The notes beneath the pieces are model-generated. The model ran no database searches and was not told where the DNA came from. It worked only from the letters and a program-made list of their open reading frames with translations. DNA of 64,000 bases from Siphonodentalium dalli (Eukaryota > Mollusca > Scaphopoda > Gadilida > Siphonodentaliidae): positions 75,170,705 to 75,234,704 of the forward strand of contig CP136067.1 in NCBI GenBank assembly GCA_032622095.1, read 5' to 3'. Shown piece by piece: positions 1-64,000 of the stretch. The position numbers and the translations under genes were made by a program. How positions within the stretch are numbered: position 1 is the first letter of the stretch; every line of letters begins with the position of its first letter.

Positions 1-900
1 ATATTTGATCAATATTTTACGATTGTAAGAGTCTCATCGTCATCTTTAGACGCATTATTGTCGAGTATGGATATGTACACGCACATGGCGTTGCTTTTTG
101 GTCAGATGTAGGTCACATCACCTGCTTGAAATTTGTTTGTGTTCTTTAGTTCAAATACCAGTTTGTTATGCTCGGTTACTGCTCAATGACTGATGTAGTC
201 CAATAAATTTGTAGTCATGTATATAATTCGAACTGCCGTAAAGAATTTCTCTGAACAATTCGATTGGAATAGGCCCTACAAGGAATTTATGTTTTGTGGA
301 TTGAAATATTGGCGAAAAATCCTGACATGATCGACACAGTTCACACGTGCATGCAGTGCGGTACTCTTGGTTGCAACTCTGCTTTGTGTATACGGGGTAT
401 TACACCCACACATGGTATTTTTCGTCTGAATTCATTTACATGCTTTCACAAATGGATTAATACATGGGTGATTCGTATTGGATTTTATTTATTTGAAAAG
501 TTCAATCTGGTGAGTGGACTTACTAACAATTCTCATTCCATTTCAAGTTCATGTTCTGATCGATGTTTACCTCTAAAGGCTCTAGAATTAACGTAGAACA
601 GTCACTTATATTTACACAGATTGTTAATTGATAGCCTTGGAAATCATGCCTAATATCCTAATATTGCATATTGCCATGCATAGCTGACATTGTTTTATTG
701 TCAAGGTGCTGATTTATGCATTCACGCTTAAGTAGAACAAGTCACGATTCCCACATCTCCTAAATCCACATGACCCATGTACTACGATGTAGGGCTACTG
801 ATACCCCACCCCTGTCCTGAAACCCCGATAAGGACCATGAGTGGGTGATTTATTGGTATGGTTATTCGCGTACAGGTAACATTTTGTTTGACATTGTGAA
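1..900. other. No gene recognised
   Basis: AT-rich sequence with stop codons in all frames apart from short random reading frames. I see no domain, splice-bounded exon or clear repeat here. Confidence 0.5.
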
Positions 901-1119
901 TCACACTTTTGCATGTCCTAGCTTGAATTTCACAATATTTGTGAAAGATCCGTCTTCAAAGTGCTTGGAACACAAACAGCTGTATTGTGACAGCCCATTC
1001 CAAACCCTCTTGTTGCGGACAAATGCCGTCCACTGCCGTCGAATGGCTGCATTCTTGGGCCACTTGAACAGATAATTATATTTATGGCTACAGTTTGCAG
1101 CCACGCAGCGACGATTCAT
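901..1119 (-). CDS. THAP-type zinc-finger exon (partial gene or transposase relic)
   Basis: From the ATG at 1119 the frame encodes about 72 residues that match the THAP DNA-binding domain. Cys5 and Cys10 begin the C2CH zinc site and Cys50-Leu-Cys... Cys50 and His53 complete it in the string CLCSKHF, giving C-X4-C-X39-C-X2-H. The conserved Trp30, a Phe-Lys-Trp-Pro stretch at 18-21 and Phe54/Phe59 are present. THAP domains bind DNA as the N-terminal part of P-element-type transposases and of host transcription factors. The usual AVPxxF box is missing because the frame stops after residue 72; a GT two codons before the stop (AAAA|GTGTGA) could be a splice donor leading to that box in a next exon. 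The open frame continues upstream of this ATG to 1335, but the domain begins at Met(1119). I cannot tell a host THAP gene from a P-element relic; no transposase catalytic region was seen nearby. Confidence 0.65.
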   Translation of the reverse strand: MNRRCVAANCSHKYNYLFKWPKNAAIRRQWTAFVRNKRVWNGLSQYSCLCSKHFEDGSFTNIVKFKLGHAKV

Positions 1120-1218
1120 TTTTTTTTTCAAATGAAAAACAACAATAAAAAAAAGCGATTTCAAAATACGTGATTTTAAAAACGGCGCATAAAATCTCTT
1201 CCGCCTTTGTACTTGCGA

Positions 1219-1226
1219 TGACGTCA
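1219..1226. promoter_or_regulatory. CRE-like TGACGTCA site upstream of THAP exon
   Basis: A perfect palindromic TGACGTCA, the consensus for CREB/ATF-type bZIP factors, lies 100 bases upstream of the THAP ATG on the minus strand. Promoter role is inference from position only. Confidence 0.4.
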
Positions 1227-1429
1227 TTTTCCGAGTCGCGACGGAAACAGCTGATTCAAAAATGAATATTGTAAACAAAGAAGCCGTTTTCTTCAAATGT
1301 CTGGAAATAGTACTTTTTGGTAAAAATGCGAACAAAATGGACAGGATACATGTTATAAACCTTATTTAGCATAAGTTAAGACATATTTAGATATGATTGG
1401 AGCTAAATTAATTGTATTATTCAGCTGGT

Positions 1430-1824
1430 CTTTAACATGTAGTGGCCATTTAGTATCATTTTATCATTCAATATGTGACTCAGAAAAACTATAATTGGTG
1501 ACGAGGAAGCATGTGTTTTCATTGTTTAGAATATGTTTTTTTGAAAATTACCCAGTTTATCTACCCCACATAACGGTATACTCTATACTCTGATCATAGC
1601 TATATACTCTCGCTGACAGATGGGTTAAACATCTGCCGATCTTGATCGGCCTCTAAGATCGGCCTCTCGGAAGATAAACTGGGTAATTTTCAGCAAAAAG
1701 ATTCTGAACCATAATGCCTCTGCTGAAGAAAAAACATTCTCCCTTGTCACCAATGATAGTTTTTCTGAGTCGCATAGTCATATTGAATGATAAAATGACA
1801 CTATCTGGTCACTGCATGTTAAGG
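1430..1824. repeat. Fold-back MITE-like inverted repeat, ~395 bp
   Basis: The left arm (about 1430-1570) and right arm (about 1665-1824) are diverged reverse complements. They share segments such as TTTAACATGYAGTG, the run containing CTCAGAAAAACTAT, and GATAAACTGGGTAATTTT. The centre holds the motif CATCTGCCGATCTTGATCGG. A diverged relative of the centre, reading GATCGGCAGATGTTAACCC, occurs at about 11,930. No coding capacity is seen; probably a non-autonomous DNA transposon. Confidence 0.7.
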
Positions 1825-1872
1825 TAAGAAAAACTCAGGTGGGGGGGAGATGATCAGGGAGGGGGAAGATGC

Positions 1873-1890
1873 GGGGGGGGGGGGGGGGGG
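1873..1890. repeat. Poly-G run (18 G)
   Basis: Uninterrupted 18-base G homopolymer in AT-rich surroundings. Confidence 0.9.
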
Positions 1891-2397
1891 AAACTGTTAC
1901 ACTGGTACAATTGAGGCCCATAATATCGGTCCTGGCAATTTTTAGGAACGAAACTTTGGGCTGATAATATCGGCCCATGGCAATCAAAGAGTTACTGAAA
2001 ACACCTATTGAATATTCTTATACCATCAGATGCTGTTAGATGTATAAAATATATAACCGTTCGTTAACTCAAAAGTCAAATATTTTTCATCTGATCATCC
2101 ACATATTTCATCTCTAGGTTTTTCATGGCACACTCTTCGCCTTTATGGATATTGGATGGCAGCAATTAATCACCTGCATCTCTGTTACCAGGCGCTGAAT
2201 TACATCAAGTCTGATCACCTTATATCAAATTATCCATGTTAATCAATTGACATTGTTGACAAACCGTGTTAACTGACTAATCGGTTCACGGCAAGTGAAG
2301 TTCAAGGCCAATTACTTCCTAAACATGGTATATTTACGAGTGTTTTAAAACGATAATATAGCTTCTTTCCAAGATTTTGAAGATGCCTAGGTGTCAC

Positions 2398-3376
2398 ACA
2401 GCATAATCGATCTGAGGATACGTTGTGAGCATGGAGGATTTGATGTGATTCCAACTAGGGTTCGAGCATTTTTGGCGCATTTTTTTGTTATTAAAACTTG
2501 GTAACTCATACAAAGAGGGTCACTGCTTGATAATACACATGTAAATGCTAACATTTGGTCATCTTCCCAGTGGGGAGGCCCTTATCACACATGTATAGGC
2601 AGTCAAAATGAATGTAGATGGCAGCGGGTATATAGTTCCAACTAAATTGTCAGTTCTGCATTGCCTAAGAGATGTGCATATATGCAGATATCTTGCCAAC
2701 TCGCACTGCTTTTCAGCTCATAACTCGTTGGAATATCCAGTTTAATTAAAGAAAAGTGAGGTGGGGTGTAAACACAAATGTCAATGTGGAGGTGTTGTAA
2801 TCGTCAACGATGATTCACTATGTATATATTACAACAAATATATTATGGATGCCTCACACTGTGGCCCATTGGCATCTCGTGAAGGGCACTGGAGCTTCCA
2901 TGGCTCATTTTGTGTGTGGAATACAAAATACTGAGGAATATACATGGAACAGTATTATAGTATACACATACTGACTGCCTTGGGGAGAAATAGCGAGAAT
3001 GATTTTGACCATTACCCAGCGAGCACACTATTACCTGGCTATAGTCTTTAAACTATCACCAACCTGCTGATATCACAATGAGTGAGAACGGTCTCCCCAC
3101 ATACTGACTGCCTTGGGGAGAAATAGCGAGAATGATTTTGACCATTACCCAGCGAGCACACTATTACCTGGCTATAGTCTTTAAACTATCACCAACCTGC
3201 TGATATCACAATGAGTGAGAACGGTCTCCCCACTGGGCAAACAACCAAATGTTAGCATTTACATGATTAACATCAAGCGGTGAACCTCTTTGTATGACTT
3301 ACCATACTTTAATAGCAAATAAATGCTCGAATCCTTCATGCTTACAATGAATCCTCGGATCGATTACGCCACGTGG
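2398..3376. repeat. Fold-back element, ~980 bp, with internal tandem duplication
   Basis: The left arm (about 2398-2590) and right arm (about 3222-3376) are diverged inverted repeats. Shared blocks include GTAATCGATC-like ends, AGCATTTATTT-like tracts, AAATGTTAGCATTTACATG and CCCAGTGGGGAG. The inner part carries a 133-bp direct duplication. No protein-coding signal was found, so a non-autonomous TIR element is the simplest reading. Confidence 0.65.
2967..3232. repeat. 133-bp tandem duplication, two copies
   Basis: Bases 2967-3099 are repeated at 3100-3232 with no difference that I can see by eye. The duplication lies inside the fold-back element and so is younger than it, or it is an assembly artefact. 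Confidence 0.9.
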
Positions 3377-3389
3377 GTGACCGTGTGCA

Positions 3390-5130
3390 TATGCATGTTG
3401 TAAAAGTGAGTCGTTAGATTTAAAAGAAGGAGCCATATTTGAGCAGAAAACCAACAGTGATTTTTGACCATTTCCGAAGTCGATATAGTCAAGTAAGAAC
3501 GATGTTTACATTGAATAAAACTGTACAAAAGCCATTATAACATATATCAAAGCAATGTTAATAGCTCCCACCTTGATGAAATAAGCCGATCAGAGTTGTA
3601 TATGTGGTAATTAATAAATAATCCCTCTTTTGTCGAAAAGTATCGCCCTGTCATTCGGATCAATAGGTGGAAAAATAAATATAACGATATACATATCCCT
3701 TTCCTGTAAATTTGCACAATGGAATTTTCATTATCACATGCTTTGGGACCACAGAATGTGAGAGGTATGGAAAAATGAGTCGTATTATCACCTAAATGGC
3801 TCAATAATGAGTTTCCTACACACAAACTAAACATTTACTCTTCAAATCGCCTACACACAAACAACATTTACTCATCAATTCGCCGATAAACAGTAATGAT
3901 TCATCCAATGAGAGTTGCTGCATATAATTTGTATATATATAATGAATTTGGGTGTGGAGTGGTCCACATCAGTTTAACTTATAAAATCGGATCCACTGAA
4001 TGTAGTATTTTGCACTCTGTACAATTTGTTTGGTAAATGAATAGTGTTAATGATTGTTGGTTATCATGTAATTAAATGTTTACAATGTTATGTTGAAACT
4101 TTTTCTTTTGATACTGGAAGCCTGGGACTGGAAAGTAGTAGAGTTGCTTATGTACTTTCGTGGGAATTTTTTTTAACAAATGTTATTAAAAAATAGCTGA
4201 ATTTGATGACAAAAATGTGCATCAGTTTTAAATATCTAGATTGCCGTATAATTACAACCAAAAAGTGCATCTATATTCTAGATGGCGACCAAACTGGTTG
4301 CTATACTAGAGAAATCACTAAAATTGGTCAAATTTTCTTTGATAACACCGCTAATCTGCGATTTAGTGAATATAGGTGAATATATTTGCTCTGTGTTGGC
4401 GAAAGAACATGGAGTTATGAAACAATATGAATAGTTTGTGAACAATGGCTGTTTATACTCAAGAATTCAAGAGAATGAAACCACGAAAATGAGATGATAT
4501 CATCAAAATGGCAACCATGAACAATTTCAGAGTTGGCATTGAGTCTGGGAGGAAAATTAATTTTTATAGGGAGGATTATGTTTCGCCATCAATAATACCA
4601 TTACATCACACTTCCTCTTGACAGTGCAACTTGGACCTCAACGTGAAAATCCCAGATGGCGACCGAAATTCTAATAATTGATAAATAATAAATTATTCAC
4701 AGCGGTTTGAAATCGGTGGCTAATAGCAACCTTATTTTGAATAAATTCTACTATCTAATCATTCGGCAACCATGACATATTAGATTGTCATATTATTATG
4801 CATATGCATCTAAATTCAAGATGATGACTGAGATGGTTACCAAAATGGAGAAATCATCCAAATTTCTAGTTTCATTGATAATGCTTCTAAGGTGGGTTTC
4901 AGTGACTACTGGTAAACACATTTGTTCCCCTGTTGGCAAAAGACCCAGGAATGCTGATACAATCTGATGTTGCGGCCTTGGCGACGTATCAACAAAAACT
5001 CTCGGCTCGAAATTGGGTCACATCTACTTTAGCGTTTCAGATGGTTTAAACGAATAAATTAATGCATACAAGTGGAAAAAAGGTCGGTAGACCGCATGTC
5101 CGCCTCTAAGCGTCGGCTTTATACGACCTC
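3390..5130. repeat. No gene; two diverged copies of a dispersed repeat
   Basis: No exon recognised. Segments near 4255-4440 and 4790-4955 are diverged direct copies of one another: each has an ATCTA...TTC(T/A)AGATG start, a GAGAAATCA(C/T)C block, a TTGATAA...GCT block and a later TGTTGGC(G/A)AAAGA block. The type resembles the 'CAAGATGGC...' repeats found elsewhere in the window. Confidence 0.45.
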
Positions 5131-5137
5131 AAATTGG

Positions 5138-5510
5138 CAAATTCTAAGTCAAAAAGGGACATAACTCATGTAAAAATAACTGGACGAAACCCATATTAGA
5201 ACTTGGCCTGTATCTTTACCTGGGAAATACACATACCAACTTTGGTTCAGATCAAATAATCCAAACTGGAGTTATCGGTCGGAAACCAAAAATGTTAACA
5301 GATGGTCAAATTCTAAGTCGAAAAAGGGCCGTAACTCATGTAAAAAAAATTGGACGGAACCAATATTCGAACTTGGCCTGTAACTGGGAAATACACATAC
5401 GAACTTTGGTTCAGATCAAATAATCCAAACTGGAGTTATCGGTCGGAAACCAAAAATGTTAACAGACGGTAAAATTCTAAGTCGAAAAAAGGGGCATAAC
5501 TCTGGTGAAA
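5138..5510. repeat. Tandem repeat, ~165-bp unit, ~2.3 copies
   Basis: Units start at 5138, 5307 and 5470, each beginning AAATTCTAAGTC(A/G)AAAAA. They contain GGGAAATACACATAC and GGAGTTATCGGTCGGAAACC. The CATAACTC / GAACTTGGCCTG wording is shared in diverged form with the repeat at about 13,440-13,640. Confidence 0.85.
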
Positions 5511-6042
5511 ATTGGAGTCGGCGGACAATAAAATAGTAATGTAGCTACATATTCGATGAAACATGATTTATGTCCCTATTGGGACTAAATTTTAGCTTTC
5601 ACTATTCTGTTCCCCGTCATTTTAGAAAGCTTGCACCGCACAAAATTTACGATGTACACTTTTCTCAGAACTTGCATGGTTATTTTCAATCTAGCGAAAT
5701 CTGAACTATAACAGTTTGAATGGCTTTGCTTTTTGTTTGAGAACATTGATATTTTATTGAAAGAATTTCACAGTTCCGATTTCTATACATGGATTCATAT
5801 TAAATCAGGACTTATATCTTGTTTATTGCTGACAAATCAGCCCAATATTCCATAAATTCCCAACCTCATCACATGTACCGTAACTGTGTATTCATGCGTA
5901 ACGGGAATTGCTCTTCTAAATTTCCAAATTACTCTTCGATATGACCAAAATGTAGGTTGTTTTTGTCTGAAAACTTTTCAGTCATAAATTTGACAAAAAA
6001 TGATAGTGGTCAGTTGGCATAAGATAAATACAACAATAGCAT

Positions 6043-6129
6043 AGTGTGTTTTGAGATGTGTTTTATCTCAACTCGTTAGAAGTATGATACTTCTAATTCA
6101 TTGAGATAAAACACATCTCAAAACACACT
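6043..6129. repeat. Hairpin with 29-bp perfect arms
   Basis: Bases 6043-6071 and 6101-6129 are exact reverse complements. The loop contains a second small hairpin, TTAGAAGTA/TACTTCTAA, at about 6076-6096. Probably a tiny MITE. Confidence 0.85.
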
Positions 6130-6717
6130 GCCATTATCGTAAATATACACATCTACTATATGTTTTGGAACTTCTGCCTGTCTATGTGTTATAGACTCAA
6201 AAACTTGCTCGACCGATCCGACTTTAATGTGGTATCACAGTTACTGGACATAAAGTCCCAAAAATAAGGGTTTAATCGAGTTTATAAATCGGGAACTGTG
6301 GTGGTATGTAAGCCAGTCTGAGTAAACTCATACCTAAATATTCATTACAACATTGAATATTAGGTCTGACGGAAAACATCGCTATCTCATTTCCAAGTCC
6401 TCGGGATTCCGTAATCTGATTGATTGCGTAAATAATTTTCCGTCCAATGAAACCGTATGGGTTAATAAACAAGTGTTAGTGGGCGGAGACTCCCATAATG
6501 TCACCTCTAAATATAGTAACAAAGCGGAATTTATATATTCGGTACGATTCCAATTAATTTGAAGGATGTGCTGGACCTGATAGATAGGCCTGCGTATGGT
6601 ACCAACTTGGCCTCCCATAAATATAAATAGAACTCACTCATGTCCGTGTATTTGATTTACTTTATTGTAACATGGTTTGCAAATCAAATTATTTGTCGTA
6701 AAAAAGTCATCTGAAAG

Positions 6718-6930
6718 TCAAACACCGAGGAAATGACTTAATTTTATGCTTTTAAATAGTTCTAAAGCATCATTTTTGATGACGACCTTATTTTTTGCTC
6801 TCGGGTGCAGCTTTCCCGTTGATGCAGCGAGTTCATCTCCCGAAAAAGAATAGTCGCACACACGACAAATATTATCTTCTGTAAGTTTATGTCGCGACAC
6901 AGGCCTTCTATGGGTTGATGAGTCGGCCAT
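6718..6930 (-). CDS. Unidentified 70-residue exon with a CxxC motif
   Basis: From the ATG at 6930 a 70-residue frame runs to a stop at 6718. It is polar and protein-like, with an Asn-Ile-Cys-Arg-Val-Cys stretch near residues 20-25 that could be half of a zinc site, then a Lys-rich part. I do not recognise the family. A possible splice donor (CTCG|GTGTTT) falls just before the stop, so this may be a first exon, as with the THAP exon at 901-1119. The in-frame ATG at 6975 adds a hydrophobic lead but the more soluble start at 6930 fits the CRE-type site 70 bases upstream. No repeat was seen inside it. It could still be a chance frame. Confidence 0.3.
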   Translation of the reverse strand: MADSSTHRRPVSRHKLTEDNICRVCDYSFSGDELAASTGKLHPRAKNKVVIKNDALELFKSIKLSHFLGV

Positions 6931-7000
6931 TGTTATTGCGAAGCACAACAAATAACACGTGGGGACACCTGTCAATCATCGATGTATTTTTAAAAATCCG

Positions 7001-7008
7001 TGACGTCA
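7001..7008. promoter_or_regulatory. CRE-like TGACGTCA site
   Basis: Perfect TGACGTCA palindrome about 70 bases upstream of the candidate minus-strand exon start at 6930. Function inferred from position. Confidence 0.35.
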
Positions 7009-7009
7009 T

Positions 7010-8690
7010 TTTGGGGAAGCTCTTTGCTGAATAGAAATGGTTTTGGCGACATTAGCTCCAGACTCTATATTTCTAATATAGCTAATATAGAGTCAACGTT
7101 CACCCAGACTGTATGTAAGCCTACTTTGATCTCGGGAACAATATGAGCGGGTCCAATTTCATGTCCGTCAGTGTTCACACTGCCCAGAAATTCCTTTAGC
7201 CATTATTTTAGCCAAATGCCATTTTTTTTAGCCACTTTGAATTTACTTTAGCCATGTTTGGGAAAATGTTTTGCGATAAATTGAACGTATATTACATTTT
7301 ATTGACAAAAGAAAATAACAATGTAATATGAGCAATAACATCCTGCCAAGCGATTCCACATGCAATTAAAGTTTTAGATCATCGCAAATTAAAACAAATT
7401 GCGGTGTATTAACATATAGCGAAAATATGCAATACGATATCTGAACGCAACCTGAAGTTTTATTTATTCGCGAGTTTGTTCATATTTTTATCCATGCCTA
7501 TGCGTATCTGGTGCATATTTGTTCAATTCGCGGGAAAATAGTAAGTATAACCTGGTGACTACGCAATTAAGATAATTTTAATCGCGGCTAGTTGGACAGA
7601 TCGATCGGTTTTGCAAAAAGTTGGAATTAATTAATAGGGATCAAACTGCAAATGCAAGAAATTCATTTTGGAAACTTGATTCACAGCAAAAACCTCCGCC
7701 ACTTAAAGTGATTAAGCATCTTTCCCTTATCCCCACTCACAAGTTGTGTTTATTACAACACCAAGCATCTGCCATTGACACTGCATGAATCAACACAAAT
7801 GTACACCTATTACTAATTGCTCCAAGCACATCCGATCGTGTAACATACTCGAGGTGGCGACGCTTTTGTTGTACGGGTGTCAGCTGCACGTGATGTTATT
7901 AGACCGATGACTGCTGGTTTGTTTATAATCACCACCATGTCCAGATGGACATATTTGAGAGGAAATTAATTCAGCAATTTTTTTTGCAATTTGGTCATTT
8001 TTTTTCGCCATTTACAATGGCTAAAATGGCTACCGCCAGCGAGAACACTGATGACCGTGACCTTGACTCATACGCTCATATAGGCATGTTTCTGGACCTC
8101 GACCGATCCGACTCAAATTTGGTATGTAGGCCTTCTTTGATCCCAGGATCAATATGGGTGGATCCCTAAATAGCCCGGACGAAGTCGAGCGCATCAGTTA
8201 GTAGTATATATACTGTATATAAAGACAAGGAAAGTAAGCTCAAAATAGTTTTTAATAAAAAATAATAACATTATAGATATAAACTCTTTACTATAAACAA
8301 TACAAAACTATATTAAGCTCTGGTACAAACTGGAGAATTTCCAATTGCTCTGCACAAAAAATAACCCAATATCTACGAGTTAATATTCATAACTTTGAAC
8401 TTGAGACTGAGTGACCAAAAAAGTTACTCATTCAAAGAGCCACCACCCTTGTTGGGGTTTTTAAACCATGCAGCAGTGTGAACTATTATTATTAAGATGG
8501 AGGTCAAGTGACTAATATTGAATGAGGAGTCCTTGCAAATCTTTGGAGCGAAAGCTGTATATGAAGTTTAAGTATATCATCAGATCTGCTGTCTCAATGC
8601 CTCAGTAGTCCGATTTCAATGCAACATGCCAACGCAGTGGGTTCATCTGAACACTCCTATAGTATTAAAGCAATATATATAAGAGGATAT
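7010..8690. other. No gene; short diverged direct repeat pair
   Basis: No exon recognised. Segments near 7105-7160 and 8098-8165 share GTATGTAGGC / TTTGATC / CAATATG wording and are diverged direct copies. The stretch 7185-7260 repeats a TTTAGCCA(T/C)T motif several times. Confidence 0.4.
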
Positions 8691-8697
8691 CCAATAA

Positions 8698-8771
8698 GTT
8701 ATGTTGGGATATAAGATTTTATGAAATGAGTTTGAGAACGAGTTTCATAAAATCTTATATCCCAACATAAC
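8698..8771. repeat. Short hairpin MITE, ~29-bp arms
   Basis: GTTATGTTGGGATATAAG... at 8698 onward is reverse-complemented by the end ...CTTATATCCCAACATAAC at 8771. A spacer of about 16 bases separates the arms. Confidence 0.85.
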
Positions 8772-9184
8772 GAGTTGAAGATCAAGTATATCGCATGAAA
8801 AAAACTAAAGCTTTATGCCTTTCTAACCAATCAAAATCCTGAAAACAAGTTGCAAAATGCATATTTACAGCATTGACTGAGGCGCTTCACAACCATGTAC
8901 GACATTATTGCGCACTCTGGCTGGCAATAGAAAATATAGTCCCCCAATTTGCCTCTTATTTTTGTGTCTATTTTGGTTAGTGCAACAAAGTTGGACAAGA
9001 ATTTAACTTAAATGAACAAAGCAATCATTTTGTATTGTCTGTTGTTGGGTTCATGTGTGGCTTTTTGAAATAGTATTAATCCACCGAAATCAATGTAAAT
9101 TTTGTTGGTAAGCATGCGCCTATTCATCACTAGTGAGAGATAAGGAAATATGTAATGGCTTTTTAAATATTTAGCATATAAAAT

Positions 9185-10060
9185 GAAAGTGTCAATGATA
9201 CTGTAGCTCAACTTCGAAAGGGAATAATTTCATGTGTTACAGTCAATGGAGTGATTAGGAATGCGGAAAATTTAAATGTCCAAGTAATACTAGATTATCA
9301 ACATGAATAGATACAGTAATGCCCTAAATAATCGACTCCTTAACCACACCAGAATTATGGGTAACCTTTCAGGATTTAATCGGAAATATGGCTTGTTGCC
9401 ATTCATTGGAAAGCTCTCACACAGAGCTTTCCGATGAATGGCAACAAGCCATCTTTCCGACTAAATCCTGAAAAGTTACCCATAATTCTGCTGTGGTTAA
9501 GGAGTCGATTAATTAGGGCATTACTGTATATATAAAATAAAATCCAAGATGGCCACTGGCGGCTATGTTTTCCAATGAATATCAAAAACATTTGATAGCT
9601 CCCATCAAGATCAATATGAAATTTGGTGATGATTGGATGAGGGAAGTGGACTGCAGGGTCTGCCAAAGGATTTAGTCATGCAAAAAGTAAATTCCAAGAT
9701 AGCTGCCGGCAACCATGTTTTATGGCTGAATGACCCCAAAATGACTCGTTCCCATCTACATATCAATTTTACATCCATGACAACTTTCATGATGATCAGA
9801 CGAACAGTACGACCCATAGCCCATGCTAATGGATTGAATTATGAAATCCAAGATGGCCGCTGGTGGCCATGTTTTTTTGCCGAATAACTCCAAAATGACT
9901 CGATCTCATCTACATGTCAATGTCAACAGCTATGACAAATTTCATAATGATCCAACCAAATGTATGACCTGTAGCCTGTGCTAAAGTAAATTGTTGATGG
10001 ATGCACACACACACACGGACAACGGATACCAAGCCATGGCAATAGCTCAAACTTTACAAA
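9185..10060 (+). repeat. Dispersed repeat, copy 1 ('GTGTCAATGATACTGTAGCTCAA' family)
   Basis: The head has the family wording GTGTCAATGA(T/C)ACTGTAGCTCAAC and a following GGGAATAATTT block. The body holds degenerate units with CCAAGATGGCC, TTTAGTCATGCAAA and GATAGCTCCCATC. The tail has a CGGACAACGG / CCATGGCAATAGCTCAA signature. Other copies begin at about 15,306, 17,619 and 18,944. A hairpin MITE is nested at 9314-9526. Short reading frames inside are incidental. Confidence 0.7.
9314..9526. mobile_element. TA-flanked hairpin MITE (Tc1/mariner-like ends), 213 bp
   Basis: Almost the whole element is one hairpin with arms near 100 bp and its axis close to 9420. The ends read CAGTAATGCCC / GGGCATTACTG and are flanked by TA at 9312-9313 and 9527-9528, the target duplication typical of Tc1/mariner elements. 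It has no coding capacity. Confidence 0.8.
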
Positions 10061-10256
10061 GTAATGTTGATCTAATAACAGTTGCAGAATTATCACTTCT
10101 TCAACTGAATGATGATCATGTATCTTTTGATAATTGTAGTCCAATGGCTGGGGTAGGAAATATATGTGATGTTCTGGGACCACCTGTTCAGGTGGACATT
10201 TTATTAAGGATTTCACACATCCTATGAACTTGGACTAAAAAAGTTCACACCACATT

Positions 10257-10312
10257 TATTCAAATTAACTAATTATTATTAATTATTAATTTAAATAATT
10301 AGTTAATTTGAA
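10257..10312. repeat. AT-rich hairpin
   Basis: TTCAAATTAACTAATTATT is mirrored by AATAATTAGTTAATTTGAA around a short AT-rich spacer. Confidence 0.75.
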
Positions 10313-10421
10313 AAAATGTCTTTAAATTATTATCTATTAAAAGTACTTTATCACATAATTTGGCCATAAAAGCAGTTTCATAATTATCGGTAATAGACAC
10401 GTTTAATATCAGCGCGTGCGA

Positions 10422-10429
10422 TGACGTCA
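10422..10429. promoter_or_regulatory. CRE-like TGACGTCA site
   Basis: Perfect TGACGTCA followed by CGGCG. No gene is recognised beside it; listed because this 8-mer recurs seven times in the window. Confidence 0.25.
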
Positions 10430-10517
10430 CGGCGTTCTTCAAATAACTTGCGATCGCTGTAGTTTATGATTGTTGTTTTCGATGAATATTGCGCGTTGCT
10501 TCGGGTTTATTTGATCA

Positions 10518-10684
10518 TGTGATAAAAGGTATCTCACACTCATCCTATTTTATACGTAATTTATCAACCTCGTCCTCTAAATTCTATTTGAGCCTCGGTA
10601 AACCTCGGCTCAAATCGAATTTAGTGAACTCGGTTGATAAATTCCGTATAAACTAGAAACTCATGTGAGATCCTCTATTTATGG
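10518..10684. repeat. Fold-back MITE, ~165 bp
   Basis: The left arm (ATAAAAGGTATCTCACA..., TTATACG, AATTTATCAACC) is matched imperfectly in reverse by GGTTGATAAATT, CGTATAA and TGTGAGATCCTCTATTTAT. The centre is GAGCCTCGGTAAACCTCGGCTC. Confidence 0.75.
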
Positions 10685-10810
10685 TACTTTGATCATCAAG
10701 AAACATTGAACATACATGAATGGTTAATTTCATCAGACAATTAATTTCATCCATAACAAATATATTAACACATATTGAGAGCATTCCGATTGGAAATTTC
10801 AATTTTTCAA

Positions 10811-11052
10811 TTTAGGCCTAAAAAAAATAAAGGTTTGTTTACCCCTAACAAAGCACAAATAATAGGGTCATTTGGTAGGTTTTCATTTCACTGGAATGTT
10901 GAATGAATAACTATAGTGCTCCAAGTTTAATAAGAGTTTAACGCCACTATCGTGTTTACTGTCAATTTTGGTCTTTGTTTTTTATTTTGATGGAAGGGCA
11001 ATAAAATTAAGGTCAGGTTCGGGGGAAACAAACATCTTTTTTTTAGGCCTTA
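10811..11052. repeat. Inverted-repeat MITE, ~240 bp
   Basis: The ends TTAGGCCTAAAAAAAATAAAG (left) and ...CTTTTTTTTAGGCCTTA (right) are inverted, followed inward by GTTTGTTT(A/C)CCCC. No target duplication could be fixed. Confidence 0.65.
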
Positions 11053-11228
11053 TCCAAATTAAGATCTGTCTCAATAAATAGTACACATATAAAGTACAAT
11101 AAGACATAATTGAAAATATAACATTGTAGGCAGTGTGAATAAGGATATATGATTACTCAACTGTGAGTAGTACATAAAACCATACTTTATAACTGTTGCT
11201 TTGAGTTTACAACTTTACATGCCACTCA

Positions 11229-11430
11229 CAGGGGTAATAAATATAAATAAAAAAAAAAATCTAATTTAAAACGAGCACAGTTTTAACAAATGCATCGCTG
11301 AAGTATTATATCAATAGCAATGCATTTGTTAAAAGGGCTTAATTAATTTGTTATCAGTTTTTAATTTAGATTTTTCTTTAAATTTATATTTATTACTTGT
11401 TTTTAATGAGACACCCCTGTTGCCACACTC
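11229..11430. repeat. Inverted repeat, AT-rich
   Basis: GGGGTAATAAATATAAATAAA...ATCTAATTT and the inner ACAGTTTTAACAAATGCAT are mirrored by ATGCATTTGTTAAAA and AATTTAGATTTTT...TTATATTTATTAC. A fold-back relic. Confidence 0.6.
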
Positions 11431-11434
11431 AAGA

Positions 11435-12730
11435 AAAATTCCTGAGCTGGTGTTTGAACCAGTGCAAATGTTGTATCACTCATTTGGCCCCTTTATATTA
11501 ATATGTTATGAAATCAAACATGCTAACGGTAGGACCATTGGGCTTCCACGGAAAGGATGGCTGTTAAGGGATTTGATTCGTTTGGGTAATTTTGGCGTCT
11601 AAAATGTCTCTCTCCAGATGGGTCACGTGATGGCATTGCCTTGCATCAAAACTATTTTATCCAAAAAAATAATCAGGGTTTCCACTTGGAGTCGGGCGAA
11701 TGGGGCTGGTAGCTGCTAAGGGGAAATTCCAGAAAATAATTCAATGTAGGAACACCGATTTATCTACATGTACTTTCACCATATATGACAGGTCTATAAT
11801 CTAGAAATGTAAGATATTGTAATTGGCAGATCATTTTACCTGCATATATTTTCTACCAAAGTTTTCAAACCCTCTAGCTTCAAAAGCAATAGAAATTTAT
11901 TGTGATCGTAAAATGAGTGGCCAATCATGATCGGCAGATGTTAACCCATCCCTTGCGATAGTAAATTACTATGATCGGAATCATAAATGAGAGTTTTTGG
12001 TGTTTAATTATAGAGTATACTGTTATGTACTATTATAGACAAATGTACATAACACAAATTATTGGAATTTATGGGTCACTCGCATTTATATAAGAGAATG
12101 CACTGGTACAGCATTTGTAATGCTGCACCACCACAGCCGTGGGTTAAATGTGAAAGGTGACCTGGACATGGAATACTTGGGTTAAGAGAGTCAAATTTAA
12201 GTTTACAATGATAATGTATCAAATTCTACCAACAATATAGATCAAGATAAGGCACCTCACTGCTGACCCATTAATATCAATTATATAGCAGAGCTGTCAA
12301 CAAATCACAGGAATTGTTTATGTTGAAAGCTGACATGTCTATTAAACCAATAACATTTATAATGACCTCAGACCATCTGTAGAGTGATATCTTCAGCTGT
12401 GCAAGGCAGCACAGATGTCCAAGTCTACTGTTAATATCATGTGATGTGTATTGTTGAATCTTTATTTTAAATTAGATAATAGCTTTCTTTATCAGATTAC
12501 CTGCACATTGGCATAAGAGACATCAGAAAATAATATAGCCTTATCAATAGCTAAGTAGTCCAAAGGCATGGGAGGAATTGGTGAATTGGATTTAATGTCA
12601 CTCCAAACAAATTTACCAGTACATAACACAAGATTTTGGACCGATTTAAAAAAATTTGTTGTGGTGACTCAGGGTACCCTTGGCAGAGTTATAATGGTGT
12701 TAGTTTTTAAAATTTTGTTAACTTTAAAAA
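11435..12730. other. No gene recognised
   Basis: No domain or exon seen. About 11,930-12,050 is a diverged relative of the centre of the 1430-1824 fold-back element. Confidence 0.45.
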
Positions 12731-12850
12731 AAATCAGTGCCAGGGGCCGATCTCATCGGCCCTAATTTAAGGTCTGTAGAGTGCCAGGGCCGATAAGATC
12801 GGCCCTAAAAAAAAAAAAATTGGGGTTGAATTTGTTTTGGGTATGCTTAA

Positions 12851-13182
12851 CCCTTTGGAGAGTATCTGTAACGTCATATACATGACGCCATGAGTAAATT
12901 TAACGTCAACGTCATAGCAATAATTAACAAGTTCGGGTCAAAAAGGTCCAATAATTCGTTTTAATTTATGTGCATTTTTTGTTAACGTGTGTTATGATAA
13001 TCGATTGCACTTATAGATTTGGGACATTATATTAATAAAAATAACTCCTATACAAATCATTTATAAATCAGTTGATTTATTAAAGTTATGTCTACGTAAA
13101 ATAACACTTCCTGAAACGACATATATGTCGTTCTACTCCTCAACCGATAGACGACATATATGTTGTTCTACTCGCCAAACGG
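12851..13182. mobile_element. TTAA-flanked piggyBac-like MITE, 332 bp
   Basis: TTAA at 12847-12850 and 13183-13186 flanks inverted ends CCCTTTGGAGAGTA / TACTCGCCAAACGG. piggyBac-superfamily elements use TTAA targets and many have ends starting CCC. The interior has two copies of an ACGACATATATG(T)-type block but no transposase. It sits in a region with GCCAGGGCCGAT / ATCGGCCC palindromes (12,738-12,812) and a terminal GCCTGGCACT at about 13,330, so a larger inverted unit of about 12,735-13,350 may enclose it. Confidence 0.7.
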
Positions 13183-13439
13183 TTAAGCATGCTATAGCGA
13201 ATTTAAAAACAAACTGGATAAGTCCTTAGGGGCATGTTATAACTCAAAACTATCACCAAGTATTCATAGTAATAATTTTGATGCCCATGAAAAACGTAAG
13301 ATTCCCTGGCACTAAACCTACAAAATAAGCCTGGCACTGAAAGAGTTAAAAAAAAAAAAATTATTTAATAATTTTTTATTGAATTTTTTTTTGGTGGTTA
13401 AATTGAGCAAGGAATTGAATCTAAATTTTTTTTTTTTTA

Positions 13440-13640
13440 AGAGTGAATATCTTTTTCGAAAAACGGCCATAACTCAGTTAAAAATAGTCGGATCAAACCC
13501 ATATTCGAACTCGATCTGTCTTTTGTTCCGATCAGATAGAACATATTTGAGTTATCGCACCATGTGTAAAGTGTCTACAGACAGACAGACGGACGGATGA
13601 GTGGTCAATCCGGACAACGACACTATGTTTATGCTATCAT
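13440..13640 (+). repeat. Dispersed short repeat ending in GACAGACGGACGG
   Basis: Contains GGCCATAACTCAG, ATTCGAACTCGATCTG, GAGTTATCG and a terminal ACAGACAGACAGACGGACGGA tract. It shares wording with the tandem array at 5138-5510. A SINE-like or tandem-derived repeat; no tRNA boxes could be assigned. Confidence 0.55.
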
Positions 13641-13931
13641 TCCCAGTTCAAATAGGACGAGGCGGGCCTGAATTCAGAAGCGGAAAAAAAATCTTTAAAA
13701 ATTCAATAGTAAATGTGCGTTTCAACGAGGGGAAGTGTAAACAGGAGTAGCCCAAATTCCACTTCCTCTCCCATTCAGAGAGAAAAGAGGTCTAAAGAAG
13801 TGTTCAGACAAGTCCGTTGCGTTGAATTTGGATTACAGACAATAACGCTAAGGTGTTCAGATGGCTGCGATGGGTCCGTTACCATCGGACCATCAACAAA
13901 TCTGAACTTGATCTGTGTGTTCTAATATGTC

Positions 13932-14831
13932 TAGTGTTGAAACGATTAGCGATTTTAAGGAATCGACTAGTCGCCAGAGGTAATCGGCTACTAGTCGACT
14001 CGGACCCCTTCTAAGAGTTCCCGTTTCTATGCCCATATGACGTATAAAATGGGCCATGTGGCATCGCAGTTTTGAGTATCCAACTCTTCGTTTCAGAACG
14101 TTCAAACGGAAAGCTCGTGAATTATATAATCTCCCGTTTTTGCCCGTGAGTCTCCCAATTTGATGTCTTATAAAGGCTCTCCTGCAACCTCCATATAATC
14201 TCACGGTTTGGGGAATGCAGGTAATAAAAACATTTTATTTAACCAAATTTGTCGCCGGTAACCAGGAAATAAATAGGCAAGTCTCGTTCGTAAGTCTCGC
14301 TAACTAGATGTTGGTGTGTACTATTGTCTCTCTGAATAGGCGCCTCATGTCGCGGGGGGGGGGGGGGTATTATAATCTATACAAATTATGTTTCATATAT
14401 CATTGAAGCCATTTTGTTACATCATTACTCTAGTATTACACGGGCCACAGTGAGAAGTTATCACTGGTCAATTGCGTCACATCAAACTAGACAGTGTTCA
14501 GTCGGCAGCGACACTTCATGTCTTTGATGATCAACATAAAAGAAACCGCGCCTACACGTGCATACTTTGGGTTCAGTTCAGGTCATGGAGTTCACTGCCA
14601 GTGCATGACTGATGGCAGTGGCATCGTTAAAGGAACAATGCAATAAGGCTTTTAGAAATTAATATGTGTTAACTGTTACAGATTACGTGATAATATGGCC
14701 GTGCAATGGCACTGCTGCCATGATAGCACATAGGTAGTGCTTTTTCCTGACTAATCGACTAGCAGGTTTCGGGATCGACTAATTTAATAACCGTGTCGAC
14801 TTCGACTAGTCGATTAATCGTTTCAACACTA
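13932..14831. mobile_element. Non-autonomous hAT-like transposon, 900 bp, with 8-bp TSD
   Basis: The ends are inverted: TAGTGTTGAAACGATTA at the left and TAATCGTTTCAACACTA at the right. Identical 8-mers AATATGTC flank it at 13,924-13,931 and 14,832-14,839. An 8-bp duplication with ends of the (C/T)AGTGTTG type is characteristic of the hAT superfamily. Subterminal TCGACTAGTCG-type palindromes occur in both ends. No transposase domain is visible. A 14-G run lies at 14,354-14,367. Confidence 0.85.
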
Positions 14832-15305
14832 AATATGTCAACTAACTGCCTTGCAAAATCCATGGAAATCGGAGTAATATTGATGCTGTAATGATCCAGA
14901 AAACCCGGACAGATGCACAGACATGCTGATTAATAGGGTAGTCCTCTAAAAAAATTCAGGGTACCGGTATAATGAGTGGTCAGTGTAAGAGTCTGGTGAT
15001 AAATGGGACCTCTGGAGTAATTGGAACATGACAGTTAAATATGGCGGCCCAATGAGGTTGATTGGTTCATGAACAAATTGATTCAGGGGTTATCATATCA
15101 CTATGGGAAAGAAGAAGCAATATTAGTCGTATATATAAAATATACAGTTAAGATGTCTAATGTACTTTTAAAAACAAGGCATCAGTCAGTCACCTTCACC
15201 AAGCGACATTGTACTGCTGTTGATGAGGGGTATAATTCTGAGCACAATGAAGATATAATATTTTACTTTTACATTCTCACATGCAAATCGATCACAAAGT
15301 AAATT

Positions 15306-16290
15306 AAAGTGTCAATGACACTGTAGCTCAACATGGAGAGGCAATAAATTTGATAATGTTATGCATTGCAGTTAATGTGTGGATTAGGAATTTGGAAAGT
15401 TAAACAAGATGGCCAATTTTGATAGCTCCCATCTAGACGTCACCCGAAGATGTTGGCTGTATTGTATGCCCAAGGATTTAGTCATTCAAAGAGTAAAATC
15501 GTTTAAATTTGATAGCTCCCATCTATTCTAGAGGTAATCCTGAACATGCCTGTAAATTTGTTTTAATATTTGTCCAATAAATGTGATCTGAAGGGTGTGC
15601 CAATGGATTCAAATTTAAAATCCAAGTGGACTATGACAGCCATGTTTTTCAACGGAAAAATTTATACCTCAATCTAGATGTCACCCGGGTCCCTGAGGAT
15701 CCATGTAGTTTGGGATCAATCAGATAAAAGTGTTGGCTGTAGGGATTTATTCAAGTAAATATTAAAATCCAAGGTGGCTGCTAACTGCCATGTTTTTTTT
15801 TTATCAAAAATCATTCAAATTCGATAGCTCACATCTAGAGTTCACCATGTGAAATTTGTGATTAATCGGATGAAAAATGCTGACTGAAGGGAGTGCCAAA
15901 GGATTTAGTCATGCAAAGAGTAAAAATCCAAGATGGCTGCCAACAGCCAGGTTTTTTATCGAATTTTTTTCAAATTTGATAGCTCCATATAGAGATGATC
16001 CTATTAACCATCCACGTAAATTTTCAAAACATTTCTCCAATAAATATGGGCTCCAGACTGGCGATGGTTTAAATTTGAAATCAAAGATGGCTGTTGGCAG
16101 TAATGTTTTTATTTTGGATGAATTTCAATTTTTTAAACAAATGGCTTCAGTAATGCTGAATGCAATAGCCAATTATGAGGGCAGCTGTAGGGTATGGCAA
16201 AGGAAATTGTCGACAGATGGACGGACGCTAACCCATGGCAATAGCATGAACTTGACTTTGTCAAGTACAGGGTGTTGCCAAAATCAATTT
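15306..16290 (+). repeat. Dispersed repeat, copy 2, with internal degenerate tandem units
   Basis: The head is GTGTCAATGACACTGTAGCTCAAC. It is followed by about four diverged units of ~150-220 bp, each with GATAGCTCCCATCTA, a 'CCAAG(A/G)TGGC(T/C)' block and GGATTTAGTCATGCAAA wording. The tail carries GACAGATGGACGGACG and CCATGGCAATAGCATGAACTTG. It lies just downstream of the PAQR stop codon, and the 150-codon open frame within it is repeat-derived. Confidence 0.75.
16108..16113 (-). terminator. Possible polyadenylation signal AATAAA for the PAQR gene
   Basis: AATAAA on the minus strand about 270 bases past the PAQR stop. It falls inside a dispersed repeat, so its use is uncertain. Confidence 0.3.
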
Positions 16291-16379
16291 GAGCTAGAAC
16301 ATGAAAGTAAATATCTCATTCTCATATAGAATATCATTATGTCTCCCAATTGAGAGAGGTCATACGGTTATTTTTAATA

Positions 16380-17399
16380 TTAATCAGCATGACTATTTTT
16401 AACAGGAAAACCATTCTTTTTGCTTGACTTCAAATTTGACAACACCCTGTGAAGGATAATTGAGAAAATAATGACAGTCAACGCATTCATGAAAAATACC
16501 AATGAAATAATACCAATACTTGACCACAATGAGTGGAAAATCCAGTCCTGGAGGTTTTCATCCTTTTGTAAATCTTTATTCATGAGCAGAAAGTGCATTT
16601 GGTAGACAATGCTCAGCGTCACAGCAATGTGGAAGATCTGGTGACTATGTCCAATTATATCAAATGCTCCGGGATGCCATCTCTCTGGAATGTGACTGAC
16701 ATAAAGTATGACTGAGATTGTTGCAAAGAATATATGCCAAGAAATTAGGCTAAGTAGCTGTTGAGAACAATTATCCCAAAGGCACAATGCCAGATGAATA
16801 TACACAGGCACAGTGACGAACAAATATGGTCCTGCAAATGATGATAGTCGTAGAATGTGTCTGAATAAACTCTGCTTCATTAATCTTGTGTGGCAAGAAA
16901 TGACTGTGCATGTAATGGCATTGAAGAAGGCAAAAGTGATGTAATTGTCAGCATACCAGGTCTTCTGGAGTATGGATGGGAACATGTATCCCCGGTAGGC
17001 GACAGCACTAGCCATACTGAATAAACTAATTGCACTGTAGTCCAGGAAAAAACAGACATGGCGAGCTTTCACCGACATCACATTGAATGTGTGTGCTGTC
17101 GCACTGGCCAAAGGAACAAGACAAATTGAAACCATGTAGCACAGTAGAGGCCAGGAATATGAGTCATTGATGAAATCTGTCGTTCTTGACAGGTCAACCA
17201 AAACCCATAGAAAATACCATGGTGGAAGAAAATGAGTCCAGAAATTAAATGTCTCATTTGTGGCATCGAAAATACTAAGGATACATTGCTTAGCAGAACT
17301 TCTTGGATACCTATACCCACGTATGATGAACTCCTCCTTGAAATCATCTGGCACCTGATTGACTTCATATGTGGGCCCACTGATTCCCATCGCAATCAT
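16380..17399 (-). CDS. PAQR-family seven-helix receptor, membrane progestin receptor (class II) type
   Basis: Intact 339-residue intronless reading frame of the PAQR/HlyIII family. The N-terminus has the expected GYRYP segment (28-32) and the Asn-Glu-Thr-Phe-Asn-Phe-Trp-Thr-His motif at 48-56 that precedes the first helix. Putative zinc ligands are all present: His103 in SATAHTF, then His253 and His257 in GHSHQIFH; Asp120 in the third helix is also kept. About seven hydrophobic segments run from residue 60 to 320, and the tail is Lys/Ser-rich and cytosolic in type. Class II PAQRs bind progestins at the plasma membrane, and the fold resembles zinc-dependent ceramidases, so steroid receptor or lipid hydrolase activity are both possible. 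PAQR5-8-like fits best; I cannot choose a paralogue. ATG 17,399 is used; ATG 17,390 is also possible. A TTTATTCAAG acceptor-like site at about 17,430 suggests a 5' UTR intron. Neither end overlaps another gene. Confidence 0.92.
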   Translation of the reverse strand: MIAMGISGPTYEVNQVPDDFKEEFIIRGYRYPRSSAKQCILSIFDATNETFNFWTHFLPPWYFLWVLVDLSRTTDFINDSYSWPLLCYMVSICLVPLASATAHTFNVMSVKARHVCFFLDYSAISLFSMASAVAYRGYMFPSILQKTWYADNYITFAFFNAITCTVISCHTRLMKQSLFRHILRLSSFAGPYLFVTVPVYIHLALCLWDNCSQQLLSLISWHIFFATISVILYVSHIPERWHPGAFDIIGHSHQIFHIAVTLSIVYQMHFLLMNKDLQKDENLQDWIFHSLWSSIGIISLVFFMNALTVIIFSIILHRVLSNLKSSKKNGFPVKNSHAD

Positions 17400-17618
17400 C
17401 TTTCTCGGTTGCTGATTGGATCTTCTCTTGAATAAATTAGAATATAGACAGATATCTAATGAGGTCAGATGTCTCCAGGCAACTTATTCCAGATGCATGC
17501 TATGCTTTGAAGATCGCTTATTGTTCAACAGTCCTGCACAAACTTTAGGATATTGGTACCGCAGATGCAGTGACCCGGTGATGCTGACATTATTTTCACA
17601 CCTGTAAAGAGACAGAAT

Positions 17619-18075
17619 GAAAGTGTCCATGAGACTGTAGTTCAACTTGGAGAGGGGATAATTTGGAAGATTGTTATGCATTTCAGTTAATGAGATGAAT
17701 AGGAATGAGGATTGAAAAACCAGAGGTCACCGCAAAGAACCATGGTGAAGTTTGGGATCAATTGGATAGAAAATGTCGACTGCAGGGAATGCTGAAATAT
17801 TTAGTCATACAAAGAGTAAAATTAAAAGGATGCCAGCGGCCATCTTTTTCATCTAAATTTGTAAAATATTTATTGCTCCCAATCTATTGGTTGACCCTAA
17901 GATCCCAGCACTTTTAATTCAGATTTTTCGGCAAACCCTTTGCCATGCCCCAGTTTTCTTCAGCAATTGGCATTGCTGAATTGCTGATTGTCATAGCCAA
18001 TTATGAGGGCTGAGATCCATATGAAATTTTGTGATGATCGGATGAGGGATGTGGTCTGTAGGGTGAGTCAAAGGA
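17619..18075 (+). repeat. Dispersed repeat, copy 3
   Basis: The head GTGTCCATGAGACTGTAGTTCAACTTGG is a diverged form of the copy at 15,306. Body blocks such as TTTAGTCATACAAAGAG and GGATGAGGGATGTGG(T)CTGTAGGG follow. It lies upstream of the PAQR gene in the same orientation as copy 2 downstream. Confidence 0.65.
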
Positions 18076-18182
18076 TTTAGACCAGTTCCAATTGAAATCA
18101 TACGGTCCATTATTACATATGAATGTCGGACTGACGCGTATTGAAACTGATTTCAAGACACGCAGGGAAACTCCCAGTACAG

Positions 18183-18190
18183 TGACGTCA
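18183..18190. promoter_or_regulatory. CRE-like TGACGTCA site
   Basis: Perfect TGACGTCA about 790 bases upstream of the PAQR ATG on the minus strand. Too far for a confident promoter assignment. Confidence 0.25.
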
Positions 18191-18607
18191 TGGGGTTTAT
18201 AAATATGGATAATTTATGCAGGTCATTCATTCCAGTATCAAATCATTGTCAACCATTATTATGATATATATTATACCATAGGCATAATTATGTTACCATA
18301 TGCAATTCGGGATAGTCCGTTTGGTTCGTAAACTGGTGTATTTTATCTTATTAGATTAATGCATGGGCCCTGAAAAGGGGGTTGCAATTCATGAATTTTG
18401 AGTGCATGCCTTGGTTTCCCCAATTTCCCCTAGCTTGGGTCTCAATCTTTAGTTTTTCGACTACATTGAAATTGGAAAAAAATTGTATTTACCCTCCCTC
18501 CATTAGTTTCCCCATTTGCACCCTTGGGTCCCAATTTTCCAACTGACCAGCCCCAAAATTTCAAATTTCAATAATCCGAAGATATTTGGTTTTCCGATGG
18601 GCTGAAA

Positions 18608-18671
18608 CACAGGGGGCAGGAATCTTTTATTATGGATAATTATCCATAATAAAAGATTCCTGCCCCCTGTG
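18608..18671. repeat. 64-bp perfect palindrome without spacer
   Basis: The halves 18,608-18,639 and 18,640-18,671 are exact reverse complements, running from CACAGGGGGCAGG to CCTGCCCCCTGTG. No mismatch and no loop. Origin unclear; possibly a MITE reduced to its two ends. Confidence 0.95.
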
Positions 18672-18943
18672 GCATGTGCGGAAAATAAAACTTCATTCTA
18701 TTTGGAAATTTCGGGAAAAGCCAATAGAAAAATTGGACTCATTGAAATTACATGGAAATCAGGGATGGGGCAATTACATGCCTAAAGTATTTGATTATAA
18801 TACACATAATTTCCAATTTGATGATTACAAATACAGTACTTTTCTAAAAGTAATCAATTACTTTTTGATTACATCTGATTACTTTGAGATTATTTAATGA
18901 AGACATTCATATAATAGTTGGACATAGTGTTTTATATTATTGA

Positions 18944-19115
18944 ATTTGTCAATGACACTGAAGCGCAACTTCGATAGGGGCTCATATAAAACATTACAGT
19001 TAATAGAGCGATTAGGAAAGTTGGTATGTCTATGTATTCTCGAGGTCACCACGCAGATCCATATGGAGTTTGGTGATGGGATGTGGCCTGTAGGGTGTGC
19101 CAACATTATTAAATT
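18944..19115 (+). repeat. Dispersed repeat, copy 4 (truncated)
   Basis: The head TTGTCAATGACACTGAAGCGCAACTTCG and a GATTAGGAAAG block match the start of the other copies. A GTGATGGGATGTGGCCTGTAGGGTGTGCCA block ends the recognisable part. Confidence 0.6.
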
Positions 19116-20310
19116 ATTATTACCTATAAATTCAATCCCGTTGGTGTCTGAAATTGTCAGTATAATCTTTCATGGCTGCCAAAGCGTGGCATATGTATAG
19201 AAAGTGATAGATTGGTGATATACTTGAACAATCTTGTAATAGCTAAAGTATTGCCCAAAATGGCTTCCAAAATCAGTATTTTGCCTTATACGACTGAGAT
19301 GCTGATTATGTTTATAAGCAGTGAGGCAAATATTGACACTTCTTCATGGAAGCAATGCAGTTCGCGACTGCTTAGGAATTAAACCACCAAATAGATCAAA
19401 CATTTATACCAACCCTCAAAGTAGAACCAATCCAACTCATGCTTCACTTTAAAGATATACGCATTGAGTTGTTGTCTTGAATCTGCACTCTTAGTCTTCT
19501 TGGGTCTGATACGTCAACAAGTGTATAAATTTGTTGAGTTCTGTGGAGAGTTATTTGTATATCTATCAGTACGCATGTGTGTACTGGGTGTACATGTGGT
19601 GTACTAGATTGGAAAATATAATTTAGCATAACCATGTTACATGTATCTATAGCGGAGACTGGGTCCAACTGTGGTGATGCTTGCTTTGACAGGTCATTTA
19701 TAATTATATGCAACGGCTTTCATTCCTTTCAAAGTCATGTACATGTAGATTTATGTTGAATCTTCAAAATTGCCTGCTTTCTATTGGTAAATGTGTCTTT
19801 GATCTCTAACCAGATTTTTGATAACCAGATGTGCACTGGGTGTTAAACAAAATTAAATACCATTATTTAGTTTGACAGGAACATGTATATGTCACAAAGA
19901 TAATTGACAGAGTTCCAGATATGAAAACAACAAAAGCTGTTATGGACATCTGCACATCTAGAATAAAGTAAACAAATGTCACAGAAGTGCATTCACTCCT
20001 AAAACCATATTCTCATTCTGGTAATTATTTTCAATCAACACTTATCGTTGAGTATTGCAATGAGTGGGGCTAATAATTTGGTGCAAGTGTCATAGTTATT
20101 ATGCCCTGTGTTGTAACCTCAATTGATTTAGCTCAACCCAATTTAGGATGTGTAATGAGCAAACTACTCATTCGAAGAAAGCCCCATTACCGTATTGTAT
20201 AGTCACCACTGTCACGGTGTCCATTGGTAAACATATATGTGATATCTCACAGTGGTGCATGATCGGTGTAGCATATGGTGTAGAATTGCAATTCAATTGT
20301 AGTTAACTTG
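19116..20310. other. No gene recognised
   Basis: No domain, clear exon or strong repeat was seen in this stretch. Confidence 0.4.
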
Positions 20311-20317
20311 CCTTAAC

Positions 20318-20697
20318 TACCCCGCTCGACAAAACAAGTGTCCATTGGCACTGCGGTGTATTTGCCGTTCGGCCGCGGTGTCAGCGTTTGTAACTGCGGT
20401 TGAGCACTGCGGCCGAAAGCAAGTACACTGAAGCCGAACGGCAAGTACACCATGGCCGAAAGGCAACTACAACGCGGCCGAAAGGCATGTGCACCGTGGT
20501 TAGATTTCTGGTTTGTATCATCTTTTTTCAGTTTAATGAACGTACACCGCAGCAACTACACCATGGCCGAATGGCAAGTACACTGCAGCCCAACAGTAGT
20601 TAGCCGGTGGAGCCGCAGTGTTGTTGCATTTCGGCCGCGGTGGCAACGCTAACCGCACCATGGTTAAGTGGACACTTGTTTTGTCCAGCAGGGTAAG
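20318..20697. mobile_element. Inverted-repeat MITE with GCGGCCGAAAGGC units, ~380 bp
   Basis: The ends TACCCCGCTCGACAAAACAA and its diverged reverse complement TTGTTTTGTCCAGCAGGGTA are inverted over about 27 bp (two mismatches). The interior is GC-rich and repeats (A/G)CGGCCGAA(A/C)GGCA(A/T)GT(A/G)CACC-like units in both orientations. Short frames inside come from the repeat. No certain target duplication. Confidence 0.75.
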
Positions 20698-21237
20698 TCC
20701 AATTATTTAATAAATTTGAAAAACGGCATTCCATACTAAACCAGGTTTCAGTGACATGTTGTGAATGTCAGCATATGGCAATTCGCCCGGGTAGTCATAT
20801 GATGTTAGGTCTGCCTACTATGGCTATTTTACAACGTGTTGTCAACATGTGTTTCCAACTGGATTTTTGGATTAAATATTAAATGGAATTATAGTTTATA
20901 TTTTAGCACCCGTGATTTGAAAATTACGAGTGCGTACGAGTGCGAGAGCAATCACTCCCGTCACCTGGGAAGGACTGCAGTGTTGTGCCAATGACCTTGT
21001 TCGTTGATGATGATATCGTGGGTTGTTCATATAAGCATGTGACTACCCTACGATCTTTCCATCTACGATTTTTACGAACACACGACTGTCATTATTTCGC
21101 AAGTGGAGGAAGCCAAGGATGAGCCACAATTTTGCATCTAAAATCAAACAGCGCTTGATATTATTTTTTGACTTGCGATCTTGGAAGCTTGGAACTTAAT
21201 TAGCCTAATTAACAATTTTTGGCCCCTTGGCAAAAAG

Positions 21238-22818
21238 CAGGGCTGGCAAATATGAGAATACAGCTACAATAGCTGTATTCAGCTAACCTAGCTGAATCCA
21301 GCTATATATTCTACTCTCGAACCGGCTTTTTTCCGATAATAAACAAGTTCTAAGTGCTAATTTGCACATCAAATTAGGTCACCCTATTATCCGGTCACTT
21401 TCAACCAAATCAAAAACGTCACTTGTTTTGTGACAAAGTGTTGCAATTTATCGACACAGTGATTTCTATTTTGTGTGAAAACTTACTTCTTCTTCGTGAT
21501 ACAGTGCAAGTCCTGGCAGAGGTGTGTTTCTGTTGGGACAATATCGCACTATGATGGGAGGTGACTGTAAATATCATGGAAAATTTTCTGTGAAAACGTG
21601 AACTAAATCACTTGTAAAACAAAGATATATGTCATCAAAGACACTCCTGTATTTCTTCCCGCTGCTAAAATGAAAGGACCATTATAATGGTGTGCATAAC
21701 CTCAAGCATATGAACTCACACACCACTAATGGGTTGTGAGCGATACCGATAACTATTCGTAAAGGTATTATACAGATAGTGTGCGGTAAGCTAAAGTGGT
21801 GAGCTGTACTCGCTTGGTTAATCTCGGCTAGAGATCATGTCCCCCTTTTCAACTATTTAATAATTTTAGACCACCAATCAAATTGTGTTTGAGCAGCACT
21901 GGATTTATACTATTTCCAGAACTGATAAAGACATTGCATCTTCAGTTTTGAACATTGTATTAAATATATTGTTTCCAAGGTTTTCCGCAATGCATAAGAG
22001 AGTTATTGACCGTCATGATCAACATTGATCATCATAATTAGTTTTCACACATAATCGACATCGCTGTGTCGACAAAACACAACACTTTGTCACAAAACAA
22101 GTGACAGTTTTGATAGGTGTGAAAGTGATTGGAGAATTAAGGGGACATGGCAATCTGCGGGATGGGATGGAATAGAATGACAATCTGCGGAACAGAATTT
22201 CAAATTGCGTGGAACGGCCAATATCTTGAGGAATACAGCATGTAGAGGGCTCCTTTTGGCCCTATAGCCACACATATTAACCCTGCCACTGACCGGACAC
22301 CAGAAGTTGCATTATTCGGTCGACAACTGACCTAGCATAAAATTGTCGAAATCAAGACATATGATTTTGACAATTTTATGCTAGGTCAGTTATCGACCGA
22401 ATAATGCAACTTCTGGTGTCCGGTCAGATATGTGTGACTAGGGCGAATATCAGCCTTTCGTTAGACACCAAAAGGAGCCCTCTACGTGCTGTATTGCTTG
22501 AGATATCGGCCGTTCCACGCAATTTGAAATTCTGTTCCGCAGATTGTCGTTCTATTCCATCCCATCCCGCAGATTGTCATGTCCGAATAAAGTAATCTAT
22601 TACTATTAGTATTAAATAGGCCTACCTACTAGTAGTAGTACTACCTAGTTTAGATTATAGATATACAATTTTATTTACAAATTAGCGTTTCTAGTTAATT
22701 ATCGAAAAACAGCCGGTTTGAGAATGAGAGTAGAATATATTGCTGAATTCAGCTAGGTTATGAATACAGCTATTCAACCTATTCGGCTATTGTAGCTGTA
22801 TTCTCACATTTGCCAGAC
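21238..22818. mobile_element. Nested inverted-repeat (fold-back) element, ~1.6 kb
   Basis: Outer ends CAGGGCTGGCAAATATGAG and CTCACATTTGCCAGACCTG are inverted and continue inward over ~100 bp of GAATACAGCT-rich sequence. A second inverted pair (about 21,405-21,480 and 22,045-22,125) contains CACTTGTTTTGTGACAAAG. A third pair (about 22,140-22,262 and 22,470-22,585) contains GCAATTTGAAATTCTGTTCCG. The core hairpin is 22,289-22,427. CAGGGCTGGCAA-type ends recall hAT elements, but no 8-bp duplication is visible. Confidence 0.7.
22289..22427. repeat. Core hairpin with ~65-bp arms
   Basis: CTGACCGGACACCAGAAGTTG... is mirrored by ...CAACTTCTGGTGTCCGGTCAG, nearly perfect. It lies inside the 21,238-22,818 element. 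Confidence 0.9.
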
Positions 22819-23554
22819 CTGCAGTTGATGACGTGTTCAACGGTGTTGCAATATTATCATTATGTAGTGTTGAATCTTGATCCAGTATTCCTCAAAATTA
22901 GAGTAACAGTAACAGGATTAGTTTATGTTAATAATGCTGAAGTTGGGATGAAGCCTGATAATAAAGTGATATCGTTTACAATTTCACATCTATTGATATG
23001 ATCATATGAATACCTGCAAACCTCTTTGCATGACCTGGCTCGCAAAGAAGTTTTCAACTTTCTGCCCAACTTTCCAAACGGCACAATGGACGATTACGAA
23101 ATACTGTTGTGCCAACGACCTTGACCTTGTACTGCAGTAGAATACAGGAGAAGTCGGCCCCACATGAAGTCGGCCCCACACGAAGATTATGAAATCTGAT
23201 AATCGTTGTTCGTGTTTCTATATCATATACTGATGATAGGTGTCATGCTGCCCATGCACTGGTTAGTTGCATGTTTACTCAAATTGGGTAACATACAATC
23301 ACGTGTCAAGGAAACCTCGTTTTAACCCTACATTACTTTTCGTTATATATATGAGTCTTAGCCAAAATAAATCTTTATCGCTGACTAAGCTGCTTCCGTG
23401 TGGAAATAAAATATGGATGCATAAAGTAATACTTTTTTTTGCACAATGTAGTGAAGAAACTAATAACACAGCAAGATATCCCTTCATTTTGCTTGAGGTT
23501 TGGCACTTTTTTTCTCACAAATGCACTGGACTAACTTCAAAGACGTAGCGACAT

Positions 23555-23749
23555 GGGGGGGGGGGGGGGTTGGGGGGGGGAGGGGGGTGCATGTCTCACT
23601 CCCTGATGTTGGTCTGAACATTGGTCAAAATTTTTAACAGTTGGAAATTGCATACCTGCTAATACATTAGTTGGAAATTTCACACCAACAATAGGTTGAA
23701 AATGTTCTTGTATTTTGATTTTCAAACACTTTATTGGGGGGGGGGGGGG
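23555..23749. repeat. Cluster of poly-G runs
   Basis: 15 G at 23,555-23,569, 9 G at 23,572-23,580 and 14 G at 23,736-23,749. Proline-rich reading frames on the other strand are by-products. Confidence 0.85.
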
Positions 23750-24000
23750 TAATTGTTTTTGGACCAATATTTGCATATTTTCCTATTTTTTATCAAAATT
23801 TTGGACTGAATTGGTCATCAGTTGGAAATTTTCCAACCTTAGAGGGGGGCGGGTGACAGGTTGGAAATTTCCAACACTTGGAAAGCTTGTGGCCAGTCAA
23901 AAACTGCTAGTTAGTTTACGAAAACAATATTAATTGTCATACATTTGGTCAACACTGTCATTGGAATTGTCATCAGTTGGAAATTTTCCAACCTAAGTGT
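23640..24000. repeat. Repeated GTTGGAAATTTTCCAAC palindrome
   Basis: Five full or partial occurrences of GTTGGAAATT(T)TCCAAC, at about 23,640, 23,669, 23,820, 23,861 and 23,969. Spacing is irregular. Confidence 0.6.
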
Positions 24001-24155
24001 GGCCGATGGGGTCATTGTCACAAGGATCCGGTCACATTCGTAGCCAGCTTTTTAAATGGATCACAATATTTAATGTAGGCAGCTTTTTTCACCGGCGATC
24101 ACATTCGTAGCCAGCTTTTCTAATTCCATGCTTTAGGCCTATATTGCGCGAAATA

Positions 24156-24163
24156 TGACGTCA
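24156..24163. promoter_or_regulatory. CRE-like TGACGTCA site
   Basis: Perfect TGACGTCA next to a TCACATTCGTAGCCAGCTTTT direct repeat (about 24,031 and 24,098). No gene recognised beside it. Confidence 0.25.
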
Positions 24164-24632
24164 TCACGTTCGTGACTAAAATGTCGACGTCATGCTCCAA
24201 AAACTGACTTCTTTTATAAATCAACTTATCATGAATTCCACGAAAAAGCGGCCATGGATACCGATAATGGGTATTTGCATCATAAGCATGTCATCGGGGA
24301 ATGTTGTTGCTTCTTCTGTATTTCATTATTACTATCCAATGAATATATTTTGGAATGGTCATTGCCCTCACTATACAATCTCTTAAACACCAGATATTGT
24401 GTGACTGGGGATCAATGATGCGCGCATGCGCAGTCAACGCATATTTTCATATTTTGCCAAATAAGGTCAAATGAACCAAAATATCATTTTCAAGCAGCTC
24501 AAGGGTCATTCTAGGTTAATAGTGAGGCATGTGTGGAAATGTTATTTTTGTCACATTTCCCATATCACAATCTGCCTCAATTACCATAGTATCCCCTTTT
24601 TGCACATATATTTTAGTTAAATGACGATTTAA

Positions 24633-25224
24633 AGGGGTACTGTACGCCATTTTCAATAAATTCCCGGTGATAACAACGATCTATTATCGATACTATATAG
24701 AAATATAAGTAATTTGAGTCGAAGATGTATTCTGTAAACGCTCAGGTTAATAGGCTATCTTAAAATTTAATAATTTAAAAGTTAATAATTTAATATAAAT
24801 TGATTTTATGGCTCCAGCCATAAAATGGCGTCTCTTAAAATTGGAATGTCCGTGTACAAAACGTAATCAAATTATAATTGAGGGATACTGGATTAATAAA
24901 ACAATTGCACACACGATCGTTTGAAACATTATGCTTATACGGGGAGAAAACCCAAGCCACTCATTGACTAGTGGCCATACACTAACTTAAATGAGTATAT
25001 GGGACTACTAAGCATATAATATAATGTTTATTTGATTCATTTGATTGAAAACTGTACAAAAATTACTCGACAACGACAATTTGTATTTTTGCATTCCGGT
25101 AAATTTGCCATCCGTAACAATACTTCGTACTCAACAGACTTTCAAAAAATGGAAAAGTTGTTACCTTATTCTCCGACTCGGGGATTATAGAAACCAACAA
25201 CAACATCTTGGGTACAGTACCCCT
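24633..25224 (+). mobile_element. 592-bp TTAA-flanked MITE, copy 1
   Basis: The inverted ends AGGGGTACTGTACG / GGGTACAGTACCCCT are flanked by TTAA at 24,629-24,632 and 25,225-25,228. Length is exactly 592 bp, equal to copy 2 at 40,625-41,216, which lies in the opposite orientation and is nearly identical. A frame of 40-odd codons is shared by the two copies but has no domain. TTAA targets suggest mobilisation by a piggyBac-type transposase. Confidence 0.9.
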
Positions 25225-25437
25225 TTAACCCCTATATACCAATAGGCCTAACCCGTTTCTAAGGTAAAAACAGTCGCATAGCAACCGTTGCCATGGAAAG
25301 TATTTTCGTGATTGCCCCCATATTTGAAAATAATACGTGGGACCTAATATACACATGTGCCAAGTTTTATGCTTTTATGACAATGTCCGCACTTGTTACA
25401 CAAAAAACTATAGGGCCTACCTAAAAAAAATCGCACG

Positions 25438-25845
25438 GTGATTCCGTCACGCCCGTTGTGTGATTCCGTCACGGCGAACAAACCGAGTTAACTAGTAATA
25501 TACACACTTGTAAGTGTGTGACAATGCGGCTTTTTTCTGCAAGTATAATGTATCTACTTTGCTCATTGAGAACTTTTTCCAGGTCAGCTTGGCTGAATGA
25601 GCAGGGTTCTTCAATAGTACGGACCTACCCTCATATTGATGGCACTTTTTTGGTGATTCCGTCACGGACACAATTTGACCCAGAGTGAGATGATACTTAA
25701 ATACACATATAATTGTATATAACTAAACAACTTAGTATAGTATGTACAATGTTTTTCATTTTAAGCGGTACCCTACTGGTCATAATTTTAGATTTTATAG
25801 GCCACATAAAAGTGAAATTCCGTAAAATTTGGTGATTCCGTCACG
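25438..25845 (+). promoter_or_regulatory. Four copies of GTGATTCCGTCACG
   Basis: The same 14-mer occurs at 25,438, 25,460, 25,653 and 25,832 with unequal spacing (22, 193 and 179 bases), so it is not a simple tandem array. Its arms GTGA/TCAC form a dyad. It may be a protein-binding site cluster or a decayed repeat. Confidence 0.4.
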
Positions 25846-26012
25846 CTGGAATTCATGTTATATTGGAATATAATTCGAGCATTCCAACGACATTGATCGG
25901 AAGCCTCAGGTTATCAGATGAACAAATATAAAAAAAATTCAAGTTGTTGTTCATCCACCAACTCAGAAAAATTAGACTGGTACCAGTCTAAGAAAAATGA
26001 GATTAATGAGAG

Positions 26013-26092
26013 GGGTCACGTGCTTGTGAGATGGGTCACGTGCTTGAGAGAGGGGTCACGTGCTTGGGAGAGGGGTCACGTGCATGGCAACG
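26013..26092 (+). repeat. 20-bp tandem repeat with four CACGTG E-boxes
   Basis: GGGTCACGTGCTTG-type units repeat every 20 bases; CACGTG starts at 26,017, 26,037, 26,057 and 26,077. CACGTG is a canonical bHLH target. No adjacent gene is recognised. Confidence 0.8.
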
Positions 26093-26264
26093 GCTGAGGA
26101 TAAATTCTTGCTCATCAATTATCTAATTTTTTACAAAATTCGGACTAAATTCACTTGTAAGATCAAAACACAAAGAAAATAATCAGGGAGCCTGCTGGGT
26201 TCTATTTGCACAATCGCGTACGAAAGGTTTGATGCCGCAGATTTATTACACCTCAGGAACCTTC

Positions 26265-26985
26265 AAAGAAATCCCATTTCTTAAGTTCCGCATTCCTGGC
26301 GTTTAGGGGCCAGAGACCCCACAAAAACCCCAAAAATGACTTCTATTTGAACTTTTGAGTACAAAGCTGATTTTTACAGTAATAGTGCTCTAGCCATATC
26401 ACTGATCAACAATACACAATTTATGAAACGAAATTCCCTGGCGTTTTTATTTCAGAAGGGGTTTTTTGAAAGTACCCCCAAAACCCCAAAAATTACTTCT
26501 AATTGAACTTTCGAGTACAAAGCTGATTTTTATATTAATAGTGCTTTGGTCACCACTATACATGAAAACTACCCAATTTCTGAAACGAAAATTCCCTGGC
26601 GTTTTCATTTCAGATGGGGGGGGGGGCGGGGGTTTGAATTTACTTTGAAAGTACCAACAAAACCACAAAAATGACTTCTGTTTGAATTTTCGAGGACAAA
26701 TAGGGCCTATTATTTTTTTTCCTGACATGTTTTCCTGCTATATAACGCTGGTCATAAAAAACACCCTTTAAGAAACGAAACCCCGTGGCGTTTCATTTAA
26801 GAAAGGGGTGGGCTTGGAAATAACCAAACCACCCCCTCCCCCATAATAGCTATATTTGTACTCACGTGCGCAAAATGTTTTTATCTCTTAAAATTTGCCC
26901 ATTATCATCACTGGTCACAAACCAAGTGATAAGAAACGAAATCCCCCGGCGAATTCATTAAAAAGGGTGTAGACAATTATAAAAC
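26265..26985. repeat. Tandem repeat, ~170-bp diverged units
   Basis: About four units, each with AAACGAAATTCCCTGGCGTTT, a (C/A)CCCCAAAAATGACTTCT block and CGAGTACAAAGCTGATTTTTA. Marker sites (CTGGCGTTT or equivalents) lie near 26,295, 26,437, 26,597, 26,787 and 26,948. Confidence 0.75.
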
Positions 26986-27424
26986 AATAACAAATTATGT
27001 TACGGGTACGTTCACACGCTGGCAAATTTAACTACCAATTTTACACGAATTTCGTCGCAATAGGCTGTATGGTGCTTGGTCAGAATCAATAGTGCAGTAA
27101 TTTGTAGCATTTCATTTGTACTCATAAAAGCGATAAAACAAAGGAAATTTAAAGATATAATAAGTAGGCCTAATTTGAAACTGTATGATATATAACATGT
27201 AGCCGTCTATTAGGAATTCCATGAACTTTTAACAGTCAATTTTGCCGACTGTAACAATGTTTGCAAGTAATTAGTCAACAAATTCGGATGGTTTCTTTTC
27301 AAATCAAATCGATTTAATCGACAAACTTTTCGGAGATCGGAATGATTTGTCCGATTTTTGGAAATTACATGTAAACAAAAATAAAATAACAATGTCATGT
27401 AGTATATGCTTGACTTCATAGTTA

Positions 27425-28485
27425 TTCATCTAACTCGTCGCTATCATCTGCATCATCATCATCATCAGGCTGTCTGCATTCGTTGCGACTTCGTCATCAG
27501 TACATTCGTCGCATCCAGAGTTTTCTGGGACCACTGAGTCTGGCATTTGTGGTCCGCCAAACCACACGACACGATAGCAACCGTCAACCATGCAGCTCCC
27601 AACCTAAACTCGGTTGTTTTGGGATATGATTGTTCGCAGCAGCATGCCACATACCAGCAACAAACTTAGCTCTCTATATTTTCTGGTCCACTATATCTTT
27701 GCATGGTGGAATGCTACTCCCCTCTATGTCCCCTCTGTTGTATACAGGTTTACATTTGTTCTCAGGGCGGTATATATAGGCTTTCTCAAATGTGGAAAAT
27801 AGGTGGTAATTAAAGGTACTCAACCCGATAAAACTCCTCTCAATTACTATTTCAATGGCTTCGGGGGTCAAAAATATTTGATTCGAGTCGAGGAAGTCAC
27901 CCATCAAAGCTCAGATTTGTTAGATATCGATTTTAGAAATCTATTATTTTTCATTATCGGGAATACTATCTGGTCCAGAACTCAATCAAAATTGCGTTAA
28001 AATTACCACTTGATTTTAGAGTTATCCATCCTTGTCTGTTTGAATAGATTTGGAGAACACATCCAGAGCAGATTACGGCAGTTAGCAGTACTCATCTCGA
28101 GTTTATAACAAATTTCAAAAATCAATATCTAATAACTCTGAGCTTTGTTTGATGGGTTCCTCGACTCGAATCAAATATTTTTTACCCCCAAAGCCAAAGA
28201 AATAGTAATATAGGACCCTCCGATCGGATTGTTGTTGTTGGAATCTGTTGAGATGGGGACCCTCTTTACGGGTTGAGTACCTTTAAGTGGAATCAGCTTA
28301 CGTGCACCATCAATGACGCACGTATAGTATTTCAGAGCTTCGTACGACTCCTTTGACATCGTGTCCATCGCGAGATCAGAGAAAGCAGAAATGAAGCTCT
28401 TATCCCACACAAGCAGTTCGAATGACCTCTTCTTTCCCTCTAACCACACTCTGTGTATGCGTGGAAACCAGGCAAGGCTGCACAA
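27425..28485 (-). pseudogene. Broken gene of an 'FHxFTG' repeat-associated family, split by a MITE
   Basis: Minus-strand coding runs from 28,485 to 28,287, is interrupted by a 469-bp MITE, and continues in frame from 27,809 to a stop at 27,674. Excising the MITE and one TTAA joins Pro-Leu to Asn-Tyr-His without a shift. Further relic coding follows the stop: FVAGMWHAA at about 27,640 and, after a shift, GPQMPDSVVP with an acidic tail. The order of features (GKK...LL, a 'KYYTCVI' stretch, IPPC...KI, VAGMW, acidic end) matches proteins I recall as widely scattered in metazoan repeat libraries, whose start is a FHAFTGCD-like motif and which sometimes end in CXC zinc domains. Their function is not established. 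Stops and shifts make this copy non-functional. Confidence 0.6.
27814..28282. mobile_element. TTAA-flanked long-TIR MITE, family 2, copy A (469 bp)
   Basis: The ends AGGTACTCAACCCG / CGGGTTGAGTACCT lie between TTAA at 27,810-27,813 and 28,283-28,286. The two halves are diverged inverted repeats over more than 130 bp, with shared wording TTCGGGGGT, ATTTGATTCGAGTCGAGGAA and GATATCGATTTT. It is inserted in the broken gene of 27,425-28,485. The ends resemble those of the 592-bp family (AGGGGTACTGTAC). Confidence 0.88.
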
Positions 28486-29635
28486 TATTCGGGACTAATC
28501 GCAGATACTATCGACGAAACGTCTATATATATCTTCGATTACCGCGCCCTGACGTGCCGACCTCCATTCAGATACTTGAAGTGACTCGATGAATGTGATG
28601 GAGTATGCTTACCAAAATGTTTGTATGTATACGCGCAGAATTGGGACGATTCCTGGTAATACATGCATGACGCGATTATACAACAATTCAAGTATATGTA
28701 AAAAGTTTCTAATTCTCCAGCTGGGTCTTTGATACATGATGCATAAATCAAATCACTTGACAAATGCGTCGATATCATTATGCAATGACTTATATGGTAA
28801 ATATAGACCGGCCCCCAGATGAGGGTAGTGTCACACGAAAGGGTAGAAATTTTGACGCTATCTCCAATTATCCTTGCCCCATGTGGGTTCCAAAACACTG
28901 AGGTATCCAGGGCGGAGCAGGTGGAAAATATATTTTTTTGGACCTTTTTGGTGTTTTTGACCTGCAAATTTCAGTATAATCAGGAAAACCAATAAAATAA
29001 GACAAATGTTGAATAAAATATACTTGAATATCAGATATTTATTCTATCTGGGTTGCTTAACATTTATGATGTGCAAAAAGTTATATTATCCAACATTTTT
29101 TGTGAAAAATTCACGAAAATCAGCGAAAATGCCAAAAAATTGCATAAATTGCAGTGCTCTTTCAAAAAAGTTTTCCAGAAGATTTCCTATAAAATTTTAA
29201 TTTTTTTTATATAAAGCTTTCATTGGTACATCAAAATTTTCAGCATTATATACCTGATTTATTAATATCAACATCACAAGCAATGATATCCAACAGCCGA
29301 GATATTTCCAAAAACTTAACCCACCTCCCCCCCCCCCCCCCCAAAACTGATTTTCTATCTGAAAATACCTGTCAAGTCAGAATAGCACGTGAAATGCTAT
29401 AATCATGTACCAGACCAGAATTAAGAAATAAAGTAAAACTTAACTCTACCCCAATATAGTGTTCTAAATGATTTCAATTTTATGCTATACTAAACTCGAA
29501 AGGTCGTTCATACTAGTTGATAGAATTCATATCATAAATTGCAATAATTCTGCCCACGGATTATGCAATCTCATCTGTGGTTGAGTTGGTAACGGTTGCA
29601 AGTCTCCACTGCTTTGCTATCATGTTGGCTTGTTT

Positions 29636-29995
29636 TTAGTGTAGAATTAAAGATTCCTCACATGGTGGAAGTGCAGAAAGATCAAGTACATGTACCTTCT
29701 GCTGATTCTCGAACTTCTGCTGGAACATTATCCGCCTAGCTTTATTCACTTTTCTCGAACGTTGACCATATAAGGCACATTCTAACTCCTCGAGTGTAGT
29801 AAGCGTGTCACTGTCCAAAACCCAATTCGTTCCTAAATATGCCATGACTTTCATATATTTTAATTGTCTTTCCAGCAACTTCCTGACAAGTTTTTTTTCC
29901 ATTTTTGGAAGGTAACCATTACCCGTGAAGGAATGGAACACAATAAGTGCATTCTTCTGTACATTTGACATCTCGATATCACTGACTTGAATCAC
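29636..29995 (-). pseudogene. Left-arm copy of the FHxFTG-family gene fragment
   Basis: An open frame of 119 residues contains IVFHSFTGNGY (near 18-28), MAYLGTNWVLDSD (51-63), a CALYG(Q) stretch and LPPCEESLILH at the end. These elements occur in this order in the family. It is the reverse-oriented partner of 32,390-32,935. Product function unknown; it is a fragment without start context or C-terminal part. Confidence 0.6.
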
Positions 29996-30139
29996 CTGCC
30001 CATTAGCATCAAAATTTATTATCTATCATCAGGGGGAAATCATTTAACGTTTCCTCCATCGTGCATAAACGCCATCAAGATGGAGAACTCTCTGACATGA
30101 CCTCTCTATCAATTAATATATCGTTGAGTTATTGTGGAA

Positions 30140-31660
30140 AGCAATAGCAACCCAATGCACACATGTACAACCAACCCAGTAACATACAGTCACTCCATAT
30201 ATACACATAAACACCACACAAATGACAAGATAGTCACTCACTCTATACACATACACCTGACCCATGACCATATAGTCACTCCCTGTATACTCTTCACCTA
30301 TTTCATTATCATAAGTCAATCCATGTATGCATATTCATCTCACCATTGGCCATACGGTCAATCCCCGTATACCTATTCGCCATGGCCAAAATAGCCATTC
30401 AAGATAAACATAAACACCCCATCCATGACCATAGAGTCACTCCATGTATACATGTGCGTCTCACCATTGGCCATCCCTGATCCATGACCATGTATATCCA
30501 CACTCGTGTATACCTGTACACCCCACACATGCCCATACAGCCATGCACACATGCAGGCACACTAGGTATACTCATACACCTTACCCATGACCATATAGTC
30601 ACCCCCTGTGTACATATTCAACACATCCATGATCATACAGTCAATAATTGTATACCTATTCACGTCATCATTGGTCGTAGGTCACTCGCTGTATACATGT
30701 TCACCAAAACCATGGCAAAATAGCCACGCAAGTTATACATATACTCCCAACCATGACCATAGAATCACACCAGGTAAACATATGCATCTCACTAATGGCG
30801 ATATAGCCACTCACTTTATACACATACCTCTCCATAACCATACAGCCACACTTGTGTACACCCTTACACCCTACACATGACCATACAGCCATGCAGGCAC
30901 ACCAGGTATACTCCTACATCCGACCCATGACCATATACATGTAGTCACTCCCTGTATACCTATTCACCACATTCATGATCATACATTCACTCCTTGTATA
31001 CCTGTTCACCTCACCATTGGCCATAGTCACTCCCTGAAAACATATTCACCTCACTATTGGCCATAGAGTCACTCACGGTAACATATATGCCACGTCAATA
31101 GTCATATAGCCACTCGATATATGCATATACATCCACACATGACCATCCACACGCTTGTCAATGACCATTCAGCATACACCAGGTACACATATACACATGA
31201 CTACTGCCATTCCATGTACACATGTACGCATTACACATAGATGCACATCGATTTATCGTTTCACCCCACCCATGATCATACAGACAACACATGTATACAT
31301 GTATATACATATACACCTACCTGTGACAATACAGCCACACAAGGTAAACCTGTGCATCCCACCGGCACCCATGACAATACAGTCACTCCATATATACATA
31401 AACACACATAATTATGACCATGTAGGTACTCTCGTTATTTACATAAACCACAGCAATGCCCATTGAGCCACATTGTGTACACCTGTACTGGGTAGTCATA
31501 ACCATACAACCATAGTCACTCCTTGTATACCTATATTCACCTCACACATAACCATACACTCACTCCTTGCATACCTATACATCTCACCATGCCCACCCCT
31601 TGCATGACCATATAGCTAATCATGTACACATATTTACATCATTCATGACCATACAATAAC
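30140..31660 (+). repeat. Degenerate minisatellite, unit ~36-45 bp
   Basis: Around 35 diverged units of the type TGACCATATAGTCACTCC, CTGTATACCTATTCACC, TCACCCA, all in one orientation. Neighbouring starts in the part I measured (30,264-30,470) are 36-44 bases apart. The Thr/His-rich reading frames here arise from the repeat. Confidence 0.85.
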
Positions 31661-32389
31661 TCCCCATTTATAAAAAAATATATATAGCCAGTATCCAAAA
31701 AGAGGTTCTCGGAAAAAAAACAGATAAGGCAACTTTAAAATTAATTTGTTATGGGACAACCAGAATAGAACATTTAGATCGGCCTCTCGTTTTGTTATCC
31801 CACATGATACGCTCCGAACGAACACAAGCCATAGCTTGTCCCAAATTGATTGTATGTATATTATACCAGAAAATGAAAAATGAAAAAAAAACCCAGATAT
31901 TAAGGCAACTTTAAAATTAATTTGTTATGGGACAACCAAAATAGAACATTTAGTTGTCAGTTGATTAGCTAACATGTAAAATAACCAAGTGAGTCACAAT
32001 TTGCTACATTTTTGGAAACGCAGAGAATAATGTTCGGGATATATGTAAAAAATGGTTGCCATTTTGGAAGCCATTTTGAGTAATTTGGTTTATAAACACA
32101 TTAGTGTGACATATTTAAGGTAGATCAAAACAATAAACGCCTTTCATACCAAACATAGTTACATTTTACTTGAAATTGTTTGTGCCATTATTTATGTCCA
32201 GTTTGTGAGAGAAAAATCAAACATTTCTGGTAATGTCAGTGGTGACAATAATAAAAATTAACTAAGTTAGTGTTCAATGTATAGAAGGCAGAATAGCCAA
32301 TTTTATACATCAACCACAACTTGTAAGCGATTGCGGGACACGCTGGGTCAATATCTACCATTTCCACATTTTGGCAGCCAAATACACAG

Positions 32390-32935
32390 AAGAATGCAGT
32401 TGTTGGGTTCCATTCCTTCACAGTAATAATTACCTTTCATCGTTGTTCCGAAAAGGAAAAAACCACTTTGGACGTTGCTGGAAAGACCATCAAGATAATA
32501 TGGAAGTCATGGCTTATTTAGGAACGAATTGGGTTTTGGACAGTGACACGCTTAATACAATCAAGGAGTTAACATGTGCCTTATACATGTTTGGTCCACA
32601 TTCGAGAAAAGTGAATTAAGCTAGGTGGGTAAAGTTCCAGCAGAAGTTCGAGAATCAGCAAAAGGTAGTTGATCTTTCTGCACTTCCACCATGTGAGGAA
32701 TCTTTAATTCTACACTCAAAACGAACCAATATGATAGCAAAACAGTGGAGACTTGCAACCGTTGCCAAATCAACCACTCCCGGTGTAGCATTTCATGGAT
32801 GGACGGTCGATAGCAGCCTGAGTTGTTTGAACCATTCTTCCTGTAAGATGCTGCACAGAAATTCTATTGACTGATACCATCACATTTGATGAATTGACAG
32901 TGACAGTGAAGATGAGATTACATAATCTGTGGGCA
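32390..32935 (+). pseudogene. Right-arm copy of the FHxFTG-family gene fragment
   Basis: Coding relic with frameshifts: a GFHSFT start near 32,405, then SSLFRKGK, MAYLGTNWVLDSD at about 32,510, a CALY stretch, SRKVN and a stop, then LPPCEESLILHSKRTN at about 32,686 and a downstream HGW and acidic DSDSEDE-like stretch at about 32,900. It keeps more of the C-terminal part than the left-arm copy. Shifts and stops show it is dead. Confidence 0.6.
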
Positions 32936-33984
32936 GAACTATTGCAATTTATGATATGAATTCTATCAACTAGTATGAACGACCTTTCGAGTTTAGTATA
33001 GCATAAAATTGAAAGCATTGAGAACACTATCTTGGGGTAGGGTTAAGTTTTACTTTATTTCTTAATTCTGGTCTGGTACATGACTATAGCATTTCATGTC
33101 TGATATTGGGGAAGAATTTATGCTTATTGTGGTACATGTTGTGCAGCTGTATCCATAAAACTGACAATGTCATGGGAATTTTTCATAAAATTTTCACTTA
33201 AAAATAATCAAACTTTTAGCCAATTTACCCCCAAAAAATCAAATATTTAAACAAAATAGACTCTACCATAACATAAACCTTCCAATTCCATGATATATGA
33301 TAAGAGTCTGAATTGGTTAACAAAACGGAATGAAAACGGGCTATTCTGACTTGACCAGACTTGACAGGTATTTTCAGATAGAAAATCAGTTTTAGGGGGA
33401 TGGGTTAAGTTTTTGGAAATATCTTGGCTTATTGGATATCATTGTTTGTGATGTTGATATTAATAAATCAGGTATATAATGCAGAAAATTTTGATGCACC
33501 AATGAGAGCTTTATATAAAAATTTATAGGAAATCTTCTGGAAAACTATTTTGAAAAAGCACTGCAATTTATGCATTTTTTTTTGGCATTTTCATGAATTT
33601 TTCACAAAAATTGTTGGATAATATAACTTTTTGCACATCATAAATGTTAAGCAACCCAGATAGAATAAATATCTGATATTCAAGTATATTTTATTCAACA
33701 TTTGTCTTATTTTATTGGTTTTCCTGATTATACTGAAATTTGCAGGTCAAAAACACCAAAAAGGTCCAAAAAAATATTTTTTCCACCTGCTCCGCCCTGG
33801 ATACCTCAGTGTTTTGGAACCCACATGGGGCAAGGATAATTGGAGATAGCGTCAAAATTTCTACCCTTTCGTATGACACTACCCTCATCTGGGGGCCGGT
33901 CTAGTATAGTTTGTTTAAAACAAGTATACGAAATGGAGCCACACAATTGCGATACGCGTTCTAATGATGCGTGAATTCTATTTA

Positions 33985-34255
33985 CGGGATTGCGAATCAG
34001 CAATCATAGATTGTAAATTGAAAAGGGGAGACACAAACAGCCCCCACTACCCGCTAAAGAAAGATTATGTACTTTGTGTAAATTTAAACAAATTGAAACT
34101 GAATACCATTTATATTAGAATATAGAGCCTACAAAAGTATGCGCGATACATATTTTAGGGACATAATCACAGAGTTCCCACATTTTTCAGATATGACGAA
34201 TTATGAGAAATTTAGATTTATGAAGAATGAACCATTAATGTTATTTGTGACATGA
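33985..34255 (+). pseudogene. LINE 3'-end relic (C-terminal zinc-knuckle region)
   Basis: Shifted frames give RLCTLCKFKQIETEYH-like wording around 34,060-34,110 and then a frame ending DIITEF...NEPLMLFVT with a stop at 34,253. This Cys-x2-Cys ... Glu-Tyr-His pattern with an 'LMLFVT'-like end is typical of the C-terminus of jockey/CR1-type non-LTR polymerases. It lies directly beside giant element I. Confidence 0.5.
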
Positions 34256-34419
34256 TCCGGTCTTTCTTCACCGCTCGGGATTCCAATAAAATCTAGTTAA
34301 TTAATAATTTATAACAAATGAATTCAATGTTACGATGAAAAGAGAAAAAAGAAATTCGTTACGAAACTACAATGTACGTGTATATGCATATATGTTACTC
34401 ATCTAATATATGTTTAAGA

Positions 34420-34566
34420 AATGGATGTTGATTTTGTTGCGTTCCACAGAGTATGGATGCAAGTTGGTCTGACATTTTGTGTGGGACGCGAAAGCGTTCC
34501 ACACATGAAAATGTCAGACCAACTTGCATCCATACTCTGTGGAACACAACAAAATCAACATTCATT
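34420..34566. repeat. Hairpin MITE, ~57-bp arms
   Basis: GTTGATTTTGTTG(C/T)GTTCCAC, AGAGTATGGATGCAAG and GGTCTGACATTTT are mirrored almost perfectly on the right. The tip is GGACGCGAAAGCGTTCC. Confidence 0.9.
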
Positions 34567-34871
34567 ACTTATATTTACACTCAATCGAGTCAACTGGCAG
34601 ATTAAAAGAGTCTATTTCAAACGTTATTATCGTGGCTCGGAGCAAGTTGCGTCTACACTAAAATGGATGCATGTTGGGGTCAGCGCGCGACGTCATGTGA
34701 CGTAAATTCGACCAACCAACACCCTGCATTCATGTTCCACAACGCGAATGCATGTTTGAGTGTAAATATAGTTAAATTTTGTCAAATTATATATATTTTA
34801 TTCATGTTTGCAACTGCCCATTTGGGTGTATTTTGCATTAACATTTTATCATATCTTATCTTACTAATGAT

Positions 34872-35126
34872 TAGAGATTTTACGCCAAAACTCTATTCAA
34901 ACAGACAAGGATGGATAACTCTATAATCAAGTGGTAATAATAACGAAATTTTGACTGTCTTCTGGGCCAGAAAGAATTCCCGATAATGAAAAATAATAGA
35001 TTTTTTAAATCGATATCTAACAAATCTGAGCTTTGATGGGTGACTTCCTCGACTCGAATCAAATATTTTTGACCCCCGAAGCAATTGAAATAGTAATTGA
35101 GAGGAGTTTTATCGGATTGAGTACCT
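34872..35126 (-). mobile_element. TTAA MITE family 2, copy B (truncated half)
   Basis: The intact end CGGATTGAGTACCT abuts TTAA at 35,127-35,130. The copy breaks off inside the element near 34,872 (TTTTACGCCAAAACTC), so only about half is present. It matches 62,463-62,720 closely. Confidence 0.85.
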
Positions 35127-35482
35127 TTAACTTATTTATATATGTAATATGTACATATTGGTATGTCTTGTTATTTCAGTATATATTTGGTCGGGCAATC
35201 GCTATCCCATTTAGTATTATTCACATATTGGAATCTTTGGAATAGACTGTAGATGTAAACATTCATTATTGCAAGGTCCATGCATGCTTATTTTGAGTGT
35301 GCACAGTGATATAAGATTCAGGATAACCGTTACGCCTATACAACAATCAATGTGCAGTTAAGTTATTTTATGTGAATTGTGCCATCTTACCATCACCAAG
35401 AAGTAAAACATTTGAGAGTCAGACTAAAGCAGTGCCATTTTATATACCAAAACGTAAAACTCCATTTTTATCATCATACTCC

Positions 35483-37617
35483 CACTGGGGCTCAACGATT
35501 CCTTGAGGATCGGATCTAACAGGCTCAAAATCGGATCTAACAGGACTTCGATTCCGACTCAAACAAGATTTTAATGCCAAAATGGCGGCTTTTGTATGAA
35601 AATTGACAACAAATCTCTGAAAATGGTAAGTATGAGCACTATATTGCCTATTGGCCTGGCATATAATTAGTGAAATTCGATTGTAGTAACCCGAAGAAAC
35701 TGTATATGACGTCTGGCAAAGATCTATGCCATTTATGCGCCTTAATTACGCTGAGATCAGTCAAAATCGATGGGGAAAAACATAGCATCGAGGTTCAAGA
35801 CACATTGCTGAATGGGTATAAATATGTATGGTAATAAAGTCCTATGCATGACGTGTTATTACTGTTCGAGCGCATATTGAAACAAAAATGAATTCAATTA
35901 GTCGTGAGTTTTTGTTTTAAACACTCATTTTAAAAGTATAACATCGGCTCCGACTCTAATTTTGATATATTCCGACCCCAATCTGTAGAAATTGATCGGC
36001 TCCGACTCTAACACACATTAGTCAATTCTTTTTCTGGAAATTGTTGAAATGTCTCATTGGCCATGGGTGTCAGATTCTTGCCGTTTTAATTTAAAATAAT
36101 CCATTTTCTGGTCGCTAGAATACCTGACACTATAAATTGTGTTTTTGATCACATTTATCTTTAAGATAGTGTGTTCAGAACTTGGAAGATCTGACATTTT
36201 TGTGGCTGGCCTATTAACCACATAATCTAAGGATATATAATGATACCATTGTACATATGCGTGCCATTCATGCTATCATAGGTGGTGATTAACGAAGTCT
36301 TGCCTATCTTCTGTTGGGTAGTAGACATGCCCAAATAAGAGTGCATTTACTTACTAGTAATAATATATTCAGTTTAAAATGTAAAATAAACCATACGAAA
36401 ATGTCCGAACTAAGTTTGACCGGGGTATATATGCTGCACCACAAAACTGATTTTGCTAAAAACTTATACTATTAATATAATCCGTGGTATTTGTGATAAA
36501 TGTACATCTTATTAACTTCATAAATAATCCGATTCTTTGTTTTGTCTCCCACCGAGAATCTACGGACATCTTTAACTCTCTGTGGTGTCAAATCAGCCAA
36601 TATATCAGAAGAATCAGCTATATCGCGAATTCTCAACACAGCTCTTCTACTGTTCAGTGTGTTGTGGGGAGTAGTCAACATTGGTATTTGCACAATCAAT
36701 TTCTTCACGTTCAGCCGCATCCAATGACACGGACAAGTCCAACAAAAGCAAGGAAATCCTCGAAAGTTATTAGAGATCCCGTACCGCCTGGATATATTCT
36801 GAAAGTATAAATGTATAAATAATTCAGTTTACATGTAACAATTTATAGTAAATACAGGCATATGCGTGTTGTGCAGAATTTGAATTAAAATTGGTCATTG
36901 CTTTTGTTGGACCCCCCAAATTGAATTCTATATTTATGTTCATGACATATGGTATGTAGGCCTATATATGTACACATTTTCCTGAAAATTTTGACAACAG
37001 GTTAAATAATATCACATAGGCTATTGCGTATAGTCATAATTATACTGCACTGTGGCACTGAGGTTGTAAACATAGTGCAAACGTATCTGGTGATCATGTA
37101 AGGGTCGGAGTATTTTAAACCTGTTAGATCCTGATCCGAACCACCAAATCACTGATGAGTCGGAGTATTTTTCGTCATATTTCTTATACATCGTAATTAC
37201 TGGGTCAATAACTAAAATTATGGGCTTATTGTGATATGTGATAAACACTAAATTCACTCAGACCCATGCTGTGCGATTTGACATATACAAAGGTTAATAA
37301 CATGTCGGGAGATGCACGATAAATTATCAATGGGAAATGCATACGAAAAAAGCACGTGTTCGAGTTTGAAGTCAAACAACCATTTACACCTATGTTTCGG
37401 GTCATTGTCATTTATTGTGTCGGTGTGTCATATCCTGAACCAAGATACATCGAAGTATACAAGTTATAACTCACCTTTCTGTCATTTTACTTCTTCTTTT
37501 GCGGGTTAAAATCTTGTGGAAAATTTAAAAAGTCGGAATGGGGTCGGAGCCGATTAAATTGGGGTCGGAGTAAAAATCTGTTAGATCCGATCCTCGAGGA
37601 ATCGTTGAGCCCAAGTG
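35483..37617. mobile_element. Inverted-repeat element, 2.1 kb, carrying a gag-like relic
   Basis: The ends CACTGGGGCTCAACGATTCC and GGAATCGTTGAGCCCAAGTG are inverted and continue with GAGGATCGGATCTAACAG. A 5-bp direct repeat ACTCC abuts both ends (35,478-35,482 and 37,618-37,622). Subterminal CGGCTCCGACTC / GGTCGGAGT motifs repeat inward at about 35,945, 36,000, 37,105 and 37,160. The ends loosely recall hAT elements, but the duplication is only 5 bp. Confidence 0.6.
36472..36720 (-). pseudogene. LINE ORF1 (gag-like) relic
   Basis: An 82-residue frame contains IPMLTTPHNTLNSRRAVLR followed by DI...LADLTPQRVKDVRRF. This matches the pattern of gag-like ORF1 proteins of jockey/CR1-type LINEs ('V...PH..LN.S.GVVR...L......I...L..QGV.DVRR'). 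About 25 further residue-like codons (SLITFEDFLAFVGLV) occur upstream in another frame. The frame loses resemblance after residue 60. It is probably a fragment captured in the 35,483-37,617 element. Confidence 0.5.
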
Positions 37618-37764
37618 ACTCCAGCGTACTCCTATATATGTAATCAGTCGGAGGGGCCTCGTTGACTATCACCGCGCTCAGCCTCGTTGGCAAATCATCG
37701 CTACACACCCTTCACCTTTTCCTCCGTCGGGTGCTTATCCTGGAGAATTTTTGGCTAACATTTC

Positions 37765-37781
37765 GGGGGGGGGGGGGGGGG
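37765..37781. repeat. Poly-G run (17 G)
   Basis: Homopolymer directly outside the 35,483-37,617 element. Confidence 0.9.
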
Positions 37782-38797
37782 CTTTGTATAATATTTGTCT
37801 TCAAGTACATTCCATCGTAAATAGCGAGTACTGTATTTTTCCGTGCAAAATAATGGATGTTTTGTCAACAGTGCCCATATTTTCGTGATGGATGACCATT
37901 TTCTGAAACACCTACAGCATTATATATCGTTTTCTCTGTCGTTCCACCACTTACCGCGTGCTGGACAATATAGCCATATTACTGGGCAAACCTAAAATAG
38001 ATAATACACACCTCTCCATTTGTCCGGAATCTTTGGTTCAGTGCGGAGTTCTAAATTCCTGTCTACAAAAATGATTCAAAAACTCGTGCCTCGTTGGCTG
38101 CTCGGAGCGGTCATCGATCGATTCCCCCGTGTGCGGTTAGTGCTCGCGATTTAGTCATAATACAATGATAAAACAAATGGCAAATCTGATTGATTGGGTC
38201 AATTACATCATCGACAGCGTTTGTCGTTGACGCTATATGTAGCGAAGATACCTTGTGCGTTCAGCCGCTGCCTAATAAACTACCTGGTTTATAAAATAAA
38301 ACCACTTGGTGAATACGGCCCCAGGCGACACATAAAGCAGTGAAAGTAGAAATCCTCAAGTACCATCTGATGTGCGCGAGAAAGGAGATGATTTCTAGAA
38401 GTGGTCGGCAAGACAATTATTGCTGTTCACTCGAACAAGCACAATTAAGTACTATATAGAAACTGTCAGAGAAAGGCGGCATGCTTGCCCAAACAGAACC
38501 ATATCCCTATACTGGTAATGCAGCAACAACGGGACACGGTCAAGTCAGTTTCGTGCCATACAGTAATCATCATACTGTAACTCTGGGAGAAAACCTTCAG
38601 TACCTGACACGGAGATGGCGGAAAATGACCTTCCACTGGACCTAATTACTGTAAGCAGGGAAAATACTACATCGAAAAACAAGACAACAAACGCCTCCGT
38701 ATATATGACCCCAACATGCATACAATAGGACAGGTGCGGTGAACCAAACTCTATATTTTTAAAAGGAAGCGAGTGTTCTATGGTCTCCAAGCTGGGT
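37782..38797. other. No gene recognised; may include LINE 5' region
   Basis: No domain found. The endonuclease relic of the following LINE begins at 38,798, so part of this stretch may be its 5' UTR or lost ORF1. Confidence 0.35.
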
Positions 38798-41700
38798 TTG
38801 AAATTTTTATGTTTAAATGTATTTGGTCTTTGCCGCAAAATGAAATGTCCTGAATTCTGTCGCCTTCTTGGTGGTTATTACATTATCGAACTAAATGAAA
38901 CCCGAACGGACGATGAAGAAATTTTCATAAATCGTAATAAGATAAACTAATGTCAAGTCTGGTGGTTTGTGCATTATGGTTAAAGCCGATTTTAACTCGC
39001 GAACCGGGCACTTGAGTGATCTCCCCGACTGTGATGACATCCCTGTCCCGCGTGAACTGTGTTGATTGATAGAGTTACTGCGCTTGCATTGTGTTGCTAT
39101 GAGAGATACTCGCACGAACGAACGGTCAATTCATGCGGTCGACTAGTGTGAATTATGAATGGACGAATTGGAAGGGACAAGTTTGCTGGTAAGGTAACAT
39201 CCATAAGGGCGTCAATTTGATTGATTACTTTATTTCTTCAATTGACTTATTTGTATATGCATGTGATCTTGATGTTTTACCGTTTCAATCCCTGTTAACT
39301 ACCAGATTCTCATTCTGGCGTAGAATTGATATTAAAATGCCCAGTAGATAGAAATATTAATATAACTACTTCAAATAAAACAAATAAATTTAAAGCCGGT
39401 GTAGAACCTGAATTCAAGCTTTGGTCAGAGTCACAGAGCATACAGTACATACAGTGTATCGATAATACCCAACTACTTGAATTAAAGGACCAACTTGATT
39501 TGTATAGCAACTCATCTGATGAGTATAATAGAGACTCAAATAATATAATAGCTAAGAACATACAAATTCTTTTTCCTTCAGCATGTCAGAAAAGATTTGG
39601 TAAAAAACGTAATTCAAATATGCAGAAAAACTATAAACACTGGTTTAACTCAAAGTGTAGAAGAGCCAGGGCGAAGTGCCATAAAATAAAGAACAGTTAT
39701 CGTAAGAATCCAACCAATAAGAATTTGGAGGAAATGCGACACACTAGTCGAGAATACAATAACACTATTCAAAGTAGTAGCCCTAAGAACTATAAGAAAA
39801 TGTTTGCACAACGATTAAAAATCACCAGGGAATCTGACCCAAAGGTGTACTGGAGATTGTTGAAAACAGAGTTCAATCAAAAGATCAAACAAAAGTAGAT
39901 ATTGAAAATATGTATACTTTCTTGACAAATAATAATCTTGAATCAAATGACGATTTCATATTAATAGAAAACATGCGGAATCAACAAAATGACGACTTAG
40001 ATACACCCATTTCTGAAAATGACATCTTAAATGCTAAGAAATTGCAATAGTTGTGTATCAGATCTATACGTGAAATGGTTTAACCTCATTTTTTATACAG
40101 GAAACATACCAGCCGAATGGCTCATAGGAATAGTAGTACCCATCTACAAGAATAAAGGTGACGAAACCATGTCTGAAAAGTATCGACCCATAACGGTTAT
40201 AAATGAGTTGTCTTGGGAAAGTTTTTACTAAAATTCTGAACAGTAGAATGATCAGATACGCAGAATCGAAAGACCTTGTAGACAAGAACCAAGCAGGGTT
40301 TCGAAAGGGTTTTTCTACATTTGACCACATAATGACACTTCATTTGTTATCAAGCATATACAGTGTATAAGCACTTCAATCGTAAACTGTATTGCATATT
40401 CGTCGATTTTAAACAAGCCTTTGACACGGTATGGAGACCAGAACTTTGGTATAAATTGATTTCCCCGGAAATAACGGGCAAATGTTTTAGTTCATTGAAA
40501 ATATGTACAGCCGAGTCAAATCCGTGGTTAAAATCGATGGATGTCTCTCAAATACATACGCGTGTACTTCTGGTGTGTTGCAGGGAGAAAATATTTCTTC
40601 TTTCCTATTTTTACTCTACCTTAAAGGGGTACTGTACCCAAGATGTTGTTGTTGGTTTCTATAATCCCCGAGTCGGAGAATAATGTAACAACTTTTCAAT
40701 TTTTTGAAAGTTTGTTGAGTACGAAGTATTGTTACGGATGGCAAATTTACCGGAATGCAAAAATACAAATTGTCGTTGTCGAGTAATTTTTGTAAAGTTT
40801 TCAACCAAATGAATCAAATAAACATTATATTATATGGTTAGTAGTCCCATATACTCATTTAAGTTAGTGTACCGTCACTAGTCAATGAATGGCTTGGGTT
40901 TTCTCCCCGTATAAGCATAATGTTTCAAACGATCGTGTGTGCAATTGTTTTCCTAATCCGGTATCCCTCAATTATAATTTGATTACGTTTTGTACACGGA
41001 AATTCGAATTTTAAGAGACGCCATTTTATGGCTGGAGCCATAAAATCAATTTATATTAAATTATTAACTTTTAAATTATTAAATTTTAAGATAGCCTATT
41101 AACCTGAGCGTTTACAGAATACATCTTCGACTCAAATTACTTATATTTCTATATAGTATCGATAATAGATCGTTGTTATCACCGGGAATTTATTGAAAAT
41201 GGCGTACAGTACCCCTTTAACGATCTACAACAATTTTTGATGACAAACTCCGCACAAGGACTTGGTGTGATAGAAAATCTGATTGAAGATGAGTTAGGAA
41301 TCTATATTAAATTGATTGTGCTTCTATATCCCGATGATATGGTTATATTTGCCGATTCTATGAAACAAATGAGACGAAACTTTAAATATTTTTTCAGATT
41401 ATTGTTCATTTTGGAAACTTACTGATAATATAACAAAAACGAAAAATGATGGTACTTGGCTCAGGGCGCAAACCAAAAACTCGTCTCTCCCTAAATGGTA
41501 ACCTCGTGGAAGCAGTAAACGAATATACATATCTGGGAATACCTTTATCGAAGGCGAACAATTTTAGTAAAGCTCGAAAACACATACTTGCTAAAGCAAC
41601 TGGTGCCATGCATGTATAGCTTGATTTATAAATCACGGGAAATGAATATCCCCAATTGCACAACAGATTGACTGACCTGTTTGGGAAGGTATAGTTAAAC

Positions 41701-42500
41701 CAATTCTATTGTATGGCTGTGAAATATGGGGCTATCAAAATATTCAGGATTTCGAGAAACCCCAATTGAGATTTTTGAAATACATTTTAAATTTAAAACC
41801 GAGTACACCAGATGTTATGGTATATGGTAAAACTGGAATTTATCCACTTAGATTAGATATAGATGTTCGTATGATCTCATACTGGGTGAGTGTTATCAAT
41901 TCCGGAAGTGCGAAAATTAATGTTATTCTTTATAGATTGTTACTACAGCTGTATACGACGAACCAGTATATGCACCCATGGCTGAATCATGTTGAAAATA
42001 TTTTATATAACACTTATTTATACTATATATGGACTATACAAGGCACTTTGCAAATTGACCCCACGTGGGTCAAAGAATCTGCTAAAAAAGCACTGACTGA
42101 GCAATATGTAATTGATTGGCGACAAAATATAAATACTATGAAGAAATGTTCACTCTATCTGCATAGTAAGCACAAGTTGAATATTGAAACTTATTTAAAT
42201 CATGTATATCCAGAAAAGATGCAATACATATTGTTCGCTTTCGGTGTCGAAACCACCACCTCAAGATTGAAACAGGTTCATGTGGAAAAAGAACAGACCA
42301 TCGATTGAGATATTACTCTATACTGCATGCAATGTAGCGGCAACTGGGGATGAATACTATTATATGTTTAATTGTGGGAGAACGGAATCACCGTTTTCTT
42401 ACCTTTATCCCTTAATCGGTCACCAAATTTATACAATCTGGGGCAAATCATTAATACAAAAAAATGCTGTACAACTTCACAAATTAGGATAATTTATGCG
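38798..42500 (+). pseudogene. Degraded non-LTR retrotransposon (endonuclease-reverse transcriptase), jockey/CR1-like
   Basis: Relic parts appear in the right order. Endonuclease N-terminus 38,798-38,950 (FLCLNVFGL, then IIELNETRTDD, equivalent to the WNVNGL and catalytic Glu motifs). A second endonuclease piece with DFNSRTG at 38,988. The linker 39,326-39,898 (WFNSKCRRARAKC). Reverse transcriptase blocks: YKNKGDE...YRPITV (about 40,139), DFKQAFDTVWR (40,400), GVLQGE (40,570), and the catalytic YxDD as YPDD at 41,330. The C-terminal region starts with LYGCEIWGY (41,708), and a GDEYYYMFNC zinc-knuckle ends near 42,380. Frameshifts, stops and an internal endonuclease deletion show it is dead. 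A 592-bp MITE interrupts the reverse transcriptase. Confidence 0.85.
40625..41216 (-). mobile_element. 592-bp TTAA-flanked MITE, copy 2, inserted in the LINE
   Basis: Nearly identical to 24,633-25,224 but inverted. TTAA lies at 40,621-40,624 and 41,217-41,220. Removing the element and one TTAA restores the reverse-transcriptase frame: GVLQGE...LLYLNDLQQF. An unoccupied version of the same target, with one TTAA, occurs on the minus strand at 42,868-42,993. Confidence 0.95.
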
Positions 42501-42867
42501 AGCCCTAAATACACTGCTTGGTTCACCGCTGATCGACCCACCCCATCCAATTCATAACAGTTTACTGGATAATTGATGCATGTGTCACCAACGACAGTTC
42601 CTTGATTCAAAATTATTAATATTTGACCTCCTATGTCACATATATGCGTTTTAAATGAGTGAATAAAATATTTAGATTTATATATATTAAAGGAGATATA
42701 GCACAGTAGTAATGTTATATTTATTGCCTCCGAAACATGCCGAGCCGAGCTGGACCTTAGAACATGCTTGGGACTATACAACACACCAGGTGCCTATTTT
42801 TAGAAGCAAATTTGATTTTTGAGACAGTGCAATTTTTTTTTGGATTGGGTGGGATTCGAAGCCCGGC

Positions 42868-42993
42868 CCATCAAAAATTATTGCAGATCGTTAAGGTAGA
42901 GTAAAAATAGGAAAGAAGAAATATTTTCTCCCTGCATGCAACACACCAGAAGTACACGTGTATGTATTTGAGAGACATCCATCGATTTTAAAT
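42868..42993 (-). pseudogene. Reverse-transcriptase fragment with an empty TTAA target
   Basis: The reverse complement matches LINE sequence 40,534-40,624 continued at 41,221-41,240: AAATCGATGGATGTCTCTCA, then ...TTTTTACTCTACCTTAACG, then ATCT(G/A)CAA(T/C)AATTTTTGATG. It has one TTAA and no MITE. One extra CATG occurs before GCAGGGAG. Confidence 0.9.
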
Positions 42994-43010
42994 CAAGCTA
43001 TACGTAGATA

Positions 43011-43168
43011 GAACCGCATGAGTGTCTGGATTTTTACGAAATTATCGCACGAGATTTATTGGCGGAGCAATACCTCGAGTGCGGGACACAGTCCCGCACG
43101 AGAGGTATCGCGTTCCGCCAACAAATCGAGTGCGATTATTCGTCAAAATCCAGACACTCATGCGGTTC
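43011..43168. mobile_element. TA-flanked hairpin MITE, 158 bp
   Basis: The ends GAACCGCATGAGTGTCTGGA and TCCAGACACTCATGCGGTTC are inverted, with arms near 70 bp (imperfect inward). TA flanks both sides (43,009-43,010; 43,169-43,170). The tip is GTGCGGGACACAGTCCCGCAC. Confidence 0.8.
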
Positions 43169-44015
43169 TATTTTTATTACATCTCCGTATCATAGTAAGT
43201 TGACACACAATCGTACATCTCCGGTACAGAAAATGTGAATTTAATTGAGTTTTAATGGCATTTTAAGGTTAACGCAACAATAAGACAGGGAGCCCGTCTA
43301 TCCGCGAGTGACCTTGACCCATCTTTAATGATGCGTTTGAAATTAAATTATGTGCATCGACAAACATATTCTTGAAATGAAACTACTTGAATGAATCATC
43401 TCATCGATTGGATCGCTTATTGTTTCTTTATTGTCGTGATTGAAAAAGTAAAAATATTATAGTAACGGCGAGAACCAGTCTAACAACACTGAATGAAATA
43501 GTTCCGTCGACAGATTGCACTAGTGCGATTCTGAGAATTATCACACGCCTGGAAACTCGTGCGATCATGCGAATTACGTTGATAGATATGTAATAAATAC
43601 ATGGATCCATCAAATTTGCTTCTAAAAATAGGCACCTGGTGTGTTGTATAGTCCCAAGCATGTTCTATAAGGGCCAGATCGGCTCGGCATGTTTCGGAGG
43701 CAATAAATATAACATTGCTACTGTGCGAAATCTCCTATATATACTACTAGCAGGTTAGCCCGCCACTGGCGGCGTTCGTCAGAAACATGACAGGTCTACC
43801 AGCCGTTGTTCCTTGTTGATCGACCAGAATTCTTTACTTTTAATTTCGAATAGCGCGGTTGCCGCTAACTATTCCGGCTTTTTGAAAGAGGTTTTGATCA
43901 TGTGACAAGCAAAACAGGCGCGTTGCCATCGTCACGAGCCGGATTCTTCTGATGAAATCAAACCCATTTTAATCCGTCCGATTAAATCGGATCCGACAAA
44001 ATCGGCCCAATTGTT

Positions 44016-44092
44016 AGGCGCACACGGTCCCGATTGTCCCCGAACTATCCTGCAGCCGGATTAATCGGGGACAACCGGGATCGTGTGCGCCG
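44016..44092. repeat. GC-rich hairpin
   Basis: GGCGCACACGGTCCCGATTG / CAACCGGGATCGTGTGCGCC flank an inner TCCCCGA...TCGGGGA. Imperfect arms of about 28 bp. Confidence 0.75.
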
Positions 44093-45630
44093 ACACAAGT
44101 GAGAATCCTAACCCACGAACATGTTCTTGGTCAGTGCCACGATTCAGTCGTATGTGGGATGATTTCCGTCGTAGGTATAGTAACGCTGAAGGGGTCACTC
44201 TCACCAAAAAATGTGCTGATCTCTCCAACGTGGGTCGTCGGGTCGATGGACCACTACAGATGTTCACATGGTTATTTTTTCATTAATAAATTATGTCTAA
44301 ATACTTTTTATTTCCTTGAAATTTGTTATTATATATCTTGTTGGTTTATTTGAAATTAATTATATGCATGTTCAGATATATAATTACACCTCACACTCTG
44401 TACTCTCTTATCTTCCCCCTAAATTCTGACATTATCTTCTGTCCCTCTGTCTCGCCTCCACCTTATATTTCTTCTTTCTATGGATCTTTTTTATTCCTCT
44501 ATATTATTAATCCTACTTGACTTGCAGTCAAGTATAGGGGCGCGCCATTGTCAATGGAGAGGGCTTCAAATAAGCCTATGGCTTGTTGCATAATCCCATT
44601 TTTCTTCTAAATTTGTATCTGCTGTAATTATTTATCTGAATGTCCATAGAGGGGAAAATAAATACTGTTTAAACGGACATGGCTCATTTGAACCCTAAAT
44701 GTTATGTATACGTAATTCGAGAAGAGGGGTCTCAAAACATACATATGCAAACTATTCCCGAGCTAATTCGTCGATATAGCGCTAAAAACCGCGTTTTATT
44801 AGTTATATTTTTGCGTAAATTTGATATCGTTTCTCTGTTCCGGTAAAATTTTTCTAATCAGCCGATCTTCCAAGTGATGCCGGCAGCGCGCGTGTGTTTT
44901 CGGAAATAAGTGCATTCGCGATACCGCCATGTTTGTGACGTATTTTGTTTTCCAAGGTTCCCCATATCGGTACGCGATATTGTGTTTCCGTTGGATCTTA
45001 TTTGTCCATGCGAGAATAATAGCCTCTGTTGACCAGGATGTAACAAGAAAACCAATGTCAGAAATGTTAACGCGCTCAAGATCATATATTATAAACCCAA
45101 GAATGTTATTGTAGAATATAAAATATATTGGTTTTGCGAATGACCAACTCAGAATTCCGTTAAAATAACAATAACAACCAGCACCTAATTAACGAACCGG
45201 CGGCCGACTCGACCGTCTCCGACCACAACCCCCAGTGGGCTGCAGAAATTTCTTTTATTTGTAATTGACATATAGTTTATCACAAACCAAAAATCAACAT
45301 TAATCAACGTTGATTAACGACAATAAACGAAATTGAAATTCCCAACTACACCTTTTACCGGACTCGGCCTCCAGCTCGCAGTTTGACTTTTAATCATCCC
45401 AAACATTCCCATTCTATAAATAAAACTAATAAAACACCCATTGATAATGTCAGCGCCCATGACAAGCGAGAAACTCCCCACCAGTTATACACGCGGCGCG
45501 CGTAATAATAGAACGGTTTTCCAGTTTGTTACACAATGTCAACATGAATTTTAGTCATTTACATTGATTCTTGGAAAACATTCATTTTTCTCAAATATAT
45601 AACTGCAGTTAGTTCAATTCCGTAGTTCTT
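44093..45630. other. No gene recognised
   Basis: No supported exon. The minus-strand frame 44,858-45,085 begins with a signal-peptide-like hydrophobic run (ILSALTFLTLVFLL) but lacks any known domain or convincing splice context. Confidence 0.35.
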
Positions 45631-45636
45631 TTTGAA

Positions 45637-46170
45637 GGTACTCAATCCGATTAGACGGTCCCCATACCATTAAGATACAACAACAGCAACATTTCTTCAA
45701 AATACGCTTTAGTTATCACAATCGATTTATTACAACAAAATAATGCTAATCACTGTCAACTATGGTATCAATTTTCCCAAAACTTGTTATTTATCAACAT
45801 TTTGTTCTACAAAATGGCCGTATTATCACTTTATTTTAGAGTCATCCATCTTCTTCCGCAATTTTTTCCGAGACCCCCCCCCCCCACCCCGTGTGACCAC
45901 ATAGTATTACACATCTCGAGAAATAACAATCTTCAAAAATCGATCACTCTGAGATTTTATGGGTGGGTTCCTCGGCTCGAATCAAATATGTTTTACCCCC
46001 GAAACCAAAGAAATAGTAATTTAGGAGCGTCTTATCGGATTCAGTACCTACCCAGGTGGTGAAAAATAAAAGATTTAAAAAATCGATATCTAATAACTCT
46101 GAGCTTTGATGGGTGGGGTCCTCGACCCAAATAAAATATTGTGTTAACCCCCCGAAGCCAGAGAAACACT
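45637..46170. mobile_element. TTAA MITE family 2, degenerate copy C plus a tandem fragment
   Basis: AAGGTACTCAATCCGATTAG at 45,637 and CTTATCGGATTCAGTACC at about 46,050 mark the diverged ends; GGCTCGAATCAAATATG and ACCCCCGAAACCAAAG lie inside. A second partial copy follows at about 46,070-46,170 (AAATCGATATCTAATAACTC, ACCCCCCGAAGCC). The TTAA flanks have decayed. Confidence 0.7.
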
Positions 46171-46285
46171 GATTCAGGACCGAAATGAAAAATTGGAAAA
46201 TATGTTTCTACCTCTAATAAAAAGGAACGATATTGAAAACTGTCACTTCCCTGGTGACATACTGGCGTCTATGTGGAGTTTATAG

Positions 46286-46309
46286 TATATATATATATAT
46301 ATATATATA
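46286..46309. repeat. (TA)n microsatellite
   Basis: Twelve TA dinucleotides in a row. Confidence 0.9.
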
Positions 46310-46879
46310 GGCACAACCAGTACATATACATGTAAGTTGCTTGGAGTACTCAAAATTCGTTTATTTTATTTCACCATCAGTTCAATTAAAACCACCTGCC
46401 TCTGAGTTACAAGACGAAATGTGGGGAAAGGGCAAAATGGTAAGGTCAGGGGTAAATGTTGAAAAGACAGAATAGTCTTGTCGATAAAAGTTTTGACCTA
46501 GAAAATACTTGGACTAAGTTGGTTTTTATTCCATTTTGAAGAGGAATAATAATCATATCCTCTATAACATATCCAAAATCCGATAAATCCGCTTAGAGCA
46601 AAATTTTCTATTCAAAATGGCATCCATGATGACAATTGGTATTGAAAAATTCTGACTTTCTGTGATATGTGGCATTATGCATGTGCACCAACTATCACCA
46701 AGTTAGTAATAAAATGAAATATACACAAACAATGCTTTGTCGTAAACCATATAATTATGTAGAATGTCTGTCCAAAAATGGCCATATCCCACCTGTTACC
46801 CCATGTGATATTGGAATAGTTAGAAAATAGACATGACAAATAACACAAAAAAACAGCGTCTTCACCATCGGTTTCAAGA

Positions 46880-47050
46880 GTAGAATAGGATTAAATTTGT
46901 TTTTAAATATTTTCCTCAAAATGTGTTTACATTGTTTACACGCCGTTCCCATGACACAACTTTTAAATTATACAGTAGTGCGGAACATAAAGCTCACATC
47001 TTCTACTTTCATATAATACCTAATTTTTCCGTGTGTTAAAAAAAGATATA
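46880..47050. repeat. Diverged relic of the giant element II arm
   Basis: GTGTTTACATTGTTTACA, GCGGAACATAAAGC, TCTTCTACTTTCATATAATA and AATTTTTCCGTGTGT follow the order found at 57,770-57,890. This is a separate older copy of part of that arm. Confidence 0.6.
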
Positions 47051-48280
47051 GTCAAAACCATTCATCCAAGCAGATAATTAACACCGTTCCAAAGTCACGC
47101 GCGTGTGTACACACTCTCCCCGTCTGGCTATCTTGTTTCCAGTTGATTTCAACATATACACATGCAATGGACGGATCTACGTAAATTGTGAAAAAAAAAC
47201 TATATGGATATATACTTAGCTAGATCATATCATGATCTCTACCCTGACTATATATACGCCCGTAGAGATAATTCTACACAGTTCAAATAATGTGAAATTT
47301 TTCATGTTCTGATAGGGAAGTTTATAAACAATTAAACAAAAAACAGTGCAGCTAATATATTCTTAGTTAATGTCATTCCTCGGTAAATACTGTATTCCAC
47401 AGTGTATGTAGGTCACGAAGATCCCAGCTCGATGTTCCATGAAATATGTCACTTTGTTGAGTCGGGTAATCAATTCAATGTTTATTTCGATGTCGACTCA
47501 CAAAAGTCACAGACAAATCATGCAATCTGGGGTTGTGACCACCCCTATTGTGAAATATATTACTGTGTTGTTTGTTCAATGCTATAAAGTTCTCCGTCAG
47601 AATATTAAAAAGTTCTCATATTTTTAACGGGTTAAATATGATCTCCACGGTAGCCAGAGTATAAAATTCATGACATGATCTAATACTTGGCGACCCATTC
47701 CTATATTCTATAAGAGAGAAATATGTTCAGCATATACTACAAATCATGGAATTCACTACGATAATGATGTTGGGTTGAAATTTAAATACAAATGCATCTC
47801 AACATATTAATTACTTATTATATAAGTAATATTATGTTCCTTTCCGAACCCCCTCCCCCAAATCGCAGCATCGCCACGTCTCTGATAAATGCAGAATGAC
47901 CGTCCTATCGTTGCATTCTTGTCAACTGAGACCATTGTTCTCGCAGGGTCACTTACGATCAAATTGAAACACCTTTATCGCGTACCGAAAACTATAGAGA
48001 CGCCGGGGAAGCTTATTTACGAATACACCCGGAAATCCTCGGCTGTTGTCGGTGGTTGCATCATCCAAAATGGCTGGTTGTTTTGTTTCAAATGTTCGGG
48101 TTCCGAACATTGCGTTTTTGTTGTAATTTTTATGACTTGAATGCGTCTTTTTGGGACTTATATTGGTCGTAGACGGGTAGTTTGGGGCATTTATCTACCT
48201 ATTTTGATACCGGGAAAATTTCAAAAGCGAATATTATTTTGTGTATTTTGGAGCGAAACCGCCATGTGGCTTTAAACTAA
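47051..48280. other. No gene recognised
   Basis: No domain or splice-bounded exon found. Short open frames at 47,402-47,587 and 47,889-48,140 have no recognisable content. Confidence 0.35.
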
Positions 48281-48281
48281 A

Positions 48282-48541
48282 AAAAAAGTGCTGAAGGGTA
48301 CACATGATTTGAAAATGTGCTGAAGGGTACACAGGGTTTGAAATGACGTTAGTTTTCGTATCTGCGATGATTTCTGTTAGAGAATAATTGTTTACGTTCC
48401 AATGAACATTAAAATGAACTGAAATGCGCGCCAGACTCTCAGAAACACAGTTTAAGTAACGGTGTTATTGGTGAGCACAAACCCTGTGTACCCTTCAGCA
48501 CATGTTCAAACCCTGTGTACCTTTCAGCACTTTTTTTGGCG
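48282..48541. repeat. Inverted-repeat MITE, ~260 bp
   Basis: AAAAAAAGTGCTGAAGGGTAC appears twice in the left end and is mirrored twice in the right end (GTACCCTTCAGCAC, GTACCTTTCAGCAC...TTTTTTT). Each end is thus a tandem pair of the terminal motif. Confidence 0.8.
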
Positions 48542-48838
48542 AGAGTGACCCCTTCAGCTATAGTAACCGTTAGTTGGACTGCGCATGTTCAGGGCAAGAT
48601 CCCGAGTAAAACATTGATATAAAGCACTGTTTGAAGCTTTGATGCGAAATCGTGGCGTATCCTTGGTTTATACATCTACTTGCGACGGAATCGCAGTTGT
48701 GCGGACGTAAAAATCGTAGACGAAACACTTCCCACATACGATTGAATCGTGGTCGTCTGAAAGTTCACTAATTTTAGGATGTCGATTTATGAAACACTTC
48801 AGGCGATAGTGTGTGGGATTTCTTGCCATTCAATTTGT

Positions 48839-49000
48839 TATATGGAGAGTTGTCACTTCATTGGACTGGTGACGTGAAATAATTCACGAGAGGCAGGGAC
48901 ATTGTACAAACACGAGAGCGTATTTTTTTTTTTTTTAAATAATCCCTGCCTCGAATTAATTATTTCACGTGACCAGTTCAATCAAGTGATTATTCTGTTT
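48839..49000. repeat. Fold-back repeat
   Basis: GACTGGTGACGTGAAATAATT and CGAGAGGCAGGGA are mirrored by TCCCTGCCTCG and AATTATTTCACGTGACCAGT. Arms near 50 bp with a poly-T in the spacer. Confidence 0.75.
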
Positions 49001-49599
49001 ATTTTATATTCCACTATTAACATCTGATTTTTCAGAAATCCGAATAATACCGCCACAAGTTTCGATAGCGGGTATCGATACATAACGCGCTAGTTAAAGT
49101 GACATAATTCACCAGTGAAATTATCGTTTATTATCACATTATCACTCGAGAATCAAGGTATCGCACATAGGAATGCAATATATATCTTTTATTTGTGGTA
49201 GCCTTCCCCACATTCCCGTGAACATCCCTGTCATACAGAGTTGGTTGGATTAAAAATTAAATAGACACCTATTGTAAACGTGTTTATTACCCAAACAAAT
49301 ATGTACATAGATGTTACATTAACAAATTAATATCTGGCAGGGAGCAGTATGATACAGATACCACCTTATGCACGACGTCGTCCATTTATTACGAAGATCC
49401 TGGTGGAACAGTTCATGAATTCTGGGTCTTTTTTTGAAACCGGTATAAGCTTGACAATATGTTTATAGATATATATGTATATATGTACATGTTTTGCGAC
49501 GATGGAACCGCCATTACATGAGGAAAATCATTCTCCATTTGTATGAGCTCCATACTTGGGTATAGACTTATGGGCGCCGTTCTTCTATTTATTACCTAT

Positions 49600-50975
49600 T
49601 TTGTGATATGAATAATTCATTTTGTGATATCAGAAAATGAATATATGATATCACAAAATCGAATATATGATATCATAAATTGTAAGCATTTAGTGATATC
49701 ACATTTTCGATTTTATGAAATCATATATTCATTTTGTGATATCACTTATTTGAATTTGAGATATTATCATATATTCATTTTGTGATTAAAAGACTATTTA
49801 TTGACATCACTAAATGCATTTAGTGATATCATAAAATATTTATTGATATCATAAAAGAATTTATGATATAACAAAATCTAATTATTATCACTAAATGCTA
49901 TTCGATTTTGATATCTTGAATTCATTTTATGATATCACTAATTCGAATTAGTGATATCATATATTCATACATAATAGTTAATTTATATCACATAGCCGTT
50001 CTTCTATTTTTTTTTTTTATACATATTTAGTGATAATATGATTATACGTAAACGTAATTTGCGCCCGCTTGTTACTCTTCATGTGATTATCGGATGAATT
50101 TTTATCTTTCGAAAGATTTGATGATAAACCCTAACGGGACACAAGAAAATTATATATGTAAATTATCACATATAACGTAAATGTGGATGTTTAACCTGCC
50201 CGTGTAATACGAGTCTCAACTGTCTGGCAATCGACGCAGCCCTGTCTGTAAGTTTGTGCGGCGATGTAGGTTGTGACGTCATGATGTACGTCTTGATGTC
50301 ATGACGCCTTTACTGGTTTCCCAAGAAGCAATCTTAAAATGACTCTGTGATCTTTCAATCGGAACTTATAGTTTCCGTTTGTCGGCCTTGAACTTTGCGA
50401 ATATTTCTTCAATCTTTTAGGAGGAAATACCGTTAGAAAATGGAAGATCGAATCTAAACGACCAGTAAGGCCACTAGAATCCTCTTTCGGGGCAAATAAT
50501 TTTTAATAATTTTATAAAATATGCGAAACTTTTTCATGCAATTTCAGTTTTTGTTAACCAGGGCTTTGGTTTAAGTTACATTCAATCTTTTAAATATCTT
50601 TGGCTTTAGGAGCATGGTGTTCCTACGTATGATGAAGTATAGCTAACATTTACCGGAACAAAGATTGTTTTTGTCCTGGAGCATTTTGCCCAATTACACA
50701 TTTCGAGGTGGTATTAATCAATACAAAATGGCGGCCGTCGCCAACAATAATTTTTTCGACTCGGCTGACCCTTGAGTTATGAATAAATTATTTTATTTTA
50801 GGTATGTTCAATCTATTTTTAGATTGGGCTGAAAAAGTCGATTAGTATATCTCATATCCGTATACGAATACCCTAGGTAGTTTCGCTTCCGCGGGAAGCC
50901 GCGGGCACTATAAATAATTCATTTTATGATATCACTAAATGAATATATGATATCGCAAAATCGAATATATGATAC
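49600..50975. repeat. Left GTGATATCAC palindrome cluster
   Basis: Many copies of (T)GATATCA(C) embedded in AAAATCGAATATATGATATCAC-like units, dense at 49,600-49,990 and recurring at 50,920-50,975. Between them (50,040-50,900) no gene or repeat was recognised, apart from TGACGTCA at 50,274. Confidence 0.75.
50274..50281. promoter_or_regulatory. CRE-like TGACGTCA site
   Basis: Perfect TGACGTCA inside element II; a second occurs at 51,421-51,428. No gene adjacent. Confidence 0.25.
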
Positions 50976-51417
50976 ATGAATCGTTACAAACACATTGTGT
51001 ATATAACACATTTATCTACCATTGGTGCGACAGAATCCACCGCACAAATTACATTTTAGGAGTTTCTTAAATGCCAAAAACTGTTGAATTTATGTCCGAC
51101 GATTGGCTTTCTTGAGTAAATTCTCCCAACATGCAAAGGTATCTGTGTCACGCGATTAGCTCGCTTTACTAAATTCTCACAACTTGCAAGTTCACGCACG
51201 CGAATATGCCTAACGGAAATTGTATTCAATGGACAAATCTCGTACACTTATAATAAATACTGAACAAATACATATTAGTTACTTTGTGATATGTTATACC
51301 ATAATACCCATAATGGTAGCCTGGAAGGCAATCAAATAATGTTAAAACCTTGGAACTATTTCGTTATAGTACGCAAGACTATACGTTGGAATGTCGTTTT
51401 GATTATCCACGCGATTG

Positions 51418-52560
51418 ATGTGACGTCATAGATGAGCGGTCTTGGCCCCAACGGGGCTTATTTTTCGAGTTTAATTTTTTTCTTTACACACGGAAAAATT
51501 ATACATCATATGAAAGTAGAAGATGTAGGCTTCATGTTCCGCCCTGCTGTAAAATGTGAAAGTGGTGCCGTTGCCATGGAAACAGAATGTAAACAATGTA
51601 GACACAGTTTGATATTAAACCATTTCCGCAAATGGTAAAAACTAATTTAAGCCCATTCTATGACAGGAACAGACGTTGACGATCATTTATTGACGAATTG
51701 TCCACTATAACTATGTTCCAACGATTCCAGTATTAAATAGGATGCACATATAGGTTATACGGGTCTTTATTGCCATTTTGGGGTGAAAAATGGTGATTTT
51801 TTCCAAAAATGCGATAATTTTGGAATTGAAACATTTATTGAATACTACACTGGTTACAATAATAATTTATGCATTATTATGATGGCATCATACGTGTACT
51901 TAAAATTAATTTGGATAAAACTGCCGAAAAGGCCCAATACCAAGAGAAATACCTGTTACCATGGAAACGATATTTAAAAATACAAAAAATGCCGTTATTG
52001 GAAAGAAATGAAGACCTATAACCCTTGCGACACAATATAACTTTTTGAAATTTGTTTTTTATGACATGCACTTTTAATCCGGACTTCTGTGTTGGGTAAT
52101 TGATGCAGTTTATTCTGCTGTTGTCATGGAAACGGACCAAATTTCGCCAAATAATGATGTTTTTTTCCCATAGAGCTGACATTTAAAGCATGTAATTTTA
52201 TGAAACAAAGCGTATTATGACAACCCGTTATAGATGTCTCAAAACCTTTTTCAAAGATTACTATTTCCCAATTATCCCAGTAGTAGCTAGGATGCACATA
52301 TAGGATATTAAGGTTTTATTGCCATTTTGGGGTAAAAACTGTAATTTTTTGCAAAAAATGCGATAATTTTGGAATTGAAACATTTATTTGATACTACATT
52401 GGTTACAGTAATAATTTATACATATTATGATGGCTTCTTACGTGTGCTTCAATCTAGTTTTGATAAAACTGCACAAAAAGCCCAATACCCTGAGAAATAC
52501 CTATCACCATGGAAACGATATTAAAAAATACACAAAATTTCATTATTGGAAAGAAATGAA
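51418..52560. repeat. Left inner arm of element II, internally duplicated
   Basis: Two ~550-bp direct units begin at AGGATGCACATATAGG (51,739 and 52,289) and contain CATTTTGGGGT, AATTTTGGAATTGAAAC and CCATGGAAACGATATT. The whole is the reverse complement of 56,780-57,975. The 100-codon frame at 51,877-52,182 is not a gene: it recurs only because the repeat does. Confidence 0.85.
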
Positions 52561-52744
52561 GTTCTGTACTTACTCAGAATAACGGCATAACAAGTTCCTG
52601 GAATATATCACATCCGAACCCCTTTGGGTCAAATGTGGACATGCATGATTAAAATGGGTCAGGCAGTGTGATGATAGTGAGGATTGCTATGCAAATGCGG
52701 TGATATGGTATACCATAGCTGCCTTATGTCAAGCTCAGGCAATA

Positions 52745-55597
52745 TATCCGGTTAATATATCAATATATGTGGTTAGTTAGTCAATAGATGCAGCCTCTTT
52801 GCAATTATATTTGGCTACTTTGTCAATATTGGAGGTTAGTTAGTCAATATATGCAGATAATATGTCAATATATGTGGTTAGTTAAGTCAATATATGCAGC
52901 TACTTTGCAAATATATGCAGCTACGTTTCCAATATATGTGGTTAGTTGGTCAATACTTTGTCCATTAATTTGGTTAGTTAGTCAATATATGTAGCAAATT
53001 AGTCAATATATTCGGTTAGTTAGTCATTATATGCAGTTTCTTTGTCAATAAATGTGGTAAGTTAGTCAATATATACATCTATTTTGCCAAAATGTGCAAT
53101 TGCATTGACAATATATCCAGCTACTTTATCAATATATATATATATATATGATTAGTTAGTCATTGTATGCAGCTGCTTAGTCAATATATGTGGTTAGTTA
53201 GTCATTATATGCAACTACTTAGTCAATATTTGTGGTCAGTTAGTCATTATAGGCATCTGCATTGTCAATATATGCGGTTAGTTAGTCATTATATGAAGCT
53301 ACTTAGTCAATATATGTGGTCAGTTAGTCATTATATGCAGCTACTTAGTCAATATGTGTGGTCAGTTAGTCATTATATGCAACTACTTAGTCAATATATG
53401 CGGTTAGTTAGTCATTATATGCAGCTAATTAGTCAATATTTGTGGTCAGTTAGTCATTATAGGCATCTACATTGTCAATATATGCAGTTAGTTAGTCAGT
53501 ATATGCAGCTAATTAGTCAATATATGTGGTCAGTTAGTCATTATATGCATCTACTTAGTCAATATATGCGGTCAGTTAGTCATTATATGCAACTACTTAG
53601 TCAATATATGCGGTTAGTTAGTCATTATATGCAGCTAATTAGTCAATATTTGTGGTCAGTTAGTCATTATAGGCATCTACATTGTCAATATATGCAGTTA
53701 GTTAGTCAGTATATGCAGCTAATTAGTCAATATATGTGGTCAGTTAGTCATTATATGCAGCTACTTAGTCAATATATGCGATCAGTTAGTCATTATATGC
53801 AGCTACTTAGTCAATATATGCGGTTAGTTAGTCATTATATGCAACTACTTAGTCAATATATCCGGTTAATATATCAATATATGTGGTTAGTTAGTCAATA
53901 GATGCAGCCTCTTTGCAATTATATTTGGCTACTTTGTCAATATTGGAGGTTAGTTAGTCAATATATGCAGATAATTTGTCAATATATGTGGTTAGTTAAG
54001 TCAATATATGCAGCTACTTTGCAACTATATGCAATATATTCAAATATATGTGGTTAGTTGGTCAATACTTTGGCCATTAATTTGGTTAGTTAGTCAACAT
54101 ATGTAGCAAATTAATCAATATATGCGGTTAGTTAGTCAATATATGTTTGTTAGTTAGTCATTATATGCAGTTACTTAGTCAATATATGTGTCAGTTAGTC
54201 ATTATATGGAGCTACTTAGTCAATATATGTGGTCAGTTAGTCATTATATGCAGCTACTTAGTCAATATATGCGATCAGTTAGTCATTATATGCAGCTACT
54301 TAGTCAATATATGCGGTTAGTTAGTCATTATATGCAACTACTTAGTCAATATATGTGGTCAGTTAGTCATTATATGCAACTACTTAGTCAATATATGTGG
54401 TCAGTTATTCATTATATGCAACTACTTAGTCAATATATGCGGTTAGTTAGTCATTATATGCAGCTAATTAGTCAATATATATGGTCAGTTAGTCATTATA
54501 TGCAGCCAATTGGTCAATATATGCGACCAGTTAGTCATTATATGCAGCTACTTAGTCAATATATGCGGTTAGTTAGTCATTATATTCAACTACTAAGTCA
54601 ATATTTGTGGTCAGTTAGTCATTATATTCATCTACTTAGTCAATATATGCGGTCAGTTAGTCATTACATGCAACTACTTAGTCAATATATGCGGTTAGTT
54701 AGTCATTATATGCAGCCAATTAGTCAATATATATGGTCAGTTAGTCATTATATGCAACTACTTAGTCAATATATGCGGTTAGTTAGTCATTATATGCAAC
54801 TACTAAGTCAATATTTGTGGTCAGTTAGTCATTATATTCATCTACTTAGTCAATATATGCGGTCAGTTAGTCATTACATGCAACTACTTAGTCAATATAT
54901 GCGGTTAGTTAGTCATTATATGCAGCTAATTAGTCAATATATATGGTCAGTTAGTCATTATATGCAGCTAATTGGTCAATATATGCGATCAGTAAGTCAT
55001 TATATGCAGCTACTTAGTCAATATATGCGGTTAGTTAGTCATTATATGCAACTACTTAGTCAATATTTGTGGTCAGTTAGTCATTATATTCATCTACTTA
55101 GTCAATATATGCGGTCAGTTAGTCATTATATGCAACTAATTAGTCAATATTTGGTCAGTTAGTTATATGCAGCTACTTGGTCAATATATGCGGTCAGTTA
55201 GTCATTATATGCGGCTACTTAGTCAATATATGCGGATAGTTAGTCATTATATGCAGCTACTTAGTCAATATAAGCAGTTAGTCATTATGTGTAGATACTT
55301 AGTCAACGTGTGTGGTTAGTTAGTCATTATATGCAGTTACTCAGTCAATATATAAAGTCAGTTAGTCATTATATGCAGCTAATTAGTCAATATGTGTGGT
55401 CAGTTAGTCATTATAGGCATCTACATTGTCAATATATGCAGTTAGTCAGTCATTATATGCAACTACTTAGTCAATGTATGTGATCAGTTAGTCATTATAT
55501 TTTGCTACTTAGTCAATATATGCGGTTAGATAGTCATTATATGCAGCTACTTTGTCAATATATGTGGTCAGTTTGTCATTATATTCAGCTACTTAGA
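52745..55597 (+). repeat. 42-bp satellite, forward array
   Basis: Around 65-70 units built from two ~21-bp half-units: AGTCAATATATGTGGTCAGT and TAGTCATTATATGCAGCTACT. A segment at 52,745-53,170 recurs diverged at 53,858-54,190, showing block duplication. Because 42 is divisible by three, long open frames (53,167-53,901 and 54,188-55,162) appear with a 14-residue period. Confidence 0.95.
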
Positions 55598-56118
55598 CAA
55601 AGTAGATGCATATATTGACTAACTAACCGCATTTATTAACTAATGATCTACACATAATGACTAACTAACCACATTTATTGACTAAGTAGCTGCATATAAT
55701 GACTAACTAACTGTATATATTGACTAAGTAGCTGCATATAATGACTAACTGACCACATATATTGACTAAGTAGCTGCATATAATGACTAACTGACACATA
55801 TTTTGACTAAGTAACTGCATATAATGACTAACTAACAAACATATATTGACTAACTAACCGCATATATTGACTAATTTGCTACATATATTGACTAACCAAA
55901 TTAATAGCCAAAGTATTGACCAACTAACCACATATATTGGAATATATTGCATATATTTGCAAAGTAGCTGCATATATTGACTTAACTAACCACATATATT
56001 GACAAATTATCTGCATATATTGACTAACTAACCTCCAATATTGACAAAGTAGCCAAATATAATTGCAAAGAGGCTGCATCTATTGACTAACTAACCACAT
56101 ATATTGATATATTAACCG
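55598..56118 (-). repeat. 42-bp satellite, inverted array
   Basis: About 12 units of the same satellite in reverse orientation. The switch is at CTACTTAGACAAAGTAG (55,589-55,605). The far end repeats the special units of 52,745-52,990 in reverse (CCGGTTAATATATCAATATA). Confidence 0.92.
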
Positions 56119-57975
56119 GATGTATTGCCTGAGGTTGACATAAGGCAGCTATGGCGTACCATATCACCGCATTTGCATAGCAATCCTCACTATTATCACA
56201 CTGCCTGACCCATTTTAATCATGCAGGTCTACATTTGACCCAAAGGGGTTCGGATGTGATATATTCCAGGAACTTGTTATGCCGTTATTCTGAGTAAGTA
56301 CAGGTAATTACTATTTAGGGATGTAGCTTATAATCATCAACTATTTGCTTTCAAATCAGTTTCATAATTCCCAGACAGCGAATCTTTTAAAATCCTATCA
56401 TGGCATTTTCCAGATACGTGGTGTTGGTTTTTAAACATACCCGTAATTTTTCACACAATTTCCAATAATAAAAAAAATTGTGCAAAACACATCACTATTT
56501 AGACAATTTTCTTCTAGATCCACAGAAACAGCTGAGAAATTGGGAATAAAATGATCAAAACACGTGGACTCTGAGTCTGATGAGTACCATGTCAGGGTGC
56601 GTTCACATAATGGTAAATGTGTCTGGCAAACCTGCAGGAAAGTCGTCTTAGGGGTGCTCTTATCCCCTATTGTATTATATATATGAGTTGAAGATTTTGA
56701 AATACCTATAACAGGTTGTTACAATATGTTTTGCTTTATAAAATTCACAATTTAAATGTCCAGTTTATAGGGGAAAAATTCATTATTCATTATTCAAAAA
56801 GTTAATTTGTGTCGCAATGGTCATTTCTTTCCAATAATGAATTTTTTTTTTTAAATATCATTTCCATGGCGATAGGTATTTCTCAGGGTATTGGGCTTTC
56901 TGCAGTTTTATCAAAACTAGATTGAAGCACACGTAAGAAGCCATCATAATATGTTTAAATTATTACTGTAACCAATGTAGTATCAAATAAATGTTTCAAT
57001 TCCAAAATTATCGCATTTTTTGCAAAAATTAACAGTTTTTACCCCAAAATGGCAATAAAACCTTCATATCCTATATGTGCATCCTAGCTACTACTGGTAT
57101 AATTGGGAAATAGTAATCTTTGAAAAAGGTTTTGAGACATCTATAACGGGTTGTCATAATACGCTTTGCTTCATAAAATTACATGCTTTAAATGTCAGCT
57201 CTATGGGGAAAAAACATCATTATTTGGTGATATTTGGTCCGTTTCCATGGCAACAGCTGAATAAACCGCATCAATTACCCAACACAGAAGTCCGGATTAA
57301 AAGTGCAATTCATAAAAAACAAATTTCAAAAAGTTATATTGTGTCGCAAGGGTTATAGGTCTTCATTTCTTTCCAATAACGGCATTTTTTGTATTTTTAA
57401 ATATCGTTTCCATGGTAACAGGTATTTCTCTTGGTATTGGGCCTTTTCGGCAGTTTTATCTAAATTAATTTTAAGTACACGTATGATGCCATCATAATAA
57501 TGCATAAATTATTACTGTAACCAATGTAGTATTCAATACATGTTCCAATTCCAAAATTATCGCATTTTTTTGCAAAAATCACCATTTTTAACCCAAAATG
57601 GCAATAAAGACCCGTATAACCTATATGTGCATCCTATTTAATACTGGAATCGTTGGAACATAGTTATATGGACAAATCATCAACAAATGATCTTCAACGT
57701 CTGTTCCTGTCCTAGAATGGGCTTAAATTAGTTTTTGCCATTTGCGGAAATGGTTTAATATCAAACTGTGTCTACATTGTTTACATTCTGTTTCCATGGC
57801 AACGGCACCACTTTCACATTTTACAGCAGGGCGGAACATGAAGCCTACATCTTCTACTTTCATATGATATATAATTTTTCCGTGTGTAAAAGAAAAAATT
57901 AAAAAAAAAAAATTCTGGTCAATACCGCTCCTCTACGTCAGTTCATTCATGATTTTGAACCAGTCAACGACGTCA
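56119..57975. repeat. Right inner arm of element II
   Basis: Reverse complement of the left arm: AAGGCAGCTATGG near 56,140, two diverged ~550-bp units around 56,690-57,100 and 57,120-57,660, and CCGTGTGTAAAAGAAAAAATT near 57,890. The stretch 56,310-56,690 has no visible left-arm partner. Confidence 0.8.
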
Positions 57976-58079
57976 CGAGCGTCTTGTATCGCAACTGCAG
58001 TAACGATACGGATGCTTTTATCGCCAATTCGTTATCGCCAATTGTATCAGGGAATTTCGTAGGAAATGGTAGATAAAAT

Positions 58080-59590
58080 TAAATATTTTATGATATCACA
58101 AAATGGTTTTAAGATTTCACTAATTCCAATTTGTGATATCATACATTAATTTTTGGATATCACAAAATTGAATTATTGATATCACAAAATAGTAAGTATT
58201 TAGTTATATATCAATAATTCGATTTTGTGATATTATAAACTGTTGGGGAATTAGTGATATCACAGACTGATTTTAATATATCACAAAATGGAATTAGTGA
58301 TATAATAAATTCATTTTGTGATATCACAAAATCGAATATATGATATCACAAAAATAAGTAAGCATTTAGTGATATCAATAATTCGATTTTATGATACCAT
58401 AAAATGATATAATATTATCACAAACTGTTGAAGGAATAGTTGTCCAGCTGCCATTTTCTATTTATGGACATTACAACAAGAATTAGTCATATCACACATT
58501 CAGTTTTATGATATCACAAAATGAATTTATGATTTCACAAATTAGAATTAGTGATATCACTAAATGCTTACTATATGGTGATATCAATAATTCGATTTTG
58601 GGATGTCAAAAAATGAATTTATAATATCACAATTTGGAATTAGTGATATCTTAAAATCATTATGTGATACATGTATCATAACATATTTAATAATATCATA
58701 TATTCGATTTTGTGATATCATATATTCGATTTTGTGATATCACAAAAGAACGGCGCCCCATCTAGACTGATTAACTCAGAGCTAAAAGTTAGTGAACATG
58801 GCTGTCTCAATCGGATGTAAAAATATTTTGTGCATGTTTGGTCATGGTGGGTCCCTCAAATTTTCATATACAAAAACGATATACCTTCCAGTACTTTGCA
58901 GCTTGACATATAGTAACTATAGATTTTCATTGCTATAAATTATCTTGTCATATGTCGAAACTGCTGGATATTCAAACATAAATTAGACTAATTTGATATA
59001 TAGTAACTATAGATTTTCATTGTTACAAATTGTCTTGTCATAATATGACATTTTATGTCTTCGATGTTATCTCTAAAGAGTACGCATCCACACAATTCTA
59101 GAATATAGAAAGATACTATACGTATTGGCTTAACATTCAGATGGTCGCAGAAAGAGCTAACATTGATTGTTTTCATTCCTCAAAATGAACTTACAGGCTC
59201 TGAAAGGTCTTCGAGACCCCATATTATTAACCGATCGCAGGCATTTCTGATCCATCACCAATGCAGTGGAGGAAATGTAGTTTTTGAATCATAGTTGTTC
59301 TCGAATTGTGCGATTTTATGATATCATAAAATGATTTAATAATATAAACAAACTGTTGAAGGAATAGTAGTGCAGCTGCCATCTTCTATTTATGGACATC
59401 ACAAAAAGAATTAGTCATATCATAAATTAAATTTTATGATATCACAAAATGAATTTATGATTTCACAAATTAGAATTAGTGATATCACTAAATTCTTACT
59501 ATATGGTGATATCACAACATATTTAATAATATCATATATTCGATTTTGTGATATCATATATTCATTATGTGATATCACAAAAGAACGGCG
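58080..59590. repeat. Right GTGATATCAC palindrome clusters, duplicated end
   Basis: Two clusters (58,080-58,745 and 59,300-59,585) of the GATATCAC units end alike in AAAGAACGGCGCCCCATCTAG and are followed by the same flank (CTGTCTCAATCGGATGTAAA, TTTTGTGCATGTTTGGT). The right end plus its flank has therefore been duplicated (about 58,440-58,890 and 59,345-59,740). Confidence 0.8.
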
Positions 59591-60094
59591 CCCCATCTAG
59601 ACTGATTAACTCACAGCTAGAAGATCGTGAACATTGGGGGGGGGGCTGTCTCAATCGGATGTAAAAATATTTTGTGCATGTTTGGTGATGGTGGGTCCCT
59701 TAAATTTTCATATACTAAAACATTATTTCGTATCATATCATGGCGTAATGTACCCGGGCCACTATACTATACACATATTCACGAGTTTTACACACATGTA
59801 ATTGTATGTATTTTTATATACATTGTGCCAATTCCAGTTTCACGTTCTTTGTTTCTGGACACATATTATAGGCAACTCGCCACTCCGTGTATATCCTATA
59901 ACCCATACTGTTGCCGTCAACTGTCTGTGTGCAGCGAACTGTGCCTTTCTCCTTGGAGTTTCACGTCAGTAAGTTTTAACGTTATCTACATGTCTTCCAG
60001 AATGAGCTAGGTAGCGGCAGGTCTGTTTTGAATATTATGTCGCAAGAGACGCTCAACGAACATTAACACAGAAAAACCAAATCCGCGTTTGCGC

Positions 60095-60786
60095 CTAAGA
60101 CTTCCGTGATTTTCTGTCCTCGTTTCGTCTGTGCAAAATGGAGAACAATCGAAAGTTTCTATAAAAAGGACCACTCTGGCTCCAGTGTCGGTGCCGTCTG
60201 TTACTGAGTCCACGTGAGTTCACAAGTTCAATAAATGCTGATTCATTTTTGTATAACTCATCTTGCCTCGGAATGTACGTGAGTGTATTCGATGTTAGCG
60301 CCTGGTATTTTCTTCGTCGATGTTTTCCGCCCAGTCTCTTTAAATGCTTCTTATGTCTGCGGTTTCCACGGGTTTGCTTTCTCCACCATTTGCGACCTCT
60401 TTTCTTATGTTTCTTCCCTCTCTTTCTGTGCTTTCTTCGCCTCACTTTGATCCCTTGATTGTCGATAAATATAGGTTTCCGTTGTGGCGTCATAGGTACA
60501 AGAACGGTTGCCGTCGGCGCCGCGTATAATGCCAAAGGCTCGTTCGATTCCCCTCCAGCGCTGTGAGGAAGTGCCAGAAGTTTACCGGAGTCAGCCAGTG
60601 TTGTAATCACAGCTGTGCCACATCCCTTTTCGCACAACTCTCTTGTCCTGAAATTGTTTCTGTTTCCCTTGCAACCTCCATAGTGAAACCACGTGCACTT
60701 TCCGGAATGTTTGTTGAAGTACCAGCGTCTGAATCGGGCCCGACATCCGCCAGGGGACGGTGGCATTTCACACACATTCGTCATTG
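60095..60786 (-). CDS. Kunitz (BPTI-type) inhibitor gene, last exon with basic tail
   Basis: A TTATATTTCAG acceptor precedes the exon start at 60,786 (phase 1). In the open frame counted from 60,808 the six Kunitz cysteines are 13, 22, 38, 46, 59 and 63, with spacing 8-15-7-12-3 as in BPTI. The WFHYGGC and NNF signatures are present, and Arg23 at the P1 position predicts inhibition of trypsin-like serine proteases. After the domain comes a Pro/Ala-rich linker and a tail at 123-169 with about 28 Lys/Arg in 46 residues, then a Ser/Arg-rich end and stop. The tail could bind acidic polymers, such as extracellular or mineral matrix, but this is inference. The upstream exon at 61,701-61,806 joins in frame. 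The signal-peptide exon was not found. Six cysteines intact; no damage visible. Confidence 0.88.
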
Positions 60787-61700
60787 CTGAAATATAAGGA
60801 CATAACATGCTATAGCTTGGGAAAATCCAAAAGATAATGCATGTCTTGGAGTTTGCTATATGTCAAAATAGTGGTCCGAGAAGAGGAATAGTATAATATT
60901 CATCACCGAGGACCACGATTTTGGCATAGTCCAAGACAAGACTTGCGTTGTTTATTATATGATATCGAACACTGATGGTAATTGTCACAAACTTTCTGGG
61001 TCCAATGTTTTTTATTTGCCGCGAATTTTGATAACGGTTTTCATGCAGATTTTACAATCTGCAGATTTTACAATCTGCGACAATCGGTTGTGGCGACGAC
61101 AGGACAATATAATTATGTTGTTAGTTAGACTTTTCCACAAAAAATGAGAAGCCAGATGGTCTATATTGGATGTAAAACTGAAAAGTAAGTTACACCCTTC
61201 ACTCAAAAGTTAGGACAAGATGATTACCAAACTAAAATGACTGAAACTATTTAAATACCCGGAGAACTCAGGTCGGACACAGGATCATACAAAATAATTC
61301 AATCCAAAGCTCACAATCAGCATTTTAGAGGTTTGTAATTCAAAATATGCAGATATAGCTTCCCATGGCAAATTCCTGAAAATGCGACCCAAGAGGGGAC
61401 ATTTGAGAAAGCCATGTGTATCAACATCATGTGTGTGTATATCTTATACTATATTGGTACGATTACGCGCCTCTTATCATGGTTGTGGTGAAGCCTCTAG
61501 GTTATTGGGTCAAATTACATGTATTTGCCATACACAGCAGCCAGCTGGGGAGATTTCCGCGTGCAAAAATCGAGGAATAGTTTGTCTTTTAGTGGATGTC
61601 GATATAACAGGACGTCGTGCCCAGAGCGATACCATTGTGTGTGTCTTGTTTACCGATGTTTGATATTAGAAGGTATATTCTCATTCCACATATAAAATAC

Positions 61701-61806
61701 CTGGATTCCTCCACTCAGCAATGCACACTGGGAAGGACATTTTCCTGGGAACGGTGAACTGCTGTAGAACACATATTTTACCAACAGGGCACATTATCTT
61801 GTAGTT
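61701..61806 (-). CDS. Upstream exon of the Kunitz gene
   Basis: A 106-base exon bounded by TTACATTTCTTTTCAG|AAC and CCAG|GTATTTT. Only one frame is open. It encodes 35 residues, NYKIMCPVGKICVLQQF... to ...VCIAEWRNP, and leaves one base (G) that completes the first codon of the exon at 60,786 (phase 1). The three cysteines and the CPVGKICV wording recall small Cys-rich segments that precede Kunitz domains in extracellular proteins. No named domain can be assigned. The exon starts in phase 0. The intron between the two exons is 914 bases. Confidence 0.72.
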
Positions 61807-62019
61807 CTGAAAAGAAATGTAATCGAATTAAAATACTTTCCTTGTAATATTTTTTATGCAACTGGTTTTGTAAGTATACCCGAAAAAAAATCCAAAGCTG
61901 GTGTTACACATATTTGCTTTAGAAGTTATTAAACATACTTGAATGTGTCACTACAAGGTTACGCCCAGTCTCATTAAAATTAGACCCAGACCCAGTCTCA
62001 TTCTAATCGACTCATTCAT

Positions 62020-62140
62020 AGACTTGACCAAGGCCTTCGGTGCGGTGTGGAGACATTGGCAATGAACCAAATTGCAACACTATGGTATAACTGGAAAAGT
62101 CCTTAAAATAATACAGAACCTGAAAATGTGTGTAAAAACG
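62020..62140 (+). pseudogene. Reverse-transcriptase relic
   Basis: DLTKAFGAVWRHW (cf. DFxKAFDxVWR) and, after a shift, YGITGKVLKIIQNLKMCVKT. This is a scrap of a LINE polymerase block like that at 40,400. It abuts the inverted repeat starting at 62,145. Confidence 0.65.
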
Positions 62141-62144
62141 AATA

Positions 62145-62210
62145 AGGGTGGATACACACATGCATGTAATTTCTGTATGTAAAATCCATGTATTTTACAT
62201 GGTCACACAA
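62145..62210. repeat. Terminal-type repeat GGGTGGATACACACATGCATG
   Basis: GGTGGATACACACATGCATGTAATTTCTGTATGTAAAAT... occurs here, inverted at about 63,843-63,905, and direct again at 63,935-63,998. The last two form a hairpin at the window edge. Confidence 0.8.
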
Positions 62211-62462
62211 ATCATTGATAGCATTAGTCGCCTGCGCGCGATCGGACAATTTCAACAGTCGAGACAAGTGAGCAGTTATAAGCCATTATCAAACTTACTG
62301 CTATCAAGAAATTTCAGGCCAGACATTCATCTCGAAAAGTGGATTTGAGTCCGTCGATTTTATACTTGATTTATTTCTCGTTATTTCAGGGTCATCGAAA
62401 ATAAAATAAAATGTGCAGAATTTGAAGCTCTTTTAGGGCGATTGTGATACACGAGTGTTTAA

Positions 62463-62941
62463 AGGTACTCAATCCGATAAAACTCCTCTCAATTACTATT
62501 TCAATGGCTTCGGGGGTCAAAAATATTTGATTCGAGTCGAGGAAGTCACCCATCAAAGCTCAGATTTGTTAGATATCGATTTTAGAAATCTATTATTTTT
62601 CATTATCGGGAATTCTTTCTGGCCCAGAAGACAGTCAAAATATCGTTATTATTACCACTTGATTATAGAGTTATCCATCCTTGTCTGTTTGAATAGAGTT
62701 TTGGCGTAAAATCTCGAGCAGGTTACCAAATTGACGGCAGTTATTCGTACTCATCTCGAGCAATTAACAATTTTCAAAAATCAATATCTAATAACTCTGA
62801 GCTTTGTTTGATGGGTTCCTCGACTCGAATCAAATATTTTTTACCCCCAAAGCCAAAGAAATAGTAATATAGGACCCTCTGATCGGATTGTTGTTGTTGG
62901 AATCTGTTGAGATGGGGACCCTCTTTACGGATTGAGTACCT
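62463..62941 (+). mobile_element. TTAA MITE family 2, copy D (479 bp)
   Basis: The ends AGGTACTCAATCCG / CGGATTGAGTACCT are preceded by TTAA (62,459-62,462) and followed by TTAT, a one-base decay of TTAA. Close to copy A (27,814-28,282) along its length, with the same long inverted halves. Confidence 0.9.
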
Positions 62942-62949
62942 TTATGTCC

Positions 62950-64000
62950 CATTAACAATCCGATACGGTGCTCTCGTGCCTTGAATAACAGGCATAGGAA
63001 ATTAAGAAGACAATACCGGTTCGTTGAGATTCCTCGGATAGTTTCAGAGCGAGCTCATGTGATAACATTAAATTGGGATTTCCATGCAAATATCCACTAC
63101 AGTGCCAAAAAATGAATGCAGGTTGAAAGCGTTGAAAGTAAACAGAGTGACCCCCCATTTTTCACCCAGAAGTTACATAACAGTATATGTTTCTCAAACC
63201 AAAGGTTGAACAAGTTCCTAACTGTCACAATTTTAGCTTGTATACATGCACGCTTGAATTATAACATTTTGGACCATAATCCATGATTGGGGGGAGGGGC
63301 TGGTTCCCGAGAGCTTCGAATAACTAAGGGGTTTAGTTGAATGTATCAGACGGGATTATATGGGCATGGATGTACAATATGTTTAACTTAAATATTCCAT
63401 AGTTGTAAATTTTGCGTATACATATATAACACAAGAGAGGAAAGGTGACGTAGTTGTGAACTCGTAAAACTAGACAACCCTTTTCCCCGAGTGAAGACAC
63501 ACAGCAACACCAAAATTTAAAGCTGTAATACAATGTTCATAGTTATATGAATAGCATAAATTGCTGAATATTAGATTAATCACTCGTAGCAAACAGACAC
63601 GACACGACAGAAATGACTGTCAACTACAATATTTATAAGTCAGGAGTGGCTTCGTGGATTCATGGGTGGGGGTCAGGACAGGTCCTAAATTTGGGTTATC
63701 GCGCGAACAATTATTTTAAGCGGCCTGACTTCGTTCAGTCAACGGCTCTCTGCACGTTCATAGCTTGGCTCACTGTGGTCAAACATAGCCGCAATGATTG
63801 GGTTGTCAGCGGACACATATTACATGGCCTGTATATATGATCCATGTAAAACGACAAATACACGGCATTTACAGAGATTACATGCATGTGTGTATCCACC
63901 CTAATTCCAGTTTCTTTCAGAACATAATTGGGGTAAGGGTGGATACACACATGCATGTAATGTCTGTATGTAAAATACATGTATTTTACATGGCCACACC
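62950..64000. other. No gene; hairpin repeat at the window edge
   Basis: No exon recognised, including no signal-peptide exon for the Kunitz gene on the minus strand. Bases 63,843-63,998 form a hairpin with CATGTAAAA...TTACATGCATGTGTGTATCC arms, cut by the window end. Confidence 0.5.

Follow-up and report, generated by a model that had tools for sequence, protein, structure and literature searches.

The window, a 64,000-nucleotide stretch of the Siphonodentalium dalli genome, contains an element of 6,507 bp (51429-57935), the edges of which match those of other copies in the genome. From left to right it consists of the end TAGATGAGCGGTCTTGGCC, a 1.1-kb arm of ~550-bp units, a 170-bp spacer, a ~42-bp satellite and an axis word; beyond this 29-bp word, which starts at 55591, satellite, spacer and arm follow on the opposite strand, and the end TAGAGGAGCGGTATTGACC closes the element (Table 1). 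The initial annotation had outlined a 9-kb unit (49572-58759) with all layers in mirror order around position 55,597. The inversion of arms, spacers and satellite stands, but the layers do not form one unit, and the actual element of 6.5 kb lies between unrelated palindromic arrays. The satellite does change strand at this position, running on the plus strand to ~55600 and on the minus strand from ~55609, yet the position is no centre of symmetry (2.9 versus 0.5 kb). The third arm unit is present on the right and absent from the left in the focal copy; several other copies carry it left and right. The inverted arms of ~1.1 kb (51429-52559 versus 57935-56821) are as described: over 51475-52559 they are 96.9% identical, with 1034 matches, 16 transitions, 17 transversions and 7 indels of 1-9 bases each.

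Table 1. Features of the focal copy (window positions).
Feature	Position	Strand	Remark
Complete non-autonomous foldback element	51429..57935	+	Very probable; edges common to other copies, flanks vary among copies
CGTCA, left half of candidate 5-bp target repeat	51424..51428	+	
CGTCA, right half of candidate 5-bp target repeat	57936..57940	+	
Left terminal motif TAGATGAGCGGTCTTGGCC	51429..51447	+	
Right terminal motif TAGAGGAGCGGTATTGACC	57917..57935	-	Commonest form elsewhere in family is TAGAGGAGCGGTCTTGACC
Left arm, two ~550-bp repeat units	51429..52559	+	
Right arm	56821..57935	-	96.9% identical to left arm by substitutions
Third arm unit	56304..56820	-	~520 bp; absent from focal left side
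Left spacer	52564..52735	+	Inverted match to right spacer, 97.0%
Right spacer	56135..56303	-	Inverted match to left spacer, 97.0%
~42-bp satellite, long side	52740..55600	+	2.9-kb array
~42-bp satellite, inverted, short side	55609..56130	-	0.5-kb array
Conserved axis ACTTAGACAAAGTAGATGCATATATTGAC, 29 bp	55591..55619	+	Satellite strand switch point

Outside the satellite, the block 49572-58759 holds no open reading frame (ORF) of ≥110 aa (stop to stop), in agreement with the earlier remark that no transposase is visible. Scans of the window for Rfam families and tRNAs gave no hits, and pattern scans of the viral-contig and genome-contig collections returned 0 matches. A THAP ORF lies at 901-1365, distant from the element. 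A partial arm copy at 46800-47065 was considered as sharing the terminus and was dropped, its alignment being ambiguous.

Related copies are found throughout the genome, which was examined as one chromosome-scale assembly of 2.23 Gb in nine contigs; the copy counts rest on exact words and on the matches listed. Exact 19-bp ends occur 326 times and exact axis words 103 times, the latter over nine contigs, versus 0 for the reversed control in either case, and the arm query matched at least 41 places at ≥95%, the focal one included (best 40 of 927 candidates scored). Among the first 100 ends listed, neighbours less than 20 kb apart face inward in 27/27 cases, and the inward-facing pairs have a median span of 6.0 kb. 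The copies end at a common point within unrelated flanks: in all 30 of the loci L001-L030 (L001 being the focal copy) the transition from arm to flank falls at this point, and 29 of them begin with TAGATGAG, the remaining one (L017) starting two bases later (CTCGATGAG). Mean arm identities amount to 97.6-97.9%, both within and between copies, and sizes range from 0.68-kb forms without satellite to more than 6 kb with satellite. In one of three copies of which only one end was read (L053-L055), namely L053, the interior diverges from the family ~120 bp in from the end, and the 2.9 kb read contain no ORF of ≥100 aa. Two ends on contig C2 (L056) are 18.5 kb apart; the 4 kb read midway between them carry ORFs that by eye resemble reverse transcriptases and are taken as a nested retroelement.

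The initial annotation had inferred a fold-back family and named target duplications in several copies as a check; a dispersed family with such duplications is borne out. In 17/19 complete copies tested, 3 bp of target DNA are directly repeated next to both ends, comprising 10 of 12 complete long copies, a count reached in 0/5000 permutations, and all seven further complete copies (0.68-8.65 kb). Four of 15 fetched stretches (L037, L040, L042 and L044), which have no recognisable end pair, are left out of this count. The duplicated words include ATT, CAT, ATC, GTT and GAT. The focal copy has a 5-bp repeat in place of 3 bp and L031 one of 2 bp; exact flanking repeats of 6-10 bp were found in 0/12 complete long copies. 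The 6-bp word ACGTCA was rejected as the target duplication, since other copies have 3 bp outside TA..TA ends.

The exact axis word ACTTAGACAAAGTAGATGCATATATTGAC is present in 12/12 complete long copies, each of which switches the satellite strand exactly once. In 11 of these copies the word is oriented as in the focal copy, and in one (L036) it is flipped within an intact 3-bp target-site duplication (TSD).

We are highly confident that 51429-57935 belongs, as a single copy, to a non-autonomous foldback DNA transposon family with recent activity, which is marked by the common ends TAGAKGAGCGGTCTTGRCC, a common internal order, dispersal over nine contigs and, in most copies tested, the 3-bp target repeat. 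The element is probably moved in trans by a transposase encoded elsewhere, which would bind both ends and excise the element, insertion taking place where the target is cut with a 3-bp stagger. The axis of the mirror may have a single origin before the family spread and would then have been copied along with the element, and recombination and slippage may later alter arms and satellite, with the length of the plus-strand array varying and short satellite-free forms arising. At least one copy has its core flipped relative to the ends, as would be expected from crossing-over between the inverted arms. Neither a transposase with the ends of the family nor a P-type transposase with a THAP domain was seen in the copies read, and the single assembly showed no excision or polymorphic empty site.

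The outer layers had been read as the ends of one giant foldback element covering all of 49572-58759, with GGCGCC termini and TGATATCAC shells. GGCGCC is not an end, because the search for further copies found CACAAAAGAACGGCGCC at only two places in the genome, both within this window, even though GGGCGCCGTTCTT is inverted at both outer edges of the block (13 bp, reached in 0/1000 shuffles). The TGATATCAC motif is enriched in the window (30 matches with ≤1 mismatch versus 2.8 expected) and its arrays flank both sides of the element, in favour of a giant element, but no match to the focal flanks (49572-51428 and 57936-58760) was detected in 55 other fetched stretches (294,914 bases, E ≤1e-5), 29 of which extend 1.5 kb past an arm into the flank. 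The right array (58560-58880) does match elsewhere in the genome, yet, apart from two places in the window, the matches listed stop at or near 58747, before GAACGGCGCC, with one weak match (79%) extending to 58757 (best 40 of 995 candidates scored). Just inside both arrays, 13 bp match in inverted orientation (TTTATCTACCATT); this speaks for the larger unit and is marginal (2/300 shuffles, 3/320 window controls), and 50985-51431 aligns to 57934-58072 no better than chance, the score being attained by 833/2000 shuffles and 81/480 unrelated window pieces. On the right, a local duplication comprises the GGCGCC end and ~137 bp of its flank (58384-58877 and 59311-59721). With separate ends and target repeats owned by the inner element, the giant element is exceedingly improbable; the shells were rejected as part of the element, and the TGATATCAC and GGCGCC layers are independent neighbouring sequence.

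A cause limited to this locus, whether an inverted segmental duplication, already named as the alternative in the initial annotation, or a fold-over of the assembly, would account for arms and satellite being mutually inverted copies, but leaves unexplained both the 103 axis words on nine contigs and the target repeats around complete copies; moreover, the arms differ by 33 substitutions, 7 indels and one whole unit, and hardly any credence attaches to either version. The same may be said of a chance head-to-head insertion of two ordinary satellite-bearing elements of one family, which the dispersed arm repeat might suggest: 12/12 complete long copies share the pairing, the axis word and the single strand switch, and one target repeat, of 3 bp in 10/12, encloses the pair. 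It is very unlikely, too, that a Crypton-type tyrosine recombinase moves the family. Between its ends, L046 does carry an ORF (5668-7425, 586 aa) that matches DUF3504 (8e-16) and Phage_integrase (2.1e-6), for which a structure search of PDB sequences found nothing. The gene lies in a segment bounded on both sides by directly repeated arm DNA (131 bp, identical at 130/131 positions), whereas the L046 arms are mutually 82-83% alike; the recombinase is therefore a late nested insertion, and the gene is a nested Crypton. Among 25 recombinase genes or relatives compared with the 100 listed ends (C1, C2 and C3 up to 126.9 Mb), only that of L046 lies within 20 kb, the next nearest being 50 kb away, and the L046 gene was rejected as the autonomous partner. 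Cryptons are, moreover, described as lacking terminal inverted repeats (TIRs) (PMC3212892).

For the foldback transposon family favoured here, the architecture as such is already known from Foldback, Galileo and Tetris. In PMC4079207, PMC3573991 and PMC3169594, foldback elements are mostly related to Mutator or P, with TSDs of 7-10 bp, and are linked with inversions and the birth of satellite DNA. Unusual are the 3-bp target repeat and the lack of an assigned superfamily. Tentatively, and with more doubt than confidence, the family may combine a 3-bp-TSD transposase new to foldbacks with a strand-switching satellite core that is fixed around one conserved axis word and able to flip between the arms. 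If so, each copy would be both a transposon and a seed of dispersed satellite DNA. This large, recently active family combines a 3-bp TSD, a fixed axis and one complete flipped-core copy, and its many near-identical copies in one assembly render satellite growth and arm recombination directly traceable.

CACTA, Chapaev3 and Academ elements have 3-bp TSDs, and the 3-bp form in Harbinger is TWA, to which the mixed words of the present family do not conform. Helentrons are not known to have true TIRs or TSDs, whereas the present family has both. Zator, Harbinger/PHIS, CACTA, Chapaev3 and Academ resemble it in TSD length, but no match was made between these superfamilies and its TIR start TAGAKGAG or its mixed TSD words. 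Superfamilies with 3-bp TSDs include Zator, and Harbinger/PHIS with 0-4 bp (PMC10045372).

No tyrosine recombinase belonging to the family was seen in the copies read, the L046 gene being nested, and the 8-10 bp TSDs of Mutator-related Foldback elements (FB, Tm1, Tetris) were absent from the 12 complete long copies. Tetris, a foldback element of Drosophila virilis, is likewise non-autonomous, with long composite TIRs that join a flanking domain to internal tandem repeats, a variable repeat number and no transposase found, but has ~220-bp repeats, TSDs of 8-10 bp and TIRs of up to 1,735 bp (PMC4079207). The family described here has instead a ~42-bp satellite, the strand of which changes at a fixed axis, and a 3-bp TSD. 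Galileo (P superfamily) shares long TIRs, tandem-repeat expansion within them, two-TIR-only forms and unequal TIR lengths within a copy, but has 7-bp TSDs and, in some copies, a P-type transposase, neither of which was seen in the present family (PMC3573991). Membership in Galileo is unsupported, because the TSD is 3 bp, not 7, and no transposase was found. Tm1, a Mutator/Foldback element, is similar in its composite TIRs with tandem repeats, asymmetric terminal parts and a mean TIR identity of ~93%, and differs by 9-bp TSDs, ~14-bp repeats and a putative transposase in some members (PMC3169594). Satellites borne by oyster Helentrons (PMC7492417) offer a further parallel, namely short satellite arrays dispersed on a mobile element. 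Two features of the Foldback class are present: long terminal inverted repeats with internal tandem repeats, and dispersed copies with common ends and TSDs (17/19 at 3 bp; 326 ends).

The foldback element at window positions 51429-57935 is one copy of a dispersed family with common ends, which in part bears out what the initial annotation had proposed. With its left arm as a query, the host assembly (2,226,750,531 bases, 9 contigs) yielded at least 41 places, the focal copy included, with an identity of 95% or higher, among the best 40 of 927 candidates scored. The transition from arm to flank lies at the identical position in all 30 fetched loci, focal copy included; 29 of these start with TAGATGAG, and one (L017) begins two bases later. 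The opposite end is formed by TAGAGGAGCGGTCTTGACC followed by a T-rich run, and the TAGAKGAGCGG motif at the ends is a putative transposase recognition sequence. Genome-wide, 326 exact ends were counted, against 0 for a reversed-pattern control. Among the first 100 ends listed, the neighbours less than 20 kb apart form 27 pairs, all inward-facing and none same-strand or outward, and the end pairs span 0.68-18.5 kb (median 6.0 kb). On contig C2 (123.53-124.11 Mb), eleven right ends occur on one strand, about 31-97 kb apart, along with eleven axis words; this cluster probably reflects amplification of a segment that contains the element.

Target-site duplications, sought in several copies, were found in most of them. 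In a set of 12 complete long copies (the focal copy and 11 of 15 fetched stretches), 10 bear an exact 3-bp direct repeat outside TA..TA termini, a count never reached in 5000 trials with permuted right flanks (maximum 7). The repeat measures 2 bp in copy L031 and 5 bp (CGTCA) in the focal copy, at least one such 5-bp match among 12 copies arising in 413 of 5000 permutations. Further copies of 0.68-8.65 kb show the 3-bp repeat in 7/7 cases, giving 17 of 19 overall. Mean arm identity is 97.6-97.9% between copies and 97.9% within a copy, with the lowest value (96.5%) in the focal pair; by these figures the family has spread recently, and homogenisation of arms within a copy is not clear.

The mirror structure described around position 55,597 holds as a large inverted structure, yet this position is the satellite strand switch, not the midpoint, and the halves are unequal. 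With indels left aside, the focal arms match at 96.9% over 51475-52559; they differ at 16 transitions and 17 transversions and by 7 indels of 1-9 bases each. The left and right spacers are 97.0% identical. A third unit of about 520 bp in the right arm renders the structure asymmetrical, and the ~42-bp satellite between the arms runs for 2.9 kb on the plus strand, then 0.5 kb on the minus strand. All 12 complete long copies share a single strand switch and the exact 29-bp axis word, which occurs 103 times across all nine contigs (control 0). In 11 of these 12 the axis is oriented, with respect to the ends, as in the focal copy, and in 11 the plus array is the longer one when measured by the span of core words; the exception on both counts is L036, where the axis is flipped and the 3-bp target repeat intact. 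L037, a complex structure with only one recognised end within its fetched stretch, is also flipped. Crossing-over between inverted arms would be the simplest cause of such flips. The long span of L039 holds few core words and may include other DNA. Among short forms, L048 (1.29 kb) lacks the satellite and consists of two arms, and L049 (0.68 kb) is a left arm with a short opposite end.

Coordinates of repeats, insertions and open reading frames (window positions unless a locus is named)
Feature	Position	Details
AT-rich palindromic TGATATCAC arrays	49591-49994, 58072-58747, 59311-59582	
Crypton-like insertion	L046 5346-8235	bounded by 131-bp direct repeat of arm DNA, 130/131 identical
Second inverted structure	28804-33903	arms 28804-29967 and 33903-32379, with gaps
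Inverted pair of copies	24629-25228 and 40621-41220	97.5% identical, ungapped
Minus-strand ORF, HlyIII (PAQR-like) domain	16380-17483	
Minus-strand ORF, Kunitz domain	60095-60862	
Minus-strand ORF, THAP domain	901-1365	

The initial annotation had counted palindromic TGATATCAC shells and GGCGCC ends as layers and termini of a larger element. The outer layers are not part of the foldback element, because the stretches between arm and TGATATCAC block fail to align left to right (as high a score in 833 of 2000 shuffles and 81 of 480 window controls; one marginal 13-bp word is the sole exception), because 49572-51428 and 57936-58760 find no match in 55 stretches taken at other genomic loci (294,914 bases in total; 29 of the 55 reach 1.5 kb of flank past an arm), and because CACAAAAGAACGGCGCC occurs at only two places genome-wide, both inside the window, the second a local duplicate. 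As for the right TGATATCAC array, it belongs to a separate dispersed family: among the best 40 of 995 candidates, matches outside the window stop at or near 58747, one weak match extending to 58757. Two further local features are the inverted copies of GGGCGCCGTTCTT at the two outer edges and a 15-bp direct repeat, GCCGTTCTTCTATTT, flanking the left TGATATCAC block (each 0/1000 shuffles).

No transposase had been visible in the block, and ORFs of 110 aa or more are indeed absent outside the satellite. Copy L046 carries an intact tyrosine-recombinase gene (586 aa; DUF3504 and Phage_integrase domains), and the genome has a further 32 matches of 510 aa or longer at 92-98% identity, some with stops. 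As the family's mobiliser it is very unlikely, given its bounding 131-bp repeat and the lack of any other recombinase within 20 kb of the listed ends (25 such genes or relatives from C1, C2 and the initial part of C3, against the first 100 ends); it is a nested Crypton, recently inserted. The 131-bp repeat is unusually long. The 18.5-kb end pair, L056, contains reverse-transcriptase-like ORFs in the part read, as judged by eye.

The core of the second inverted structure is a ~40-bp minisatellite (30180-31600), apparently on one strand throughout; a target repeat was looked for around this structure and none found. Its arm segment 28804-29378 is a dispersed repeat (91-95% identity, best 40 of 1021 candidates), and the matches listed omit the window's own second arm and are thus uninformative on pairing. 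The inverted pair of copies is a MITE-like element, each copy bearing inverted ends TTAAAGGGGTAC/GTACCCCTTTAA, with a relative of about 85% in L056.

Text searches of one library found neither such a family described from molluscs, in the titles or abstract openings of eight papers, nor foldback elements with 3-bp target sites. The comparison draws on PMC4079207, PMC3573991, PMC3169594, PMC10045372, PMC10294476 and PMC3212892. Target-site duplications are 8-10 bp in Tetris and Mutator-type Tm1 (PMC4079207, PMC3169594) and 7 bp in Galileo (PMC3573991), whereas those of the present family are 3 bp, which argues against membership in any of the three; kinship with Galileo, of the P superfamily, which had been named as an analogue, is not supported.
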